This document shows, in pieces, positions 1-51,527 of a stretch of DNA of 51,527 bases (positions are counted from its first letter, which is position 1; each line of letters starts with the position of its first letter). Under the pieces are notes generated by a model that made no database searches, had not been told where the DNA came from, and saw only the letters and a list, made by a program, of their open reading frames with translations. A program made the position numbers and the translations under genes. The stretch spans positions 1 through 51,527 of the forward strand of contig JAQVBZ010000009.1 in NCBI GenBank assembly GCA_028690055.1, given 5' to 3'. The DNA is from Minisyncoccota bacterium (lineage in GTDB: Bacteria; Patescibacteriota; Minisyncoccia; JAHIHE01; JAGLIN01).

Positions 1-1
1 G

Positions 2-118
2 ACACAAATGGACGTTGATAAAGCCGTTCTGCTTATCAACAATCGTCCCAGAAAAAGACTTGGCTATTTAACCCCTTACGAGGTTTTTGTTGAAGGGAAA
101 AATTGCAGTTCAAGGTAG
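2..118 (+). CDS. IS30-family transposase, C-terminal fragment (truncated by window start)
   Basis: Frame 2 reads TQMDVDKAVLLINNRPRKRLGYLTPYEVFVEGKNCSSR*; the NNRPRKRLGYLTPYEVF motif is typical of IS30-family C-termini. Confidence 0.85.
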   Translation, partial: TQMDVDKAVLLINNRPRKRLGYLTPYEVFVEGKNCSSR

Positions 119-221
119 AATCTACGAGGTTATCGGAATTAATTTGCAAAAAACCTGTTTTCAGCTATGATTATGACAGGAAATCGGTATATTTTTACGC
201 AAATATTTATTATAATCCTAT

Positions 222-1517
222 ATGAAAATAAAAGGCAAAGATTTAAGTCCCGTCCAAATGGCAAAGGAGCTCTGGTCGCTTTTTTCAAGGGACAGTCTCT
301 TTCGCAATTCCGTCTACCTTATGCTTTCCACCGCGGTGATGTCCGGTTTTGGATTTATCTTTTGGGTCATAACTACTCGCTTTTATAATTCCGAAGAGAT
401 AGGTTTTGCCACGGCTCTCATTTCCATAACCGTCGTTATCTCCAGCTGGAGCTTATTCGGTCTCAATTCCGCATTAGTTCGATATCTCGCACAATCACCA
501 AAGCCTAATCGGGTTATCAATACTTCTTTGCTGATTGTTTCCTTTACGACAATAGTGGCCTCCGTTATTTATCTTTTTGGTATAGACTATTTCTCTCCCT
601 CTTTCCATCTGCTTGCCGAAAATCCACTTTACGCGGTACTCTTCATACTCTTTATGATAGCAGTCAGTCTCAATAGCCTTACTGACAGTGTCTTTATTGC
701 TTATCGCCTTTCCAAGTACAATCTCATTGTTTATACTTTTTTCGGGTTTACTAAAATCGCACTACCCCTGTTTTTGATCGCACTGGGATCTTACGGAATC
801 TTCTTTTCTTACACAGGGGCTGTGATTGTCTCGCTTTTTCTCAGTATCTTTTTTATGATACGCAAATTCGATTATCATCCGCAGATGGTTCTAGAGCGCG
901 ATTTTATAAAGAAGGCATCCCGTTTCTCTGCGGCGACCTATAGCGCAGGTTTTATCTCCAGTCTTCCGGGATATCTTGCTCCAATCTTCATCCTCAATGA
1001 ATTGGGTGCGAAAGATTCAGCATACTTCTATATGGCAACGACTATCGCGGGACTGATTTATATTATCCCACAAGCTATTTCACAATCACTTTTTGCTGAG
1101 GGCTCCTTTCAGGAGAAGGATTTCGCTACTTTTGTAAAAAGGGCCATAAAGCTCATCGCTATTTTTCTAATCCCCTCAATCTTATTCGTGTTCCTTTTTG
1201 GAAGATATGTACTTCTTATCTTCGGTGCGGAATATTCCGCAAACAGTTATAAGCTTTTGCAGGTGATGTCGCTAATCAGCATTTTTATGGCAATCAGCCT
1301 GATCGGTTCCACGATTATGAAAATCAAGCATCAGATGAAGAGCTTTATCGCCATCAGCGCTATCTACACTGTCTTCACTGTGTGCTTTATTTACATCCTA
1401 ACGCCCTTATATGGCACACTGGGAATCGCATGGGCGCTCCTAGGCGGACAAGCGTTTCTCAGCCTCTGCTATATTATTATATATCGAAAGCATTTAATCG
1501 GTGCTTTTATAAGATAG
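222..1517 (+). CDS. Polysaccharide flippase (Wzx/MATE-like, polysaccharide biosynthesis protein)
   Basis: 431 aa, about 12-14 hydrophobic segments, N-term 'GFGFIFWVITTRFYNSEEIGFATALIS' typical of O-antigen/teichoic acid flippases. Confidence 0.85.
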   Translation: MKIKGKDLSPVQMAKELWSLFSRDSLFRNSVYLMLSTAVMSGFGFIFWVITTRFYNSEEIGFATALISITVVISSWSLFGLNSALVRYLAQSPKPNRVINTSLLIVSFTTIVASVIYLFGIDYFSPSFHLLAENPLYAVLFILFMIAVSLNSLTDSVFIAYRLSKYNLIVYTFFGFTKIALPLFLIALGSYGIFFSYTGAVIVSLFLSIFFMIRKFDYHPQMVLERDFIKKASRFSAATYSAGFISSLPGYLAPIFILNELGAKDSAYFYMATTIAGLIYIIPQAISQSLFAEGSFQEKDFATFVKRAIKLIAIFLIPSILFVFLFGRYVLLIFGAEYSANSYKLLQVMSLISIFMAISLIGSTIMKIKHQMKSFIAISAIYTVFTVCFIYILTPLYGTLGIAWALLGGQAFLSLCYIIIYRKHLIGAFIR

Positions 1518-2789
1518 ATAAATCTCTCTTATCGTCTCTGCTGATTTCTCCGCTTCGACTATGTAACCAGAGAGAGCTTTTTCCAGGTGTTTGAGGTAGA
1601 TGTCTTTTTCTTCATATAGCTTTACAAAGGCATCAACCATCAATGAACTTTCTACGTTCTCCATTTTGATTACCCACTCTGCAAGTCCGAGATCTTCCAT
1701 AATCCCTTCCGCTTTATGTTCATATGCGATTACCAGCGCCGGCACTTTGGCAGTGAGGGCAAAGATGACAGAGTGAAAACGAGTACCGATAAGAAAATCC
1801 AAACTTTCGTATATGCTAAGAAGCGTCTGATGATCGTAAGAGCCTTCCAAAAGCACGGCACGATTTTTTTGTCGCATATTTTCGAATATTCGTTTTTCTA
1901 TGATGCGATCGTCGTCTGTATTCCTTTCCACGGTCGTTTGCGGGATGAATACGATGCATGCGTCGTATTTTTCGGCAATATGGTCAAGAGCGATTGCCAT
2001 TTCTTTCTCATAGCGCGCTTGAGCTTTCTTGTCGAGCCAGTCGCGGGCAGTAACCCCGATTAGCGGACCGGCATAGGCTTTTTTCATTGAAGTAAATTCT
2101 TCCGGCAAAGGTTTCCGTGTGTAGTTTTTCCCGCGTACCAGAAAAGCGGCGTCCACCGACCCCATCGTCAGATCCTCTTTTACCCCCATCTTCTTGAGGA
2201 GTTTTAAACTGATAGATTCGCGGGTGATGATAAATTGCATTTTTCGCAGTACATAGCCTGCAAATTTTTCCTGGGCTTTATTTCCGAAAGGGCCGACTGA
2301 CTGGGAATGCAGCACTGTCAGTTTCCCCATCATCTGACTCAGATAGAGCATTCGCAATGTTAGAGCGAGATCCATGATCCTCATGAATCCGGGGATTTCT
2401 CTTATATATCCTCCCCCCACCCCTACAACCAAATCAGCGTCTGCCAGTCTGTTCATTGCTTCCTTTTCAGCTTTTTGCAAAAGCCAATCGGGGCGTTTCT
2501 TCCCAAATCGATAAGCCAAGCTCCATAATACGGTCGCAGATCCATTTCTTAGCAAGGAATATAGTTTGGCGATACGGTTTTTGGATTCCTCGTCCCAGAT
2601 GGTTGTGATCAGCGAAGGCACAAAACGCACATCTGGAAAAAGCGGCTCCATATTGGCATTCGTGTCGATAGTAGCGACAGTGATATCGGGATTGTCAAAA
2701 ACGCGCCGCATTTCCGCAATTAAGACTGACAATATGGCCATATCTCCGCCGCTTCCTTTGGCATAAGCATTTGCAATCACTATCTTCAT
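1494..2789 (-). CDS. Polysaccharide pyruvyl transferase family protein
   Basis: 431 aa; 'ANAYAKGSGGDMAILSVLI', 'VGVGGGYI', 'LHSQSVGPFG', 'GTRFHSVIFALTAKVPALVIAYEHKAEGIMEDLGL' are typical of the CsaB/pyruvyl transferase family. Converges on and overlaps the 3' end of the flippase by 24 bp. Confidence 0.9.
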   Translation of the reverse strand: MKIVIANAYAKGSGGDMAILSVLIAEMRRVFDNPDITVATIDTNANMEPLFPDVRFVPSLITTIWDEESKNRIAKLYSLLRNGSATVLWSLAYRFGKKRPDWLLQKAEKEAMNRLADADLVVGVGGGYIREIPGFMRIMDLALTLRMLYLSQMMGKLTVLHSQSVGPFGNKAQEKFAGYVLRKMQFIITRESISLKLLKKMGVKEDLTMGSVDAAFLVRGKNYTRKPLPEEFTSMKKAYAGPLIGVTARDWLDKKAQARYEKEMAIALDHIAEKYDACIVFIPQTTVERNTDDDRIIEKRIFENMRQKNRAVLLEGSYDHQTLLSIYESLDFLIGTRFHSVIFALTAKVPALVIAYEHKAEGIMEDLGLAEWVIKMENVESSLMVDAFVKLYEEKDIYLKHLEKALSGYIVEAEKSAETIREIYLSYKSTD

Positions 2790-3967
2790 ATTTTTAGATA
2801 TTTACTGGTTAATCTAACGTATTGTGTCAGAGTGTTTCGCCTATATATTTTTTCATCAAATTCTCTCTCTGCTTTTTTCCTTCCTGCACTACCCATCTCT
2901 TGCATAAGCTCAGGATCGGACAGGAGCCGATCGATACTTCCCGTCAACGCACCGACGTTATTAGGAGGGACCAGGAATCCTGTTTTCTCGTGATTGACGA
3001 GTTCGGGTATTCCGCCAAGGTTACTTGCCACTATCGGCCTGCCAACCGCCATCGCTTCGATACAGACCGTAGGAAGATTGTCAGGACAGAGCGAAGGTAC
3101 TGCCACCAGAGATGACTGCTTGTAAAGTTCGGCAATTTCTTTAGGGGATTTATATCCCAATAGATAAACGATATCATCTATATGTAAGCCGGATATCTGT
3201 TCCTTCAATTTGTCCGCCAGATGCCCGCCGCCAACGATGCGCAATCGCATGTCAGGATGTTTTTCCTTCAATAATGCTACCGCTTCGAGCAAAACAGAAA
3301 TACCTTTTTCCTCACTCAGTCTTCCGACAAACAGAATCTCTTTGAAATTTACCATGAGAGATGGAGGTGCGAGGACTATCCCATTGTGCAGCGTCTCGAT
3401 GTGCGGGAAGATTCCAGACTGGCGGGCGCAGTTTGCATAAAAATCACTGCATGCCAATATGGTATCTACGTTTTTTGCAAGACGGCGCAGGATATAAAAT
3501 CGCAACTTTTCCCCATAGAAGCGTAGTGACGGCTTATCGATAAAATAATCAGAAAAGGTTTTACGGTACGGCTCTAGCAGTGGTAAGTCGGAGATGCGAG
3601 TCGCATCGAACAAGCTTTGGTCGTGCATCGTCAAGACCGTGGGGATATTCTTGAGTGGCAGTAAGATAAAGGGCGAAGCCTTGGAAATCGTGTGCAGATG
3701 CACTACATCCGGTTGGAAATTTCTCAGTTCTCGTCTCAGTGCCAAAAACGCGAAAGGATTGAAGAGATACATAAACCTCATCAGCAAGCTCTCTTCGTTA
3801 CCAATCAAAAATCTGGCGTCTGCGATATTTTCCCCATTCCCCTGCTCGTTTCCACATAGGATGCGTACCTGATGCCCCTCTTTTTCCAGTCCACGCCGAA
3901 GCTGAGCAATCATCGCTTCCGCGCCGCCGTGTAGAGTTGCCAGATTGTTGACCATCAATATTTTCAT
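2786..3967 (-). CDS. Glycosyltransferase family 4 protein
   Basis: 393 aa; 'NLATLHGGAEAMIAQL', 'VGRLSEEKGISVLLEA', 'PSLCPDNLPTVCIEAMAVGRPIVASNLGGIPELV' GT4/GT-B motifs; 4-bp overlap with the downstream pyruvyl transferase. Confidence 0.93.
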   Translation of the reverse strand: MKILMVNNLATLHGGAEAMIAQLRRGLEKEGHQVRILCGNEQGNGENIADARFLIGNEESLLMRFMYLFNPFAFLALRRELRNFQPDVVHLHTISKASPFILLPLKNIPTVLTMHDQSLFDATRISDLPLLEPYRKTFSDYFIDKPSLRFYGEKLRFYILRRLAKNVDTILACSDFYANCARQSGIFPHIETLHNGIVLAPPSLMVNFKEILFVGRLSEEKGISVLLEAVALLKEKHPDMRLRIVGGGHLADKLKEQISGLHIDDIVYLLGYKSPKEIAELYKQSSLVAVPSLCPDNLPTVCIEAMAVGRPIVASNLGGIPELVNHEKTGFLVPPNNVGALTGSIDRLLSDPELMQEMGSAGRKKAEREFDEKIYRRNTLTQYVRLTSKYLKI

Positions 3968-4038
3968 TTGGATATAATTGTGGATATAATGAATACAATA
4001 AATACAATAATATAATGATTTTCAACCCTTCCGTGTTT

Positions 4039-4180
4039 TGTCATTCCGAAATAAGGTACTCCGATTGAGGAATCTGGGAAAGATGCCAAGTGATGATAGC
4101 GTTATGTTTATCGGTACGTTCATAGTGTCTAATGTATTTCCCAGATCTCTCAGCCGAGTACGGCTTTCGAGATGACAGAA
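4039..4180. repeat. Palindromic intergenic element, family D (TGTCATTCCG...GGGAAA / TTTCCC...GATGACA)
   Basis: Terminal inverted repeats readable at both ends. Confidence 0.65.
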
Positions 4181-4292
4181 CGAAGGGGTATCTGTTTAAA
4201 TTTAATAGTTGCGGCAAATTTGTTAATGCGTAAGAACTATAAGCGAAACATTTATCCTTTATCTCATTCTATCACATTTTAATCTCTGTCAT

Positions 4293-6632
4293 CTATCTAT
4301 ACACCTTTGCCTGTCCGCTGTCATAAATAAGATTCTTGTTGCTGTCGAAAAATTCCGTTGGCAATTTGTAATAGAGCACGTCGCCGTCGATGAATTCGAT
4401 TACGCTTTTTTTCACGTCATTGGTGTAACTCAGGTAAACCATCGAGTCTTTACGCACAACCTCCGGCAAGACCCGGGTGTGGGCTCCGATATCGCTGTAG
4501 GTAAGCAGTCGGACGTTGGAAAAATACATGTCGCTCTGTACGGGCAGTTCGATGCTCAGGCCCTTCATCCACAGTAGCGCGTCCATTTCTCCGCCGTGGA
4601 TATAATAAGCATCGTAATAGAATCCACTGTTATTGAGTGTCAGCATGGGCCTGCCACCGCCGGTTATCTGCGGGATGAAACCGGAAAGAAGAAGGAAAAA
4701 TGTCACCAAGAATCCGTCAAAAAGTATAAGTCGTGTTTTTTTCTTGGGCGCAATCCTACTGAAGCCAGCCAAAAACCCCATGGTGACGGGGAACGCCAGT
4801 AATACTAGATTCTGTTGAAAGAGCCGCAGGAGTCCGTAATTGATTACGTTCTCCGGCAAGATAATCTGCATCGCCATAACAAAAACTCCCGCACCGCCGA
4901 GCGCAATATATTCCATCGGCACGTCTTTTTTGAGGTGCCCGCCGAATCTGCGCCCGAGTAGCAATGCCAGCAGGCTGAGGAAAATAAAAATCTGTAAAAT
5001 TTTGGCATAGAATTGTTTGACCTCGTTATACAAACCTTTGAGCGGCGCATCTAGTTTTTCTTCGATTGTCACTCCGATCGGTTTCAGGGCAAGGGCGGGT
5101 TCATTGATCGGAGTCTCTTTGTATTGTTGCGTTACTTCTTTGGAGTAGAATTCCTCTTCATCCGCATCCACCCTACTCATCTCTACCGCCTCTTGGACGA
5201 AGGCCTCGAAGAGCTCGTCCTTGCTCAGCTGTGTTGCATTACTAAGGCTATATTTTTTTGGCCCTACGCTTTCGCTCTTACTGAAAGGGTTTTGGAGGCT
5301 AATTGCGATTTTACTCAATGTTTTGACAAAGCTTTGTGAGGTCTCCGTTATCGGTCCGGTCCAAATCGCCAATACCATTACCAATACGATAGTGACAGGC
5401 AGATGTAACATGCGCGGTTGTTTGCTTCGCTTGGCATTTCTTGTTGTGATATCGAGAAACGAAAATTTCCGCAATCGCTTGATGGAGAAAAGCATACGCA
5501 TCAAAATATTCAGAACATATCCGCCCGCGAGGATGGCGATGGCGATATAGGAAGTGGAATAATGTGACAGAATCATTCCCGTGCCGAAAAGTATAAGTAG
5601 TAGATTGCGATTTTTTTTCTTAAAATATTCGTCCGTCAACAAGACGAAAAACATCGCGCCGAAGAACAGTAGCGCCATCCCCTGCCGGTTGAGCATCGCC
5701 ATGTCGACGATGAACGTAGGGAAAGTCACATACAAAAGCGCGGACAGAAAGGCGACTTTGTCTGTAGAAAAGTGACGGGCCAGATAAAAAATCACTATCG
5801 CCAGAAGTCCGTTGATGAATTGGAAGAAAAATTTATAGACATAAAAATCTTGGATATGTAAAAGGCTCTGCAGATAAGTAGGCAGAATAGTTATGCTTAG
5901 GCAGGCATTGTAGGCATCCTCGAAGTTGTCCATATTCCAGAACTTGAGCCGGTTGGTCAGCGAGAAAACTTGGAATTCCAATTGCACATCGTGTCCGGTC
6001 AGGTAGTAGCCGCGCATCGAAGTCATCAGTAAAATTGCGACGGTTATACCGTAAAGCAAAAAGGCGAAAGTGGAAGTGTCGAGCTTGGCTTTGCCGCCGA
6101 CCGCGAGCATAGCCAAAACAGCGATGAGAGCGATAGTTGCCATCGCGATTGCGTTCGTTCCGCCATTGGTCAGGACAACTGCTCCGGCCGCAGCTAGGAC
6201 GGGAAGAAGAAGAGCAGAGACGATGACCAGCTTGTCGGATATGCGCAGTTCCGTTTTTTCGAGCATGAAATCTTTCTTGGCAAAGTAAGTCAAAGCCAAC
6301 ATTATCAATATGAATATATCCAATGCCATCAAGAGAGGCAAAGTTTCCAAGGGTCTGTCGATTCCCACTGAGGGTAAAAACGTGTTGGAGGTCAGCCCCA
6401 GCAGCGTAAGTAGCAGGGCGCTCAAAGATCCTCCCAGCGCCAATCCCAAAGGCCACGGTATTTTTTTCTCCGCGAGAAAAGGCAAAACGAGCAGCCCCGG
6501 AGACAGTATTATATATGCAAAAGTGAAAAGCATGCCGAGATAAAGAAAGTCATATTTCGTAAGCACGACAAAATTGACCACAGCAAGTCCTGCGAGGAAA
6601 AGAAGTATTTTGTTGTTTAATGATTTTCCCAT
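4293..6632 (-). CDS. Large polytopic membrane protein (DUF2206-like, probable GT-C type)
   Basis: 779 aa, many TM segments, C-terminal 'NLIYDSGQAKVYR' ending; DUF2206 assignment is from memory of the family and tentative. Confidence 0.6.
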   Translation of the reverse strand: MGKSLNNKILLFLAGLAVVNFVVLTKYDFLYLGMLFTFAYIILSPGLLVLPFLAEKKIPWPLGLALGGSLSALLLTLLGLTSNTFLPSVGIDRPLETLPLLMALDIFILIMLALTYFAKKDFMLEKTELRISDKLVIVSALLLPVLAAAGAVVLTNGGTNAIAMATIALIAVLAMLAVGGKAKLDTSTFAFLLYGITVAILLMTSMRGYYLTGHDVQLEFQVFSLTNRLKFWNMDNFEDAYNACLSITILPTYLQSLLHIQDFYVYKFFFQFINGLLAIVIFYLARHFSTDKVAFLSALLYVTFPTFIVDMAMLNRQGMALLFFGAMFFVLLTDEYFKKKNRNLLLILFGTGMILSHYSTSYIAIAILAGGYVLNILMRMLFSIKRLRKFSFLDITTRNAKRSKQPRMLHLPVTIVLVMVLAIWTGPITETSQSFVKTLSKIAISLQNPFSKSESVGPKKYSLSNATQLSKDELFEAFVQEAVEMSRVDADEEEFYSKEVTQQYKETPINEPALALKPIGVTIEEKLDAPLKGLYNEVKQFYAKILQIFIFLSLLALLLGRRFGGHLKKDVPMEYIALGGAGVFVMAMQIILPENVINYGLLRLFQQNLVLLAFPVTMGFLAGFSRIAPKKKTRLILFDGFLVTFFLLLSGFIPQITGGGRPMLTLNNSGFYYDAYYIHGGEMDALLWMKGLSIELPVQSDMYFSNVRLLTYSDIGAHTRVLPEVVRKDSMVYLSYTNDVKKSVIEFIDGDVLYYKLPTEFFDSNKNLIYDSGQAKVYR

Positions 6633-6660
6633 ATCGGTGATTAATGTATGTATATATTAT

Positions 6661-6731
6661 GTGTCATTCTGAGGTACTCCGAAGAATCCCGTTATGTCCC
6701 GCATCGTAACGGGATACTTCACTACGGATGA
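6661..6731. repeat. Interspersed repeat family C (TGTCATTCTGAGGTAC[TC]CCGAAGAATCCCGT)
   Basis: Matches copies at 26847, 28010 (reverse) and 31061. Confidence 0.75.
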
Positions 6732-6780
6732 TGCTATCTAAAAAAACATAATACTATATATAATAATAATTTTATCAGTC

Positions 6781-6822
6781 TCGTCCCCACTCCTACCGGG
6801 AGAGGGTCAGAGTGAGGGGGAA
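6781..6822. repeat. Interspersed repeat family A (CCCCTCTCCTACCGGGAGAGGGTCAGGGTGAGGGGGA)
   Basis: Matches 9291, 9445, 26540, 26621, 31301. Confidence 0.85.
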
Positions 6823-6837
6823 TAGCGGCGTATTCAA

Positions 6838-9183
6838 TCATTCCAGTATCTCCCGATAAGCCTCATCCATATTTTTCCCAATCACACCCCAGTCGTATTC
6901 TCTCATCATCGCATCTCGCGCTTTTTTTCCCATCTCTATGCGCTTGGCTTTATTGCGGAATAGTCCGATAATATCCTTTGCAAAGTTGTCCGCATTGTCG
7001 GCTATCAAAATATTTTCTTGTTCGGAATAATTTATACCTTCAGCGCCTTTGGGTGTAGAAACGACTGCGAGCCCCGAGGCCATAAAAGTCAGTACTTTCA
7101 GCCGCGTACCTGAACCTTGCCGGACGGGACAGATGCCGATAGCAGACTGGTCGAGATAAGGTTTGATGTCATCGACGAACCCCAATCCAATGACAGTATC
7201 ATCATCGATATTATTCTTTCGCAGATAATCCTTCGTAGCACCTATGGCAAAAAGTTTCACGTTCGGGACGGCTGCTCTTAATTGCGGATGGATTTCTCGC
7301 AAATAAAATTTGAGCGCGTCGGCGTTAGGAGCGTAGCTCGTGCCTCCGATGAAAATGAGCGTATTGTCTTTTTTACCTTGAGTCGGCTGGAAGATTTGGC
7401 AATCCACTCCGTTCGCTATCAGGTAAACTTTCGCATTGTATTTTCTAAAGTATGCCGCGTCGGACTCCGAGCAGGCGAAGATGGCATTTACATTTTTTGT
7501 CGCCTCGATTTCCAAGGCTCGCAATCTTCCCATCAAGAATTTTCCCGCCAGTTTTTTTCCGAAAGGAAAATTTTCAATCGCCCCTCGGAAAGCTTCGGCT
7601 TCCACGTTGTGTGCATCCAAAATTATTTTCACTCCCCTCTCTTGCAAATATTTGATATGCGGACGAAGCAGATAATACGCCTCGATCTGTTCCAGATGGA
7701 TAGCTGCGGGCAATTCCTTTTCCGCCTCTTCGCGGATTTTTTCTCCCAAGCTGCTGAACCTATATTCGTCCATAAAGGGTTGCATACGGTTTACAAGCAG
7801 CGCACGCATTTTGAGAGATAATGAATTCGGAGCGGAACTTGCTTTTATGATCGGCAATTCCAATCCCATCTGTAAGTTCTTTATGTCCGCTTCCTTATTT
7901 TTAGCGATGCAGAATAATTGTACCTGCTTGCCGCTCTCTGCCAAGTTGCGCAAGAGATAGAGATTTCGTATCTCCGCTCCGCCGATATTGGCAGGCACAT
8001 TGGCGCTGACAAAAAATATTTTATTGTGATTGATTTTTCCTGTTGAAAATTCTGGAAACATCCAGCTGTCAAAATCTTTCGCCAACTTCGTCCAGCTGAA
8101 ATTCTCAGCTGCGAAAGTGCGCGCCTTCCTTGCCTTGATACTTTTTCTTTCTGGGTCTTCCAATGCTCGCAAAATTTCCGCCTCAATGTCTTCCAACTTT
8201 TCACTCTGGCTGATATATCCTGCCCGGCCTTCATCCACCGTTTTCGGCAGATCTCCGGTCCGGCTGACAAAGGGCACCACGCCTCGCATCATGTACTGCG
8301 GTGTTTTCATGTTGCTGGCCGCTCGGGTAGTAATGTCGTCCGGCATAAAGCCGTATCCCAAATCACCCGCTTGGAGATTTTCTCGCGCTTGTTCCAGCTC
8401 CAACCAGCCTGTAAAAATTATATTTTTATCAATTCCCGACTTCCGACTTTTTTCCTTGAAATATTCGAGGTATTTCCCGTCACCCATAAAAAGCACTTCG
8501 ACGTCAGGATATTTCTTGATGATAGAAGGCAGGGAGTCAAAAAGTGGCTCGACGATATTTTTGCGATTTACCGAACCCATATAAACTATTCTTTTATCTT
8601 TATCCGAAATGCGTACAGGAGCGAACCAGCTTGTGTCGATACCGTTCGGCATCAGATGGATAGGTTTTTGCGGAAATTCTTTTTTGTATCTTTCAAAAAG
8701 ATAGCTCGATGCGGTGACGATACGGTCGCTGTATTTTTCAGCTAAAGCCTCGCACCATGCCACCAGCTTCTGCTGATGTTTCGGATGTCCTTCGATCTTC
8801 ATCACTTCGCTTCCCAAATCATCCATGTCCAAAACGACCGGAGTTTTTCTCAAAAATTTTGCCGCCAGTCCGACAATACTGATGGGTGTCGGTTTGTATA
8901 TATAAACCACGTCTGGCTTTTCCTTGAGAGTGAGGTAGAGCGCACCAAAAATATATGGAAGCAGATTGATCTCCATTTTTTTGGTTTTGAATTGCCATGG
9001 CTGCAGAACTCGCACGCCATCCAACTCGCGGACCTCCTCCGCCTCGAATCCGTTGTATTTGTCCGCACTCGGACAGACAATCGCCGTCTCGTGCCCCAGC
9101 TCTTTAAGCTCTCGGGCGAGACTGAGCGCGCGGTAAGTGAAATTACTGCGCACGCTTCCGGATGTCAGGAAAAGTATTTTCAT
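6838..9183 (-). CDS. Tandem fused glycosyltransferase (two GT4/GT-B domains)
   Basis: 781 aa: domain 1 from 'MKILFLTSGSVRSNFTYRALSLARELKELGHE'; domain 2 from 'KIFFVSANVPANIGGAEIRNLYLLRNLAESGK' to 'GSGTRLKVLTFMASGLAVVSTPKGAEGI'. Confidence 0.9.
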   Translation of the reverse strand: MKILFLTSGSVRSNFTYRALSLARELKELGHETAIVCPSADKYNGFEAEEVRELDGVRVLQPWQFKTKKMEINLLPYIFGALYLTLKEKPDVVYIYKPTPISIVGLAAKFLRKTPVVLDMDDLGSEVMKIEGHPKHQQKLVAWCEALAEKYSDRIVTASSYLFERYKKEFPQKPIHLMPNGIDTSWFAPVRISDKDKRIVYMGSVNRKNIVEPLFDSLPSIIKKYPDVEVLFMGDGKYLEYFKEKSRKSGIDKNIIFTGWLELEQARENLQAGDLGYGFMPDDITTRAASNMKTPQYMMRGVVPFVSRTGDLPKTVDEGRAGYISQSEKLEDIEAEILRALEDPERKSIKARKARTFAAENFSWTKLAKDFDSWMFPEFSTGKINHNKIFFVSANVPANIGGAEIRNLYLLRNLAESGKQVQLFCIAKNKEADIKNLQMGLELPIIKASSAPNSLSLKMRALLVNRMQPFMDEYRFSSLGEKIREEAEKELPAAIHLEQIEAYYLLRPHIKYLQERGVKIILDAHNVEAEAFRGAIENFPFGKKLAGKFLMGRLRALEIEATKNVNAIFACSESDAAYFRKYNAKVYLIANGVDCQIFQPTQGKKDNTLIFIGGTSYAPNADALKFYLREIHPQLRAAVPNVKLFAIGATKDYLRKNNIDDDTVIGLGFVDDIKPYLDQSAIGICPVRQGSGTRLKVLTFMASGLAVVSTPKGAEGINYSEQENILIADNADNFAKDIIGLFRNKAKRIEMGKKARDAMMREYDWGVIGKNMDEAYREILE

Positions 9184-9290
9184 ACTGGTTGATTAAATTT
9201 ATCTAAATGTATTGTGTTATTCTGATTTTATCTGTCGTCCTGAGTTCAGTCGAAGTATCCTATATGTTACTATAAATAATAGTTAGCTAA

Positions 9291-9335
9291 GTCTCGTCCC
9301 CTCTCCTACCGGGAGAGGGTCAGGGTGAGGGGGAA
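9291..9335. repeat. Interspersed repeat family A
   Basis: gtctcgtcccctctcctaccgggagagggtcagggtgagggggaa. Confidence 0.88.
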
Positions 9336-9444
9336 CAACAGCGTACCCAATCATTTATATCCCGCATAGTAACGGAATCTTTCGCTCCGTTTCACTACAC
9401 TCAAGATGACACCTTCTCACGTTATATAAAATAATATTTGGTTA

Positions 9445-9490
9445 AGTCTCGTCCCCTCTCCCATCGGGAGAGGGTCAGGGTGAGGGGGAA
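9445..9490. repeat. Interspersed repeat family A
   Basis: agtctcgtcccctctcccatcgggagagggtcagggtgagggggaa. Confidence 0.88.
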
Positions 9491-9516
9491 TGATAGTTCA
9501 TACTTTTGTGTATCTA

Positions 9517-10662
9517 TTATTCTGACCGCTTCATCGCCTTCTCCAATATCTCATTATATTTTTCCATCCGTTTCTGCCAGCTGAAATCTTCTACCACCCG
9601 CTCTCTCGCCGCCTCGGAAAATCTTTCCCGCAGTTGCGGATTGCGTAGCAGTTCCGCAAGCTTATTCGCTAAAATTTGTGGAGAATTCGGTTTGATGAGA
9701 AATCCTTCCTTACCATTTTCAATCATCGTGGGTATACCGCCAATGCATGTACTGACTACCGGCAGTCCGACGGCCATCGCTTCCAGTATCACTAACGGCT
9801 GACTGTCATTGCTCGTGGGAAGTGCAAAGACGTCAGCTTTCTGATATGCCTTCAATAGTTCTCGTCCTTCCAATCTTCCTCGGAATATTACATCCGATTT
9901 CAGATCATTTTTCGCCGCATAAGCTTCGTATTCGCTTTTAAGATTTCCATCACCAGCCACAGTGAGCTTGATAGTAGGAAATTCTTTCTTCAGGATTTTC
10001 ATAGCATCCAGCAAAGTTTTCAGTCCTTTGTACTCTTGCCCTCTTTCCAGATTAGCCACGAAAAGCACGTTAGTATCTTGCTTGTGTATTTCGGGGTCGG
10101 GCGCGAAGAATTCCGCATCCACTCCCGGCGTAATCGTTGCGCTCTTGCTCGTATATTTTTTCAAAAAATCCATACGGACAAAATCGGAAGAACAAATAAT
10201 ATATTTGGCGCGACGGAGCATAAATCCCAGCAAAGTTTTTTCATATGCTAAAATAAAAAGATCCAGATAATTCCCCTTGCGCATACTGCCGGTATGATAC
10301 GTAACTACTTGCGGTAAATTCTTTCCTATCCAAGAAGTCATATCTCCCAGTCCCGGTACCGGCGTTTGCACGTTGATGACGTCCGGTTTTTCTTTCGCGA
10401 TGATTTTCTTGATCTTGCCGTACCATCCGAATCCGAGCGGTGTATTAGAAAGTCGGATATCACGGCTCAAACGATAGATTTTTATTCCTTCAGTTTCCTC
10501 GATGATATCTTTCCCTAAATTTTCATTAGCACAAACTACCACTACCCGCCATCCATAATCACGATTAAGCAGTCGCGCGATTTGCAGCGCGTATCTTTCC
10601 AATCCCCCGCCCTCAGGCGGAAAGTATGGGGTCGTGATTACGATGGTCTTTTCTGTGTTCAT
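9517..10662 (-). CDS. Glycosyltransferase family 4 protein
   Basis: 381 aa; 'YFPPEGGGLERYALQIARLL', 'ALPTSNDSQPLVILEAMAVGLPVVSTCIGGIPTMIENGKEGFL'. Confidence 0.93.
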   Translation of the reverse strand: MNTEKTIVITTPYFPPEGGGLERYALQIARLLNRDYGWRVVVVCANENLGKDIIEETEGIKIYRLSRDIRLSNTPLGFGWYGKIKKIIAKEKPDVINVQTPVPGLGDMTSWIGKNLPQVVTYHTGSMRKGNYLDLFILAYEKTLLGFMLRRAKYIICSSDFVRMDFLKKYTSKSATITPGVDAEFFAPDPEIHKQDTNVLFVANLERGQEYKGLKTLLDAMKILKKEFPTIKLTVAGDGNLKSEYEAYAAKNDLKSDVIFRGRLEGRELLKAYQKADVFALPTSNDSQPLVILEAMAVGLPVVSTCIGGIPTMIENGKEGFLIKPNSPQILANKLAELLRNPQLRERFSEAARERVVEDFSWQKRMEKYNEILEKAMKRSE

Positions 10663-11363
10663 ACCAATTCACCGTTAGTTAAATATTCAACGTCGCCATA
10701 TCCGCTGATATGCGCGAAGAGTTTTTCCAATCTTTCCCAAAATTGACATTCCTCTATCTCCCAGCTGTGTCCCCAGACGTGGAAGACTCCGCCTTCCTCT
10801 TTGATCTTATCAAACATCGCCATACCGAGTATCTCCCAATGCTTGTAATAGATTGCTGTTTTCTCGGGATCGAGATTTGCGAAGCGAGCGATCTTGACTG
10901 CGTCCGAACGATGGCTGTAAGTGTGGATGCTGGTCGGCAGCTCCAAGGGTGTATCGCTCAAGTTCATAGAGAAACGATCTATGGTGCGCGCCAGAGTGAA
11001 GCCGTGTTTTTTCACCTGCTGCACATTGAGGAAAGTGTAGCTTCCTCCCGGGTAGCAGAAACTCGTCACGGGCTTTTCCAAAAGTTTCTCCAGATATTCT
11101 TTTGATTCCCGGATTTCCTTGTCTGCTTTCGCCGCACTGATTTTCCCCAGCCGCGGATGCGTCATCGTGTGTGCGCCGATTTCGAATTCTTGTGAGAGTT
11201 TGCGCAGCTGAAAATCGCTCAGCAAATCCTCTCTCTTGAATTCCCGATTTTCGGGCGCAACGTAAAACGTACCTTTGAGGTCGTATTTCCGGAGCAGCTC
11301 GGCAAGTTTGAGATCGAGCTTGTGCCCGTCATCCCAGCTTGTAGTTACAATTACTTTCGGCAT
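10659..11363 (-). CDS. Polysaccharide deacetylase family protein
   Basis: 234 aa; 'TTSWDDGHKLDLKLAELLRKYDLKGTFYVAPEN', 'EIGAHTMTHPRL', 'FCYPGGSY' NodB-homology motifs; 4-bp overlap with downstream GT4. Confidence 0.92.
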   Translation of the reverse strand: MPKVIVTTSWDDGHKLDLKLAELLRKYDLKGTFYVAPENREFKREDLLSDFQLRKLSQEFEIGAHTMTHPRLGKISAAKADKEIRESKEYLEKLLEKPVTSFCYPGGSYTFLNVQQVKKHGFTLARTIDRFSMNLSDTPLELPTSIHTYSHRSDAVKIARFANLDPEKTAIYYKHWEILGMAMFDKIKEEGGVFHVWGHSWEIEECQFWERLEKLFAHISGYGDVEYLTNGELV

Positions 11364-11371
11364 ATATTTAT

Positions 11372-12514
11372 TTAAATATTATTCTTAAGATTGAAAACCT
11401 CTGCGACTCCGATAGCGATGTTGTTCCAGCTATACCGCTCGATTTCTCGACTTGAAACGATAGAGTTGCGGTTTTCTAAAATTTTTTCTATTCCCTTTGC
11501 AATGCTTTGCGGGCTATTCTTAGTAATCACATCGCCGCTATTCTCTCTCATAAAATGTCGTGCGGCATTCTGTGGTTCATTAACAGTCAGTATCGGCAAA
11601 CCGCAAGCCTTGGCTTCCAGTACTACCATTCCAAATCCCTCACGGCTCGACGGCAGTGCCAGCATACGGGAAGATTTCATATATGAAAAAAGTTTATTTT
11701 CTTCGACAAAACCCGAGAAGCGGACATTCGATTCTAATCGCAAGTCGTTCACGAGCTTTTTCAGCCTATCTTCTTCCGGCCCTTCGCCGACAACCGTGAG
11801 CATTACATCAGGAAAATTCTTCTTTACGATATCCAGCGCCGCAATCAATTTATCGACATTCTTATGGGCAATCAATCTTCCGGCGAAAATGATATCCGAT
11901 TTTTCTTTCCCCGCTTCTGCCTCTGCAATCTTTTCGAGGTCGATACCATTCGGAATGACGACGACGTTCTTCTTTCTTCCCAGTTTGTCCGCAAGCTCTT
12001 GTGCGGTCTGGTCTGAAACGGCAATTATGGTATCGGGCAATCCGGATGCGATCCGCTCCACCGCGTAGCCGACAATTCCCATCAGCCCCAAGTATTCCCT
12101 CCAATACCCACATCCCCAAACTTCGTGCCAAGTGCAGTAGAGAGGCTTTCTCTTAATCCAAGTGACTAATCGTAATGAAAAAAGCGAGAAATACGGGAAG
12201 CTGCAGCAATCGATCACGTCGAAAGATTCTTTGCGTAGTTGCCAAGCAGCCAAGCCGAATCGGAAAGCTTCTCCGATTGATCTTTTTCCCTGCTTCGTGT
12301 ACAGAGATTCGTTTCTCATTATGCCGTGCAAAGTCATACCGTTTTCCTTGATCACATCAGCTCCGTTCCAGGATTTCATTCCGTAAAAATGCACGTCATA
12401 TCCTTCTGCCGCCAAACGCTTGCCCACTTCGAAGAAGCGCTTTTCCGCACCGCCGGTGACGTATGGGAAAATCGCATCATAGACGAAGGCAATTTTTTGC
12501 TTTGGCTCGTTCAT
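11372..12514 (-). CDS. Glycosyltransferase family 4 protein
   Basis: 380 aa; 'FVYDAIFPYVTGGAEKRFFEVGKRLA', 'FAGRLIAHKNVDKLIAAL', 'PSSREGFGMVVLEAKACGLPILTV'. Confidence 0.93.
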   Translation of the reverse strand: MNEPKQKIAFVYDAIFPYVTGGAEKRFFEVGKRLAAEGYDVHFYGMKSWNGADVIKENGMTLHGIMRNESLYTKQGKRSIGEAFRFGLAAWQLRKESFDVIDCCSFPYFSLFSLRLVTWIKRKPLYCTWHEVWGCGYWREYLGLMGIVGYAVERIASGLPDTIIAVSDQTAQELADKLGRKKNVVVIPNGIDLEKIAEAEAGKEKSDIIFAGRLIAHKNVDKLIAALDIVKKNFPDVMLTVVGEGPEEDRLKKLVNDLRLESNVRFSGFVEENKLFSYMKSSRMLALPSSREGFGMVVLEAKACGLPILTVNEPQNAARHFMRENSGDVITKNSPQSIAKGIEKILENRNSIVSSREIERYSWNNIAIGVAEVFNLKNNI

Positions 12515-12518
12515 GGTT

Positions 12519-13253
12519 TTATAAAAATAGATTCTTAAAATTCGAAAGTTTCTTTTTCCTCTTATTTAGTCCTCTGTGCATCAACTGTTTGAATACATCC
12601 CAGCCATCATATAAAGTGTCGAGCTTTGATTCTCCGACACGTTGACGGTACTCTATCGGCACTTCTGCGCACCGGAATCCGTTGGTAAATGCCTCGATTT
12701 TTATTTCCTGTGAAAATGGCATACCAGGCGACTCTACCGAAATCGCTTCCCAAACGTAGCGTTTGAAAATCCACATTCCTGATTGCGAGTCGCGAAAAGG
12801 ACAAGAGAAAAAGGCATTCATTATCTTCGTCAAAACAAACGTACCCAACGCGTGGATGTGTGCCATCAGACCCGGGTTCAGTTTTTCCAGGCGGTTGGTG
12901 CTCAGGAACTCCAAATCATTTCCCAAAAGATATTCTACCAATTCCAGTGTCCGGTCGAAAGGATAAGTCATATCCGCGTCGCCCGTGACTACGATATCGC
13001 CCGTCGCGTTTTTGAATCCCTCTTTGTAGGCGTTGCCATAGCCACGTTCGCACTGCGAAATAACCGTCGCTCCATTTGCGCGCGCAATCTCAGCGGTACG
13101 GTCTTCGGAGCCGTTATCCACGACAATGACTTCCGTCTCGTAGCCCGCTTCGTGAAGCTTTTCCCTCGGTATCTGTTTTAAGACTGCCTCGATTCCCGCT
13201 TCCTCATTGAGTGCAGGGATGACAATTGAGATTTTCATATATTTATTTGTCAT
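12519..13253 (-). CDS. Glycosyltransferase family 2 protein (DPM1/dolichyl-phosphate-glucose synthase-like)
   Basis: 244 aa; 'ISIVIPALNEEAGIEAVLKQIP', 'VIVVDNGSEDRTAEIAR', 'GDADMTYPFD'. Confidence 0.92.
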   Translation of the reverse strand: MTNKYMKISIVIPALNEEAGIEAVLKQIPREKLHEAGYETEVIVVDNGSEDRTAEIARANGATVISQCERGYGNAYKEGFKNATGDIVVTGDADMTYPFDRTLELVEYLLGNDLEFLSTNRLEKLNPGLMAHIHALGTFVLTKIMNAFFSCPFRDSQSGMWIFKRYVWEAISVESPGMPFSQEIKIEAFTNGFRCAEVPIEYRQRVGESKLDTLYDGWDVFKQLMHRGLNKRKKKLSNFKNLFL

Positions 13254-13818
13254 TGTTTATAATAAAATGTATCGCCTGCCCGCCTTCGGGAAGCGTCACG
13301 GATATGATTCCTGTTTTAAAGTTTCGAGTGGGAATGTACGACTCGCTGATAGTTGCGCTCTCTCCTTCTTTGATAAATGCTTTGCCTTCTTTTACGGGAA
13401 GATTTTCTTGGCTCATATTATCTTTGAAATATATATAATAAAGATATTCTTTATCGATGCCTTCCGAGTTTTTTATGGTAAAGGTGAAATCAATCATCTC
13501 TCCGGAAACCGCAGTATTTGGCAAGTCGTCATAATATTCGAAATGTAGGGCGGTGAACGGTTCTTCTCGAGGAATCAGCAGCAGCATGTCCATCTTGCGA
13601 TATACCCACTCCTGACTGGCCGAGGCATAACCGGCAAGGGTAAAAATTATAATTGCTGTTAGAAAGAGAAAGGGCAATTTGCTTTTCCTTCTATTTTTAC
13701 TCGGAGATTGCTCTCGCATATACGACAAAACGGTTCCACCTGTCATTTGTGGCGTGTCTTCTCCTATGTTCATTCCGTTGTGCAGCAAAGCTGTTTTGAG
13801 CAAATCCGTTGCGTTCAT
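13243..13818 (-). CDS. Single-pass membrane protein with extracellular beta-rich domain (DUF1616-like?)
   Basis: 191 aa; one TM 'LPFLFLTAIIIFTLAGYASA', then 'GEMIDFTFTIKNSEGIDKEYLYYIYFKDN..'; overlaps downstream GT2 by 11 bp. Confidence 0.55.
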   Translation of the reverse strand: MNATDLLKTALLHNGMNIGEDTPQMTGGTVLSYMREQSPSKNRRKSKLPFLFLTAIIIFTLAGYASASQEWVYRKMDMLLLIPREEPFTALHFEYYDDLPNTAVSGEMIDFTFTIKNSEGIDKEYLYYIYFKDNMSQENLPVKEGKAFIKEGESATISESYIPTRNFKTGIISVTLPEGGQAIHFIINNDK

Positions 13819-13955
13819 ATTGCGATTTTATACGATTATCCCATTTAATCACTTAACCGTAGAGAATAGCAGATTTTGAGGCATTTGTCAAGGAAGCTGA
13901 CTGACCCAATCGCCTGCACTTCCCGAAGCATATTTTCATCCGAATAAACCTGGAG

Positions 13956-14168
13956 TTAGATTCCCCTCTCGAGAGGGGAAGAGCCGTTATGGCTTTAGCT
14001 ATAACGTTGCGAGGGGTGTGTTGAAACGGCTAATTACTGACGATTTACATCTTATAAACCCAATTGCTGCGTGGTATTGGAATTATGAGTCGCAGACCGT
14101 CCCCACACACCCTGCGCGACAACAACGCTACGCATTTGTTGGCGCTACCCCTCTCCAGAGGGGAATTA
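13956..14168. repeat. MITE-like inverted-repeat element family B (CCCCTCTCGAGAGGGG ... GGGGTGTGT ... ACACACCC ... CCCCTCTCCAGAGGGG)
   Basis: Both ends palindromic, internal GGGGTGTGT/ACACACCC in inverted orientation; copies at 26359 and 31112. Confidence 0.85.
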
Positions 14169-14222
14169 AAACGATCTGAGTCTAAACCGCTCTACCCCCC
14201 CGTCATTTTACCAAAAACGAAA

Positions 14223-14302
14223 AAGCCATCGATACTATTCCCTCTGATTGCTAGTTGCGCGGCATTTCGTGCATATAACAAGGAGTTCGGTATCGATGGC
14301 TT
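14223..14302. repeat. 13-bp perfect inverted repeat AAGCCATCGATAC/GTATCGATGGCTT around a 54-nt loop
   Basis: Arms at 14223-14235 and 14290-14302; on the minus strand followed by TTTTTCGTTTTT. Confidence 0.75.
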
Positions 14303-14348
14303 ACATCTTTAGAGGTGCAATAATACGGTTAATCCGTTCGGCAAGGCT

Positions 14349-15581
14349 TTACTTCCGAGAGAATATATCTTTCAGTGTTTGATAAACGAGTTTCCTGGTT
14401 CCGTCATAGCGCAATATGCCGAAGAAATTCTCCGTAGTAGATTTGTCAGTGCTGCTGTCACATAGAGAATACCAAAAAACGTTCCCTATATGGTTAGGAT
14501 TTTCGGCTTGGAAGGCGAAGATGCTTTTTGCCATCTGGCTTTGAGCCTCCTCGCTCATAAAATCTTTCCCATACGAAAAACCTTCCTCTCCGATGGCGAA
14601 ATCTCTGCCTGGCCCGCCGGTAGGAGCTCCGTATTCGGTAATCCATATCTTTTTTTCTCCGTCATCATTTTCGTTCATAACTTGCCAGACTGATTTGATT
14701 TGCGGCCAACCGTAGTCATAACCGGGGTAAGTATAGGGATGTAATCCTAAAATATCGAAATAATCCTTGGCTCCTTCCCCGTACATCGTTTCGATGAAAC
14801 TCAAGGGAGATATACTTTCATCCTCCTCATCCCCCATATCGGTCAGTCCGGCAGAAACCACTATCGCGCTTGGATTTACTTCTTTGATTCTGGCGTAGGC
14901 GGCTTTGAGCAATTCGGTATAGTCGTATGCGTCCGGTACGGGATACCAATATACTCTATAGTTGGGTTCGTTCCATATTTCCCAATTATCAATCGTCCCT
15001 TTATATCTCCGTGCGACAGTACCGGCGAAATCAGCAAACAGCTCATAGTTTTCAGGTGGACACTGCTTGCCGCTCGGGCAGGAGCCTTCCTGTGCCCACT
15101 GTGGCGCATAGGTTATGATACCGAGTGATTTGATGCCATATTTTTTAGCGGTATTGGCAACGCGATCTGCCCCACCCCAATCATAGCTCTGCTCATTATT
15201 CGGCTGGATTGCCTTCCAGTCCAAGTCCCAGCGCACCCAGGTAACACCCAAATTAGTCAGTTCTTGAAAAAATCTATTCAAATCTTCCTGTTTCCAATAA
15301 ACAAGATTTCCTCCGGCAGCTATTCCAAAACCGTTATCGACGATATTCGCGGTCGTAGTGGTTGATAAGAATTGATCTGCCGCGGCCTCCCCCTCAATAG
15401 TGGAAACAGCCTCATCCGGAGTGCTTCTCGCCCGCGCACCGTGGCAGATTAAACCGTCTGTAGCCGTCTGGTCAGACACTCTCGCTTGTTGTAACAAAAA
15501 AACAGCCGCAATTAAAAAGAGCGGCACAATAAGGAAGCCCATTTTTTTTACTCTATTGTAGTTTGATTCGCGATAAAGCAT
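14349..15581 (-). CDS. Secreted glycoside hydrolase, clan GH-A-like (GH39/GH5-type)
   Basis: 410 aa; N-terminal hydrophobic signal/anchor; 'GVTWVRWDLDWKAIQ', 'NWEIWNEPN' (acid/base E) and 'KIWITEYGAP' (nucleophile E). Confidence 0.8.
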   Translation of the reverse strand: MLYRESNYNRVKKMGFLIVPLFLIAAVFLLQQARVSDQTATDGLICHGARARSTPDEAVSTIEGEAAADQFLSTTTTANIVDNGFGIAAGGNLVYWKQEDLNRFFQELTNLGVTWVRWDLDWKAIQPNNEQSYDWGGADRVANTAKKYGIKSLGIITYAPQWAQEGSCPSGKQCPPENYELFADFAGTVARRYKGTIDNWEIWNEPNYRVYWYPVPDAYDYTELLKAAYARIKEVNPSAIVVSAGLTDMGDEEDESISPLSFIETMYGEGAKDYFDILGLHPYTYPGYDYGWPQIKSVWQVMNENDDGEKKIWITEYGAPTGGPGRDFAIGEEGFSYGKDFMSEEAQSQMAKSIFAFQAENPNHIGNVFWYSLCDSSTDKSTTENFFGILRYDGTRKLVYQTLKDIFSRK

Positions 15582-15797
15582 ATCTTTGTCTTAGCCCCAC
15601 CAATGCACCTGAAGACTGAATCTTCGACGAGAAGACGCCGGATTTTCAAAAGTATATTTTCAAGTAAATATATCTTACACCAATTTCGCTTTTTTGGCTA
15701 TTTTGCTGAATAAAGATAAAATAAAATCCCAAAAACACTTAGTGTGTTTTTGGAACAAAATTTTAGAATTTATTTTTTAATAGTATCTTTTTGTTTT

Positions 15798-16901
15798 TTA
15801 GTTTTTATCAATCACCACAAAAGTTTTTTGTTTCAGTCCCGCATAAAAGGCCATTGCTTCTATAGCTCCTATCAGAGGTATCGCAAGTAGATAATGAGGC
15901 TTTTTTAATTTTATGATTCCGTAGATATACACCATCCAACAATAAAGTCCTCCGGGTATTGCACACCAGAGAGGTCCCCACATAAACCAGAGAGGGAGGA
16001 ATGCCCAAGATCCAAATATACCTAATGCCCCCATGACCAACCGGGAAGCCACGACAATCTTCATCGTTACCGGACAATATTTCCAGTCGTCCATTATGCC
16101 TTTAAACCACCTACCTCGTTGTTTGAGAAAATCTTTGACGGAATTTGGTGATTTTATACATACTTTTGTGGACGATTGCCAAGTCTTGTAGCCTCTGCGA
16201 ACAAGCTCTGAGGCGAAACGGAAATCTTCGGTCAGAGACCTGTTATCATAACCTATCTCTTTCAGTACCTCTCCTTTGACTGTCAAAAGTTCGCCATGAA
16301 GTCCTATGAGCGGAGTCTTGAGCAATCCCGTGAAAAATCTAAAAATAAAAAGGTCATCAAAGTAGCGAATGGAATCCATCACATAACTGATATCACTCTT
16401 CCCTCTTCTGGGATAAAGTACCGGATTCATAGCGACATAACCTTTTTCGTCATAGCCTGGAATTTCGAAAAGGAATCCGTCATCATGCACCAGATTGTCG
16501 TCATCCACGAAAGTATACCATTTTCTTCCCTCTACCTTGGTTTCTATGAAGAAATTCATTGCCCTTCCTTTTCCGACCAAGTCTCGGCGGTAATCTTTGG
16601 GGACTATCACCAGATTCAGCCCTATAAGCTCGGGAATAAGTTCGCTTCCTTCGTCGACAAGTATCCAGATCGGTACGTTCAAAGTCTTTTTCGTGTGCGC
16701 TATGCACTCGAATAAAGCTTTCTTCACTTTACTGTTCGCTATCGATACTATGACTACTTCCACATTTTCAGCCTTTTCTCTTCCCCTTTTTGGTTTGTAC
16801 ATCTGAGCAATCAGTCCCAAAAGGATGAAGACAGAGAAACAAGTCCAGCAGAAGTAAGCACTGTTTTTCAATAATTCGGACAAATAATACCACGTATTCA
16901 A
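15798..16901 (-). CDS. Membrane glycosyltransferase family 2 (processive type with TED and QRGRW motifs)
   Basis: 367 aa; 'FVDDDNL', 'LTEDFRFASELVRRGYKTW', 'FLKQRGRWFKGIM' followed by TM segments. Confidence 0.85.
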   Translation of the reverse strand: MNTWYYLSELLKNSAYFCWTCFSVFILLGLIAQMYKPKRGREKAENVEVVIVSIANSKVKKALFECIAHTKKTLNVPIWILVDEGSELIPELIGLNLVIVPKDYRRDLVGKGRAMNFFIETKVEGRKWYTFVDDDNLVHDDGFLFEIPGYDEKGYVAMNPVLYPRRGKSDISYVMDSIRYFDDLFIFRFFTGLLKTPLIGLHGELLTVKGEVLKEIGYDNRSLTEDFRFASELVRRGYKTWQSSTKVCIKSPNSVKDFLKQRGRWFKGIMDDWKYCPVTMKIVVASRLVMGALGIFGSWAFLPLWFMWGPLWCAIPGGLYCWMVYIYGIIKLKKPHYLLAIPLIGAIEAMAFYAGLKQKTFVVIDKN

Positions 16902-16984
16902 TTTTAAGCCTCCATTTTTATACGCAGTTGCTATCCTAGCTGATTATTCTCGGTCTGTCAATTGTTCATGGGGCAGAAATAAGT

Positions 16985-17013
16985 TTGACACAAATTTTGA
17001 AGGGCGCTAGAAT
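16985..17013 (+). promoter_or_regulatory. Sigma70-type promoter (TTGACA-N17-TAGAAT)
   Basis: TTGACA at 16985-16990, 17-bp spacer, TAGAAT at 17008-17013, upstream of ORF 17046. Confidence 0.8.
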
Positions 17014-17045
17014 GAAGTAGGGTGCTTAATATGTAAATAAAATAT

Positions 17046-17465
17046 ATGATTTATCAAAAAATTCTCGGTACGCTAGCACTGTTTGTCTTTGTAATAGGGG
17101 TCATTTTTTCCACCTATTCCTTCGTAAGCGCTGGCAATAATTCTCAAGGAAATCTTCAATTTGACGGTATCGTAACCGACATATCCAATGACTCGATTAC
17201 ATTGGATGATGAAACGATTATTTATATTAACGAAAAGACCAATTTTGTTGCTCAGCTGAACTTCACTGATATCAAGAAGGGCGATCGCCTCAAAATCAAT
17301 GCCAAAGATACCGGCTCTGAAATCGTTGCTAAGGTTGTAAAAAGGATCAGTTGCGGTTCAGGATATGGAAACGGGCATGGGAATGGTAACGGTAACGGAA
17401 ATTGCAATGGAAATTGCAATGGAAATGGAAATTGCAATGGAAATGGAAATTGCAATGGAAACTAG
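17046..17465 (+). CDS. Small secreted protein, DUF5666-like OB-type domain with Gly/Asn/Cys repeat tail
   Basis: 139 aa; N-terminal hydrophobic signal; 'FDGIVTDISNDSITLDDETIIYINEKTNF..KKGDRLKINAK'; C-term GNGHGNGNGNGNCNGNCNGNGNCNGNGNCNGN. Confidence 0.7.
   Translation: MIYQKILGTLALFVFVIGVIFSTYSFVSAGNNSQGNLQFDGIVTDISNDSITLDDETIIYINEKTNFVAQLNFTDIKKGDRLKINAKDTGSEIVAKVVKRISCGSGYGNGHGNGNGNGNCNGNCNGNGNCNGNGNCNGN
17365..17462 (+). repeat. Short tandem repeat (GGAAATTGCAAT/GGAAAT units) encoding the (N)GNCNGN tail
   Basis: Direct reading: ggaaattgcaatggaaattgcaatggaaatggaaattgcaatggaaatggaaattgcaatggaaac. Confidence 0.9.
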
Positions 17466-17490
17466 CGCCGGACGATTGAATTCTAAATAG

Positions 17491-17513
17491 AAAAACGCCT
17501 TCGGGTGTTTTTT
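17491..17513 (+). terminator. Rho-independent terminator downstream of the small secreted protein
   Basis: AAAAACGCC-TTCG-GGTGTTTTTT hairpin with one G.U pair and a T tract, 26 nt after the stop codon. Confidence 0.8.
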
Positions 17514-17578
17514 GTCACGGAAAAATAAATGCGAGCCGATTTGATTCATTCTGTATCATAGAAAAAAGATTTTTGATT

Positions 17579-17750
17579 TGTCATTCCGGCCTCCGAGCCG
17601 GAATCTGCGATATACTACGCTGACACTTGCTGTCCTGAGAGGAATAGAACTATTTTACGGCATTTCTGAGGTCGTAATATAAAGTACGGCGTAATAAATT
17701 GCATCTAGAAGAAATATATCGCAGATTCCGGGTCAAGCCCGGAATGACAG
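17579..17750. repeat. Palindromic MITE-like element family D (~172 bp)
   Basis: tgtcattccgg..ccggaatctgcgatata / tatatcgcagattccgg..cccggaatgaca terminal inverted repeats. Confidence 0.85.
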
Positions 17751-17757
17751 AGAGAAG

Positions 17758-20412
17758 TTAGTATAGAACTTTATACAAAAAAATTTCCTTCGCTTCGAAA
17801 ACTTTCTGAAGCCTTGCCGACTCATCCAGAAAACCATATTTCTGCCAGTCGGCAGTTTTGGCTAAAACGATATAATCAACGCTTTGTGTTCGTAAAAAAT
17901 CAATATTATCGTCCAGACTTTGTTTCCCCTGAAGCATCTCAGTAATCCGCTCATCCCACTCCATTTGTGATCTGTCTATGATATAGATGCTGTCCAAATT
18001 TTTTCCGCTTATGATTTCGGCGGTAAAAAAACTTCTCGCCGGATTGGCGGCCGTAATCTTGCCGGCAAAATCCAGTTCAGGGTAGCCGTGCCAAGGCAAG
18101 AAAAGGACGTTCTCTTTTTGTGTATCGGCATTAAGCGTCTCCTCTACCTCATACCAGGAGTCGGGATATTGATAAGCGCGAAGCTGTCCTTTAAAACCGA
18201 AGAACATGTTGTTGACCAATAAGTAGCAAAACATAATGACAGATATGAACGAGCAAGCGTAAATAACCTTTTTTGTGTTTTCTTTAGCGCTCCGACTGAT
18301 CCAATCGGCAGTCAATTTGACGCCCAGCGGAAAAAATAGCGCGTAAGAAAAGGCCAGTACCCCTGTTACCTTAGCAGTCTCTCGCATCCCCGCAAACCCC
18401 GGCAAATAGCGAAAAAGAAAATCTGTAAGCAACCATGTAATAGTGGTAGCATACCCCGTAGCAATCAGCGCGGCTGGCAGGAAGATTATACCCAGGGATA
18501 TTGCCAGCGTGTTATTCTTTTTTGCCAGATTAATAAATCCGACAAAAGAGAAGGCAATGATAACAAGAGTCAGCACCCACCAGTAAGGGAAGATATCCTT
18601 GGGAAGGAAAAATGAGTCCTGCCAAAAACCGTAGAGAGAAAGCACATTAAAGAATGCTCCCCAAACAGGATCGGACATCGTCGAGAATGCCTGGAAATCA
18701 CTGCTCGTGATTTTCGCCAGTGTACCATCCGCATCCAAAAAGCTTTTAAGCCAGAAAGAATTAACAATCAATAACAGAAGACCTTGTAAGACCGCAAACA
18801 AAACAAGTTTTTTTCTTATCGGCGCCGTCTCAGGCTTTTTGAGATTAGCGAGTCCGACGACCTGTGCCAGATAGACGATAGCGATCACCAGCATAAACCA
18901 GAAAGCGATATACGCCCAGTGCAGGCTGATCAGAGGATATATGGAGAATAGTGAAACAGACATCCAAAAATCTTTCCGTTTGTCGCTTTTGAGAAATTGA
19001 AGAAAGGAACTGATTACCAACGGGAAAACGGCGTACCCCAGTAGTACCAACCATTGTCCTGCCAAAAGGCGTTCGAACACATACGGATTGAGCATATAGA
19101 AAATCCCGGAAAGAATCGCCCAGCGGCGCGGCATCAGATTACGGGACAATGTAAACATAAGATAGCCACTGAGGTAGAGTATGAGAGACAAGAGAGCTTT
19201 TTGCAGAAACGCCGTAGAAACAAAGCTACTGAATAATTTAAGCAGAAGCATCAACGGGTAGCCCGACGTCACGCCGTCGGATATATATTTACCCAGCTGA
19301 ATATTCGGCCCCCAGACCATATCCAGTAGGAATATATATCCTTCTTGAAAAAAGACAGGTAGCATAACGGCGCAAACGATAACAAAAAACATCATCTGCG
19401 GCAAGAATCTTTCTCTCCCTCGGTTTTCTCTTTTTCCCTTGTAAACCGTTCCGAGGATGGGCAAAATTTTAAATATCGATATTTGAGCCATCTTATTGTC
19501 TGTGGATATCTCTTTCGGACTTTTCTCCACAACCATAGCATGGCAATTTTCTTTTTCAATAACTGCCTCGGCCATTTTGAATCCACCACCAACCGCCTGC
19601 CATTCCAGCTCCCCTTCCTCCCCGGCAATTTCTTTGCGAAGATACCAAACTCGTTCAGTCACGCGTGTAAAAATCCGACTGAGAATTAATCCGATTCTGG
19701 ATGTCGAACGCTCTGACATTGTCGCGTCTTTGGATGTTTGTCTCATGTCATTTTCTAAATCCATCTCGGAACAATTCTTATTTTCGATAGTTGTATCCAG
19801 AGTGTTGATTCCAATAATGGGTTTCGGCGCCTCGACTATGTCATTTTCGTCCTTACCTTCTTTGCGAAAATCCCATATTTGTTTTGCCACACCAAAAAAA
19901 AGAAAAAAGTATGTCCATATCGCCGCTTGCTCTGCCCATTCCTCTCCTTGAAGGAGAATATAGCTGTCACTTAGAAATAACAGGATGGGGCAAGCCACCA
20001 GACAGAGTAGCGCCAAGGCAATCGAGATGCGCGCATCCAGATTCCAATAAAAAAGCGAAAAGAAGAAAATGAGGAAAAAAATCGATTCGATTTCCCAACC
20101 GAGAAATTGCATCGTAAATATAAAAATCAAAAAGATAATTACTGCGCCCACTATGTCAAAAAGCTTTAATCTGTTGAATAAGCCCAAGATTTTCTGTCCC
20201 GGAGACTTGGTCCAATAGAAGATGACAAACAGCGATACGACTAGAAGTCCTATTCCTTCCCCCCAGCCAAGAACTTGTTTTGTGAAAATCAGTATCAGAA
20301 AAATGAAAGCCTCGCCGACAACATCAGCGGTACGCAGATTTTTCAGCACATACAAAATGCCGCGAAATATATCGGTGGGAGTGAAAAGATAATCTGAATA
20401 TTTGAATGCCAT
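17758..20412 (-). CDS. Large polytopic membrane protein, probable GT-C glycosyltransferase
   Basis: 884 aa; multiple TMs; GT-C-like segment 'MFTLSRNLMPRRWAILSGIFYMLNPYVFERLLAGQW', 'YLPGFAGMRETAKVTGVLAFSY'; duplicated N-terminal TM module. Confidence 0.65.
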   Translation of the reverse strand: MAFKYSDYLFTPTDIFRGILYVLKNLRTADVVGEAFIFLILIFTKQVLGWGEGIGLLVVSLFVIFYWTKSPGQKILGLFNRLKLFDIVGAVIIFLIFIFTMQFLGWEIESIFFLIFFFSLFYWNLDARISIALALLCLVACPILLFLSDSYILLQGEEWAEQAAIWTYFFLFFGVAKQIWDFRKEGKDENDIVEAPKPIIGINTLDTTIENKNCSEMDLENDMRQTSKDATMSERSTSRIGLILSRIFTRVTERVWYLRKEIAGEEGELEWQAVGGGFKMAEAVIEKENCHAMVVEKSPKEISTDNKMAQISIFKILPILGTVYKGKRENRGRERFLPQMMFFVIVCAVMLPVFFQEGYIFLLDMVWGPNIQLGKYISDGVTSGYPLMLLLKLFSSFVSTAFLQKALLSLILYLSGYLMFTLSRNLMPRRWAILSGIFYMLNPYVFERLLAGQWLVLLGYAVFPLVISSFLQFLKSDKRKDFWMSVSLFSIYPLISLHWAYIAFWFMLVIAIVYLAQVVGLANLKKPETAPIRKKLVLFAVLQGLLLLIVNSFWLKSFLDADGTLAKITSSDFQAFSTMSDPVWGAFFNVLSLYGFWQDSFFLPKDIFPYWWVLTLVIIAFSFVGFINLAKKNNTLAISLGIIFLPAALIATGYATTITWLLTDFLFRYLPGFAGMRETAKVTGVLAFSYALFFPLGVKLTADWISRSAKENTKKVIYACSFISVIMFCYLLVNNMFFGFKGQLRAYQYPDSWYEVEETLNADTQKENVLFLPWHGYPELDFAGKITAANPARSFFTAEIISGKNLDSIYIIDRSQMEWDERITEMLQGKQSLDDNIDFLRTQSVDYIVLAKTADWQKYGFLDESARLQKVFEAKEIFLYKVLY

Positions 20413-20452
20413 GGTTGTTATTTTTCTGCATTAATTAACTTGTCAGTATACG

Positions 20453-23400
20453 CTATGTTTGCGACTTGTCAACCTCATTTGAGGTGAACATCGGCACTTT
20501 TCTTCTTCTCTTCCTCCAACCATACCCCCAATATCCGAGGCATCCCAGAAGTGTTGCCCCGGAGAAAAACAGTCCTAGATAGAACCATCTCTGTGTAGAA
20601 AATTCTATCACCATTTCCATATCGTAGCTTCCGTCAGGATTCTTCGTACAGGCGGAATTCTCATAGCAGAGCATCTCCGGCTCCGCATACCAGCCATTCA
20701 GGAATCCGTATAATGCAAAATGCTTGTTGTCTTCCACTCTGTCTGGTTTTGCCCATGGTACCCATTTGTCGAGGAAGCCTTGTACTTTCTGGTTATTCAT
20801 CCGCGCTTGCCATTGTGTGTGGTAGCTCTCATTCATCGCGAGGTAAAACGGAGCGGTCGCGCCTTTGATATGGACCAACCTCTTGGTCGGATTGATAAAA
20901 TCAAAAGTGATTGCCACTGGCTTTTTCGTCTGCGTTTCTGCCTTACTAACAAGGTAATAAGTACCGGAAATATCTGGAATTTTGACCAATTTGAAATTAT
21001 CATAGCGATTGATGATACTCATATTACCATTGACCGGTCGTGCGTACACGAACAATGAAACCTGAGTGACGCCGTCGGGTATCGTTATATTTTTTGTGAA
21101 AGTATGCCAACTTTTATCGTTAATCGCGACATCCTCTTTGATTACGGTCTTGTCGACATCGTCAAAGCCGAGATAATAAGACATGTTCGACGCATTCGGA
21201 CTCTGATAGTCGAAACTGAATTGATATGTGTTTCCGCTTGTTACCGGTATTTTGGTCGAGGTACACGCGACATGCCTCGCTGCTTCGAGCTGCAATGACC
21301 GCTCGCCGGCTGTCTTCTCATTTGTATTCAGATTCATAGCGATAATAGGCTTGTTGTCATAATCATAACAGTCTCCTACTTTATCCGTCCAAGTGCCACT
21401 TTCGAAGGAAGGGTTAAGTATGATATTATTAGGGTCGAAACTGTTATCCAGATAAGTAAAAATATTATCATCCTCAGCCAGTGGGGCATCCGCCTTTTCA
21501 AACTTGCCAATGCCGGTTAATTCGATTGCCGCCAATCTCTGCATCTTGGTCAATTTCAGGTTATCATAGTTGTTAACCATACTAGTCTTGTTGTCGTCCG
21601 AATAGGTATACAGATAAAACACAGCTTCATTCACGTCTCTGGGCGCGAATATATATCTGTTATACATTAACCATTTATTGTTGATAATCGGAATCTCGCT
21701 TCTTACTACCGTCCTCTGCTGATCGTTGAAACCAAGATAGTATCCAGCCATTTTAGCATTAGGACTCTGATAATCGAATGACAGCAAATATGCGCTCTTT
21801 TCGTCAATCGGAACGCGGATTGAAGTACAGGCAATATGGGTGGTTGCTTCCATGCGCAACGACTGATTTCCTGCAGTTTTATTTAAGATATCAAGATCCA
21901 TACCCATTATGGAATTCTCATCGTAATAATGGCAATCCCCTATTTCTTCCTGCCATAATCCGTTTTCAAACGAAGCATTAGGAACGACATTATCACTTCC
22001 ATATAGTACTTCGACCGTCTGATTCTCGTCACTCCTGCCCAAGCTCAATTCCTGCCCTGCGACAAGCGGCTGCAATTGCCCATGCGCCAACAGATAATAA
22101 GATTCATTCGGGGCTATGTCTAAATTGACAGTCTGTACTATATTCTTTGCCCCGGCCTTATTGTCAATTTTCTGTCCGTTTAAAAATACAGTCTCTTTTG
22201 ATTCAGTGTATAGGGTTAACTGTTTTTCCTCTAGCAATCCGTATAATCTACTGCCTTTGGTATCCAGATAAAAAACATTCTCCTTGGATGATAAGATCTT
22301 CGGCATTTTCGACGATGCGCCTTCGACGTTGTCGTCGTATATATCCAGCAGATCCGTTACGGGCAGATTCGAGTCCGGTTTTATATTGTTCGTAAAATAG
22401 AAACCCTTTTTTAGTTCTTGGGTGATGAAATCATATTTCTTTTCCAGATTTGCGTATGGATTGAGATGGAACAGCTCATCAAAGACATATATCGGCGGCT
22501 TGTATCCAATATTCTCGTAAACAGTCAGATCCATAGTTCCCATATCTACCTTGTCCAGATAATCAATCTTATCGAAAGCATCTACGTAACCCTGTCTTTC
22601 TCCCGCATAAGGGAATATATTTTCTTCCGCTGCCGGCGCTTCCTTGGGGATAATCAGATATTTGACACTCATCGCGTCCATTATAGCTTTGCCATAAGAG
22701 GATTGGAATATGTTCGCGTACAGATTTGGATCGGTAAAATTGCCCAGCAAGCTCGGGATTTTACTGAGAGCGTCGAATCCTTCCCTGCTACCATAATTAT
22801 GTCTTTGATCGGTAAACAGTTCCCACAATGAGATTTTAGGATGATTCAAGTCATAATACGCCCATTGGGAAGTCAGCGGGGCCCACATAGTCCGGAAGTA
22901 GCCGGATTCATTTGCAATTTTTTCATCCAACAGCTTATATTCTTGCGGTTTTTCCCTGTTGACAGCGAGGGCTCCAATCTCTTTGGTGACGAAAGGTATG
23001 GAATTGAAGAGCAAAACTATAGCAAAGATAGCAAAGACCAGCGTCTGCTGATATTTCCCCTTAATAAAAGACAAGAGATATTTCATACCGAAAGCGAATA
23101 GTCCCAGATAGCCGATTCCTAGCAGCAGATAGAATTTTGATGCCAGGCGAAAGAGAGAGAATCCCGGAAAATAAGTATAGAGCCACAGATATAGACCGCC
23201 GAAAGGTTCCGCGGATTGTTTTGTAAGCAAAATAGCAGTCAGCAATATTATCGCAAAAAATATTATATATTTTTTGTTGTGCTTCGTTTCCCTTTTGTAT
23301 TTCAATAGCGCGCAGAAAGACACCGCGGGTACTAACCAGCTGTGTGTGCTGATCGGAAAAGCGACAGTTTCATCACCGACTATCCCTCCCGACCAACCAC

Positions 23401-24217
23401 TGTCAAAATATGCGAGAGAATATAGAGCTGAAAAGAATTGGTCCCCCCAAAGCCCTCTATTCATTACGCTCAAAAAATTCTGTTTATCGGCAAATATCAC
23501 CGGTAGAAACCAGAATAGGTTTATCAACAGAAATAAACCGATGAGAAACAAAAATTTGATCCTATTCGGCCATAGATTTTTTTTATCAAAAAATACGACG
23601 AAATAAACGAACAAGATAAAAGTAATGATATACATTATCCTGATTTCGTAAAAGCAACCGAGGGAATAGATTAGCACGAAATAAAAAACGTTCTTATATG
23701 AGAAGTTATCAACAAGCTTGATGAAGACTAACAGTATGATGGGTGTCATAGCATTTAGCAGGGCTATGGGCAGATGCGCAGTGTCTCGCAGAAGCAGATA
23801 GGTACTGAAACCGTAAAATAAAGCTCCCAGGAATGATATTTTCCGATCTTTGATGATATGTCTCAATAGATAATACGGTGCCAACACCGAAAGAAACACG
23901 ATCGGCCACATATAAGTCAGCTTGACCGCCAAATCATAATTTCCCATCAACCCCCATATGTATGCGGGAAAGAATGAATTGATTTGGATATTGAAATAAC
24001 CCGCTTCGGCATAGCCCAACCAGGTCGCCTGGCCAAAATTGACCATCTGCGAAACGGCATTATTCGTTAGGTACTGCCAGTCGTTGAAGAATAATATACT
24101 TTTCAAATTGAACCATTCGATATGTGAGACAATCGACAAAATAACCAAGATAATTGGGTAGATATCCATTCTTGAGCGCAATTTTTCGTAGGTTGCTCTT
24201 ACTCTTAACATAAACAT
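20453..24217 (-). CDS. Very large membrane protein: GT-C-like N-terminus plus two tandem carbohydrate-binding-like (jelly-roll) domains
   Basis: 1254 aa; polytopic N-term half; two homologous extracellular domains beginning 'NVVPNASFENGLWQEEIGDCHYYD' and 'NIILNPSFESGTWTDKVGDCYDYD'; C-terminal TM plus KRRRK tail. Confidence 0.7.
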   Translation of the reverse strand: MFMLRVRATYEKLRSRMDIYPIILVILSIVSHIEWFNLKSILFFNDWQYLTNNAVSQMVNFGQATWLGYAEAGYFNIQINSFFPAYIWGLMGNYDLAVKLTYMWPIVFLSVLAPYYLLRHIIKDRKISFLGALFYGFSTYLLLRDTAHLPIALLNAMTPIILLVFIKLVDNFSYKNVFYFVLIYSLGCFYEIRIMYIITFILFVYFVVFFDKKNLWPNRIKFLFLIGLFLLINLFWFLPVIFADKQNFLSVMNRGLWGDQFFSALYSLAYFDSGWSGGIVGDETVAFPISTHSWLVPAVSFCALLKYKRETKHNKKYIIFFAIILLTAILLTKQSAEPFGGLYLWLYTYFPGFSLFRLASKFYLLLGIGYLGLFAFGMKYLLSFIKGKYQQTLVFAIFAIVLLFNSIPFVTKEIGALAVNREKPQEYKLLDEKIANESGYFRTMWAPLTSQWAYYDLNHPKISLWELFTDQRHNYGSREGFDALSKIPSLLGNFTDPNLYANIFQSSYGKAIMDAMSVKYLIIPKEAPAAEENIFPYAGERQGYVDAFDKIDYLDKVDMGTMDLTVYENIGYKPPIYVFDELFHLNPYANLEKKYDFITQELKKGFYFTNNIKPDSNLPVTDLLDIYDDNVEGASSKMPKILSSKENVFYLDTKGSRLYGLLEEKQLTLYTESKETVFLNGQKIDNKAGAKNIVQTVNLDIAPNESYYLLAHGQLQPLVAGQELSLGRSDENQTVEVLYGSDNVVPNASFENGLWQEEIGDCHYYDENSIMGMDLDILNKTAGNQSLRMEATTHIACTSIRVPIDEKSAYLLSFDYQSPNAKMAGYYLGFNDQQRTVVRSEIPIINNKWLMYNRYIFAPRDVNEAVFYLYTYSDDNKTSMVNNYDNLKLTKMQRLAAIELTGIGKFEKADAPLAEDDNIFTYLDNSFDPNNIILNPSFESGTWTDKVGDCYDYDNKPIIAMNLNTNEKTAGERSLQLEAARHVACTSTKIPVTSGNTYQFSFDYQSPNASNMSYYLGFDDVDKTVIKEDVAINDKSWHTFTKNITIPDGVTQVSLFVYARPVNGNMSIINRYDNFKLVKIPDISGTYYLVSKAETQTKKPVAITFDFINPTKRLVHIKGATAPFYLAMNESYHTQWQARMNNQKVQGFLDKWVPWAKPDRVEDNKHFALYGFLNGWYAEPEMLCYENSACTKNPDGSYDMEMVIEFSTQRWFYLGLFFSGATLLGCLGYWGYGWRKRRRKVPMFTSNEVDKSQT

Positions 24218-24350
24218 CGTGGCATCCTTAAGGTATTTATAAGATTTGCGGCAGTTCTCCCCTCCTTTGTATGCGTTGGAAATAATTTATTTTCTTCATT
24301 CTTTTTTAACGCCCCCTCGCTGTCAGTCTCTTTGTTATAATTTCAGAAAA

Positions 24351-25205
24351 TTACAAACCATGACTCAATTCATGCATAGTCTTTACCTTTAGAGAGCCGT
24401 CCCTTTCTTTGGCTGCGATATAATCTATGATTTTCTGAAATTTTTCGGGAGGGTAATACAATCCTCCTTGCGGTCCGATTTGATGGAAATAGAGATGCAT
24501 ATATTGTTTGTTCTTGATTGCTTCATCGATCCAACTGATTACGACTTCGGGAGGGTTTTCTCCTGCCCCTTGGCGTGAAATATGTGTTAGGTCGAGAGGA
24601 AAATCGTTCAATCCTTTTTGACTGCTGGTACTGGAGGTTATATAGGGGTCAATCAGGAACAGGATATGTTCGTCTATCGTATCAAAGGGGGCGCAAAATT
24701 CTCCTGCGCCGTTCGTCCAACCGTAAGCGATAAGGCGATTTCGTGCATCTTTCACGGCGCTAACAACTCTTCCGTCCGTGATACCCTTGTCGCTCACCAG
24801 ATTGATATGTCTCAAGGTATGATTACTGATAGACCACCCTTCATCATACATTTCTTGCAGCTCGTCTTTGGTCAGCAGTCCCTTACCGCCGATATTGTTA
24901 GTAATAACATAATTAGTGCCCTTCAGACCAAGCTTTTCCATACGAGGAAAAGCTTCGGTGTATACCGTTCCCCCGTTATCGTCGAAGGATATTGTGATAA
25001 TAGCTTTATCGGACAAGATGGGGAAATCCGGTTTGTATGCGCTCACATTTTGGTTTGCTCCGCTCGTAATCGACGCTGTCTTAGGCGGATTATTCATACT
25101 ATCGGTAAGCCTATCAACAAAATCCAAGGTGCAAATTATTAGGACGATTGAGAGCAATCCGGCAACAGCAATGTTACCCCCATTTTTTCTAAAAAAATTG
25201 TGCAT
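24351..25205 (-). CDS. Polysaccharide deacetylase family protein (membrane-anchored)
   Basis: 284 aa; N-terminal TM, 'ITISFDDNGGTVYTEAFPRMEKLGLKGTNYVIT', 'WSISNHTLRHINL', 'FCAPFD'. Confidence 0.88.
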   Translation of the reverse strand: MHNFFRKNGGNIAVAGLLSIVLIICTLDFVDRLTDSMNNPPKTASITSGANQNVSAYKPDFPILSDKAIITISFDDNGGTVYTEAFPRMEKLGLKGTNYVITNNIGGKGLLTKDELQEMYDEGWSISNHTLRHINLVSDKGITDGRVVSAVKDARNRLIAYGWTNGAGEFCAPFDTIDEHILFLIDPYITSSTSSQKGLNDFPLDLTHISRQGAGENPPEVVISWIDEAIKNKQYMHLYFHQIGPQGGLYYPPEKFQKIIDYIAAKERDGSLKVKTMHELSHGL

Positions 25206-25211
25206 AATTTG

Positions 25212-26312
25212 TTAGTGTATATATTTGATAAACATATCGCAGCTTTTCTCGAAATTGATTTCTTTGCTCCACTCCCAAGCTTTTCTTCTCATCTTTTCAT
25301 ACAGGGCCTTGTCCTCAAGCAGTCTCCCGATATTTTCCGCCATCGCTTCCTCCGGACTATTCTCCCTGCAAACCAATCCCGTCTCTTCATGCCTTACACT
25401 GTCACGCAGGCCGTCAACATCATAGACGATTGCCGGCGTGCCTTGGCTGTTGGCTTCGGTAACCACCAATCCCCAGCCCTCTTTGACCGAGGTAACGAGC
25501 AGGATATGCGATTTTTGAAATAGCTCTATCTTCTTGTTTGCGTCCACTTTTCCTAGAAACTTAATGGAATCGGCATACTGAGAATTTTCTGCCAGCGCAA
25601 AAACTTTCTTGCCGAAGGGGTTGTCATAATCTCCTGCGACGATGAGCTCAAGGTCGGGTATCTTCTTCTTTGCCAACTCAAAGGCCCTGATAATATGGTC
25701 GGTTCTTTTCATCCCCCGCACCGAGCCGAAGCTGAGCAAAGTGGGTTTTTCATATTTCTCGATTTTTTCCAAATCTTCCACCGGTTCGATATCTATCCCC
25801 TCACTGATAATATTGATTTTTTTCTCCCTGAATCCCAAACCCAATAAATCTTTTTTGGTGCTTTCAGAAACAGTAATGACTTCACGGTCGTATAGCGCCT
25901 TCATATAATACGGCTCTAGTGCGTAGCCGATATTGCTCAGGGGGAAAGACATCTGATAAAACCAGACTTCACGGCATAGCTGATGTATAAAAATGATATT
26001 CTTTTCTTTCACATAAAGTTCAGCAAAAAATGGCATCGTATTTACTTCGTCGATTACCATATCCGCCCAACCTCGCAGATTCTTTGTGTAATACCTATAT
26101 GCGTGCCAGTAAACAGTCCACCTGCTACCCAGTCGGATGATTTTGTATCCATCAACCACTTCTTCGGCCACGGCTCCGGGAAATCCCGCCGTCAGAAAAA
26201 TCACTTCGTATCCTTTTTGTACAAGTCTTTTGGCAAGTTCTTCGTTGACACGCTCCGCCCCACCCGCTTGCGGATTTTTCAAATCTTTCCACGTAAGCCA
26301 AAGTATTTTCAT
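25212..26312 (-). CDS. Glycosyltransferase family 4 protein
   Basis: 366 aa; 'WLTWKDLKNPQAGGAERVNEELAKRL', 'SFGSVRGMKRTDHIIRAF', 'VTSVKEGWGLVVTEANSQGTPAIVYDVDGLRDSV'. Confidence 0.93.
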   Translation of the reverse strand: MKILWLTWKDLKNPQAGGAERVNEELAKRLVQKGYEVIFLTAGFPGAVAEEVVDGYKIIRLGSRWTVYWHAYRYYTKNLRGWADMVIDEVNTMPFFAELYVKEKNIIFIHQLCREVWFYQMSFPLSNIGYALEPYYMKALYDREVITVSESTKKDLLGLGFREKKINIISEGIDIEPVEDLEKIEKYEKPTLLSFGSVRGMKRTDHIIRAFELAKKKIPDLELIVAGDYDNPFGKKVFALAENSQYADSIKFLGKVDANKKIELFQKSHILLVTSVKEGWGLVVTEANSQGTPAIVYDVDGLRDSVRHEETGLVCRENSPEEAMAENIGRLLEDKALYEKMRRKAWEWSKEINFEKSCDMFIKYIH

Positions 26313-26358
26313 ATATCAGTTTTTATTTTTATTATTCTATTATGATATCTGCATTCGA

Positions 26359-26518
26359 TGGATTCCCTCTCGAGAGGGGGAGAGCCAACAAAAGCGAAGC
26401 GTTGTTGTCGTGGGGGGGTGTGTTGGGAATATTGTATCTCAATATTACGTTTTTACACACCCCGCACAACGGCGTAGCTAAAGCTATACCGGTGCCACCC
26501 CTCTCAAGAGGGGAATCT
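26359..26518. repeat. MITE-like inverted-repeat element family B
   Basis: attccctctcgagaggggg ... gtgtgttggg ... acacaccccgcacaac ... cacccctctcaagaggggaat. Confidence 0.85.
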
Positions 26519-26539
26519 TAATAATCGCAAGCATCTTGC

Positions 26540-26569
26540 TCGTCCCCTCTCCCATCGGGAGAGGGGGAA
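26540..26569. repeat. Interspersed repeat family A (short copy)
   Basis: tcgtcccctctcccatcgggagagggggaa. Confidence 0.75.
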
Positions 26570-26620
26570 TCAACATCTCAAATACCTTTCTCTGGTTGTT
26601 GTGCATTTGTATCCGCATTT

Positions 26621-26658
26621 TCCCTCTCCTACCGGGAGAGGGTTAGGGTGAGGGGGAA
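26621..26658. repeat. Interspersed repeat family A
   Basis: tccctctcctaccgggagagggttagggtgagggggaa. Confidence 0.85.
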
Positions 26659-26846
26659 CAATAAGCATATTCCTTATCCCATAGCATCGTATAAACCATA
26701 TCTTTAATAACAATCAAAGAATAGCAACTAATGCCATAAAAATCAAGCAAGTTATCCACTATATCTTTGGCTAAAATACACCGTTTTTATTTACTCCAAC
26801 CGATGCAATAACATTAGTTATGCAATGCTATCGCATCCATCGCTCG

Positions 26847-26880
26847 TCATTCTGAGGTACCCCGAAGAATCCCGTCATAT
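26847..26880. repeat. Interspersed repeat family C
   Basis: gtcattctgaggtaccccgaagaatcccgtcata. Confidence 0.8.
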
Positions 26881-27037
26881 TACGCGTAGTACATCCCTTC
26901 GCATCTTGTGTTTCATAGAGACGCCGATTTATCGCGTCTCTACCTATCGACAGCTCTTGTTTTATCCTGAATTCCCGCCGGAGTTTATCTCCAAGAAGGC
27001 GGGGTGGCAGAAGAGGATACAAAGGGATAGTTAAGGG

Positions 27038-28003
27038 TTATTTTTTCCTCACCACATACATCGGCCTATCATTGACTTCTGTCTGGATGTTGGCAATATA
27101 CAGGGCAATCATCCCCAAGCACATCAATACGATTCCGATCAAGAACAAAATGATGACAGCTAGAGTGGCGGGGCCGGAAAATTGGAGGCCCCAGGGATCA
27201 TTTATAATAAATCTTTGAGTAAAGATGAAGGCCCCTAGCGGCCCTGATATGAGGATAATCACAATGCCTAGGTATCCTGCCAGCTTTAGCGGCAAGAAGC
27301 TCATAGATACAAAACTGCAGAAGGCCAGCTTGGTCAGCTTGATCGTGTTGTATTGCGGCTTGCCGTGCTTGCGCTCGTTGGCGTCAAAATGGATATATTC
27401 TCTGCGAAACCCCAGCCAGTCAATCAGCCCTCTCGTAATCCGGTTTTTTTCTGTGAAACGATTGAATTCATCTGCGACTTTCCTATCGATCAGACGAAAA
27501 TCGGTTGCCTGTGGTGTGATTTTTGTGTCAGCGATGGCTGCCATAATCTTGTAGAAGAAAAATGACCCTACCCTTTTTGTAATCCCGTCACTTTTGCTTT
27601 TATTCCTAACACCGATTACCACTTCCGCTCCTTCTTCCCACTTTTTTAGAAATTCCAAAATTTTGCGGGGCGGATGTTGCAAATCGGCATCAATCATAAT
27701 TACTGCGTCTCCTTGCGCGTTTTTTATTCCCGCCGAGATGGCGATTTCTTTTCCGAAATTGCGGGAGAACTCAAGGAATTTTACCCGTTTATCTTGGGCG
27801 GCTAGTCTTTCCATCTCCTCGGTTGAGTGGTCGGTACTGCCGTCATCAACGAATATGATTTCATAATCATAGCGGGTTTCAGTCAAAACTTTTGCAAGCT
27901 CCTTATAAATAAGAGGAATATTTTGTTCTTCGTTATGAACAGGCACGACGATTGAGATTAAAGAATTCTGATTCATATGTTTGATAGATAAGATAAAATA
28001 CAT
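27038..28003 (-). CDS. GT2 family bactoprenol/polyprenyl-phosphate glycosyltransferase (GtrB/DPM-like with two C-terminal TMs)
   Basis: 321 aa; 'ISIVVPVHNEEQNIPLIYKEL', 'EIIFVDDGSTDHSTEEM', 'MIDADLQHPP', two C-terminal TMs, 'YIANIQTEVNDRPMYVVRK'. Confidence 0.93.
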   Translation of the reverse strand: MYFILSIKHMNQNSLISIVVPVHNEEQNIPLIYKELAKVLTETRYDYEIIFVDDGSTDHSTEEMERLAAQDKRVKFLEFSRNFGKEIAISAGIKNAQGDAVIMIDADLQHPPRKILEFLKKWEEGAEVVIGVRNKSKSDGITKRVGSFFFYKIMAAIADTKITPQATDFRLIDRKVADEFNRFTEKNRITRGLIDWLGFRREYIHFDANERKHGKPQYNTIKLTKLAFCSFVSMSFLPLKLAGYLGIVIILISGPLGAFIFTQRFIINDPWGLQFSGPATLAVIILFLIGIVLMCLGMIALYIANIQTEVNDRPMYVVRKK

Positions 28004-28009
28004 TTCGCT

Positions 28010-28053
28010 GCGGGATATAACGGGATTCTTCGGGGTACCTCGCAGTGACAGAG
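28010..28053. repeat. Interspersed repeat family C (reverse orientation)
   Basis: gcgggatataacgggattcttcggggtacctcgcagtgaca. Confidence 0.75.
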
Positions 28054-28078
28054 CTGGGACGTGACTTTACATTATTTA

Positions 28079-29395
28079 TCACCCCGGCATCTCTCTTTTT
28101 GTTTTAGCTGTAAATAGCATAGCTATGATCGCGATTGAGGTTATCAGGGAATTCTGAATCACTGCGAGCAATGTTTCGTGATGGATGAGAGAAAGGAATA
28201 TTATTATCGCAAATCCTAGGAGAGAAATTCCTGCGGCTTTGAAATTTCTGATGGCGAGCATATATGAAAAAAGTAGGTTGATGACCGAAACCAGAAAAAG
28301 TGTAAAACTGAGTAGCGGCAGTAGGCCCACATAGGCCAGATAGCGCTCTCCCAGCATCAGGGTGATGACAAATTCAGGGAAAATCGCGAAGAAAATCAAT
28401 ACGCCGCCGCCGACAAGAGAGATGAGGATCAGCGATTTTCTCAGGATAGTGGAGTTGTTGCCGTCTTGGTCGTGTATTTTTATCGAAGGGAGCATCACTC
28501 CGACAATCGAACCGGTTACGAAAAATACGATTCTGGAGATGATAGCGACTCCTCCGTAAAGCCCCGCGATTTCGCTGGAAAAATAGTGTTTGACGACCAA
28601 GATGTCGAAAGAAAAGAGAAAAGAAGTGGTAAGAGAGACTGTTAGCACCAAAAAGGCGTATTTAACGTTCTTTTTGATTTTTGCGCTGATTTCTATGTTT
28701 TTGCGCTCCAGCTTCAGGAGGCCTTTGGTTTTTGTCCTAAGATAGAGGATGGCAAAAAATTGCGCGACGATGATGCCGAAAATCGCCCCCGCTGAAGACC
28801 AGCCCCAAGACACGAAAAAAACCGCGAACAACAATTTGCCGATCGAGGCTATGCTTTGGCTTATGGATATTTCCTTGAATTTGTGTCGCCCCTGCAGGAT
28901 TGCTTCGCTGAAAATGATAGGTATTCCGGACAATAGGATCAGGGCAAGGATGACGAAAGGGTAAGCTGAATGAAAATTGAAGAACTGCTTGAGAAGCGGA
29001 CTTGCTGCTACTATGATCAGGGAAATCAACAAAATCAGCGCCAGCGCCACCTTGTATAGCGCAGATATCGACTCCTTGGCCTCCTCTTCACTGCTATTGG
29101 AGGTGATATTTATGACCATAATGCGAAACACGCCGCCGATGATGCCGAATTGAAGAAAGAGGGACACCAAAGCCTGAACCTCGCCGAATTCTTCCACGCT
29201 CATCATTCTCCCTAAAATGGGGTGATATAGATAATTAAAGACCGCAACAATCATCGAACCGCAAAAAAGAATAAAATTGTGCCTCAGAAAGCTGTCTTGC
29301 GTTATGGATTTGATTCGGGATGTCATCTTGCTCAAATTACCGAAATAAAATTTATTCGTATTTTGTACCCTTGAAATATAAGAAAAAAAGGCCAT
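28079..29395 (-). CDS. Polysaccharide flippase / oligosaccharide repeat-unit transporter
   Basis: 438 aa, polytopic; 'YLYHPILGRMMSVEEFGEVQALVSLFLQFGI' typical Wzx start. Confidence 0.85.
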   Translation of the reverse strand: MAFFSYISRVQNTNKFYFGNLSKMTSRIKSITQDSFLRHNFILFCGSMIVAVFNYLYHPILGRMMSVEEFGEVQALVSLFLQFGIIGGVFRIMVINITSNSSEEEAKESISALYKVALALILLISLIIVAASPLLKQFFNFHSAYPFVILALILLSGIPIIFSEAILQGRHKFKEISISQSIASIGKLLFAVFFVSWGWSSAGAIFGIIVAQFFAILYLRTKTKGLLKLERKNIEISAKIKKNVKYAFLVLTVSLTTSFLFSFDILVVKHYFSSEIAGLYGGVAIISRIVFFVTGSIVGVMLPSIKIHDQDGNNSTILRKSLILISLVGGGVLIFFAIFPEFVITLMLGERYLAYVGLLPLLSFTLFLVSVINLLFSYMLAIRNFKAAGISLLGFAIIIFLSLIHHETLLAVIQNSLITSIAIIAMLFTAKTKREMPG

Positions 29396-29518
29396 AATAC
29401 CGCTCTATAGATAACCCGGTATATCCCTCCTTTTTAACCAACCGCTTTATTATAACAACATCAATCAATAATGCAAATTATCATAATCTAAATTGCTGAA
29501 TTGTTCTATTCTGTAAGC

Positions 29519-29665
29519 TGTCATCCCGGAATTTCTCATAAGAGAGATATCCAGGATTCCGATGCTAAGCCTATAATGTGTAGCCGTACGATTGAAACAT
29601 GGCATTTGTCTTGCATAGTCACGGGATTCCGGATATTTCGTAGTAACGAAATTCCGGAATGACAC
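29519..29665. repeat. Palindromic MITE-like element family D
   Basis: tgtcatcccggaattt ... aaattccggaatgaca terminal inverted repeats. Confidence 0.75.
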
Positions 29666-29686
29666 AGGGAAGACGGGATTTCTGTT

Positions 29687-30991
29687 TTAAAAAGCTTCTC
29701 CTAGAAATGGAATGCCCAATCTTTTTCTTTTTGTCTCCCCTTTGAAGAGATTATTCTTCCGTTCGGTCGCCTCCTGTCTGTCTCCCGTGTGCTGAGTTTG
29801 GTTCATGGCCTGAAAGCTGGAGCCTAGAAAAAGAGTATGTTTGCCGTATCTTTTGGCGATGCCGTCCGCGCTGGCAAATATCCGTGAAATCTTCTCCGCA
29901 GTTATCACTTCTCTGAACAGGTCGGTTTGATGACAGACATTTTCCGTTATGTCCGTAAAGATTACTCCCGTGGCACGGAATAATTTGCCCGGAGCAAAAA
30001 CGAGTCCGCAATATTTATCAATCATCTTGATAATCTCAATCGGATTATCAGTAGGGCGGATCAGATTGAATTCAAAGCCTTGATAACGAAAATCTTGTGT
30101 CTTCAAAAAGAAAAAAACCTTTTTGGCCGCCAGATTGTGCCTGCGCAATTTGATACAGGCATTCTCTGTGTTTTTGGAGAGCTGACTCATTGCATATTCT
30201 CGATTATCCGAAGGCGGAGTAAAAGTCTTGGTCTTGCTGATAGACTGATAGCTGTTTTTCTTTTCCGGATCCACTGCATAAACCATTTCCCCTTGCAGCT
30301 CCTGCCAGATTTCCAGATGCGGTTTTGTCAGATTATTCTTGATCCAATCCCGGTCTTTTTTCGCGAACTCCAAAGCTGTCCTGACCCCCTGCTTATTTAG
30401 ATGAGCCGATGTCTGCGCCCCTATCCCCCAGATCTGGTCCACATTGAGCTTGTCCAGATATTTCTCGATGTCGCGCCCGGAAATTATAGTGAGCCCTGAG
30501 GGTTTTTTCCATTTGGAACCGACTTTTGCCAGAACCTTGGTAGGTGCCAATCCTAATGAAAAAGTGAAGCCCAGTTCGCTATCCAGCGTCGCCTTGATTT
30601 CCTTTGCCATTTTCTCGTAGGACATATGCAGAGGGCGCTGGAGGCCGGTAAGGTCGGCGAAACACTCGTCAATACTATATTCTTCCACTGTAGGCGTAAA
30701 ACGTTTTACGATATTAAACATACGCAGAGAATACAGGCTATACGTCTCATAATCCGACGGCAAACAGACGACCTCCGGGCATATCTTCCTGACTTGCCAG
30801 AGGGGCATAGGCCTTCTCACTCCTCGCGCCTTGGCCTCGTAGGTAAGCGAGGAGACGATGCCTCGCTCAAGCCCGGTCACTACCGGTTTCCCCTTGAGTT
30901 CCGGTCTCCGTGCCACTTCACAAGAAGCAAAAAAGCAGTCGCCGTCGACATGGAGAATCGCTTGGGGGAATGAAGATAAGCTGACTGGCAT
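29687..30991 (-). CDS. Y-family DNA polymerase (Pol IV / UmuC-type)
   Basis: 'AILHVDGDCFFASCEVA', 'SLTYEAKARGVRRPMP', 'VEEYSIDECFADLTG', 'GLAPTKVLAKVGS', 'KLNVDQIWGIG'. The ORF track extends to 31066 but the natural start is probably MPVSLSSFPQAILHVDGD (30991). Confidence 0.93.
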   Translation of the reverse strand: MPVSLSSFPQAILHVDGDCFFASCEVARRPELKGKPVVTGLERGIVSSLTYEAKARGVRRPMPLWQVRKICPEVVCLPSDYETYSLYSLRMFNIVKRFTPTVEEYSIDECFADLTGLQRPLHMSYEKMAKEIKATLDSELGFTFSLGLAPTKVLAKVGSKWKKPSGLTIISGRDIEKYLDKLNVDQIWGIGAQTSAHLNKQGVRTALEFAKKDRDWIKNNLTKPHLEIWQELQGEMVYAVDPEKKNSYQSISKTKTFTPPSDNREYAMSQLSKNTENACIKLRRHNLAAKKVFFFLKTQDFRYQGFEFNLIRPTDNPIEIIKMIDKYCGLVFAPGKLFRATGVIFTDITENVCHQTDLFREVITAEKISRIFASADGIAKRYGKHTLFLGSSFQAMNQTQHTGDRQEATERKNNLFKGETKRKRLGIPFLGEAF

Positions 30992-31060
30992 ATTGTATTT
31001 CCATAAATTAGTACTAACACGTAATCGCGAAGGATGAGAGTATAAGGAACGTATGAACAC

Positions 31061-31102
31061 TGTCATTCTGAGGTACCCCGAAGAATCCCGTTAAATCCCG
31101 CA
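31061..31102. repeat. Interspersed repeat family C
   Basis: tgtcattctgaggtaccccgaagaatcccgttaaatcccgca. Confidence 0.85.
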
Positions 31103-31111
31103 TCAAATGGA

Positions 31112-31273
31112 TTTGATTCCCCTCTAGAGAGGGGTGACACCAACATAAGCGAAGCGTTGTTGTTGTGCGGGGTGTGTAGGGAACGATATATTTTTGCATA
31201 ACGCTCTTTACACACCCCTCGCAACTTTACAGCTAAAGCCATAACGGCTCTTCCCCTCTCGAGAGGGTAATCT
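31112..31273. repeat. MITE-like inverted-repeat element family B
   Basis: gattcccctctagagaggggtgacacc ... ggggtgtgt ... acacacccctcgcaac ... cccctctcgagagggtaatc. Confidence 0.85.
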
Positions 31274-31300
31274 AATACCTACAAGAAGACGAACAGAGTC

Positions 31301-31342
31301 ACGTCCCCTCGCCCATTGGGAGAGGGTCAGGGTGAGGGGGAG
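31301..31342. repeat. Interspersed repeat family A
   Basis: acgtcccctcgcccattgggagagggtcagggtgagggggag. Confidence 0.8.
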
Positions 31343-31392
31343 CAATAGTGTATTTAAACCTTAATGAAACCGGCCGGAGACACGGTTCCGGC

Positions 31393-31959
31393 TCAATATT
31401 TCCTTATAACCGCTGTGACCACGGCCGCAATTTTCAATTCCTCCTCGGGGTAGATGTTCTGATATTTCTTGTTGGCCGGTTCCAGATATATCTTGCCGGC
31501 CTTTTTTCTTAAATATTTTATAGTCCATTTATTGTCCACCTCGGCGATAACAATATCACCTTCGGCAGGAGTCGCGCTACGATCTACCAGCACCATATCC
31601 CCCGGCATAATTCCGGCATCCTTCATTGAATCGCCGCTGATCCTGAGCATATAGGTCGCTTCCTTATTCTTAATCAGGAATTCATCCATACTCATAGTAT
31701 CCGATAGTTCTTCTTCAGCCGGCGAAGGAAACCCCGCCTCCACTTGCCCCAGCACTCGGATCTCGCCATATAGATTGCGTGGAATCAGTTTACCCTTCCC
31801 GTCTTTGCTTAAAAATTTCTCATCCTCTAATTTTTTCACCAATTTAAAAACCGCATTCTTGGATTTGAAACCCAACAGAGTCATCATTTCCGCATAACTG
31901 GGCATCCGCCGTTGTTTCTGATAAAACTTGATAATCCGTCTCTTGTGTTTTTCCGTCAT
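31393..31959 (-). CDS. lexA: LexA-like SOS repressor (S24 peptidase)
   Basis: 188 aa; winged-HTH 'RMPSYAEMMTLLGFKSKNAVFKLVKKLED', cleavage site 'VEAGFPSP', catalytic Ser 'ISGDSMKDAGI' and Lys 'KWTIKYLRK'. Confidence 0.9.
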   Translation of the reverse strand: MTEKHKRRIIKFYQKQRRMPSYAEMMTLLGFKSKNAVFKLVKKLEDEKFLSKDGKGKLIPRNLYGEIRVLGQVEAGFPSPAEEELSDTMSMDEFLIKNKEATYMLRISGDSMKDAGIMPGDMVLVDRSATPAEGDIVIAEVDNKWTIKYLRKKAGKIYLEPANKKYQNIYPEEELKIAAVVTAVIRKY

Positions 31960-31985
31960 ATGTTTTTGGGTTACATCTTCTCTAC

Positions 31986-32014
31986 ATTATAGTAAACAAT
32001 CGTTCACCTGTAAA
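31986..32014 (-). promoter_or_regulatory. lexA promoter (TTTACA-N17-TATAAT) with palindromic candidate LexA operator GTGAACGATTGTTTAC in the spacer
   Basis: Minus strand: TTTACA-ggtgaacgattgtttac-TATAAT; operator is GTGAAC-N4-GTTTAC (31992-32007), 27 bp upstream of the lexA start. Confidence 0.8.
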
Positions 32015-32201
32015 TGACCGAGGGAATCGAGCCATAAAATCACACAGAACTTCATCACTTTTATGATCGGTCTTTCCGGAATTCTGTTATTGCGTACCTC
32101 ATTTAGGAATGACAAAATATATTTAGTTATAAGAACGGAAGAATTCATTTCTTTGAAAATATCAGAGAATCGTCAGACTTGCACAAGGCTGATATTTTAC
32201 A

Positions 32202-34820
32202 CTACCCATCAATGCCAATGATTGTCTCAAGATTCAAAAGGTCATACTTCCCATCTTTATCTCCGGCTATAGAAAATCCGAAAGAATCGTCGTTCTTAAT
32301 AGACCAATTCCAAACGAGATATCCCCTATAGCCGTTTTTTGAAATGAACCCTGATATATCCTCTATCACATCCGATGGCTCCCGGCCGAAGGGATATAGA
32401 TATTTTGGAATTCCGAATTCACCGACGATAATGGGCTTATCCATCTTGTCAGCATAATCCGCTTGCAGGCTCAGATACTGATTGACTTGTTCGAGATCGC
32501 TATAAAGAATCTCATTTTTCTCATTATAGAGATAGAGATGAACGGAACAGATGTCGATACTTGGGATACCGCAGATGTTCGCTGTTTGTTTCTCCGTAAG
32601 CGATATCGCCTGCTCAGTCCCGGACAATATGAGATGATTTGGGTCAATTTGCCTGATATAGTCCGCCATTTCTGTTGTCCAGTCGACCAGGATATCTTCC
32701 TTGCCTTCGGTTATCCGGGGCTCATTGATGATTTCCCAGCCGAGTATCGATGCCTCTTCGGCATATATATTATGAGTGATACTATTCTCTCGCGAGATTA
32801 CATGGTTGATATAGTTTTTGAATATTTTTTTCGTTTCCTCGTCCGAATAAAATAAATTATCACCGTTTTTAGTTTTTCCTGTCCACACTAAATACTGTTT
32901 TTTGCCTCCAAGGTCCTGCCAATGATTCACGAGCGAAGGTATGAGCTTGATATCATGTTTGCTTGCGGTGAATATTATCAAGTCTGCTTTTTTAAATCTT
33001 TCTTCATTCATAATCCCCGCCTCCGGCTGGAAACCTTCGTCGTATCCGTCTCCGAACATCCAGAAGCGAACGGTATTGACCCCGGCCTCGTGAAGATTTT
33101 GGAAAGTATCATCGATTTCCTCGTCCGTCTTGTATGCCAAGTCATAAGAATTGACTCCCCTGATCACGATCGGTTTTTTGCCTGTCATCATAGTGTTGCC
33201 ATCTCTCGAAACGAATAATTCATTCTTATCTCGAAGCTTATAGATACGCGCGTGTTTACCTTCGTATGATAACTTGTAAAAGCTCAGGAATCTATTATTT
33301 TGCTTGTTTACCAAAGTCGTATACACAGGCTCGCCCACATCACCGTTAGCCATCACTATCCATCTGGCATATTCTTCCGGCTGTGCTATTGCCTCCGACC
33401 ACTCCCTGCTCACTCCTTCGTGAATGAATTGTTCCAAGTGAAAGCCACTCTTGAACAGGACCGGATTGAAAAATGATGTGGAAACTATGACCTTTTCATC
33501 CGATGAGACCTTATTCTCTAATTCCAGAGCTATGTCGTAATGAGCAAACGAGCTTGATCCGACCGTGCCGTCGACTAAAGTGATTATTCCGCTGCGCTGC
33601 ATAGTCATCGTCTGAAATATGGTTATAAGGATTACCGCGATGTAGATTAAGGTCTTCTTGAGATTTGAGATGATGCCGATAAAAAATGCGGCAAAGGGAA
33701 GGGCGAAAATCCCGTATCGCGTATTAAACCACTGGTTGGAAAACTCACCTGAGGGATTCCATCCCAGTTCAGGAAGATTGATGATTGAGAACCCCAGATA
33801 CAAGGCCAATATATTGAATATTATCGGAGAAACGAGCAAAACCAAAACCAAAGCTTTATTGCTGAGGTCGATTCTCAGCTTCTTTTGAAAAAAGAAACTC
33901 ACCAGTCCCGCAAAAGCTAGGACTATGACATATTTTCCTACGACCGCAAGCATATCATACCAATAAGCCAAGGAAGCTATATTCAGATTATTTTTTGTTA
34001 TAAGTCCGGCATTGCTTTCGATGGTCGTTTGCTGCGACTTTGCCGAGTAGGGTCCGATGGCAAAATACAACGGGTCTCCGAAGATGAGCAGATTCCAAAT
34101 GAACCATAATCCCACACCAAAAATGATCGGAAATACAAAGACAGTAAGTTTTCCTACGGTATCTTTCAGCCCCCCCTTGCGATACAGGATTTCATAGTAT
34201 GCAATAAGCAAAAATTCTACTCCGACAACAAACCAGCCGTCATACCTGGCAAGCACCTGCAAAAACCCCAACGCCCCCAGTATGAATAGATACTTGGGGT
34301 CGCCCTTAATAATAAATTTGATAAAGTACAAAACCGACAAAACAAAGAACATGAGATAAAGTGGCTCCGTGAGAGGGGTCGTCTGCAGATATAGCATATT
34401 AAGATTCACTGCAAATATAACTCCCCCCAAGAGCGATGCCGTCTTATCCTTGGTGACGATTTCGATACTTTTGTAGATGCCCCAAACAGAAATCACATAA
34501 GCAATCATCGAAAAGATGCTTCCCGCAAACCCACTGTGCCACGCCCAATCATTCCAAACCAAAGAGAGAGACAACACATGATTCAAAGGAAGCCAAACAC
34601 TCCCCAACTGCGAAATGCCCGGCTCAATATTATCGATGACCAGGCGCGAAATATTCAGATGCGACATCGCATCACCGTATGCCAATGAATAACCCTTGTC
34701 AGACGACCACGCATAAGACAATGCAGAAAGAACGGCCGTAAAAAGCATCAGCAATTTTAGCGACTTTGCGCTCAGGTATATTTTAATTTTTTCAAATATG
34801 GAAGCTTCGAGCATGTACAT
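32202..34820 (-). CDS. Membrane GT-C glycosyltransferase-like protein fused to a GH5-like glycoside hydrolase domain
   Basis: 872 aa; N-term polytopic 'DAMSHLNISRLVIDNIEPGISQLGSVWLPL', 'TPLTEPLYLMF', 'LARYDGWF'; C-term 'PIVIRGVNSYDLAY', 'AGVNTVRFWMFGDG', 'LGWEIINEPR', 'KPIIVGEFGIPK'. Confidence 0.85.
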   Translation of the reverse strand: MYMLEASIFEKIKIYLSAKSLKLLMLFTAVLSALSYAWSSDKGYSLAYGDAMSHLNISRLVIDNIEPGISQLGSVWLPLNHVLSLSLVWNDWAWHSGFAGSIFSMIAYVISVWGIYKSIEIVTKDKTASLLGGVIFAVNLNMLYLQTTPLTEPLYLMFFVLSVLYFIKFIIKGDPKYLFILGALGFLQVLARYDGWFVVGVEFLLIAYYEILYRKGGLKDTVGKLTVFVFPIIFGVGLWFIWNLLIFGDPLYFAIGPYSAKSQQTTIESNAGLITKNNLNIASLAYWYDMLAVVGKYVIVLAFAGLVSFFFQKKLRIDLSNKALVLVLLVSPIIFNILALYLGFSIINLPELGWNPSGEFSNQWFNTRYGIFALPFAAFFIGIISNLKKTLIYIAVILITIFQTMTMQRSGIITLVDGTVGSSSFAHYDIALELENKVSSDEKVIVSTSFFNPVLFKSGFHLEQFIHEGVSREWSEAIAQPEEYARWIVMANGDVGEPVYTTLVNKQNNRFLSFYKLSYEGKHARIYKLRDKNELFVSRDGNTMMTGKKPIVIRGVNSYDLAYKTDEEIDDTFQNLHEAGVNTVRFWMFGDGYDEGFQPEAGIMNEERFKKADLIIFTASKHDIKLIPSLVNHWQDLGGKKQYLVWTGKTKNGDNLFYSDEETKKIFKNYINHVISRENSITHNIYAEEASILGWEIINEPRITEGKEDILVDWTTEMADYIRQIDPNHLILSGTEQAISLTEKQTANICGIPSIDICSVHLYLYNEKNEILYSDLEQVNQYLSLQADYADKMDKPIIVGEFGIPKYLYPFGREPSDVIEDISGFISKNGYRGYLVWNWSIKNDDSFGFSIAGDKDGKYDLLNLETIIGIDG

Positions 34821-34826
34821 TTGAGA

Positions 34827-36995
34827 TTATTTGATTATCGGCAGATGCAATCCGTGCACTGTTTTTTCCCAATAGTGCGGCTTAAAGATTATCTGATACA
34901 GAGCCATCCAGGCGGCGATGCTCATCATCAGCCAATAAATCGGTACGAAAAAAACATACACAACGATGCCCCACTGCTCTCTTTTGTAGCAGCCGATCAT
35001 ATAATAATATAAATAAAGAAAATTACCGAGCACCAAGCAGATAACCGCCAAATAGAAAACTATCGGCGGAAACAGCGAATCGACAGTCGATCCGATTATT
35101 GAACGGAAAGAAAAATAAGTGACGGTGGTCGACCACATAAAAGGATTTATAAAAAGGGATGAGACTTTCCCCCCTACCACCAGCTGAAAAGTGATTATGT
35201 TCGGGTGTTTCCAGTCAGAAATAAACTCTTTCGGATTCCTCATATGGACTAAGTATGTTTGCATATAGCCTTTGATCCAACGCGAGCGCTGCTTCATCCA
35301 ATTCATAAGATTGCTATTCGCCTCTTCCATCGTAGTGGAATCCAAAACGGCCGTATGATAACCCATCTTGCATAAACGCATTCCCAAATCGCAGTCTTCC
35401 GTCACATTAAAAGGATCCCATCCTTTGAGCAGGTGCAAACTATCGGCTTTGAAATGATTAGAAGTGCCTCCCAAGGGAATCGGCGCACCTATCGATTGCA
35501 AGCCGGGCAATATCAGATCAAACCAGAGGGAATATTCGGCTGTAAAAACACGAGTCAATATATTTTGACAAGGATTATAAAAATTCAGCTGAGCCTGCAT
35601 ACAAACGATGTCCTTGTTTTCTTCTTTCTGAAAAGCTGAGAACGCTTTTTTCAGCTGCTTCGGATCTGGGATGTCTTCCGCATCATAAATCACCACATAT
35701 TCCCCCTTGGCATGCGCCAAGCCATAATTACAGGCTTTCGGTTTTGTTTTGGGCGCGCCATGAGGGACTACGATTATATGAAAACAATCCGGCAACTTCA
35801 TTTCCTCCGCCACCCTTATCGTCTCCCTATCGTCATCTTCAAACAAAAGCTGGACCTCGAGCTTGTTTTTGGGCCAATCCATTCCAGAGATTGCCTCAAT
35901 GAATTGAGGAAGAATTTTGCTCTCCTTGTAAAGAGGGCAAAAAATCGTATAAACAGGCAGGTCTTCATCTTTGATGGCCTTCAATTCTTTTTCCGAAATC
36001 CGAATCTCCGGTGTTTTTTGAAAATTTCTGCCGATCAAAAATAAGTTAAACAATAGATCCAAGAAGTAGACGACGGTCAATAATACGACTATCAGGATTA
36101 TCGTAGTTCGCCAATCCAGGATAAAACCGGCTATAATCGTCAATAACAATACCGCTAAGACTATTTTTTGGTGAAGAACGATAGTCTGTAATGCGCTGTG
36201 GCGGTGGCTTATGTCGGTATGAGTGATCAGTTTTTCCCCTTTATAGAATACGCCGTTTCCCATCATTTTATCCTGAGTTTCGTCGCTATACAAAACGGGA
36301 GGCAGTACGGTTAATTTCAGTTTGAACGCTTGCAGCCCAATTTCGAAAACAGATCTAAGGAAATTCAATTTAACATTCCCGCCTTGCCTCTCGAAAAATT
36401 CTATATCGAAACTTCCGATGGTGTAACCGAGATTTCGCGCTTTGTGCAAAAATTGCAGATCAAATGTCCAGGGAGTGGAACTTATCTCTATATACGCGAG
36501 AACTTCCTTTTTAAAGACTTTCAGTCCGGACTGCACGTCACAATCCAAACCGAAGATTACCTTACCGAAAACATAACGGAACATCTTGCTGGCAAATTTC
36601 CTGCTAACGCTTGAATCGTTCCTGATATTCCTATTGCTCACGACGATATCAAATTTTTTCAGCTCCCTACACATCGGCAATATCTCCTCCGGTGGATATT
36701 GCAAATCGGCATCAATCATACAAATGACATCGTACGCTGCGTTTTTAAAACCGATAAGAAGGGACTCGGCCTTTCCTTTTTTGATACGTTTATCTTTTAC
36801 AATCGTTCTTACGGGGAGATAATTACAGAATTTATTTATTTTTCCGACTGTATCATCAGTAGAATTATCGTCAACAAAAATCAGCTCATAAGATATTCTG
36901 GATTTCGCAAAAGAACATTGCACTCTCTTAATGAGTTTTTCTACGTTAGCATCTTCATTGTACGTAGGAATAATTATTGAGACACCTCCCATCAT
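34827..36995 (-). CDS. Bifunctional GT2-GT2 protein: DPM1-like domain plus processive BcsA-like membrane GT2
   Basis: 722 aa; domain 1 'VSIIIPTYNEDANVEKLIKRV', 'MIDADLQYPP'; domain 2 'YTIFCPLYKESKILPQFIEAI', 'IYDAEDIPDP', 'VTEDCDLGMRLCKMGY', 'WMKQRSRWIKGYMQT', C-terminal TMs. Confidence 0.9.
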   Translation of the reverse strand: MMGGVSIIIPTYNEDANVEKLIKRVQCSFAKSRISYELIFVDDNSTDDTVGKINKFCNYLPVRTIVKDKRIKKGKAESLLIGFKNAAYDVICMIDADLQYPPEEILPMCRELKKFDIVVSNRNIRNDSSVSRKFASKMFRYVFGKVIFGLDCDVQSGLKVFKKEVLAYIEISSTPWTFDLQFLHKARNLGYTIGSFDIEFFERQGGNVKLNFLRSVFEIGLQAFKLKLTVLPPVLYSDETQDKMMGNGVFYKGEKLITHTDISHRHSALQTIVLHQKIVLAVLLLTIIAGFILDWRTTIILIVVLLTVVYFLDLLFNLFLIGRNFQKTPEIRISEKELKAIKDEDLPVYTIFCPLYKESKILPQFIEAISGMDWPKNKLEVQLLFEDDDRETIRVAEEMKLPDCFHIIVVPHGAPKTKPKACNYGLAHAKGEYVVIYDAEDIPDPKQLKKAFSAFQKEENKDIVCMQAQLNFYNPCQNILTRVFTAEYSLWFDLILPGLQSIGAPIPLGGTSNHFKADSLHLLKGWDPFNVTEDCDLGMRLCKMGYHTAVLDSTTMEEANSNLMNWMKQRSRWIKGYMQTYLVHMRNPKEFISDWKHPNIITFQLVVGGKVSSLFINPFMWSTTVTYFSFRSIIGSTVDSLFPPIVFYLAVICLVLGNFLYLYYYMIGCYKREQWGIVVYVFFVPIYWLMMSIAAWMALYQIIFKPHYWEKTVHGLHLPIIK

Positions 36996-37508
36996 ATTTT
37001 TTCAATGAGCTTGATGATATTTCAGAAAACAAAAAAACAAAGATTATAGTATTGGCACTTTTACGTCCAGTTCTAATCTTTTCCTTAGGTCTTTCGGAAT
37101 CATCCTGTAGACACCGTTATCCTAATTTCCCTCATCCTTCGTCATTCCCGTCCCCGACTTCTCGGGGATAATCTCTAGCGAGAATGCATCTTTTTATGAT
37201 GGTTCTATCACATGCGCCATTTTCACCTGATACGACTTACGAATCGATACCTTACCACCAGACCAAAATTGCCTGCCAGCCAAATACTGAGTCATACTAC
37301 TTTTTATTATCTCAAATAAAAATACAATGTCAAGAATGTGAGAAATCTCTCGCAATGCAATATTATTCGTTTATAAAATAAAGAACGAGAGAAAATTATT
37401 CCAAAGTACTATTTGAGCCCTGCTAAAAAAGATAAGAGCTGCTTATTTTATAAAAAAGATATATTAAAATCGCAAAATTGAAATTGTTAATGCGATTATT
37501 CACAACAC

Positions 37509-37541
37509 AAAGAAAGAAGAGGATATTCCTCTTCTTTCTTT
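37509..37541 (-). terminator. Perfect 15-bp-stem hairpin terminator after the 1687-aa surface protein gene (possibly bidirectional)
   Basis: AAAGAAAGAAGAGGA-tat-TCCTCTTCTTTCTTT immediately beyond the stop codon; T-rich on the + strand side. Confidence 0.75.
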
Positions 37542-37547
37542 TTTATT

Positions 37548-40500
37548 TTACCTCAAGACCTCTCCGCTCTGATACCAACTGAATTCCGTATCATTCACGA
37601 CGATGATATAATCCCAATTAAGTTTGTATTTTATAAAGACTTCCGGATTGGGAATGCGTCTTTTAATGTTGTCTTCAGTGAGATAGATGTCCGGAGAATA
37701 TCCGGTTTTAATGAGATGTGAAGTGGGGTAAGATTGCATCTCAAGCTTGGAGATTATCTGTACGTCCTCTGTCTTATCTCCGTATGAATTGAAAATTTCC
37801 GTGGTCGGTATCAATTTCTTGATACCATTTTCTGTATAATATATACCGTCAATTCTCGATTCCTTAAGGAGATTGGCTTGTCGATATTTGTTCACAGTCT
37901 CTTGTGTCACATCAACCACCTCATCCCACTTGAAACCGTAGTCCAGAAATATCTCAGGATTGGGAATGTGACGTCTTACGCCATTTACTACCAAATAAAC
38001 TTTGTAATCCCCTATCGTCCTTATGAGATTATCCTCGTAATCGGGAATCGACTCCAATTGTGGACGAGTCAGCTCTTGGATGTCTGTCCATTTATAGCCC
38101 AGCTGCTCGAATACTTCAGGCGTGCATATCCATTTTTTCTTATATTCCAAAGTGATATAGACTTTAAAAGAGTCGGCAGTCTTTATGAGCGTGCCATTGG
38201 GAAAAAGAGGGACTGAGGAAACTGGGTCGCTACTAACCAGACTTAGTTCGACTATGTTCGAGATTCCGCCCGAGGAAGATTTGAATTTGATATATAACTT
38301 GTCTTGCTCGTCCGCTTTGATATAAGTAGGAGAAGCGCTATAAGTTTCCCATTCTGTATCGGCAAAATCCGCAGTCGAAGACAAAGACATTTGCGAAGCG
38401 TTCAGGACCGAGAAAGAAAGAGTTGCCAGATTATCCACAATCGAGGTCACTTCATATTTTTCTATAGTAGGAATAGTAATAATGCTACTGCTCCCTCCTC
38501 CTCCGCCAGAACTGTAACTGATAGTGTAAGCAGCTGAGGCAACGGCACTGTTGCTAAATCCTGTTTGTGTTGCCAGTGTCTTTACCGTTGTCGTAGATGA
38601 AATGGATAGCGCTGAAGAATAAAGGGTTGATGTAATAGTAGGAGTCGAGCCATCCAAAGTGTAATGGATAGCAGCACCCGTGTCCGTAGTACTTAGGGTA
38701 ACGCTTTGCGCCGAGGAAAAAGTTCCGGTTGCAAGTGAGAAAGTCGGAGGCTTAAGCGCTGCTCTAAAACTCACTACCCAGCCGCCCGAAACGCCGCCTC
38801 CCGTAGTAACGAGCGAAGCGGTAGTGTTTGTCAGTACGGAAGAAGTAATTCGTTCTTCTGCCGGTCGCGCTACGCTGAAACCACAATAATCATTGGGGAG
38901 AAGCGTATAGCCAGGACCTGCGGTACAACCCGATGCTCCCGTATGCCAGGCGGCTAATATCAATTCGTTAGGAATCGCAGTGGTAAATGTCGGCGATGTT
39001 GCCCCCGCTCCGGAAGTGATTACATCCACAGGGGAAAGCGTATCGATGTTGGCATATTCAAGAACGCGAATCGTGCTAAAAGTACCGTTAAATGTTGCGG
39101 TTACGGTATTTAGCGAAGTAGCTCTTGCAAATGCGTAAAACCATTGACCGGAGATGTCTCCACCCACTAGAGTCGAGGATCCGATAGAAGTATATGTATT
39201 TCCCTGCGTATCGGTTATCCCGAATGCTGCCAGATTCTCATGGACTGCCAAGTGTACCGCGATCAAATTGCCTTCTGTATGAGTGACGGTAGGCGCGCTT
39301 AAGCTGGTAGCCGCAGCGTTGTGAGAAGGAGTTACTGCTTGCGTAATCGGACCGTGGATGCCAGATTCCTCTGTCGTAAAGGTAGCAGTAGCGGTAACAT
39401 CGGCACTAAGTGTCACGGTGCAAGTAGATTGTGTACCACTGCAACCATTTGACCAGCCTACAAAAGTAGATCCGGTATCCGGTGTAGCCGTAAGAATAAC
39501 TTGGGTTCCTGCGGTTAGTGTTGCTTCCGTGCCTGTACAGCTTGTGCCACAAGTATTAAAAGTTGTGGCAGGTGCTACAGTTGCGATTGTAACCGTGCCT
39601 GTACCTCCATTGCCTGCTTTACCTAGTGTCAAAGTATTGCCATCCGTCAAAACAGTCCATCCGCGAGAGATAAGATTAGCCGCATGAGATTGTCCTGTGG
39701 CAGAAGAAGGTGCGTTACTAGTCAAATCCAAATAACCTCCTCCCGTATTTTGAGTATCAAAGTCCAATAATATATCATCTACCGCAGCCTCGGCAAAAAG
39801 ATTGTTATGAGCGTCGAGGTGGTATAGACCGATAGAGCTGGAAACATCCAAGCTGGTGAGCCGATTGTTATATGCGTCTACATCTTCAAGTCCCAGATTA
39901 TTGCTGATGTCCAAACTGGTTAGGACATTATCGAAAATATCTATGTAGCCCCTCGTACCGGCTATTGGAAAATTTCCTGAGAAATTAGCGGCTGAATATT
40001 GGTTGGTTTGCGCCCAGACTGATTCTATATTAGTTGAAATCGGATGCAGTGTCCCGGTTTGAGCGTCATTTCTAATCCAAAGTTCTTCTAACGATGGAAA
40101 CTTGGATAAATCGGCAATCGGTGCCGTTAAAGCCATGCTATGAGCGCAGAAGTGCCATAAATAAGGCTCTCCGTTCGTTGGCCATGTAATCGAAGTATAC
40201 TCATTAGCCGTACCACGAAAATCAGCAATATTCGGACTTTCCGAAAGGTCCAGTGTGTCCAGTCCACTACTTTCAATATTCAATCGTGACAGGACAGGAG
40301 TATTAGTGAAGTTAACGGAATTTAAGGAAGGACAATACGAACAATCTAATGTAGTTAAGGCCGTAAAATTGCTGAAGTCTATTGCGACGAGCGGATTATT
40401 CCAAGAAACCCATGCCCATAGGTAGGGCGCCGCATTGCTAAGACCGCTAACCGCAGTCACATTTTGTTGCGCTAAATCAGGAATGACGGTCGTGCCTTCC

Positions 40501-42611
40501 TCGTTATGATTATATCCGATATTGATCGAAGCTATGGCACTCCACGGCGTTACCACTAATGTATTAGTTCTGCTGCTCGCATCCGCGAAAGTTACACTTG
40601 GAGACAGAGAATCAGAAGTCGAGCCGTCGCCGAATTCCCAGTGGACATTCGGATGTCCTATGACTGTAATAATAGGAGCGAAAGACGCGCCGCTAGTGGT
40701 AAAAGTAATTTTGGCACTGGCGTCTATGACATAATCCGCATTCGTTATGACGCTATCGGTCATACCGCTCATAGTCGCAACCGCCTTAAGAGTCTGTGAG
40801 CTGGCAACGGTGATAGCAGCAGCATAAGGATAAGTTGCCCCCGTGCAATTCCCCGCTCCGTCGGTAGTGGGATCGGATCCATCGGTCGTGTAGCAAATAG
40901 TGGCACCCGGTACAGTGCTAGTTAAGGTCACATCCTGAGAAGCGGCGTATGTGCCAGCGATAGGAGAGAAAACTGGAGTAACCGCCCCTCTAAAACTCAC
41001 TACCCAATTGTTCCATGCAGCACCACCTACGTGCCCCAAAGAAACCGTCGCATTAGATTGGAGAGAAGAAACAATCCTCTGTTGTACTGGCCGCCCGATA
41101 TTGGTGCTACAATAGTCATTTGCAGTCAGGGTATAATCGGTATCTGCTGTACAGGAAGTAAGGCTCGTTCCATTGTCGAACTGTGCGTGCCATCCGGACA
41201 GAATAAGCTCGTTGGATGTGGCCGTCGAGAAAGCCGGCGAAGTCGCTCCTGCTCCTGCGACATACACATCTAGGGGAGAACTCGTATCAATGCCGGAATA
41301 TTCCAGGGCGCGGATATTATAATTGATTACACTAGTATTACTGAAAGTCGCAGTCACGATATTGCTTCCGGTAGTTCCGGCAAAAGTATAAAACCATTGA
41401 CCGTAAAGACTACTGGTAGGCGCGACCGCCGTTCCGATAGGCGTATAAGTATTTGTCTGTGTGTCGCTGACAGTAATCGTGCCCGGATTGAGATTAGTCA
41501 CCACGAATACTGCTATAAGATTTCCCGTCGTGTGAGGTACGGAAGGAGTAGACACAGACGAACCCGGGCCACTTTGTTGTGAAACACTAACATTGGTTAT
41601 CGGACCTCGGATACCGCTAATCACATATGCGGCACTTGCCATATAAGAGTCGGTACTACCGCTTTTAGTTGCGACCGCCTTGATATTTTTGGAACTGGAA
41701 ACACTGATTGCGCCGGAATAAGTCAGAGCGTCTCCTAAACAAATACCCGCTCCGTCGGTAGTAGGATCGGATCCATCGGTCGTGTAACAAATAGTGGCAC
41801 CAGCAGTCGTACTGCCAAGAGTCACAGACTGAGAGGTTGCGTATGTACCGGCGGGAACGGAAAAAGTGGGAGTAGCCACATCTCTGGCGGCAATCTTGAA
41901 ACTCACAGTCCAGCCTCCATTGATGCTTCCACCCGTATTACCGATTGATGACAGAGTATCGGTTTGGATAGATGAAACAATTCTCTGCTCTACCGGCCTT
42001 GCCACAACAGATGAACCGCAACGGTCATTTGCAAGAAGGGTATAGCCATTTCCCGCTACACATGAGCTTACAAAGCTATTTGCTTCCCAACCGGCGAGTA
42101 TAAGCTCGTCGGGAGAAGTTGTTGTAAAAAGTGGCGAAACAGATTCAAATCCCGAAACGGAAATATCTACCGGAGAAGCTCCTGCAATATTATCATATTC
42201 CAATACGCGAATCGTTCTTCCTGTTGCCGCTTGAGAAAAACTGGCAGTAACAATATTCTCTCCCGTAGCATTTGCAAAAGCATAGAACCATTGACCCGTA
42301 GCCCCTCCTACCGAAAGAGCGTACGCGGTGCTGGCTGCAGTATAAGTATTGGCTCGTGTATCGGTAACGGTAATAGTCCCGGGGTCTATGGCAACCACGA
42401 ATACCGCAATCAAATTTCCCGATGTATGCGTTGCTGTCGGAGCAGCTATACTAGTGGCAGCCGCCGACTGGTAGACGGTATCGGAATATGAAACCAAATT
42501 AGGCGTAGCCATAGCCGATCTTGTGCTGAACAAATATACGATTGCAAAAACCAAACAAACCAATACCACAAAAACAGTCTTGAGATTAGTCTTACGCATA
42601 AAAGTAATCAT
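37548..42611 (-). CDS. Giant modular secreted surface protein (three repeated beta modules, chitobiase/beta-hexosaminidase-C-like domains, LRR-like region, bacterial beta-repeat, four C-terminal ~52-aa repeats)
   Basis: 1687 aa; N-terminal signal; 'ATICYTTDGSDPTTDGAG' (CHB_HEX_C-like) twice plus a variant; 'LTTLDCSYCPSLNSVNFTNTP..LDLSES' LRR-like; 'TLTAGTQVILTATPDTGSTFVGWSNGCSGTQSTCTVTLSADVTATATF'. Confidence 0.85.
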   Translation of the reverse strand: MITFMRKTNLKTVFVVLVCLVFAIVYLFSTRSAMATPNLVSYSDTVYQSAAATSIAAPTATHTSGNLIAVFVVAIDPGTITVTDTRANTYTAASTAYALSVGGATGQWFYAFANATGENIVTASFSQAATGRTIRVLEYDNIAGASPVDISVSGFESVSPLFTTTSPDELILAGWEANSFVSSCVAGNGYTLLANDRCGSSVVARPVEQRIVSSIQTDTLSSIGNTGGSINGGWTVSFKIAARDVATPTFSVPAGTYATSQSVTLGSTTAGATICYTTDGSDPTTDGAGICLGDALTYSGAISVSSSKNIKAVATKSGSTDSYMASAAYVISGIRGPITNVSVSQQSGPGSSVSTPSVPHTTGNLIAVFVVTNLNPGTITVSDTQTNTYTPIGTAVAPTSSLYGQWFYTFAGTTGSNIVTATFSNTSVINYNIRALEYSGIDTSSPLDVYVAGAGATSPAFSTATSNELILSGWHAQFDNGTSLTSCTADTDYTLTANDYCSTNIGRPVQQRIVSSLQSNATVSLGHVGGAAWNNWVVSFRGAVTPVFSPIAGTYAASQDVTLTSTVPGATICYTTDGSDPTTDGAGNCTGATYPYAAAITVASSQTLKAVATMSGMTDSVITNADYVIDASAKITFTTSGASFAPIITVIGHPNVHWEFGDGSTSDSLSPSVTFADASSRTNTLVVTPWSAIASINIGYNHNEEGTTVIPDLAQQNVTAVSGLSNAAPYLWAWVSWNNPLVAIDFSNFTALTTLDCSYCPSLNSVNFTNTPVLSRLNIESSGLDTLDLSESPNIADFRGTANEYTSITWPTNGEPYLWHFCAHSMALTAPIADLSKFPSLEELWIRNDAQTGTLHPISTNIESVWAQTNQYSAANFSGNFPIAGTRGYIDIFDNVLTSLDISNNLGLEDVDAYNNRLTSLDVSSSIGLYHLDAHNNLFAEAAVDDILLDFDTQNTGGGYLDLTSNAPSSATGQSHAANLISRGWTVLTDGNTLTLGKAGNGGTGTVTIATVAPATTFNTCGTSCTGTEATLTAGTQVILTATPDTGSTFVGWSNGCSGTQSTCTVTLSADVTATATFTTEESGIHGPITQAVTPSHNAAATSLSAPTVTHTEGNLIAVHLAVHENLAAFGITDTQGNTYTSIGSSTLVGGDISGQWFYAFARATSLNTVTATFNGTFSTIRVLEYANIDTLSPVDVITSGAGATSPTFTTAIPNELILAAWHTGASGCTAGPGYTLLPNDYCGFSVARPAEERITSSVLTNTTASLVTTGGGVSGGWVVSFRAALKPPTFSLATGTFSSAQSVTLSTTDTGAAIHYTLDGSTPTITSTLYSSALSISSTTTVKTLATQTGFSNSAVASAAYTISYSSGGGGGSSSIITIPTIEKYEVTSIVDNLATLSFSVLNASQMSLSSTADFADTEWETYSASPTYIKADEQDKLYIKFKSSSGGISNIVELSLVSSDPVSSVPLFPNGTLIKTADSFKVYITLEYKKKWICTPEVFEQLGYKWTDIQELTRPQLESIPDYEDNLIRTIGDYKVYLVVNGVRRHIPNPEIFLDYGFKWDEVVDVTQETVNKYRQANLLKESRIDGIYYTENGIKKLIPTTEIFNSYGDKTEDVQIISKLEMQSYPTSHLIKTGYSPDIYLTEDNIKRRIPNPEVFIKYKLNWDYIIVVNDTEFSWYQSGEVLR

Positions 42612-42732
42612 ACATTTCTTGTTGCTAATGATTTATAATTTTATCTATTCGGATTCGAATGGTTTTAATCGATTACTGCTTTTTCAAGCACCCTCTTGTC
42701 GTCAATAAACACATAAAAAAACAGTGACGACT

Positions 42733-42829
42733 AAAAATCGCATATAATTTAAACTATTATTTGATAAACTGTCCTTTACAATCATCGTTGCACCTGTTGT
42801 TATTCTTTCCATCAAAAATCGCATATAAT
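42733..42829. repeat. 16-bp direct repeat pair AAAAATCGCATATAAT (42733-42748, 42814-42829)
   Basis: Exact match by direct reading. Confidence 0.8.
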
Positions 42830-43084
42830 CTTGAGGTAAAATCAAAATCTGTTTCTCACAGAATCTCAATAGAATCACTACTATCATATATATTATAGCA
42901 GATTCAAAAATAGTCGCAAACATAATCGCCTAAATATCCCGATTCGAAAAATTACCAATTTCTGCGGGACCTCGTAGAGACCTTAATGTTCTATTTATAA
43001 ACTTTTAAAACGAACTTGAACAGATATCCCTCCGATGAAAAAACACTACATCAAATAGAATTACCTCTCGGCTACGGAGTATCA

Positions 43085-43711
43085 CTATTCATTAATTCGT
43101 AATGTTTGTCCGATCTGATCCACCAAGGAATCTACTCTAAAAGATGATTCTTCTTTGATGCATTCTCGATACTGCTCTTGCTCGAGGTCAGTATCATTAT
43201 TATAGACATCACAGTTCGTATAGCGCAAAATGAAATTACTTATAACAAGATTATCATTTTGGGGATTAGTATAAGAGTAGGTTCTGTATTCGCTTCCGGT
43301 TACTCCTTCGCTTGTCGTCTTCACGCAATAAGTCCTGCCATTTATCACTTGCTGTAATACCGTCTCGTCTGGACCGTCCTCCTCATTTTGCGACTGAACA
43401 CAGGAATATTCTCCGGCGTTAACAATGACTTCCGGTGGCCATTCGTTGGCGCTGATATATCGCGTATCTAGTCTCTCTGGATACTGAAATACGATACCGT
43501 CCTTGTCGGATGTTTTCCACCCGTCGTGATCGGAGACATTCTGGCTAGTTGCAGGGGTTGTGCCAGCTGTTAGTTGGTCGGTATTTGTCTGAGTAACAAT
43601 TTTTGAGGATTCTTTTAACGAAAAATGATACAGCATTGCAGCTATCACTACAAATGCTAAAACGATAATACCCAGAATTATTTTTTTGGATGATGCATTG
43701 CTGCTAATCAT
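43085..43711 (-). CDS. Hypothetical secreted/membrane-anchored protein
   Basis: 208 aa; single N-terminal TM 'IILGIIVLAFVVIAAMLYHF', then hydrophilic Cys-containing domain. Confidence 0.65.
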   Translation of the reverse strand: MISSNASSKKIILGIIVLAFVVIAAMLYHFSLKESSKIVTQTNTDQLTAGTTPATSQNVSDHDGWKTSDKDGIVFQYPERLDTRYISANEWPPEVIVNAGEYSCVQSQNEEDGPDETVLQQVINGRTYCVKTTSEGVTGSEYRTYSYTNPQNDNLVISNFILRYTNCDVYNNDTDLEQEQYRECIKEESSFRVDSLVDQIGQTLRINE

Positions 43712-43991
43712 AATAAGATTTAATAGTCTAATAATTTATCTTATATTAATATAAAAGATAGTTTTTGAAAAATCTCCGACAAAAATCCAAAAGATACAAA
43801 AAAACAACGTCTCATGACATTGCCAACGCTGGGCCACATAGAAGCCATCGCAAACTATTTCCAAGGCATTGATCCAGGAAGTGCCTATGTTCCGAAGTGT
43901 GATAAGGATAGGTCTCTGCCAAAATTATATATCCAGCTTATTATAGATTAAGGTAAATAAACTTTCGATAATCTCAATTCGCAGTGGGCGT

Positions 43992-44022
43992 CGTGTATCG
44001 CCACGATATCTTCTCTATCACA
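43992..44022 (-). pseudogene. RHS core relic ('DREDIVAIH', cf. 'DGEDIVAIYD')
   Basis: cgtgtatcgccacgatatcttctctatcaca closely matches the intact RHS segment near 47000-47030 (tatatcgccacgatatcttctccgtcata). Confidence 0.6.
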
Positions 44023-44037
44023 GAACACTAGGATGAT

Positions 44038-44358
44038 TTAAGCCATCCACCCGAGTTCTTTTAAGGCATTAGTTAGCTTATCCATACGGTAGCTCCAATA
44101 CCAGAAAAACATACTTTTGTCATATCTTTTATTGTTATGATATATCCGTATTCCATAACCAATAATTGGAAAATATTTTTTAACCTCAATCCGAATAATG
44201 TCCCCTTTGGAGAGCTTGTATTCTTTCTTCATCAGTTCGTCTCGCAGAACTAAAGAGGCCTGACTGACTTCCAGTATTCCGTTTGGCCATGTACTACCAA
44301 AAATACCGATACTTAAGCCCCCTCGAAATTTATAATTTGATTTTGTTTCTGTTGTCAT
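44038..44358 (-). CDS. Small hypothetical protein downstream of displaced RHS tip (candidate immunity protein)
   Basis: 106 aa ending LKELGWMA; a homologous 3' remnant lies after the other RHS tip. Confidence 0.55.
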   Translation of the reverse strand: MTTETKSNYKFRGGLSIGIFGSTWPNGILEVSQASLVLRDELMKKEYKLSKGDIIRIEVKKYFPIIGYGIRIYHNNKRYDKSMFFWYWSYRMDKLTNALKELGWMA

Positions 44359-44514
44359 TTGTATATGGATTTAATGAATAACCCTACGATGCCCAAATAA
44401 GAATATTACAGGGCGTCATAAGAAAAAAATTTTTGCATAAATAGTTGTAGTTTTCAGGCCTTTTCTCCAGGGAATTATGCAAGCCTTTAGATATTGCAAA
44501 GTTTTCCAAAGTTA

Positions 44515-45237
44515 TTATTTCGACATAGCATTTTTTGTCGGTATAACCAAAGTCTTTATACCCGTTAGCATATCTTGCAAGTCTTGTTTAATATTACGAT
44601 CCATAACTACAACGGTGCTATTAACTCCACCGACTACGTATGTAGAAGGAATTGGTAGTCCAACACCAACGCTAATATCAGTTCCACTGTAGCCACCTTT
44701 GGAAAAGTTGGTGTTTATATCTCCTCCAAATATAAATTTTCCGCCACACCCTCCATAAACATCTATACCTTCAGTATCACTCCATGTCTCTGCATTAGAG
44801 TATCCAAGACCTAAACCGACCGAAGCGTCTATGCCAGAAATACCACCAACATTCGCACCAACCGATAAACCGTATGATCCATCATCGGCGACTCCGAATG
44901 ACCACGTATTTCCACCCGCAACGCCAAGGCCGATATTTGTTGTAAAGCTAATATGAATCTCATACTCACCAGTGGGATCCCCATACCTTACTGGATTATT
45001 CGTCACATACACGTATCTATTCAAAGTTTGAGGAGAAACTGCAAACCCGATAATTGGATCCCTATTCACAAACCTCCCCACACTCGAATCATAATATCTT
45101 GCTCGATAATAGTAAAGTCCAGTCTCCTCGTCATATTCCCGCCCCGTATATGCGTATGGTTGTGACATATCATCCTCCGAGTCACGGAAGTTACCGAAGC
45201 TGTCGTATTCGTGTCTAAAAGGACAGTCCTTACGCAT
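44515..45237 (-). CDS. Displaced (orphan) RHS tip: RHS-associated core end plus glycine-rich C-terminal domain
   Basis: 240 aa; 'YDSFGNFRDSEDDMSQPYAYTGREYDEETGLYYYRARYYDSSVGRFVNRDPIIGF' then 'DPTGEYEIHIS...' Gly-rich tail. Confidence 0.85.
   Translation of the reverse strand: MRKDCPFRHEYDSFGNFRDSEDDMSQPYAYTGREYDEETGLYYYRARYYDSSVGRFVNRDPIIGFAVSPQTLNRYVYVTNNPVRYGDPTGEYEIHISFTTNIGLGVAGGNTWSFGVADDGSYGLSVGANVGGISGIDASVGLGLGYSNAETWSDTEGIDVYGGCGGKFIFGGDINTNFSKGGYSGTDISVGVGLPIPSTYVVGGVNSTVVVMDRNIKQDLQDMLTGIKTLVIPTKNAMSK
45070..45212 (-). repeat. 143-bp perfect direct duplication of RHS core (copy 2; copy 1 at 46668-46810)
   Basis: Base-by-base comparison by eye shows identity over the whole stretch, with divergence on both flanks. 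Confidence 0.92.
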
Positions 45238-45254
45238 TCAAAAGGACTGTCCTT
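45219..45254. repeat. Paired palindromes AAGGACAGTCCTT / AAGGACTGTCCTT at the RHS tip duplication boundary
   Basis: 45219-45231 and 45242-45254 are exact reverse complements. Confidence 0.85.
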
Positions 45255-45322
45255 GCCCCTGCCTGACGAAGCATCATTGTTACGTTTCTTGCCAATCAAA
45301 TGCAAATAATCAATAAAATACT

Positions 45323-45400
45323 TTAAGCCATCCAGCCGAGCTCCTTCAAACTGACATCATCCTTGGAAAACCTTAGTTGCTTTGCGAGATAAAAGTTTAT
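45323..45400 (-). pseudogene. 3' remnant of the LKELGWMA-type small gene
   Basis: Minus-strand reading '..FSKDDVSLKELGWMA*' matches the C-terminus of ORF 44038-44358; no start-to-stop ORF remains. Confidence 0.6.
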
Positions 45401-45672
45401 CTCCTGATTAAACTTCTGGACAATGCCAACAGCGAACCGAGTACTGAAGCTGCCCAATATAACGATATGTAATATATTATTCCTAACGCGGGAGCCGGCA
45501 CATCCAGGACATTTCTCATTACATATAAAAGAATATTTATAGCAACAAAACCGAATATGCTATAACCAAGATATTGATAAACCATTTTCTTTTCTCTGCC
45601 TGATTTTTTTCCTAAGGAATATGCGATTATTAGGGTCAATAATAATATTGCTGCGATGCCGCTGATATCCAT
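45397..45672 (-). CDS. Small membrane protein (three predicted TMs)
   Basis: 91 aa, very hydrophobic; located in RHS tip cassette 1. Confidence 0.55.
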   Translation of the reverse strand: MDISGIAAILLLTLIIAYSLGKKSGREKKMVYQYLGYSIFGFVAINILLYVMRNVLDVPAPALGIIYYISLYWAASVLGSLLALSRSLIRR

Positions 45673-45678
45673 ATATTA

Positions 45679-46053
45679 TTAATTTATATTAAACATCAGA
45701 TTTAGAACCATCTGTATCCCCACAACCAACATACCTGCAAATCCGAAAGAGAAAAAATATAATATATACTTTCGAACCTCTTTCTGAGCCGATCTGACTT
45801 CAACATCATCAATATGCCCGCAAATAGCCTTGAGATGCAAATGTGACAATTTAGGTGCAAGCTTAAATATTGCAAGAGGGTCTTGACCTACCTCTTTCTT
45901 CATGGCTTCTGGGGTAAAAGGGATTGGGGGCGATAGTTTTCTCTGGTATATATTTTGAAATTTGGTATTAGCCTGCATATACTTATATGCCATTACTATA
46001 TCGAGTAAAAAGCACAGCGTGAGAAAGAAAGATACCATCAGTTGAATTATCAT
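45679..46053 (-). CDS. Small membrane protein (two TMs flanking a soluble domain)
   Basis: 124 aa; N- and C-terminal TM helices; located in RHS tip cassette 1. Confidence 0.55.
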   Translation of the reverse strand: MIIQLMVSFFLTLCFLLDIVMAYKYMQANTKFQNIYQRKLSPPIPFTPEAMKKEVGQDPLAIFKLAPKLSHLHLKAICGHIDDVEVRSAQKEVRKYILYFFSFGFAGMLVVGIQMVLNLMFNIN

Positions 46054-46074
46054 AATATTCAGTTAATTATAAAT

Positions 46075-46443
46075 TTATCTGCCCCATATCGGTATCGCCA
46101 CATTATTTTGGATGCCTCCGTGAAATTCTGCCGGCACTGGCACTGCCAATAGCGTCCCGCTGGCACCTTCACCTCCGCCAACCGCTAACGACCATCCTCC
46201 ATTTGTTCCATAAGAGTAATCAGCACTTACACCACCGCCTAATTTAGCAGAACCTCCTACTGTAATATCTAATCCTTCGTAATCTTTTACGGTTTTGGCA
46301 TTTGAAATCATAACCTGCGCATCCCAACCAACAGATCCGCCCGTCGACCCAAGAAATCCGGCATTCGGTACGATTCCAATACCTCCAGGCGTTACCACAA
46401 AGCACCCCCCAGCGCTTACAAGAGCTCCTATCCCATTACACAT
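46075..46443 (-). CDS. RHS tip continuation in shifted frame (glycine-rich C-terminal domain)
   Basis: 122 aa; 'DYEGLDITVGGSAKLGGGVSADYSYGTNGGWSLAVGGGEG..VPVPAEFHGGIQNNVAIP' parallels the orphan tip 'DTEGIDVYGGCGGKFIFGGDINTNFSKGGYSGTDISVGVGLPIPSTYVVGGVNSTVVV'; frame stays open upstream of its ATG to about 46527. Confidence 0.6.
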   Translation of the reverse strand: MCNGIGALVSAGGCFVVTPGGIGIVPNAGFLGSTGGSVGWDAQVMISNAKTVKDYEGLDITVGGSAKLGGGVSADYSYGTNGGWSLAVGGGEGASGTLLAVPVPAEFHGGIQNNVAIPIWGR

Positions 46444-49400
46444 ATTCCCGCGGAAGAAGGGATATTCGTAATAATCATCTGGAGCAGCCCTAACTCTTGC
46501 TGCTGATAACCCAATATACCCACTTCGCTACCTCGTCCCGTCAAAGACACATCTGACTTGCTTAATCCGAACGGATCCACATACCTTGCCGGATTATTCG
46601 TCACATAAGAATATCTATTCTGACTGCTAGGATATTCGATAAATCCCACAATCGGATCCTTGCTAATAAACCTCCCCACACTCGAATCATAATATCTTGC
46701 TCGATAATAGTAAAGTCCAGTCTCCTCGTCATATTCCCGCCCCGTATATGCGTATGGTTGTGACATATCATCCTCCGAGTCACGGAAGTTACCGAAGCTG
46801 TCGTATTCGTAAGACTCTACGATGTTTCCTTTTTTGTCTGTAAGCCGAACTATGCTACCGAGAGCGTCAGCGGTGTAATAGTTTGTTTCTTTTTTCACTT
46901 TGTCCTTTTTGGAATTTTGTTTCTTATAATACGTAACGCTCAAAGGCTCATCGATGCCGGGGCCGTGTACAAAAGTCATTTGCAATTCACCTGATCCGTC
47001 ATATATCGCCACGATATCTTCTCCGTCATAGCGATATTGTTCTGTTTTTTCATCTTGTTTATTGGACCGTCCACGTGAAGATTCCACTGTCAAATACGAC
47101 TTTTTTTGAATCCTTTGCCCGAACGGGTCGTATGTGTACTCGATGCTATTTACCTTTTTGTTGCTTAGTGTTTGTTTCGCTGCAATCAAACGGTTTTCGT
47201 CGTCATATATATATTGCCAATCCTGCTCGCCTGTTTTTGCAATAATATTCCCGTTTTTATCATAAGAGAACACAAAGGAATCAGAAGAATCAGAGTGCCC
47301 ATTGCATTTTCCACAGGAATCGTTCCCTTGATTATGGGCTTGGCAACCGTTCTGCGAATATCCCCTCCAATTTTCTGTGCCTTCGCATCCATCGTCATTC
47401 CACGACCAAGGACAGTTACCACTTCCACCTTGCGACGAAGAATTGTTGGAGCTGTCATTTATGCGAAGCAGTTCGTCTGCTTGGTTATAGAAATAGGATT
47501 CGCTCTGTGGCCCCTCCGCCCTATTTCCTACGCTGTCGTAAGCATAGCTTTCCTCCCACTTTCGCGAAGAATCCCCGGAATTGTTGTGAGAAGAATTGGA
47601 AGAAGAGTTGCCATATCCGTGACCTCCTTGCCATGGATGTGAATCATCTTTTGATTCCAATTGTGTAAAGGCCTGTGTCAGTCTTGCGAGAGGATCGTAT
47701 TCATACATTGTTTGCCACTGGTCCGTTTGTTTCAAAGAACGATTACCGCGGACATCATAGGTATATTTTTCAGAGAAAATATCAGATCCGCGCGACGGGC
47801 TTGCTATCAACGATTGAAGCTGTCCGGCAGTATCGTAAGTGTAACGCGTAGTTATCTCATTCGGCAGAGTAAACTCGGTGCGTCGACCGGCAGCGTCATA
47901 TTTGAAAGTATATGCTTCATTAGCACTGTCGGATATATCAGTCAATTGGCTCAATTCATCATATCCATATCGCAGACTTTCGTTTTCGTTCGTCGTCTGC
48001 GTGCGGCGACCCAGAGTGTCATATGCGTATGTCGTTATACCAAATCTGGAGTCTCCGAAAGATGTAACGAGACCGAGAGCGTTATAGGTGTAAGTATATG
48101 TGACAAACTGATTTTCCGCGCTTGTGAGATTCCCAGCCGCGTCATAGGCGAACTGTGCAGAAGTGCCATCGGAAAAATTCTTGCGCACCAGCCGATTTAG
48201 CGAATCGTATTCATAAGAAACAGTTTTACCCTCTGCTGTTGTCACCGCCGTGACATTTCCCGCACCGTCATATACAAAGGTGCTACTATTACCCAATGAA
48301 TCTGTTGTCTTGGTTACTTGACCGAGTGTGTTATTTTCATATTGCACCATATTGCCTGCTGCATTCGTCGTCGTAACGAGATGATTAAGCATATCATAAC
48401 CATATTGCGTTATTCCGCCCATTGCGTCGGTAACACTGATGAGATTATTATTTGCGTCATATACATATTTAGTTGTGGCAGCTGACGCATCGGAGGCTTC
48501 CACCACGTTCCCCACCTCATCATAGCTGTACACGCTGCTGTTTCCCAGGGCATTGGTGATCTTCGTAAGCCGTTCGAGCGAATCATATTCCATAGATACG
48601 CGATCGCCGTTCGGATCCGTTCTTTCCGTTAAACTGTTCGCTGAATTATATTCTAAATCTACTTCTCCACCGACTGCGTTTGTAGCCTTGACCGGATTGC
48701 CTTGCGCATCGTACGCAAAGGTTATCACTCCGCCTAGTGCATCCGTTGCCGTTGCAAGCTGTCCATATGCGTCATATGCAAAATTTGTTTCCGCTCCGAG
48801 CGGGTTTATGACTATAATCAGATTTCCTTGCGCATCATAAGTGTATGATGTTAAATTCCCAAGTTCATCCGTTGATGAAATGAGATTATTTTCCTCATCG
48901 TAAGAAAAAGTGCGATCGTTACCGAGAGCGTCAGTCACGCAGATCGTGTTGCCGTTTTCATCATATTCATAAGAGGTCGTATTTCCGTTCTGATCCGTCC
49001 ATGCGATAAGCCGATTATTCGCATCGAAAGACGACAGACTTTCATTTCCCGCCGCGTCGATTTGCTTGGTTACGCGAAAAGACTCATCGTAATAATATTT
49101 CCACAACCCGCCTTGCGAGCTGGTATAAGTGGTAACTCTTTCAACTGTATCATATTGGAATGTGCCAGCGTTTCCTCTTCCGTCGGTTTGTTTTACCACT
49201 CTGTTTTCCTCATCATATTCATTTTCAGCCACAGTGTTTCCCTTGGCGTCCGTGATTGATGTTAGGTTATGGTTTTCGCCATACGCATACTGCGTTACTC
49301 CGCCAGCCGGGTTCGTGGCACTGACCAAGTCCCCTGCTGTGTCATATGTATAAGCGTATATTCTTCCCGCCGGGTCCGTAATGGAGATAATGCGCCCCTC

Positions 49401-50357
49401 TGTGTCCGTCTCAAAAATGAGCTTCCTACCGGTCGGCGCGAAAACCTCTGCGAGATTACCATTCTCATCATAAGCAAGAGACAAAGTATTGTTATTCGCG
49501 TCAATTACGGATAATAGCTTTCCTTCTTCGTCGAAATAATATTCCGTTTTATCTACGGCAGTAAGCGAGAAAGTTCCATCGTCGTTTTTCTGCAATTTGC
49601 TCAAAACATCAAGTGTGGGTACATAGTTCCCGTCGGATTGCAGTTCAAAGAAATCCCGCCTGCCGTCTGAATTAACAAACGTCACACCGTTAGAATACTC
49701 GTTTAAACGTATGTTATAAGTATTGGTCCATTTATTACCGAGAGAGCTGTTCTCTTCACTGAGGGAGTTGTACGAACGAACAAATTCGATAGGCAATCCT
49801 CGATCGGAGATACTTATATCACGCATAGAATGCAGATAATTCCCGTAGACGGAATTGATCGGATCGACAATCGCGGGAGTGGTTACACTCGTCCCTGTAA
49901 AATTGTGATAGAAAGTATTGTCTGTATTCGTATATAGGATGAATGGACTCGCTGACGGCAAAAAGATTTGCCCGGGTACGTTTTTGGCTGACGCATTGGA
50001 TGCGGTTGCGTCGACTGAATATGTGAGAGTCCTCTCGCTATTTCGAGGCACCGCTTTGACATTCCAGGAAATTTGTCGTTCCTGTCCGACGGCAAAGTCG
50101 CCGATATATTGCATCGGTGTGCCCGACGCGAGAGACAATCCTTCAGGCAAATTCAAAGTCAGTTCTACGTTTTCCGCCGTGGCTGAGCCGTTGTTAAATA
50201 CCGTTGCCGTAATCGAAAACGGATTCGGCGAATAAGCATTATTGATTACAGATAATGTCGCCGGAGCAGTAATACCGAGAGCAAGTGGCGGCGTAAGATC
50301 CGCATGCAATTGAGCCAAACCATAAAGGGTCGCATATGTGCGATTCTCCCGGAGCAA
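46428..50357 (-). CDS. RHS/YD-repeat protein, main body
   Basis: 1309 aa with more than 20 YD repeats ('YDENGNL..', 'YDAQGN..') and RHS-associated core 'YYYRARYYDSSVGRFISKDPIVGFIEYPSSQNRYSYVTNNPARYVDPFGL'. Confidence 0.93.
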   Translation of the reverse strand: MLRENRTYATLYGLAQLHADLTPPLALGITAPATLSVINNAYSPNPFSITATVFNNGSATAENVELTLNLPEGLSLASGTPMQYIGDFAVGQERQISWNVKAVPRNSERTLTYSVDATASNASAKNVPGQIFLPSASPFILYTNTDNTFYHNFTGTSVTTPAIVDPINSVYGNYLHSMRDISISDRGLPIEFVRSYNSLSEENSSLGNKWTNTYNIRLNEYSNGVTFVNSDGRRDFFELQSDGNYVPTLDVLSKLQKNDDGTFSLTAVDKTEYYFDEEGKLLSVIDANNNTLSLAYDENGNLAEVFAPTGRKLIFETDTEGRIISITDPAGRIYAYTYDTAGDLVSATNPAGGVTQYAYGENHNLTSITDAKGNTVAENEYDEENRVVKQTDGRGNAGTFQYDTVERVTTYTSSQGGLWKYYYDESFRVTKQIDAAGNESLSSFDANNRLIAWTDQNGNTTSYEYDENGNTICVTDALGNDRTFSYDEENNLISSTDELGNLTSYTYDAQGNLIIVINPLGAETNFAYDAYGQLATATDALGGVITFAYDAQGNPVKATNAVGGEVDLEYNSANSLTERTDPNGDRVSMEYDSLERLTKITNALGNSSVYSYDEVGNVVEASDASAATTKYVYDANNNLISVTDAMGGITQYGYDMLNHLVTTTNAAGNMVQYENNTLGQVTKTTDSLGNSSTFVYDGAGNVTAVTTAEGKTVSYEYDSLNRLVRKNFSDGTSAQFAYDAAGNLTSAENQFVTYTYTYNALGLVTSFGDSRFGITTYAYDTLGRRTQTTNENESLRYGYDELSQLTDISDSANEAYTFKYDAAGRRTEFTLPNEITTRYTYDTAGQLQSLIASPSRGSDIFSEKYTYDVRGNRSLKQTDQWQTMYEYDPLARLTQAFTQLESKDDSHPWQGGHGYGNSSSNSSHNNSGDSSRKWEESYAYDSVGNRAEGPQSESYFYNQADELLRINDSSNNSSSQGGSGNCPWSWNDDGCEGTENWRGYSQNGCQAHNQGNDSCGKCNGHSDSSDSFVFSYDKNGNIIAKTGEQDWQYIYDDENRLIAAKQTLSNKKVNSIEYTYDPFGQRIQKKSYLTVESSRGRSNKQDEKTEQYRYDGEDIVAIYDGSGELQMTFVHGPGIDEPLSVTYYKKQNSKKDKVKKETNYYTADALGSIVRLTDKKGNIVESYEYDSFGNFRDSEDDMSQPYAYTGREYDEETGLYYYRARYYDSSVGRFISKDPIVGFIEYPSSQNRYSYVTNNPARYVDPFGLSKSDVSLTGRGSEVGILGYQQQELGLLQMIITNIPSSAGICVMG

Positions 50358-50679
50358 GTGTGGTAGGATTCCAATACACCGCGTATGCGCTGTCAGAAGT
50401 CAGAGAGCGTCCCAGATCAACCGTATAATCATAGTCAGAATCGGTAATCCACCCCCAATGAGCGAACACGAGCCGATCTGGAACAGTGGCTCCGCCGCTT
50501 TTAAGAGTTGCCGCGGCGACATGCTGATTGTCTGTGAGATTGTAATATACAGTGAAATTATCCGGCACTGCTGAACCTAAATATTCTTTTTCAGTAGTAA
50601 TAATGCCATCCCCGGGCACACGAAAAGGAGCTCCATCGTTATCATTCAATTCCGTATCCTGCATAACGCGACTGCCCAC
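50239..50679 (-). pseudogene. Middle fragment of RHS N-terminal region (separated by frameshifts)
   Basis: 'VGSRVMQDTELNDNDGAPFRVPGDG...YNLTDNQHVAAATLKSGG...LAPGES' continues ORF 50681-51250 and runs into the RHS frame near 50345. Confidence 0.75.
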
Positions 50680-50680
50680 T

Positions 50681-51187
50681 TCATGAGCAACCGAGCCAAC
50701 GTTTTTTTACATCATAGGAAATCTTTGCGACATCCTCTTCATTAGTTTGATTGTTCAAGACGATTTGAAGCGTTTGTGTTATCTCGATATCCCCTACTAT
50801 CCACTTACTCTGATTGGTGTGCTGATTTGTATTAGCAGGAGCTTGCACCACCGTTCCTGAATCGCCATATACATTATCCACTCCATCAATTCGAAAGGTT
50901 GTAAAGGATGTTCCTGGCGTCCTCGGCCAGCTATAGGTTAGATCCCAGCTCTCGCTAGTCGAGCCTCCTGTTATAAAGTCCGGGAAAGCACCGATATTAA
51001 AACGTCCATTCGACGCCACCAATATGGCAAGACGCTCATTAAAAGAACTGATTTCAGTTACTTCTTGCTCTGAGTCGCCTTCTGTTCCCGGGGGAAGAGT
51101 CTGACTACTTTGCATAGCCCACGTAAAAGGAACTACAATGATAGCAATTAAAAATGCAATAATAATACCGGATAATCGCTTTTTCAT
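50681..51187 (-). CDS. N-terminal fragment of RHS protein with signal peptide
   Basis: 'MKKRLSGIIIAFLIAIIVVPFTWAMQSSQ...EDVAKISYDVKK'; skipping one A of a 7-A run gives DVKNVGSVAHEVGSRVMQDTELND. Track start 51250, likely start 51187. Confidence 0.75.
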   Translation of the reverse strand: MKKRLSGIIIAFLIAIIVVPFTWAMQSSQTLPPGTEGDSEQEVTEISSFNERLAILVASNGRFNIGAFPDFITGGSTSESWDLTYSWPRTPGTSFTTFRIDGVDNVYGDSGTVVQAPANTNQHTNQSKWIVGDIEITQTLQIVLNNQTNEEDVAKISYDVKKRWLGCS

Positions 51188-51248
51188 GATTCTATAATTG
51201 AATAATTTAGCCCCCTCCTTCTTTTTATATTTAAACGATTTTGGTTTC

Positions 51249-51281
51249 AAAAAAAACGCCCTATCCTAAATAGACAGAGTG
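51249..51281 (-). terminator. Intrinsic terminator/attenuator-like hairpin just upstream of the RHS gene
   Basis: Minus strand CACTCTGTC-TATTTAG-GATAGGGCG-TTTTTTTT (about 9-bp stem with G.U pairs, U8 tract). Confidence 0.55.
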
Positions 51282-51437
51282 CTTGAAAAAATAAGATAGT
51301 TACAATGATTAATTATTATTTGAATCTTATACATATATATATTAATTGATGATGGCTATATATACAATAGATTGAAAAATCTAAAAAGTCAAATATCGGC
51401 GGCTCTATACTAACAAGTGTGGTGGATAAATCAAAAA

Positions 51438-51496
51438 TAGTGGTAAGCTTAGCTTAAAACAAGAGTTACCCAACTCAAAGCTAAATTTAACCACTA
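51438..51496. repeat. Imperfect inverted repeat TAGTGGTAAGCTTAGCTT / AAGCTAAATTTAACCACTA
   Basis: Arms 51438-51455 and 51478-51496, directly upstream of a truncated ATG ORF. Confidence 0.65.
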
Positions 51497-51501
51497 CTTC
51501 T

Positions 51502-51527
51502 ATGAAAAAGTGTATCATCGAAATGCT
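51502..51527 (+). CDS. Start of an ORF truncated by the window end (MKKCIIEM...)
   Basis: ATG at 51502 with no stop to window end; product unidentifiable from 8 residues. Confidence 0.3.

Follow-up and report, generated by a model that had tools for sequence, protein, structure and literature searches.

Results

A membrane glycosyltransferase and a hydrolase in one reading frame

The window, by which we mean the whole 51,527-nucleotide stretch of Patescibacteria DNA analysed here, contains a gene (P0001) that is read from an ATG start at 34820 down to 32202 with no internal stop, and that encodes a GT-C membrane domain followed by a GH5 domain (Table 1). Reading the same segment on the plus strand is ruled out, as it is rich in stops. 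A preliminary description of this DNA had reported a single uninterrupted frame of 872 residues, which is indeed present, though it mentioned neither the strand, nor the neighbouring synthase gene, nor the unfused equivalents found in other genomes. It had also placed the GT-C part at roughly residues 1–550; a GT-C N-terminus is there, but the membrane part ends near residue 410, a soluble exoplasmic segment occupies about 411–530, and GH5 starts at about 531.

Table 1. Features of the locus and of one decayed copy, with the evidence for each; positions are those of the window unless a locus name precedes them.
Feature	Position	Strand	Basis
GT-C::GH5 fusion protein P0001, 872 aa	32202..34820	-	ORF, Pfam, AlphaFold, Foldseek, full-length fused homologues
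GT-C membrane domain, residues 1-410, 11 predicted TM helices, N-in/C-out	33591..34820	-	AlphaFold, hydropathy, Foldseek
Asp50 codon, first external loop, motif Y-x-D-A/S-x-x-H	34671..34673	-	34-sequence alignment A2, fused copies
GH5 (mannanase-type) domain, residues 531-872 and stop	32202..33230	-	PF00150, phmmer, profile search, Foldseek
Glu700 codon, predicted acid/base, NEP motif	32721..32723	-	Aligned with 1rh9; conserved
Glu801 codon, predicted nucleophile, GEFG motif	32418..32420	-	Aligned with 1rh9; conserved
P0002, 722 aa, two-domain GT2::GT2	34827..36995	-	Pfam, DPMS/BcsA matches, motifs
Best promoter-like match ahead of P0002, TTGACA-16-GATAAT preceded by TG	37306..37333	-	Consensus scan only, not evidence of function
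Genes for a LexA-like S24 peptidase and a UmuC/DinB-type polymerase, immediately following the cassette	29687-31959	-	Pfam
P0003, 1687-aa secreted repeat protein (CHB_HEX_C, Fn3-assoc, LRR, PKD-like), next gene upstream of the cassette	37548-42611	-	Pfam
Decayed GT-C::GH5 copy (G803b), genome G803	L134:4131-6491	-	NEP to NSP, nucleophile region missing

The preliminary description had suggested AlphaFold modelling and Foldseek comparison as a check, and these recover both parts of the protein. The model, built from a 34-row alignment, has a mean pLDDT of 82.7 and a pTM of 0.79. It is confident over the membrane part (pLDDT mostly 80–98 in the helices) and less so over the GH5 part, where several loops fall below 50 because only four alignment rows cover that domain. 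When the model is compared to the PDB, GH5 mannanases rank first (E about 2e-15) and GT-C enzymes next.

Within the membrane part, Pfam identifies PMT_2 at residues 96–235 (E 1.6e-8; 35.3 bits, cut-off 26.1), and this broad family is the only sequence family to match when membership of CAZy GT39 is considered. A search of PDB sequences with a GT-C profile gave no match, and the evidence for the fold is therefore taken from the model, for which the Foldseek matches include the C-mannosyltransferase DPY19 (7zli), the STT3 subunit of oligosaccharyltransferase (7oci is also listed) and ArnT (5f15). As modelled, residues 1–410 are a polytopic fold of the GT-C superfamily. Counting helices from the model, the hydropathy and the K/R-rich cytoplasmic loops gives a topology in which both active sites of P0001 are predicted to face outside. 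Asp50, conserved in at least 90% of alignment A2 and kept in all fused copies, is probably the catalytic-type acidic residue. The sugar specificity of the domain is not readable from sequence, and its donor would be of the polyprenyl-phosphate sugar type.

The C-terminal part is matched by the Cellulase/GH5 family PF00150 at residues 549–842 (E 8.9e-16; 58.6 bits against a cut-off of 23.5). Among solved structures, phmmer finds the tomato enzyme 1rh9 (E 1.7e-37) and 8gf3 (E 8.1e-37), as well as the soybean enzyme 9m20, which a four-member profile reaches at E 2.9e-64. The motifs INEP (698–701) and VGEFG (799–803), earlier proposed as GH5 catalytic signatures, agree with these Pfam and PDB matches, and E700 and E801 are kept in all intact copies, fused and split. 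The site residues of the window copy (Arg585, Asn699, Glu700, His761, Tyr763, Glu801 and Trp837) are the same in relatives except for one member, G710, in which the Trp motif is altered. Judged by homology over the (beta/alpha)8 barrel, the glutamate pair with NEP on strand 4 and EFG on strand 7, and these conserved residues, the C-terminus belongs to GH5, and its nearest PDB matches suggest that it is closest to the subfamily-7 (GH5_7) endo-β-mannanases. By the same nearest relatives β-mannan is the predicted substrate, and the model predicts that the domain lies outside the membrane.

The partner gene and its surroundings

Just 6 nt upstream of the fusion gene lies P0002, whose product consists of two glycosyltransferase domains. 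The first (residues about 1–230) resembles polyprenyl-phosphate-mannose synthases, that is, dolichol-phosphate-mannose synthase (DPMS; 5mlz, E 1.9e-20), and carries the DADLQ-PP motif as DADLQYPPE, which supports DPMS-like membership, with mannose as the predicted sugar. The second (about 290–722) is like the processive GT2 enzymes that make cellulose or PNAG (BcsA 7lby, E 3.1e-15), and its EDDD, YDAED, TED and QRSRW correspond to the D/DxD/TED/QxxRW series when aligned over eight homologues. Genes for a LexA-like and a UmuC-like protein come after the cassette in the window, and the flanks vary among the other genomes. On the other side, the secreted protein P0003 is a possible candidate for a glycan acceptor; used as a query it found no match in the relatives. 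The genome to which the window belongs also encodes the GDP-mannose enzyme GMP/PMI.

Elsewhere in the window, a gene for a PslG-like secreted hydrolase (14349-15581, minus strand; 4zn2, E 8e-22) and one for a shortened GT2 synthase (15798-16901, minus strand), separated by 216 nt, make a second synthase/hydrolase pair. A further gene (20453-24217, minus strand) encodes a membrane protein of 1254 aa that carries a CBM_4_9 domain, a layout that we take to be like that of the large AftD-like enzymes combining GT-C and carbohydrate-binding modules.

Recurrence of the fusion

We screened about 1,030 distinct Patescibacteria genomes (G000–G1033) and found the fusion in eight: that of the window (G000) and seven more (G531, G969, G1008, G1006, G803, G710 and G301, the gene in the last being cut by two contig ends). 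The six full-length fused homologues have 51, 49, 47, 41, 39 and 33% identity to P0001 over most of the chain. P0001 is a genuine GT-C::GH5 fusion, as independent genomes holding full-length fused homologues exclude a chance or assembly join. At this frequency it is not the common architecture that the preliminary description had allowed it might be. A limited literature search, which is weak evidence of absence, found no description of a GT-C/GH5 fusion or of any Patescibacteria GT/GH fusion, and within that search the architecture looks undescribed.

None of 13 searched genomes from the same family as the window genome has the fusion, which suggests an accessory and probably laterally moving trait. 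A phage collection held no match to the GH5 domain, and in a plasmid collection the two halves were matched only separately, no record covering 80% of the fusion. In a tree, four fused proteins cluster by their GH5 domains against nine others (support 93/87, from few rows). The fused GT-C domains do not form one clade, that of G710 being placed elsewhere (AU p 0.011), and the fusion may therefore have arisen repeatedly or been recombined, with the caveat of long branches in the trees.

The pairing with a synthase recurs along with the fusion. A synthase gene lies directly upstream in the window and at six other loci (L069, L070, L072, L132, L136 and L137). It is of the P0002 type in G531, G969 and G1008, has the second domain only in G710, and is seen in G301 and G1006 as fragments, at contig ends or at breaks in the frame. 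The only carrier with no processive GT2 directly upstream is the large cluster of G803, where the synthase lies farther away. Outside Patescibacteria, the actinobacterium Nonomuraea has an overlapping GT2b/GT-C pair with 44% identity in GT2b and 27% in GT-C.

Unfused relatives and alternative partners

Most relatives have a separate GT-C protein of about 520–560 aa, commonly preceded by a second GT-C (GTC2) and clustered with GT2b and a Wzx/GT4 protein. In 18 loci the gene directly downstream of the GT-C, on the same strand, at a spacing of -50 to +26 nt and in most cases overlapping it, encodes a 330–440-aa protein that we term TIM408. It has no glycosidase match in Pfam. Its model (m5ba3dee44bb8; pLDDT 91.8) shows a membrane helix at the N-terminus and a barrel of the clan GH-A type, with structural matches to GH113 mannanase, PslG, GH10 and GH5 enzymes. 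Two glutamates, E167, which follows strand 4, and E265, located where strand 7 ends, do not vary among the 18 sequences. On its modelled (beta/alpha)8 barrel and acidic pair TIM408 would belong to clan GH-A, with hydrolase activity as a prediction. Close homology to the GH5 domain was considered and not upheld (hhalign profile comparison, probability 6%), and since there is no convincing profile similarity we use "equivalent" for gene position and fold class only. In this sense the fusion substitutes for a free-standing, membrane-anchored protein of clan GH-A fold that is encoded immediately after the GT-C in most relatives; no TIM408 gene was found in the window's own genome.

One cluster, in G803, holds several of these forms at once: an intact GT-C::GH5, a split version in which a GT-C gene is followed by an overlapping GH5 gene, the decayed GT-C::GH5 (G803b), and TIM408. 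Fused and split forms side by side indicate that fusion and operon are alternative ways to pair a GT-C and a barrel hydrolase that faces outward, and since one of the two G803 copies is without the GH5 active site the hydrolase is not indispensable everywhere. Another arrangement is found in G120, where a GH81 gene lies 251 nt downstream of the GT-C instead.

Further variants were seen. In G876 (L135:6349-9570, plus strand) GTC2 and GTC are themselves fused into 1073 aa, followed by an overlapping TIM408. In L016, L017 and L077 the GT2b/GT-C pair is followed by a different downstream partner of 1490–1590 aa, which in L016 and L017 has a sugar-dehydrogenase-like (GSDH) domain and PA14 and in L077 starts similarly. 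A GT2 synthase at L002:13567-16242 (plus strand) has a C-terminal barrel-like domain, GH26-like by eye and with a 27% match to the product of the next gene, and is possibly another Patescibacteria fusion of synthase and hydrolase.

Discussion

A proposed role in making a surface glycan

Our preferred reading, to which we assign a probability of roughly 0.6, is that P0001 and P0002 form a compact cassette of two genes and four domains for a surface glycan, probably containing mannose, in which GH5 processes the emerging chain. The first GT2 of P0002 would make a polyprenyl-phosphate hexose, probably mannose, on the inner face, and the second would polymerise and extrude a beta-glycan. The GT-C of P0001 would then add lipid-linked sugar on the outer face, by branching, capping or attachment, while the mannan-type chain, as it emerges, would be cut, released or transglycosylated by the tethered GH5. 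Direct support exists for the domains, the predicted fold and topology, the conservation of key residues, the adjacency of the two genes, and the fused and split alternatives; we infer which sugar is used, the substrate and linkage, enzymatic activity, the sequence of the steps and coupling in cis. Four hints speak for mannose, none of them decisive: the DPMS-like domain, the Dol-P-Man-type (DPY19) fold, the mannanase matches of GH5, and GMP/PMI.

The preliminary description had proposed an enzyme that transfers and then trims or re-ligates glycan. A GT-C fold and a GH5 with both glutamates, in one chain and with both sites predicted on the same outer face, make such a mechanism plausible. However, as a processive GT2 gene lies upstream in nearly all carriers, the product of the synthase is at least as likely to be the GH5 substrate as that of the GT-C. 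Building and trimming of the surface sugar coat are probably coupled in the carriers, because seven related genomes carry the same fusion, in most cases beside a polysaccharide synthase gene.

We hold more tentatively, and on balance doubt, a broader proposal: a transferable two-protein machine of Patescibacteria whose GT-C and GH5, acting in cis, would set chain length or graft the chain onto lipid or protein, and which would be part of a wider undescribed GT2/GT-C/clan-GH-A cluster with TIM408 as a new hydrolase family.

Other roles can be considered for the same genes. The GT-C might mannosylate secreted proteins such as P0003 and the GH5 edit those glycans, leaving the synthase to another task; protein-modifying DPY19 and STT3 are among the fold matches and P0003 is the next gene upstream, but we think this unlikely, as the pairing with a synthase is kept across families and extends to Actinomycetota, whereas P0003 lacks a match in relatives. 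Somewhat less probable still is a nutritional role, in which GH5 digests external mannan as food and the GT-C is simply its anchor. Though the closest solved relatives of the GH5 domain are degradative endo-mannanases, the partner gene encodes a synthase, the surrounding ORFs that were compared with Pfam include neither a sugar transporter nor catabolic genes, and the conserved GT-C residues imply more than an anchor. It is equally improbable that the GH5 domain is catalytically inactive and merely binds or guides the chain: an inactive copy does exist in G803b, which is without both catalytic glutamates, but both these and the substrate-site residues are kept in all intact copies at about 30–51% identity. 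Finally, a join of two genes by assembly or annotation, suggested only by draft origin (54 contigs, 4.11% contamination), is refuted by six other genomes with full-length fused homologues and by one more in which the gene is cut by a contig end.

Comparison with known systems

GT::GH fusions and synthase/hydrolase operons are already known, and the present fusion is a sensible extension of that principle. A close likeness is to the BcsA-like "Orphan" and NdvB GH17::GT2 proteins of pseudomonads, which also combine a glycan-making membrane domain with an exoplasmic retaining hydrolase/transglycosylase barrel in one chain and are proposed to process the emerging glucan (PMC10237404). There, however, a GH17 acting on beta-1,3-glucan is N-terminal to a GT2 synthase, whereas in P0001 the GH5 is C-terminal to a GT-C and the GT2 is separate. 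A similar picture emerges from Arabidopsis, where the activity of AtMAN2 and AtMAN5, membrane-anchored GH5_7 mannanases, is required for glucomannan synthesis, so that a membrane-tethered GH5_7 is needed alongside CslA synthases for normal mannan synthesis (PMC13181414); these differ in being separate proteins of the plant endomembrane system with an N-terminal TM and no GT-C, in an unrelated lineage. GH5_7 enzymes are also capable of transglycosylation (PMC3526467), and hydrolase genes are commonly present in exopolysaccharide clusters (PMC9075953).

In the bacterial exopolysaccharide operons of BcsZ, AlgL, PgaB, PelA, and PslG for Psl, the co-encoded hydrolase or lyase acts on the polymer. 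PslG-like and clan GH-A barrels recur in the present loci too, but in those operons the hydrolase is not fused to a GT-C, and the work is mainly in outer-membrane bacteria. P0001 shares its fold and external-loop Asp, and probably its donor type, with the polyprenyl-phosphate-sugar GT-Cs ArnT, PMT and DPY19, though there is no GH domain in any solved match listed.

Significance

Patescibacteria are small, often host-attached cells whose surface polysaccharides are poorly defined biochemically. The fused builder and cutter, together with the adjacent synthase gene, point to a pathway that can be tested and to the mannan type as its likely sugar, and bring to light a recurrent cluster with an unannotated protein of clan GH-A fold. 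That a single lineage has both the fused and the split form is Rosetta-stone evidence for hydrolase and glycosyltransferase acting together, which is relevant to the question of why glycan synthesis systems retain a hydrolase.

Follow-up and report, generated by a model that had tools for sequence, protein, structure and literature searches.

A probable C-terminal displacement at an RHS locus of a Minisyncoccota bacterium and its counterparts in related genomes

The RHS locus described here has very probably undergone C-terminal displacement, in which an incoming unit provided the main gene with its present tip (tip 1) and the old tip (tip 2) was pushed downstream. The locus lies in a window of 51,527 nt, the whole stretch of DNA that was analysed, which is an entire contig (C22) of a 1.46-Mb draft genome in 54 contigs. 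Turnover of RHS tips has been described mainly from Enterobacteriaceae. The kind of locus is already known, and the modest news is its recurrence across the phylum and the presence of a repeat at the breakpoint. The features of the locus, in gene direction, are as follows.

50681-51265, minus strand: first N-terminal frame piece of the main RHS gene, an open frame with a signal-peptide-like start as judged by eye
50239-50706, minus strand: second N-terminal frame piece of the main RHS gene, an open frame overlapping both neighbours
46428-50399, minus strand: long RHS frame of the main gene, with a DUF11-like domain, DUF6531, RHS/YD repeats and the RHS-associated core (Pfam and NCBIfam)
46668-46810, minus strand: 143-bp core tract, main copy (DNA self-comparison)
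46573-46667, minus strand: linker following the main core, sharing 70% identity with its orphan counterpart (DNA self-comparison)
46075-46527, minus strand: tip 1, glycine-rich, an open frame that differs from the frame of the preceding core and is weakly similar to tip 2
45679-46053, minus strand: small membrane-protein ORF, candidate immunity gene by position and sequence
45397-45675, minus strand: second small ORF, putatively a membrane protein (open frame)
45322-45349, minus strand: 28-nt fossil of the 3' end of an ORF like 44038-44358, 24/28 identical to 44037-44064
45219-45254, no strand assigned: one of the dispersed copies of a palindromic repeat, its end 6 nt from the orphan core (fold computation and genome search)
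44515-45237, minus strand: orphan ORF, a core fragment with the glycine-rich tip 2, its start codon within the hairpin repeat (core domain match)
45070-45212, minus strand: 143-bp core tract, orphan copy (DNA self-comparison)
44975-45069, minus strand: linker after the orphan core (DNA self-comparison)
44038-44358, minus strand: small ORF behind tip 2 with LKELGWMA as its last residues, candidate immunity gene by position
43989-44023, minus strand: decayed third core fragment, 86% identical over 35 nt to 46997-47031, with 20 nt identical

The perfect duplication reported in the earlier note is real. Positions 45070-45212 equal 46668-46810 at 143 of 143 positions with zero mismatches in a DNA comparison within the window, and both copies translate in the RHS frame of the minus strand as YDSFGNFRDSEDDM...YYRARYYDSSVGRF. 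Such a match cannot be chance, and a search of the genome's own assembly found the main and orphan copies to be the only two in 1.46 Mb. The note had also held that the sequence diverges immediately on both sides, which is true of the core side, where the border is abrupt and 75 of the 95 adjoining bases differ between the copies. On the tip side, however, similarity continues for another 95 bp at 70% identity (67 bases match and 28 differ), and the whole repeat measures 238 bp at 88% (44975-45212 and 46573-46810). The contrast between tract and tip-side linker is pronounced (0/143 mismatches versus 28/95; Fisher p = 4e-13). The further statement that linkers and tips are different stands in so far as the tips have no match at the DNA level, but the linkers retain this identity and the tips are weakly similar as proteins (30% identity over 92 residues, E 5e-6 by two-sequence BLASTP, a match weakened by their glycine-rich composition).

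The main gene belongs to the RHS family, as both RHS/YD repeats (PF05593, E 1.6e-117 in a Pfam search) and the RHS-associated core domain (TIGR03696 in an NCBIfam search, with E 3.5e-22 in the main gene and E 1.2e-23 in the orphan) were found, and YD repeats occur nowhere else in this genome. As assembled, it does not run in an intact single frame from the N-terminus to the tip. Together with tip 1 it comprises four frame pieces separated by three breaks, each piece out of frame with its neighbour, and the gene itself appears broken. An A7 run lies at the join of the first N-terminal piece with the next. The second N-terminal piece had zero homologues among the 54 relatives searched, and the two N-terminal breaks are therefore deduced from the overlapping frames and the continuity of the gene. 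By inspection of the ORF list, no other gene in the window was conspicuously broken. The breaks, one within the A7 run, could be draft-assembly errors; today the locus looks more like partial decay than a functioning switch.

The orphan unit consists of a core fragment, the second tip and a small downstream ORF. In gene direction, tip 1 is followed by 45679-46053, 45397-45675, the 28-nt fossil, the hairpin, the orphan core, tip 2, 44038-44358 and the decayed core, which lies directly behind 44038-44358. The order of a small-ORF end followed by a core fragment occurs twice in the window, which suggests repeated events. A small gene stands behind each tip, as in polymorphic toxin/immunity pairs, at about 22 nt from tip 1 and more loosely, at 156 nt, from tip 2. 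Tips and small downstream ORFs have no DNA-level match between the units although the core is identical, which indicates that the difference between the tips did not arise after the core copy was made. Neither tip matched Pfam, NCBIfam or PADLOC entries and tip 2 had no match among PDB sequences, so that these searches assign the tips to no known toxin family. The predicted structure of tip 2 is of low confidence (mean pLDDT 35), relatives of the tips within the phylum were borderline matches only, and plasmid matches fell mostly within core and linker. By the general biology of RHS tips, the tips would act as toxins and the small ORFs would encode their immunity proteins. Tip 2 is probably silent.

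Immediately before the orphan lies a strong hairpin. Positions 45219-45254 contain two 13-bp palindromes, AAGGACAGTCCTT and AAGGACTGTCCTT, which are spaced 23 nt apart and form one stem (-22.5 kcal/mol, z -4.1); the hairpin was not listed by the promoter/terminator scan because its loop exceeds the length that the scan permits. It belongs to a dispersed repeat that is mostly confined to the family, and is not a private terminator. Genome-wide there are 26 such palindromes, and the 36-nt element itself recurs, allowing up to 3 mismatches, at 16 matching sites, compared with zero for the reversed control. The copy at C29:19999-20034 is identical across the whole element and another lies at C42:77663-77698. 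Among 30 genomes searched, the palindrome is present in several members of the same family and nearly absent outside it, and some relatives pair the palindromes at about 76-87 nt instead. Strong hairpins were looked for at the orphan borders of the other arrays described below and were not found there, and the repeat is therefore particular to this lineage. It may have caused the breakpoint, may have inserted at the orphan border, or may be there by chance. Its location suggests later reshaping of the 5' border, so the 143 bp need not equal the length of the donor core.

Displacement of rhs C-termini was described in Enterobacteriaceae by Jackson et al. 2009, who proposed that a circle bearing a core fragment, a tip and intervening genes crosses into the resident core, whereby the new tip is attached and the old one is shunted downstream (PMC2935791). 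The core fragments in those loci are identical to the main gene, variable in length, mostly without start codons and partly frameshifted (PMC2935791). The present locus shares these traits of its fragments, as well as the succession of a main gene and same-strand core fragments, each with another tip and with the core identical within the locus. The mark of displacement, a near-identical core fragment with a different tip, downstream and on the same strand, is found here at 143/143 identity. Unlike the loci of Jackson et al. (PMC2935791), this one belongs to another phylum and has a broken main gene, weakly similar tips and a dispersed palindromic repeat beside the orphan core. It also resembles the Salmonella rhs main gene and rhs-CT orphan, for which Koskiniemi et al. 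2014 demonstrated recombination of the orphan tip onto the main gene (PMC3967940), in having an orphan tip and small gene behind the main gene, linked by a common core; there the common stretch is 522 bp at 95% and recombination has been shown, whereas here it is 143 bp at 100% and switching would be feasible in principle only. Orphan cdiA-CT/cdiI modules, for which Poole et al. 2011 proposed recombination, likewise place silent tip fragments and immunity genes behind a main gene with homology stopping at the junction, but those are CdiA/VENN modules with two-partner secretion and not RHS (PMC3150448).

Applied to this locus, the incoming DNA would have been a unit in which a short piece of RHS core preceded tip 1 and its small downstream ORFs. 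A crossover into the resident core would have joined tip 1 to the main gene and shifted tip 2 downstream, where it follows a copy of the core fragment, and the 143-bp tract would represent the length of core that the unit brought. We infer this direction of events, and would likewise assume a circular or exogenous donor. Given the perfect core identity, the event appears recent relative to the divergence of the tips. Recent displacement accounts for this identity without the gene conversion, or the selection for a recombination tract, that had been proposed. Tips that displace one another are as a rule unrelated, and the weak similarity of tips 1 and 2 therefore counts against displacement. 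The donor and its circle were likewise not seen, and none of the relatives searched, all of other genera, has the arrangement that would have preceded displacement.

Of 387 genomes of the class, 18 have the TIGR03696 core domain, as do 30 of 381 genomes of the phylum, which together amount to 44 distinct genomes. Arrays, defined as at least two core matches that share a contig and strand and lie within 5 kb, occur in main-plus-orphan order in 14 of these 44 RHS-bearing genomes of the phylum sample.

Class set, arrays read as DNA: G000, G045, G119, G138, G149, G162, G166, G200
Phylum set, six genomes judged by match positions and frame lengths only: G455, G602, G647, G677, G721, G727

Core copies within arrays are about 72% to 98.8% identical, and the orphan 5' borders fall at differing positions of the core model, which is the variable length seen in displacement loci. 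This range of identity and these variable borders are what homologous, and not site-specific, recombination would be expected to leave; site-specific integration was rejected because of the differing border positions. Nearly every tip in the class-set arrays is followed by a small ORF at about -35 to +20 nt, the exceptions being the window's tip 2 (156 nt) and the final G138 orphan (none). For the small ORFs of the arrays, a simple hydropathy count often predicts one to four membrane spans. In G138 two orphans are 98.8% identical over 172 bp, whereas the main copy differs from the orphans by 15-25%. A 99% repeat in G138:C21 was rejected since it maps upstream of the core. One contig (L123, G119:C10) has three similar RHS tips in tandem, with starts VVVPGTGY or VVVPGTNY, and behind each of them comes an ORF for which membrane spans are predicted. 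At a G045 locus (L008), a similar stretch, FNAWLN(G/S)L, precedes both orphan cores and is possibly a remnant of a shared upstream gene end.

A search of 14 further genomes of the family found the core domain in none of them, and its presence here is therefore patchy; the relatives searched all belong to other genera. The best named relative of the core is from a Patescibacteria genome (L039). Genomes of the phylum measure about 0.5-1.7 Mb at high completeness. Clusters of core-plus-tip ORFs are found outside the phylum too, for example on a Nitrospinota contig (L041). Rows of core-plus-tip ORFs with tips of differing kinds were seen in L041, L044, L053, L093 and L112, all from other phyla. 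A search for RHS together with Patescibacteria, covering mostly literature outside subscription, returned a sole match on another subject, and the recurrence of RHS tip arrays in this phylum may be undescribed.

The earlier note had read the locus as a reservoir of alternative tips for an expressed RHS gene. The anatomy is indeed that which tip displacement leaves, and it recurs in relatives, but the reservoir role sits poorly with a main gene that is frame-broken at three places and an orphan behind a strong hairpin. Active switching, in which the orphan is a maintained reservoir and in some cells recombination over the 143 bp puts tip 2 on the main gene, would find a substrate in the perfect identity and a core frame common to both copies, and it has the Salmonella precedent at 522 bp and 95% (PMC3967940). 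We nevertheless consider it unlikely, as a gene broken upstream would still be broken after the switch, the tract is short, and none of the genomes examined, which are from other genera, has the switched form. Displacement and subsequent switching are not exclusive of each other. It is similarly improbable that an older duplication had its core copies held identical by repeated conversion while the tips diverged. The weak similarity between the tips, the fall in identity at the core/linker border and the close agreement of the G138 orphans set against their main copy all fit such a history, but one recent event explains a hard-ended, whole-core identity equally well, and the small ORFs behind the tips are unrelated to each other. 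As a main explanation, simple tandem duplication was rejected because the tips and small ORFs are unmatched at the DNA level.

The tract could also be a collapsed or misjoined repeat, with the cassette free or located elsewhere. The 54-contig draft, a repeat length near common assembly word sizes and frame breaks that may be errors speak for this, and an integrated cassette should yield the same assembly graph as a free circle plus an empty site. We find an artefact barely credible, however, as linkers, tips and flanks differ between the copies and equivalent arrays occur in many unrelated assemblies. A more speculative and highly doubtful proposal is that RHS tip arrays in these tiny Patescibacteria-like bacteria are a living reservoir, with cassettes leaving and entering as circles, the family-specific palindromic repeat marking or driving the breakpoint, and the assembly representing a mix of integrated and free forms.

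Elsewhere on the contig, 9517-13253 and 28079-36995 form a surface-polysaccharide region with glycosyltransferases and a polysaccharide flippase-like protein, and the same stretches hold a protein with cellulase and mannosyltransferase-like domains and a Y-family DNA polymerase. The gene at 37548-42611 encodes a secreted-looking protein of 1687 aa with chitobiase C-terminal-like, PKD, leucine-rich and divergent InlB B-repeat domains, and contains two internal 62-bp copies at 94% identity.

C-terminal displacement, the explanation we prefer, means that RHS tip turnover leaves traces of the same kind in a phylum whose genomes are very small and in which the burden of spare cassettes should be comparatively greater. 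The candidate toxin/immunity pairs of the window are without any family match, and the arrays in about a third of the sampled RHS-bearing genomes provide a comparative set of such candidate pairs.
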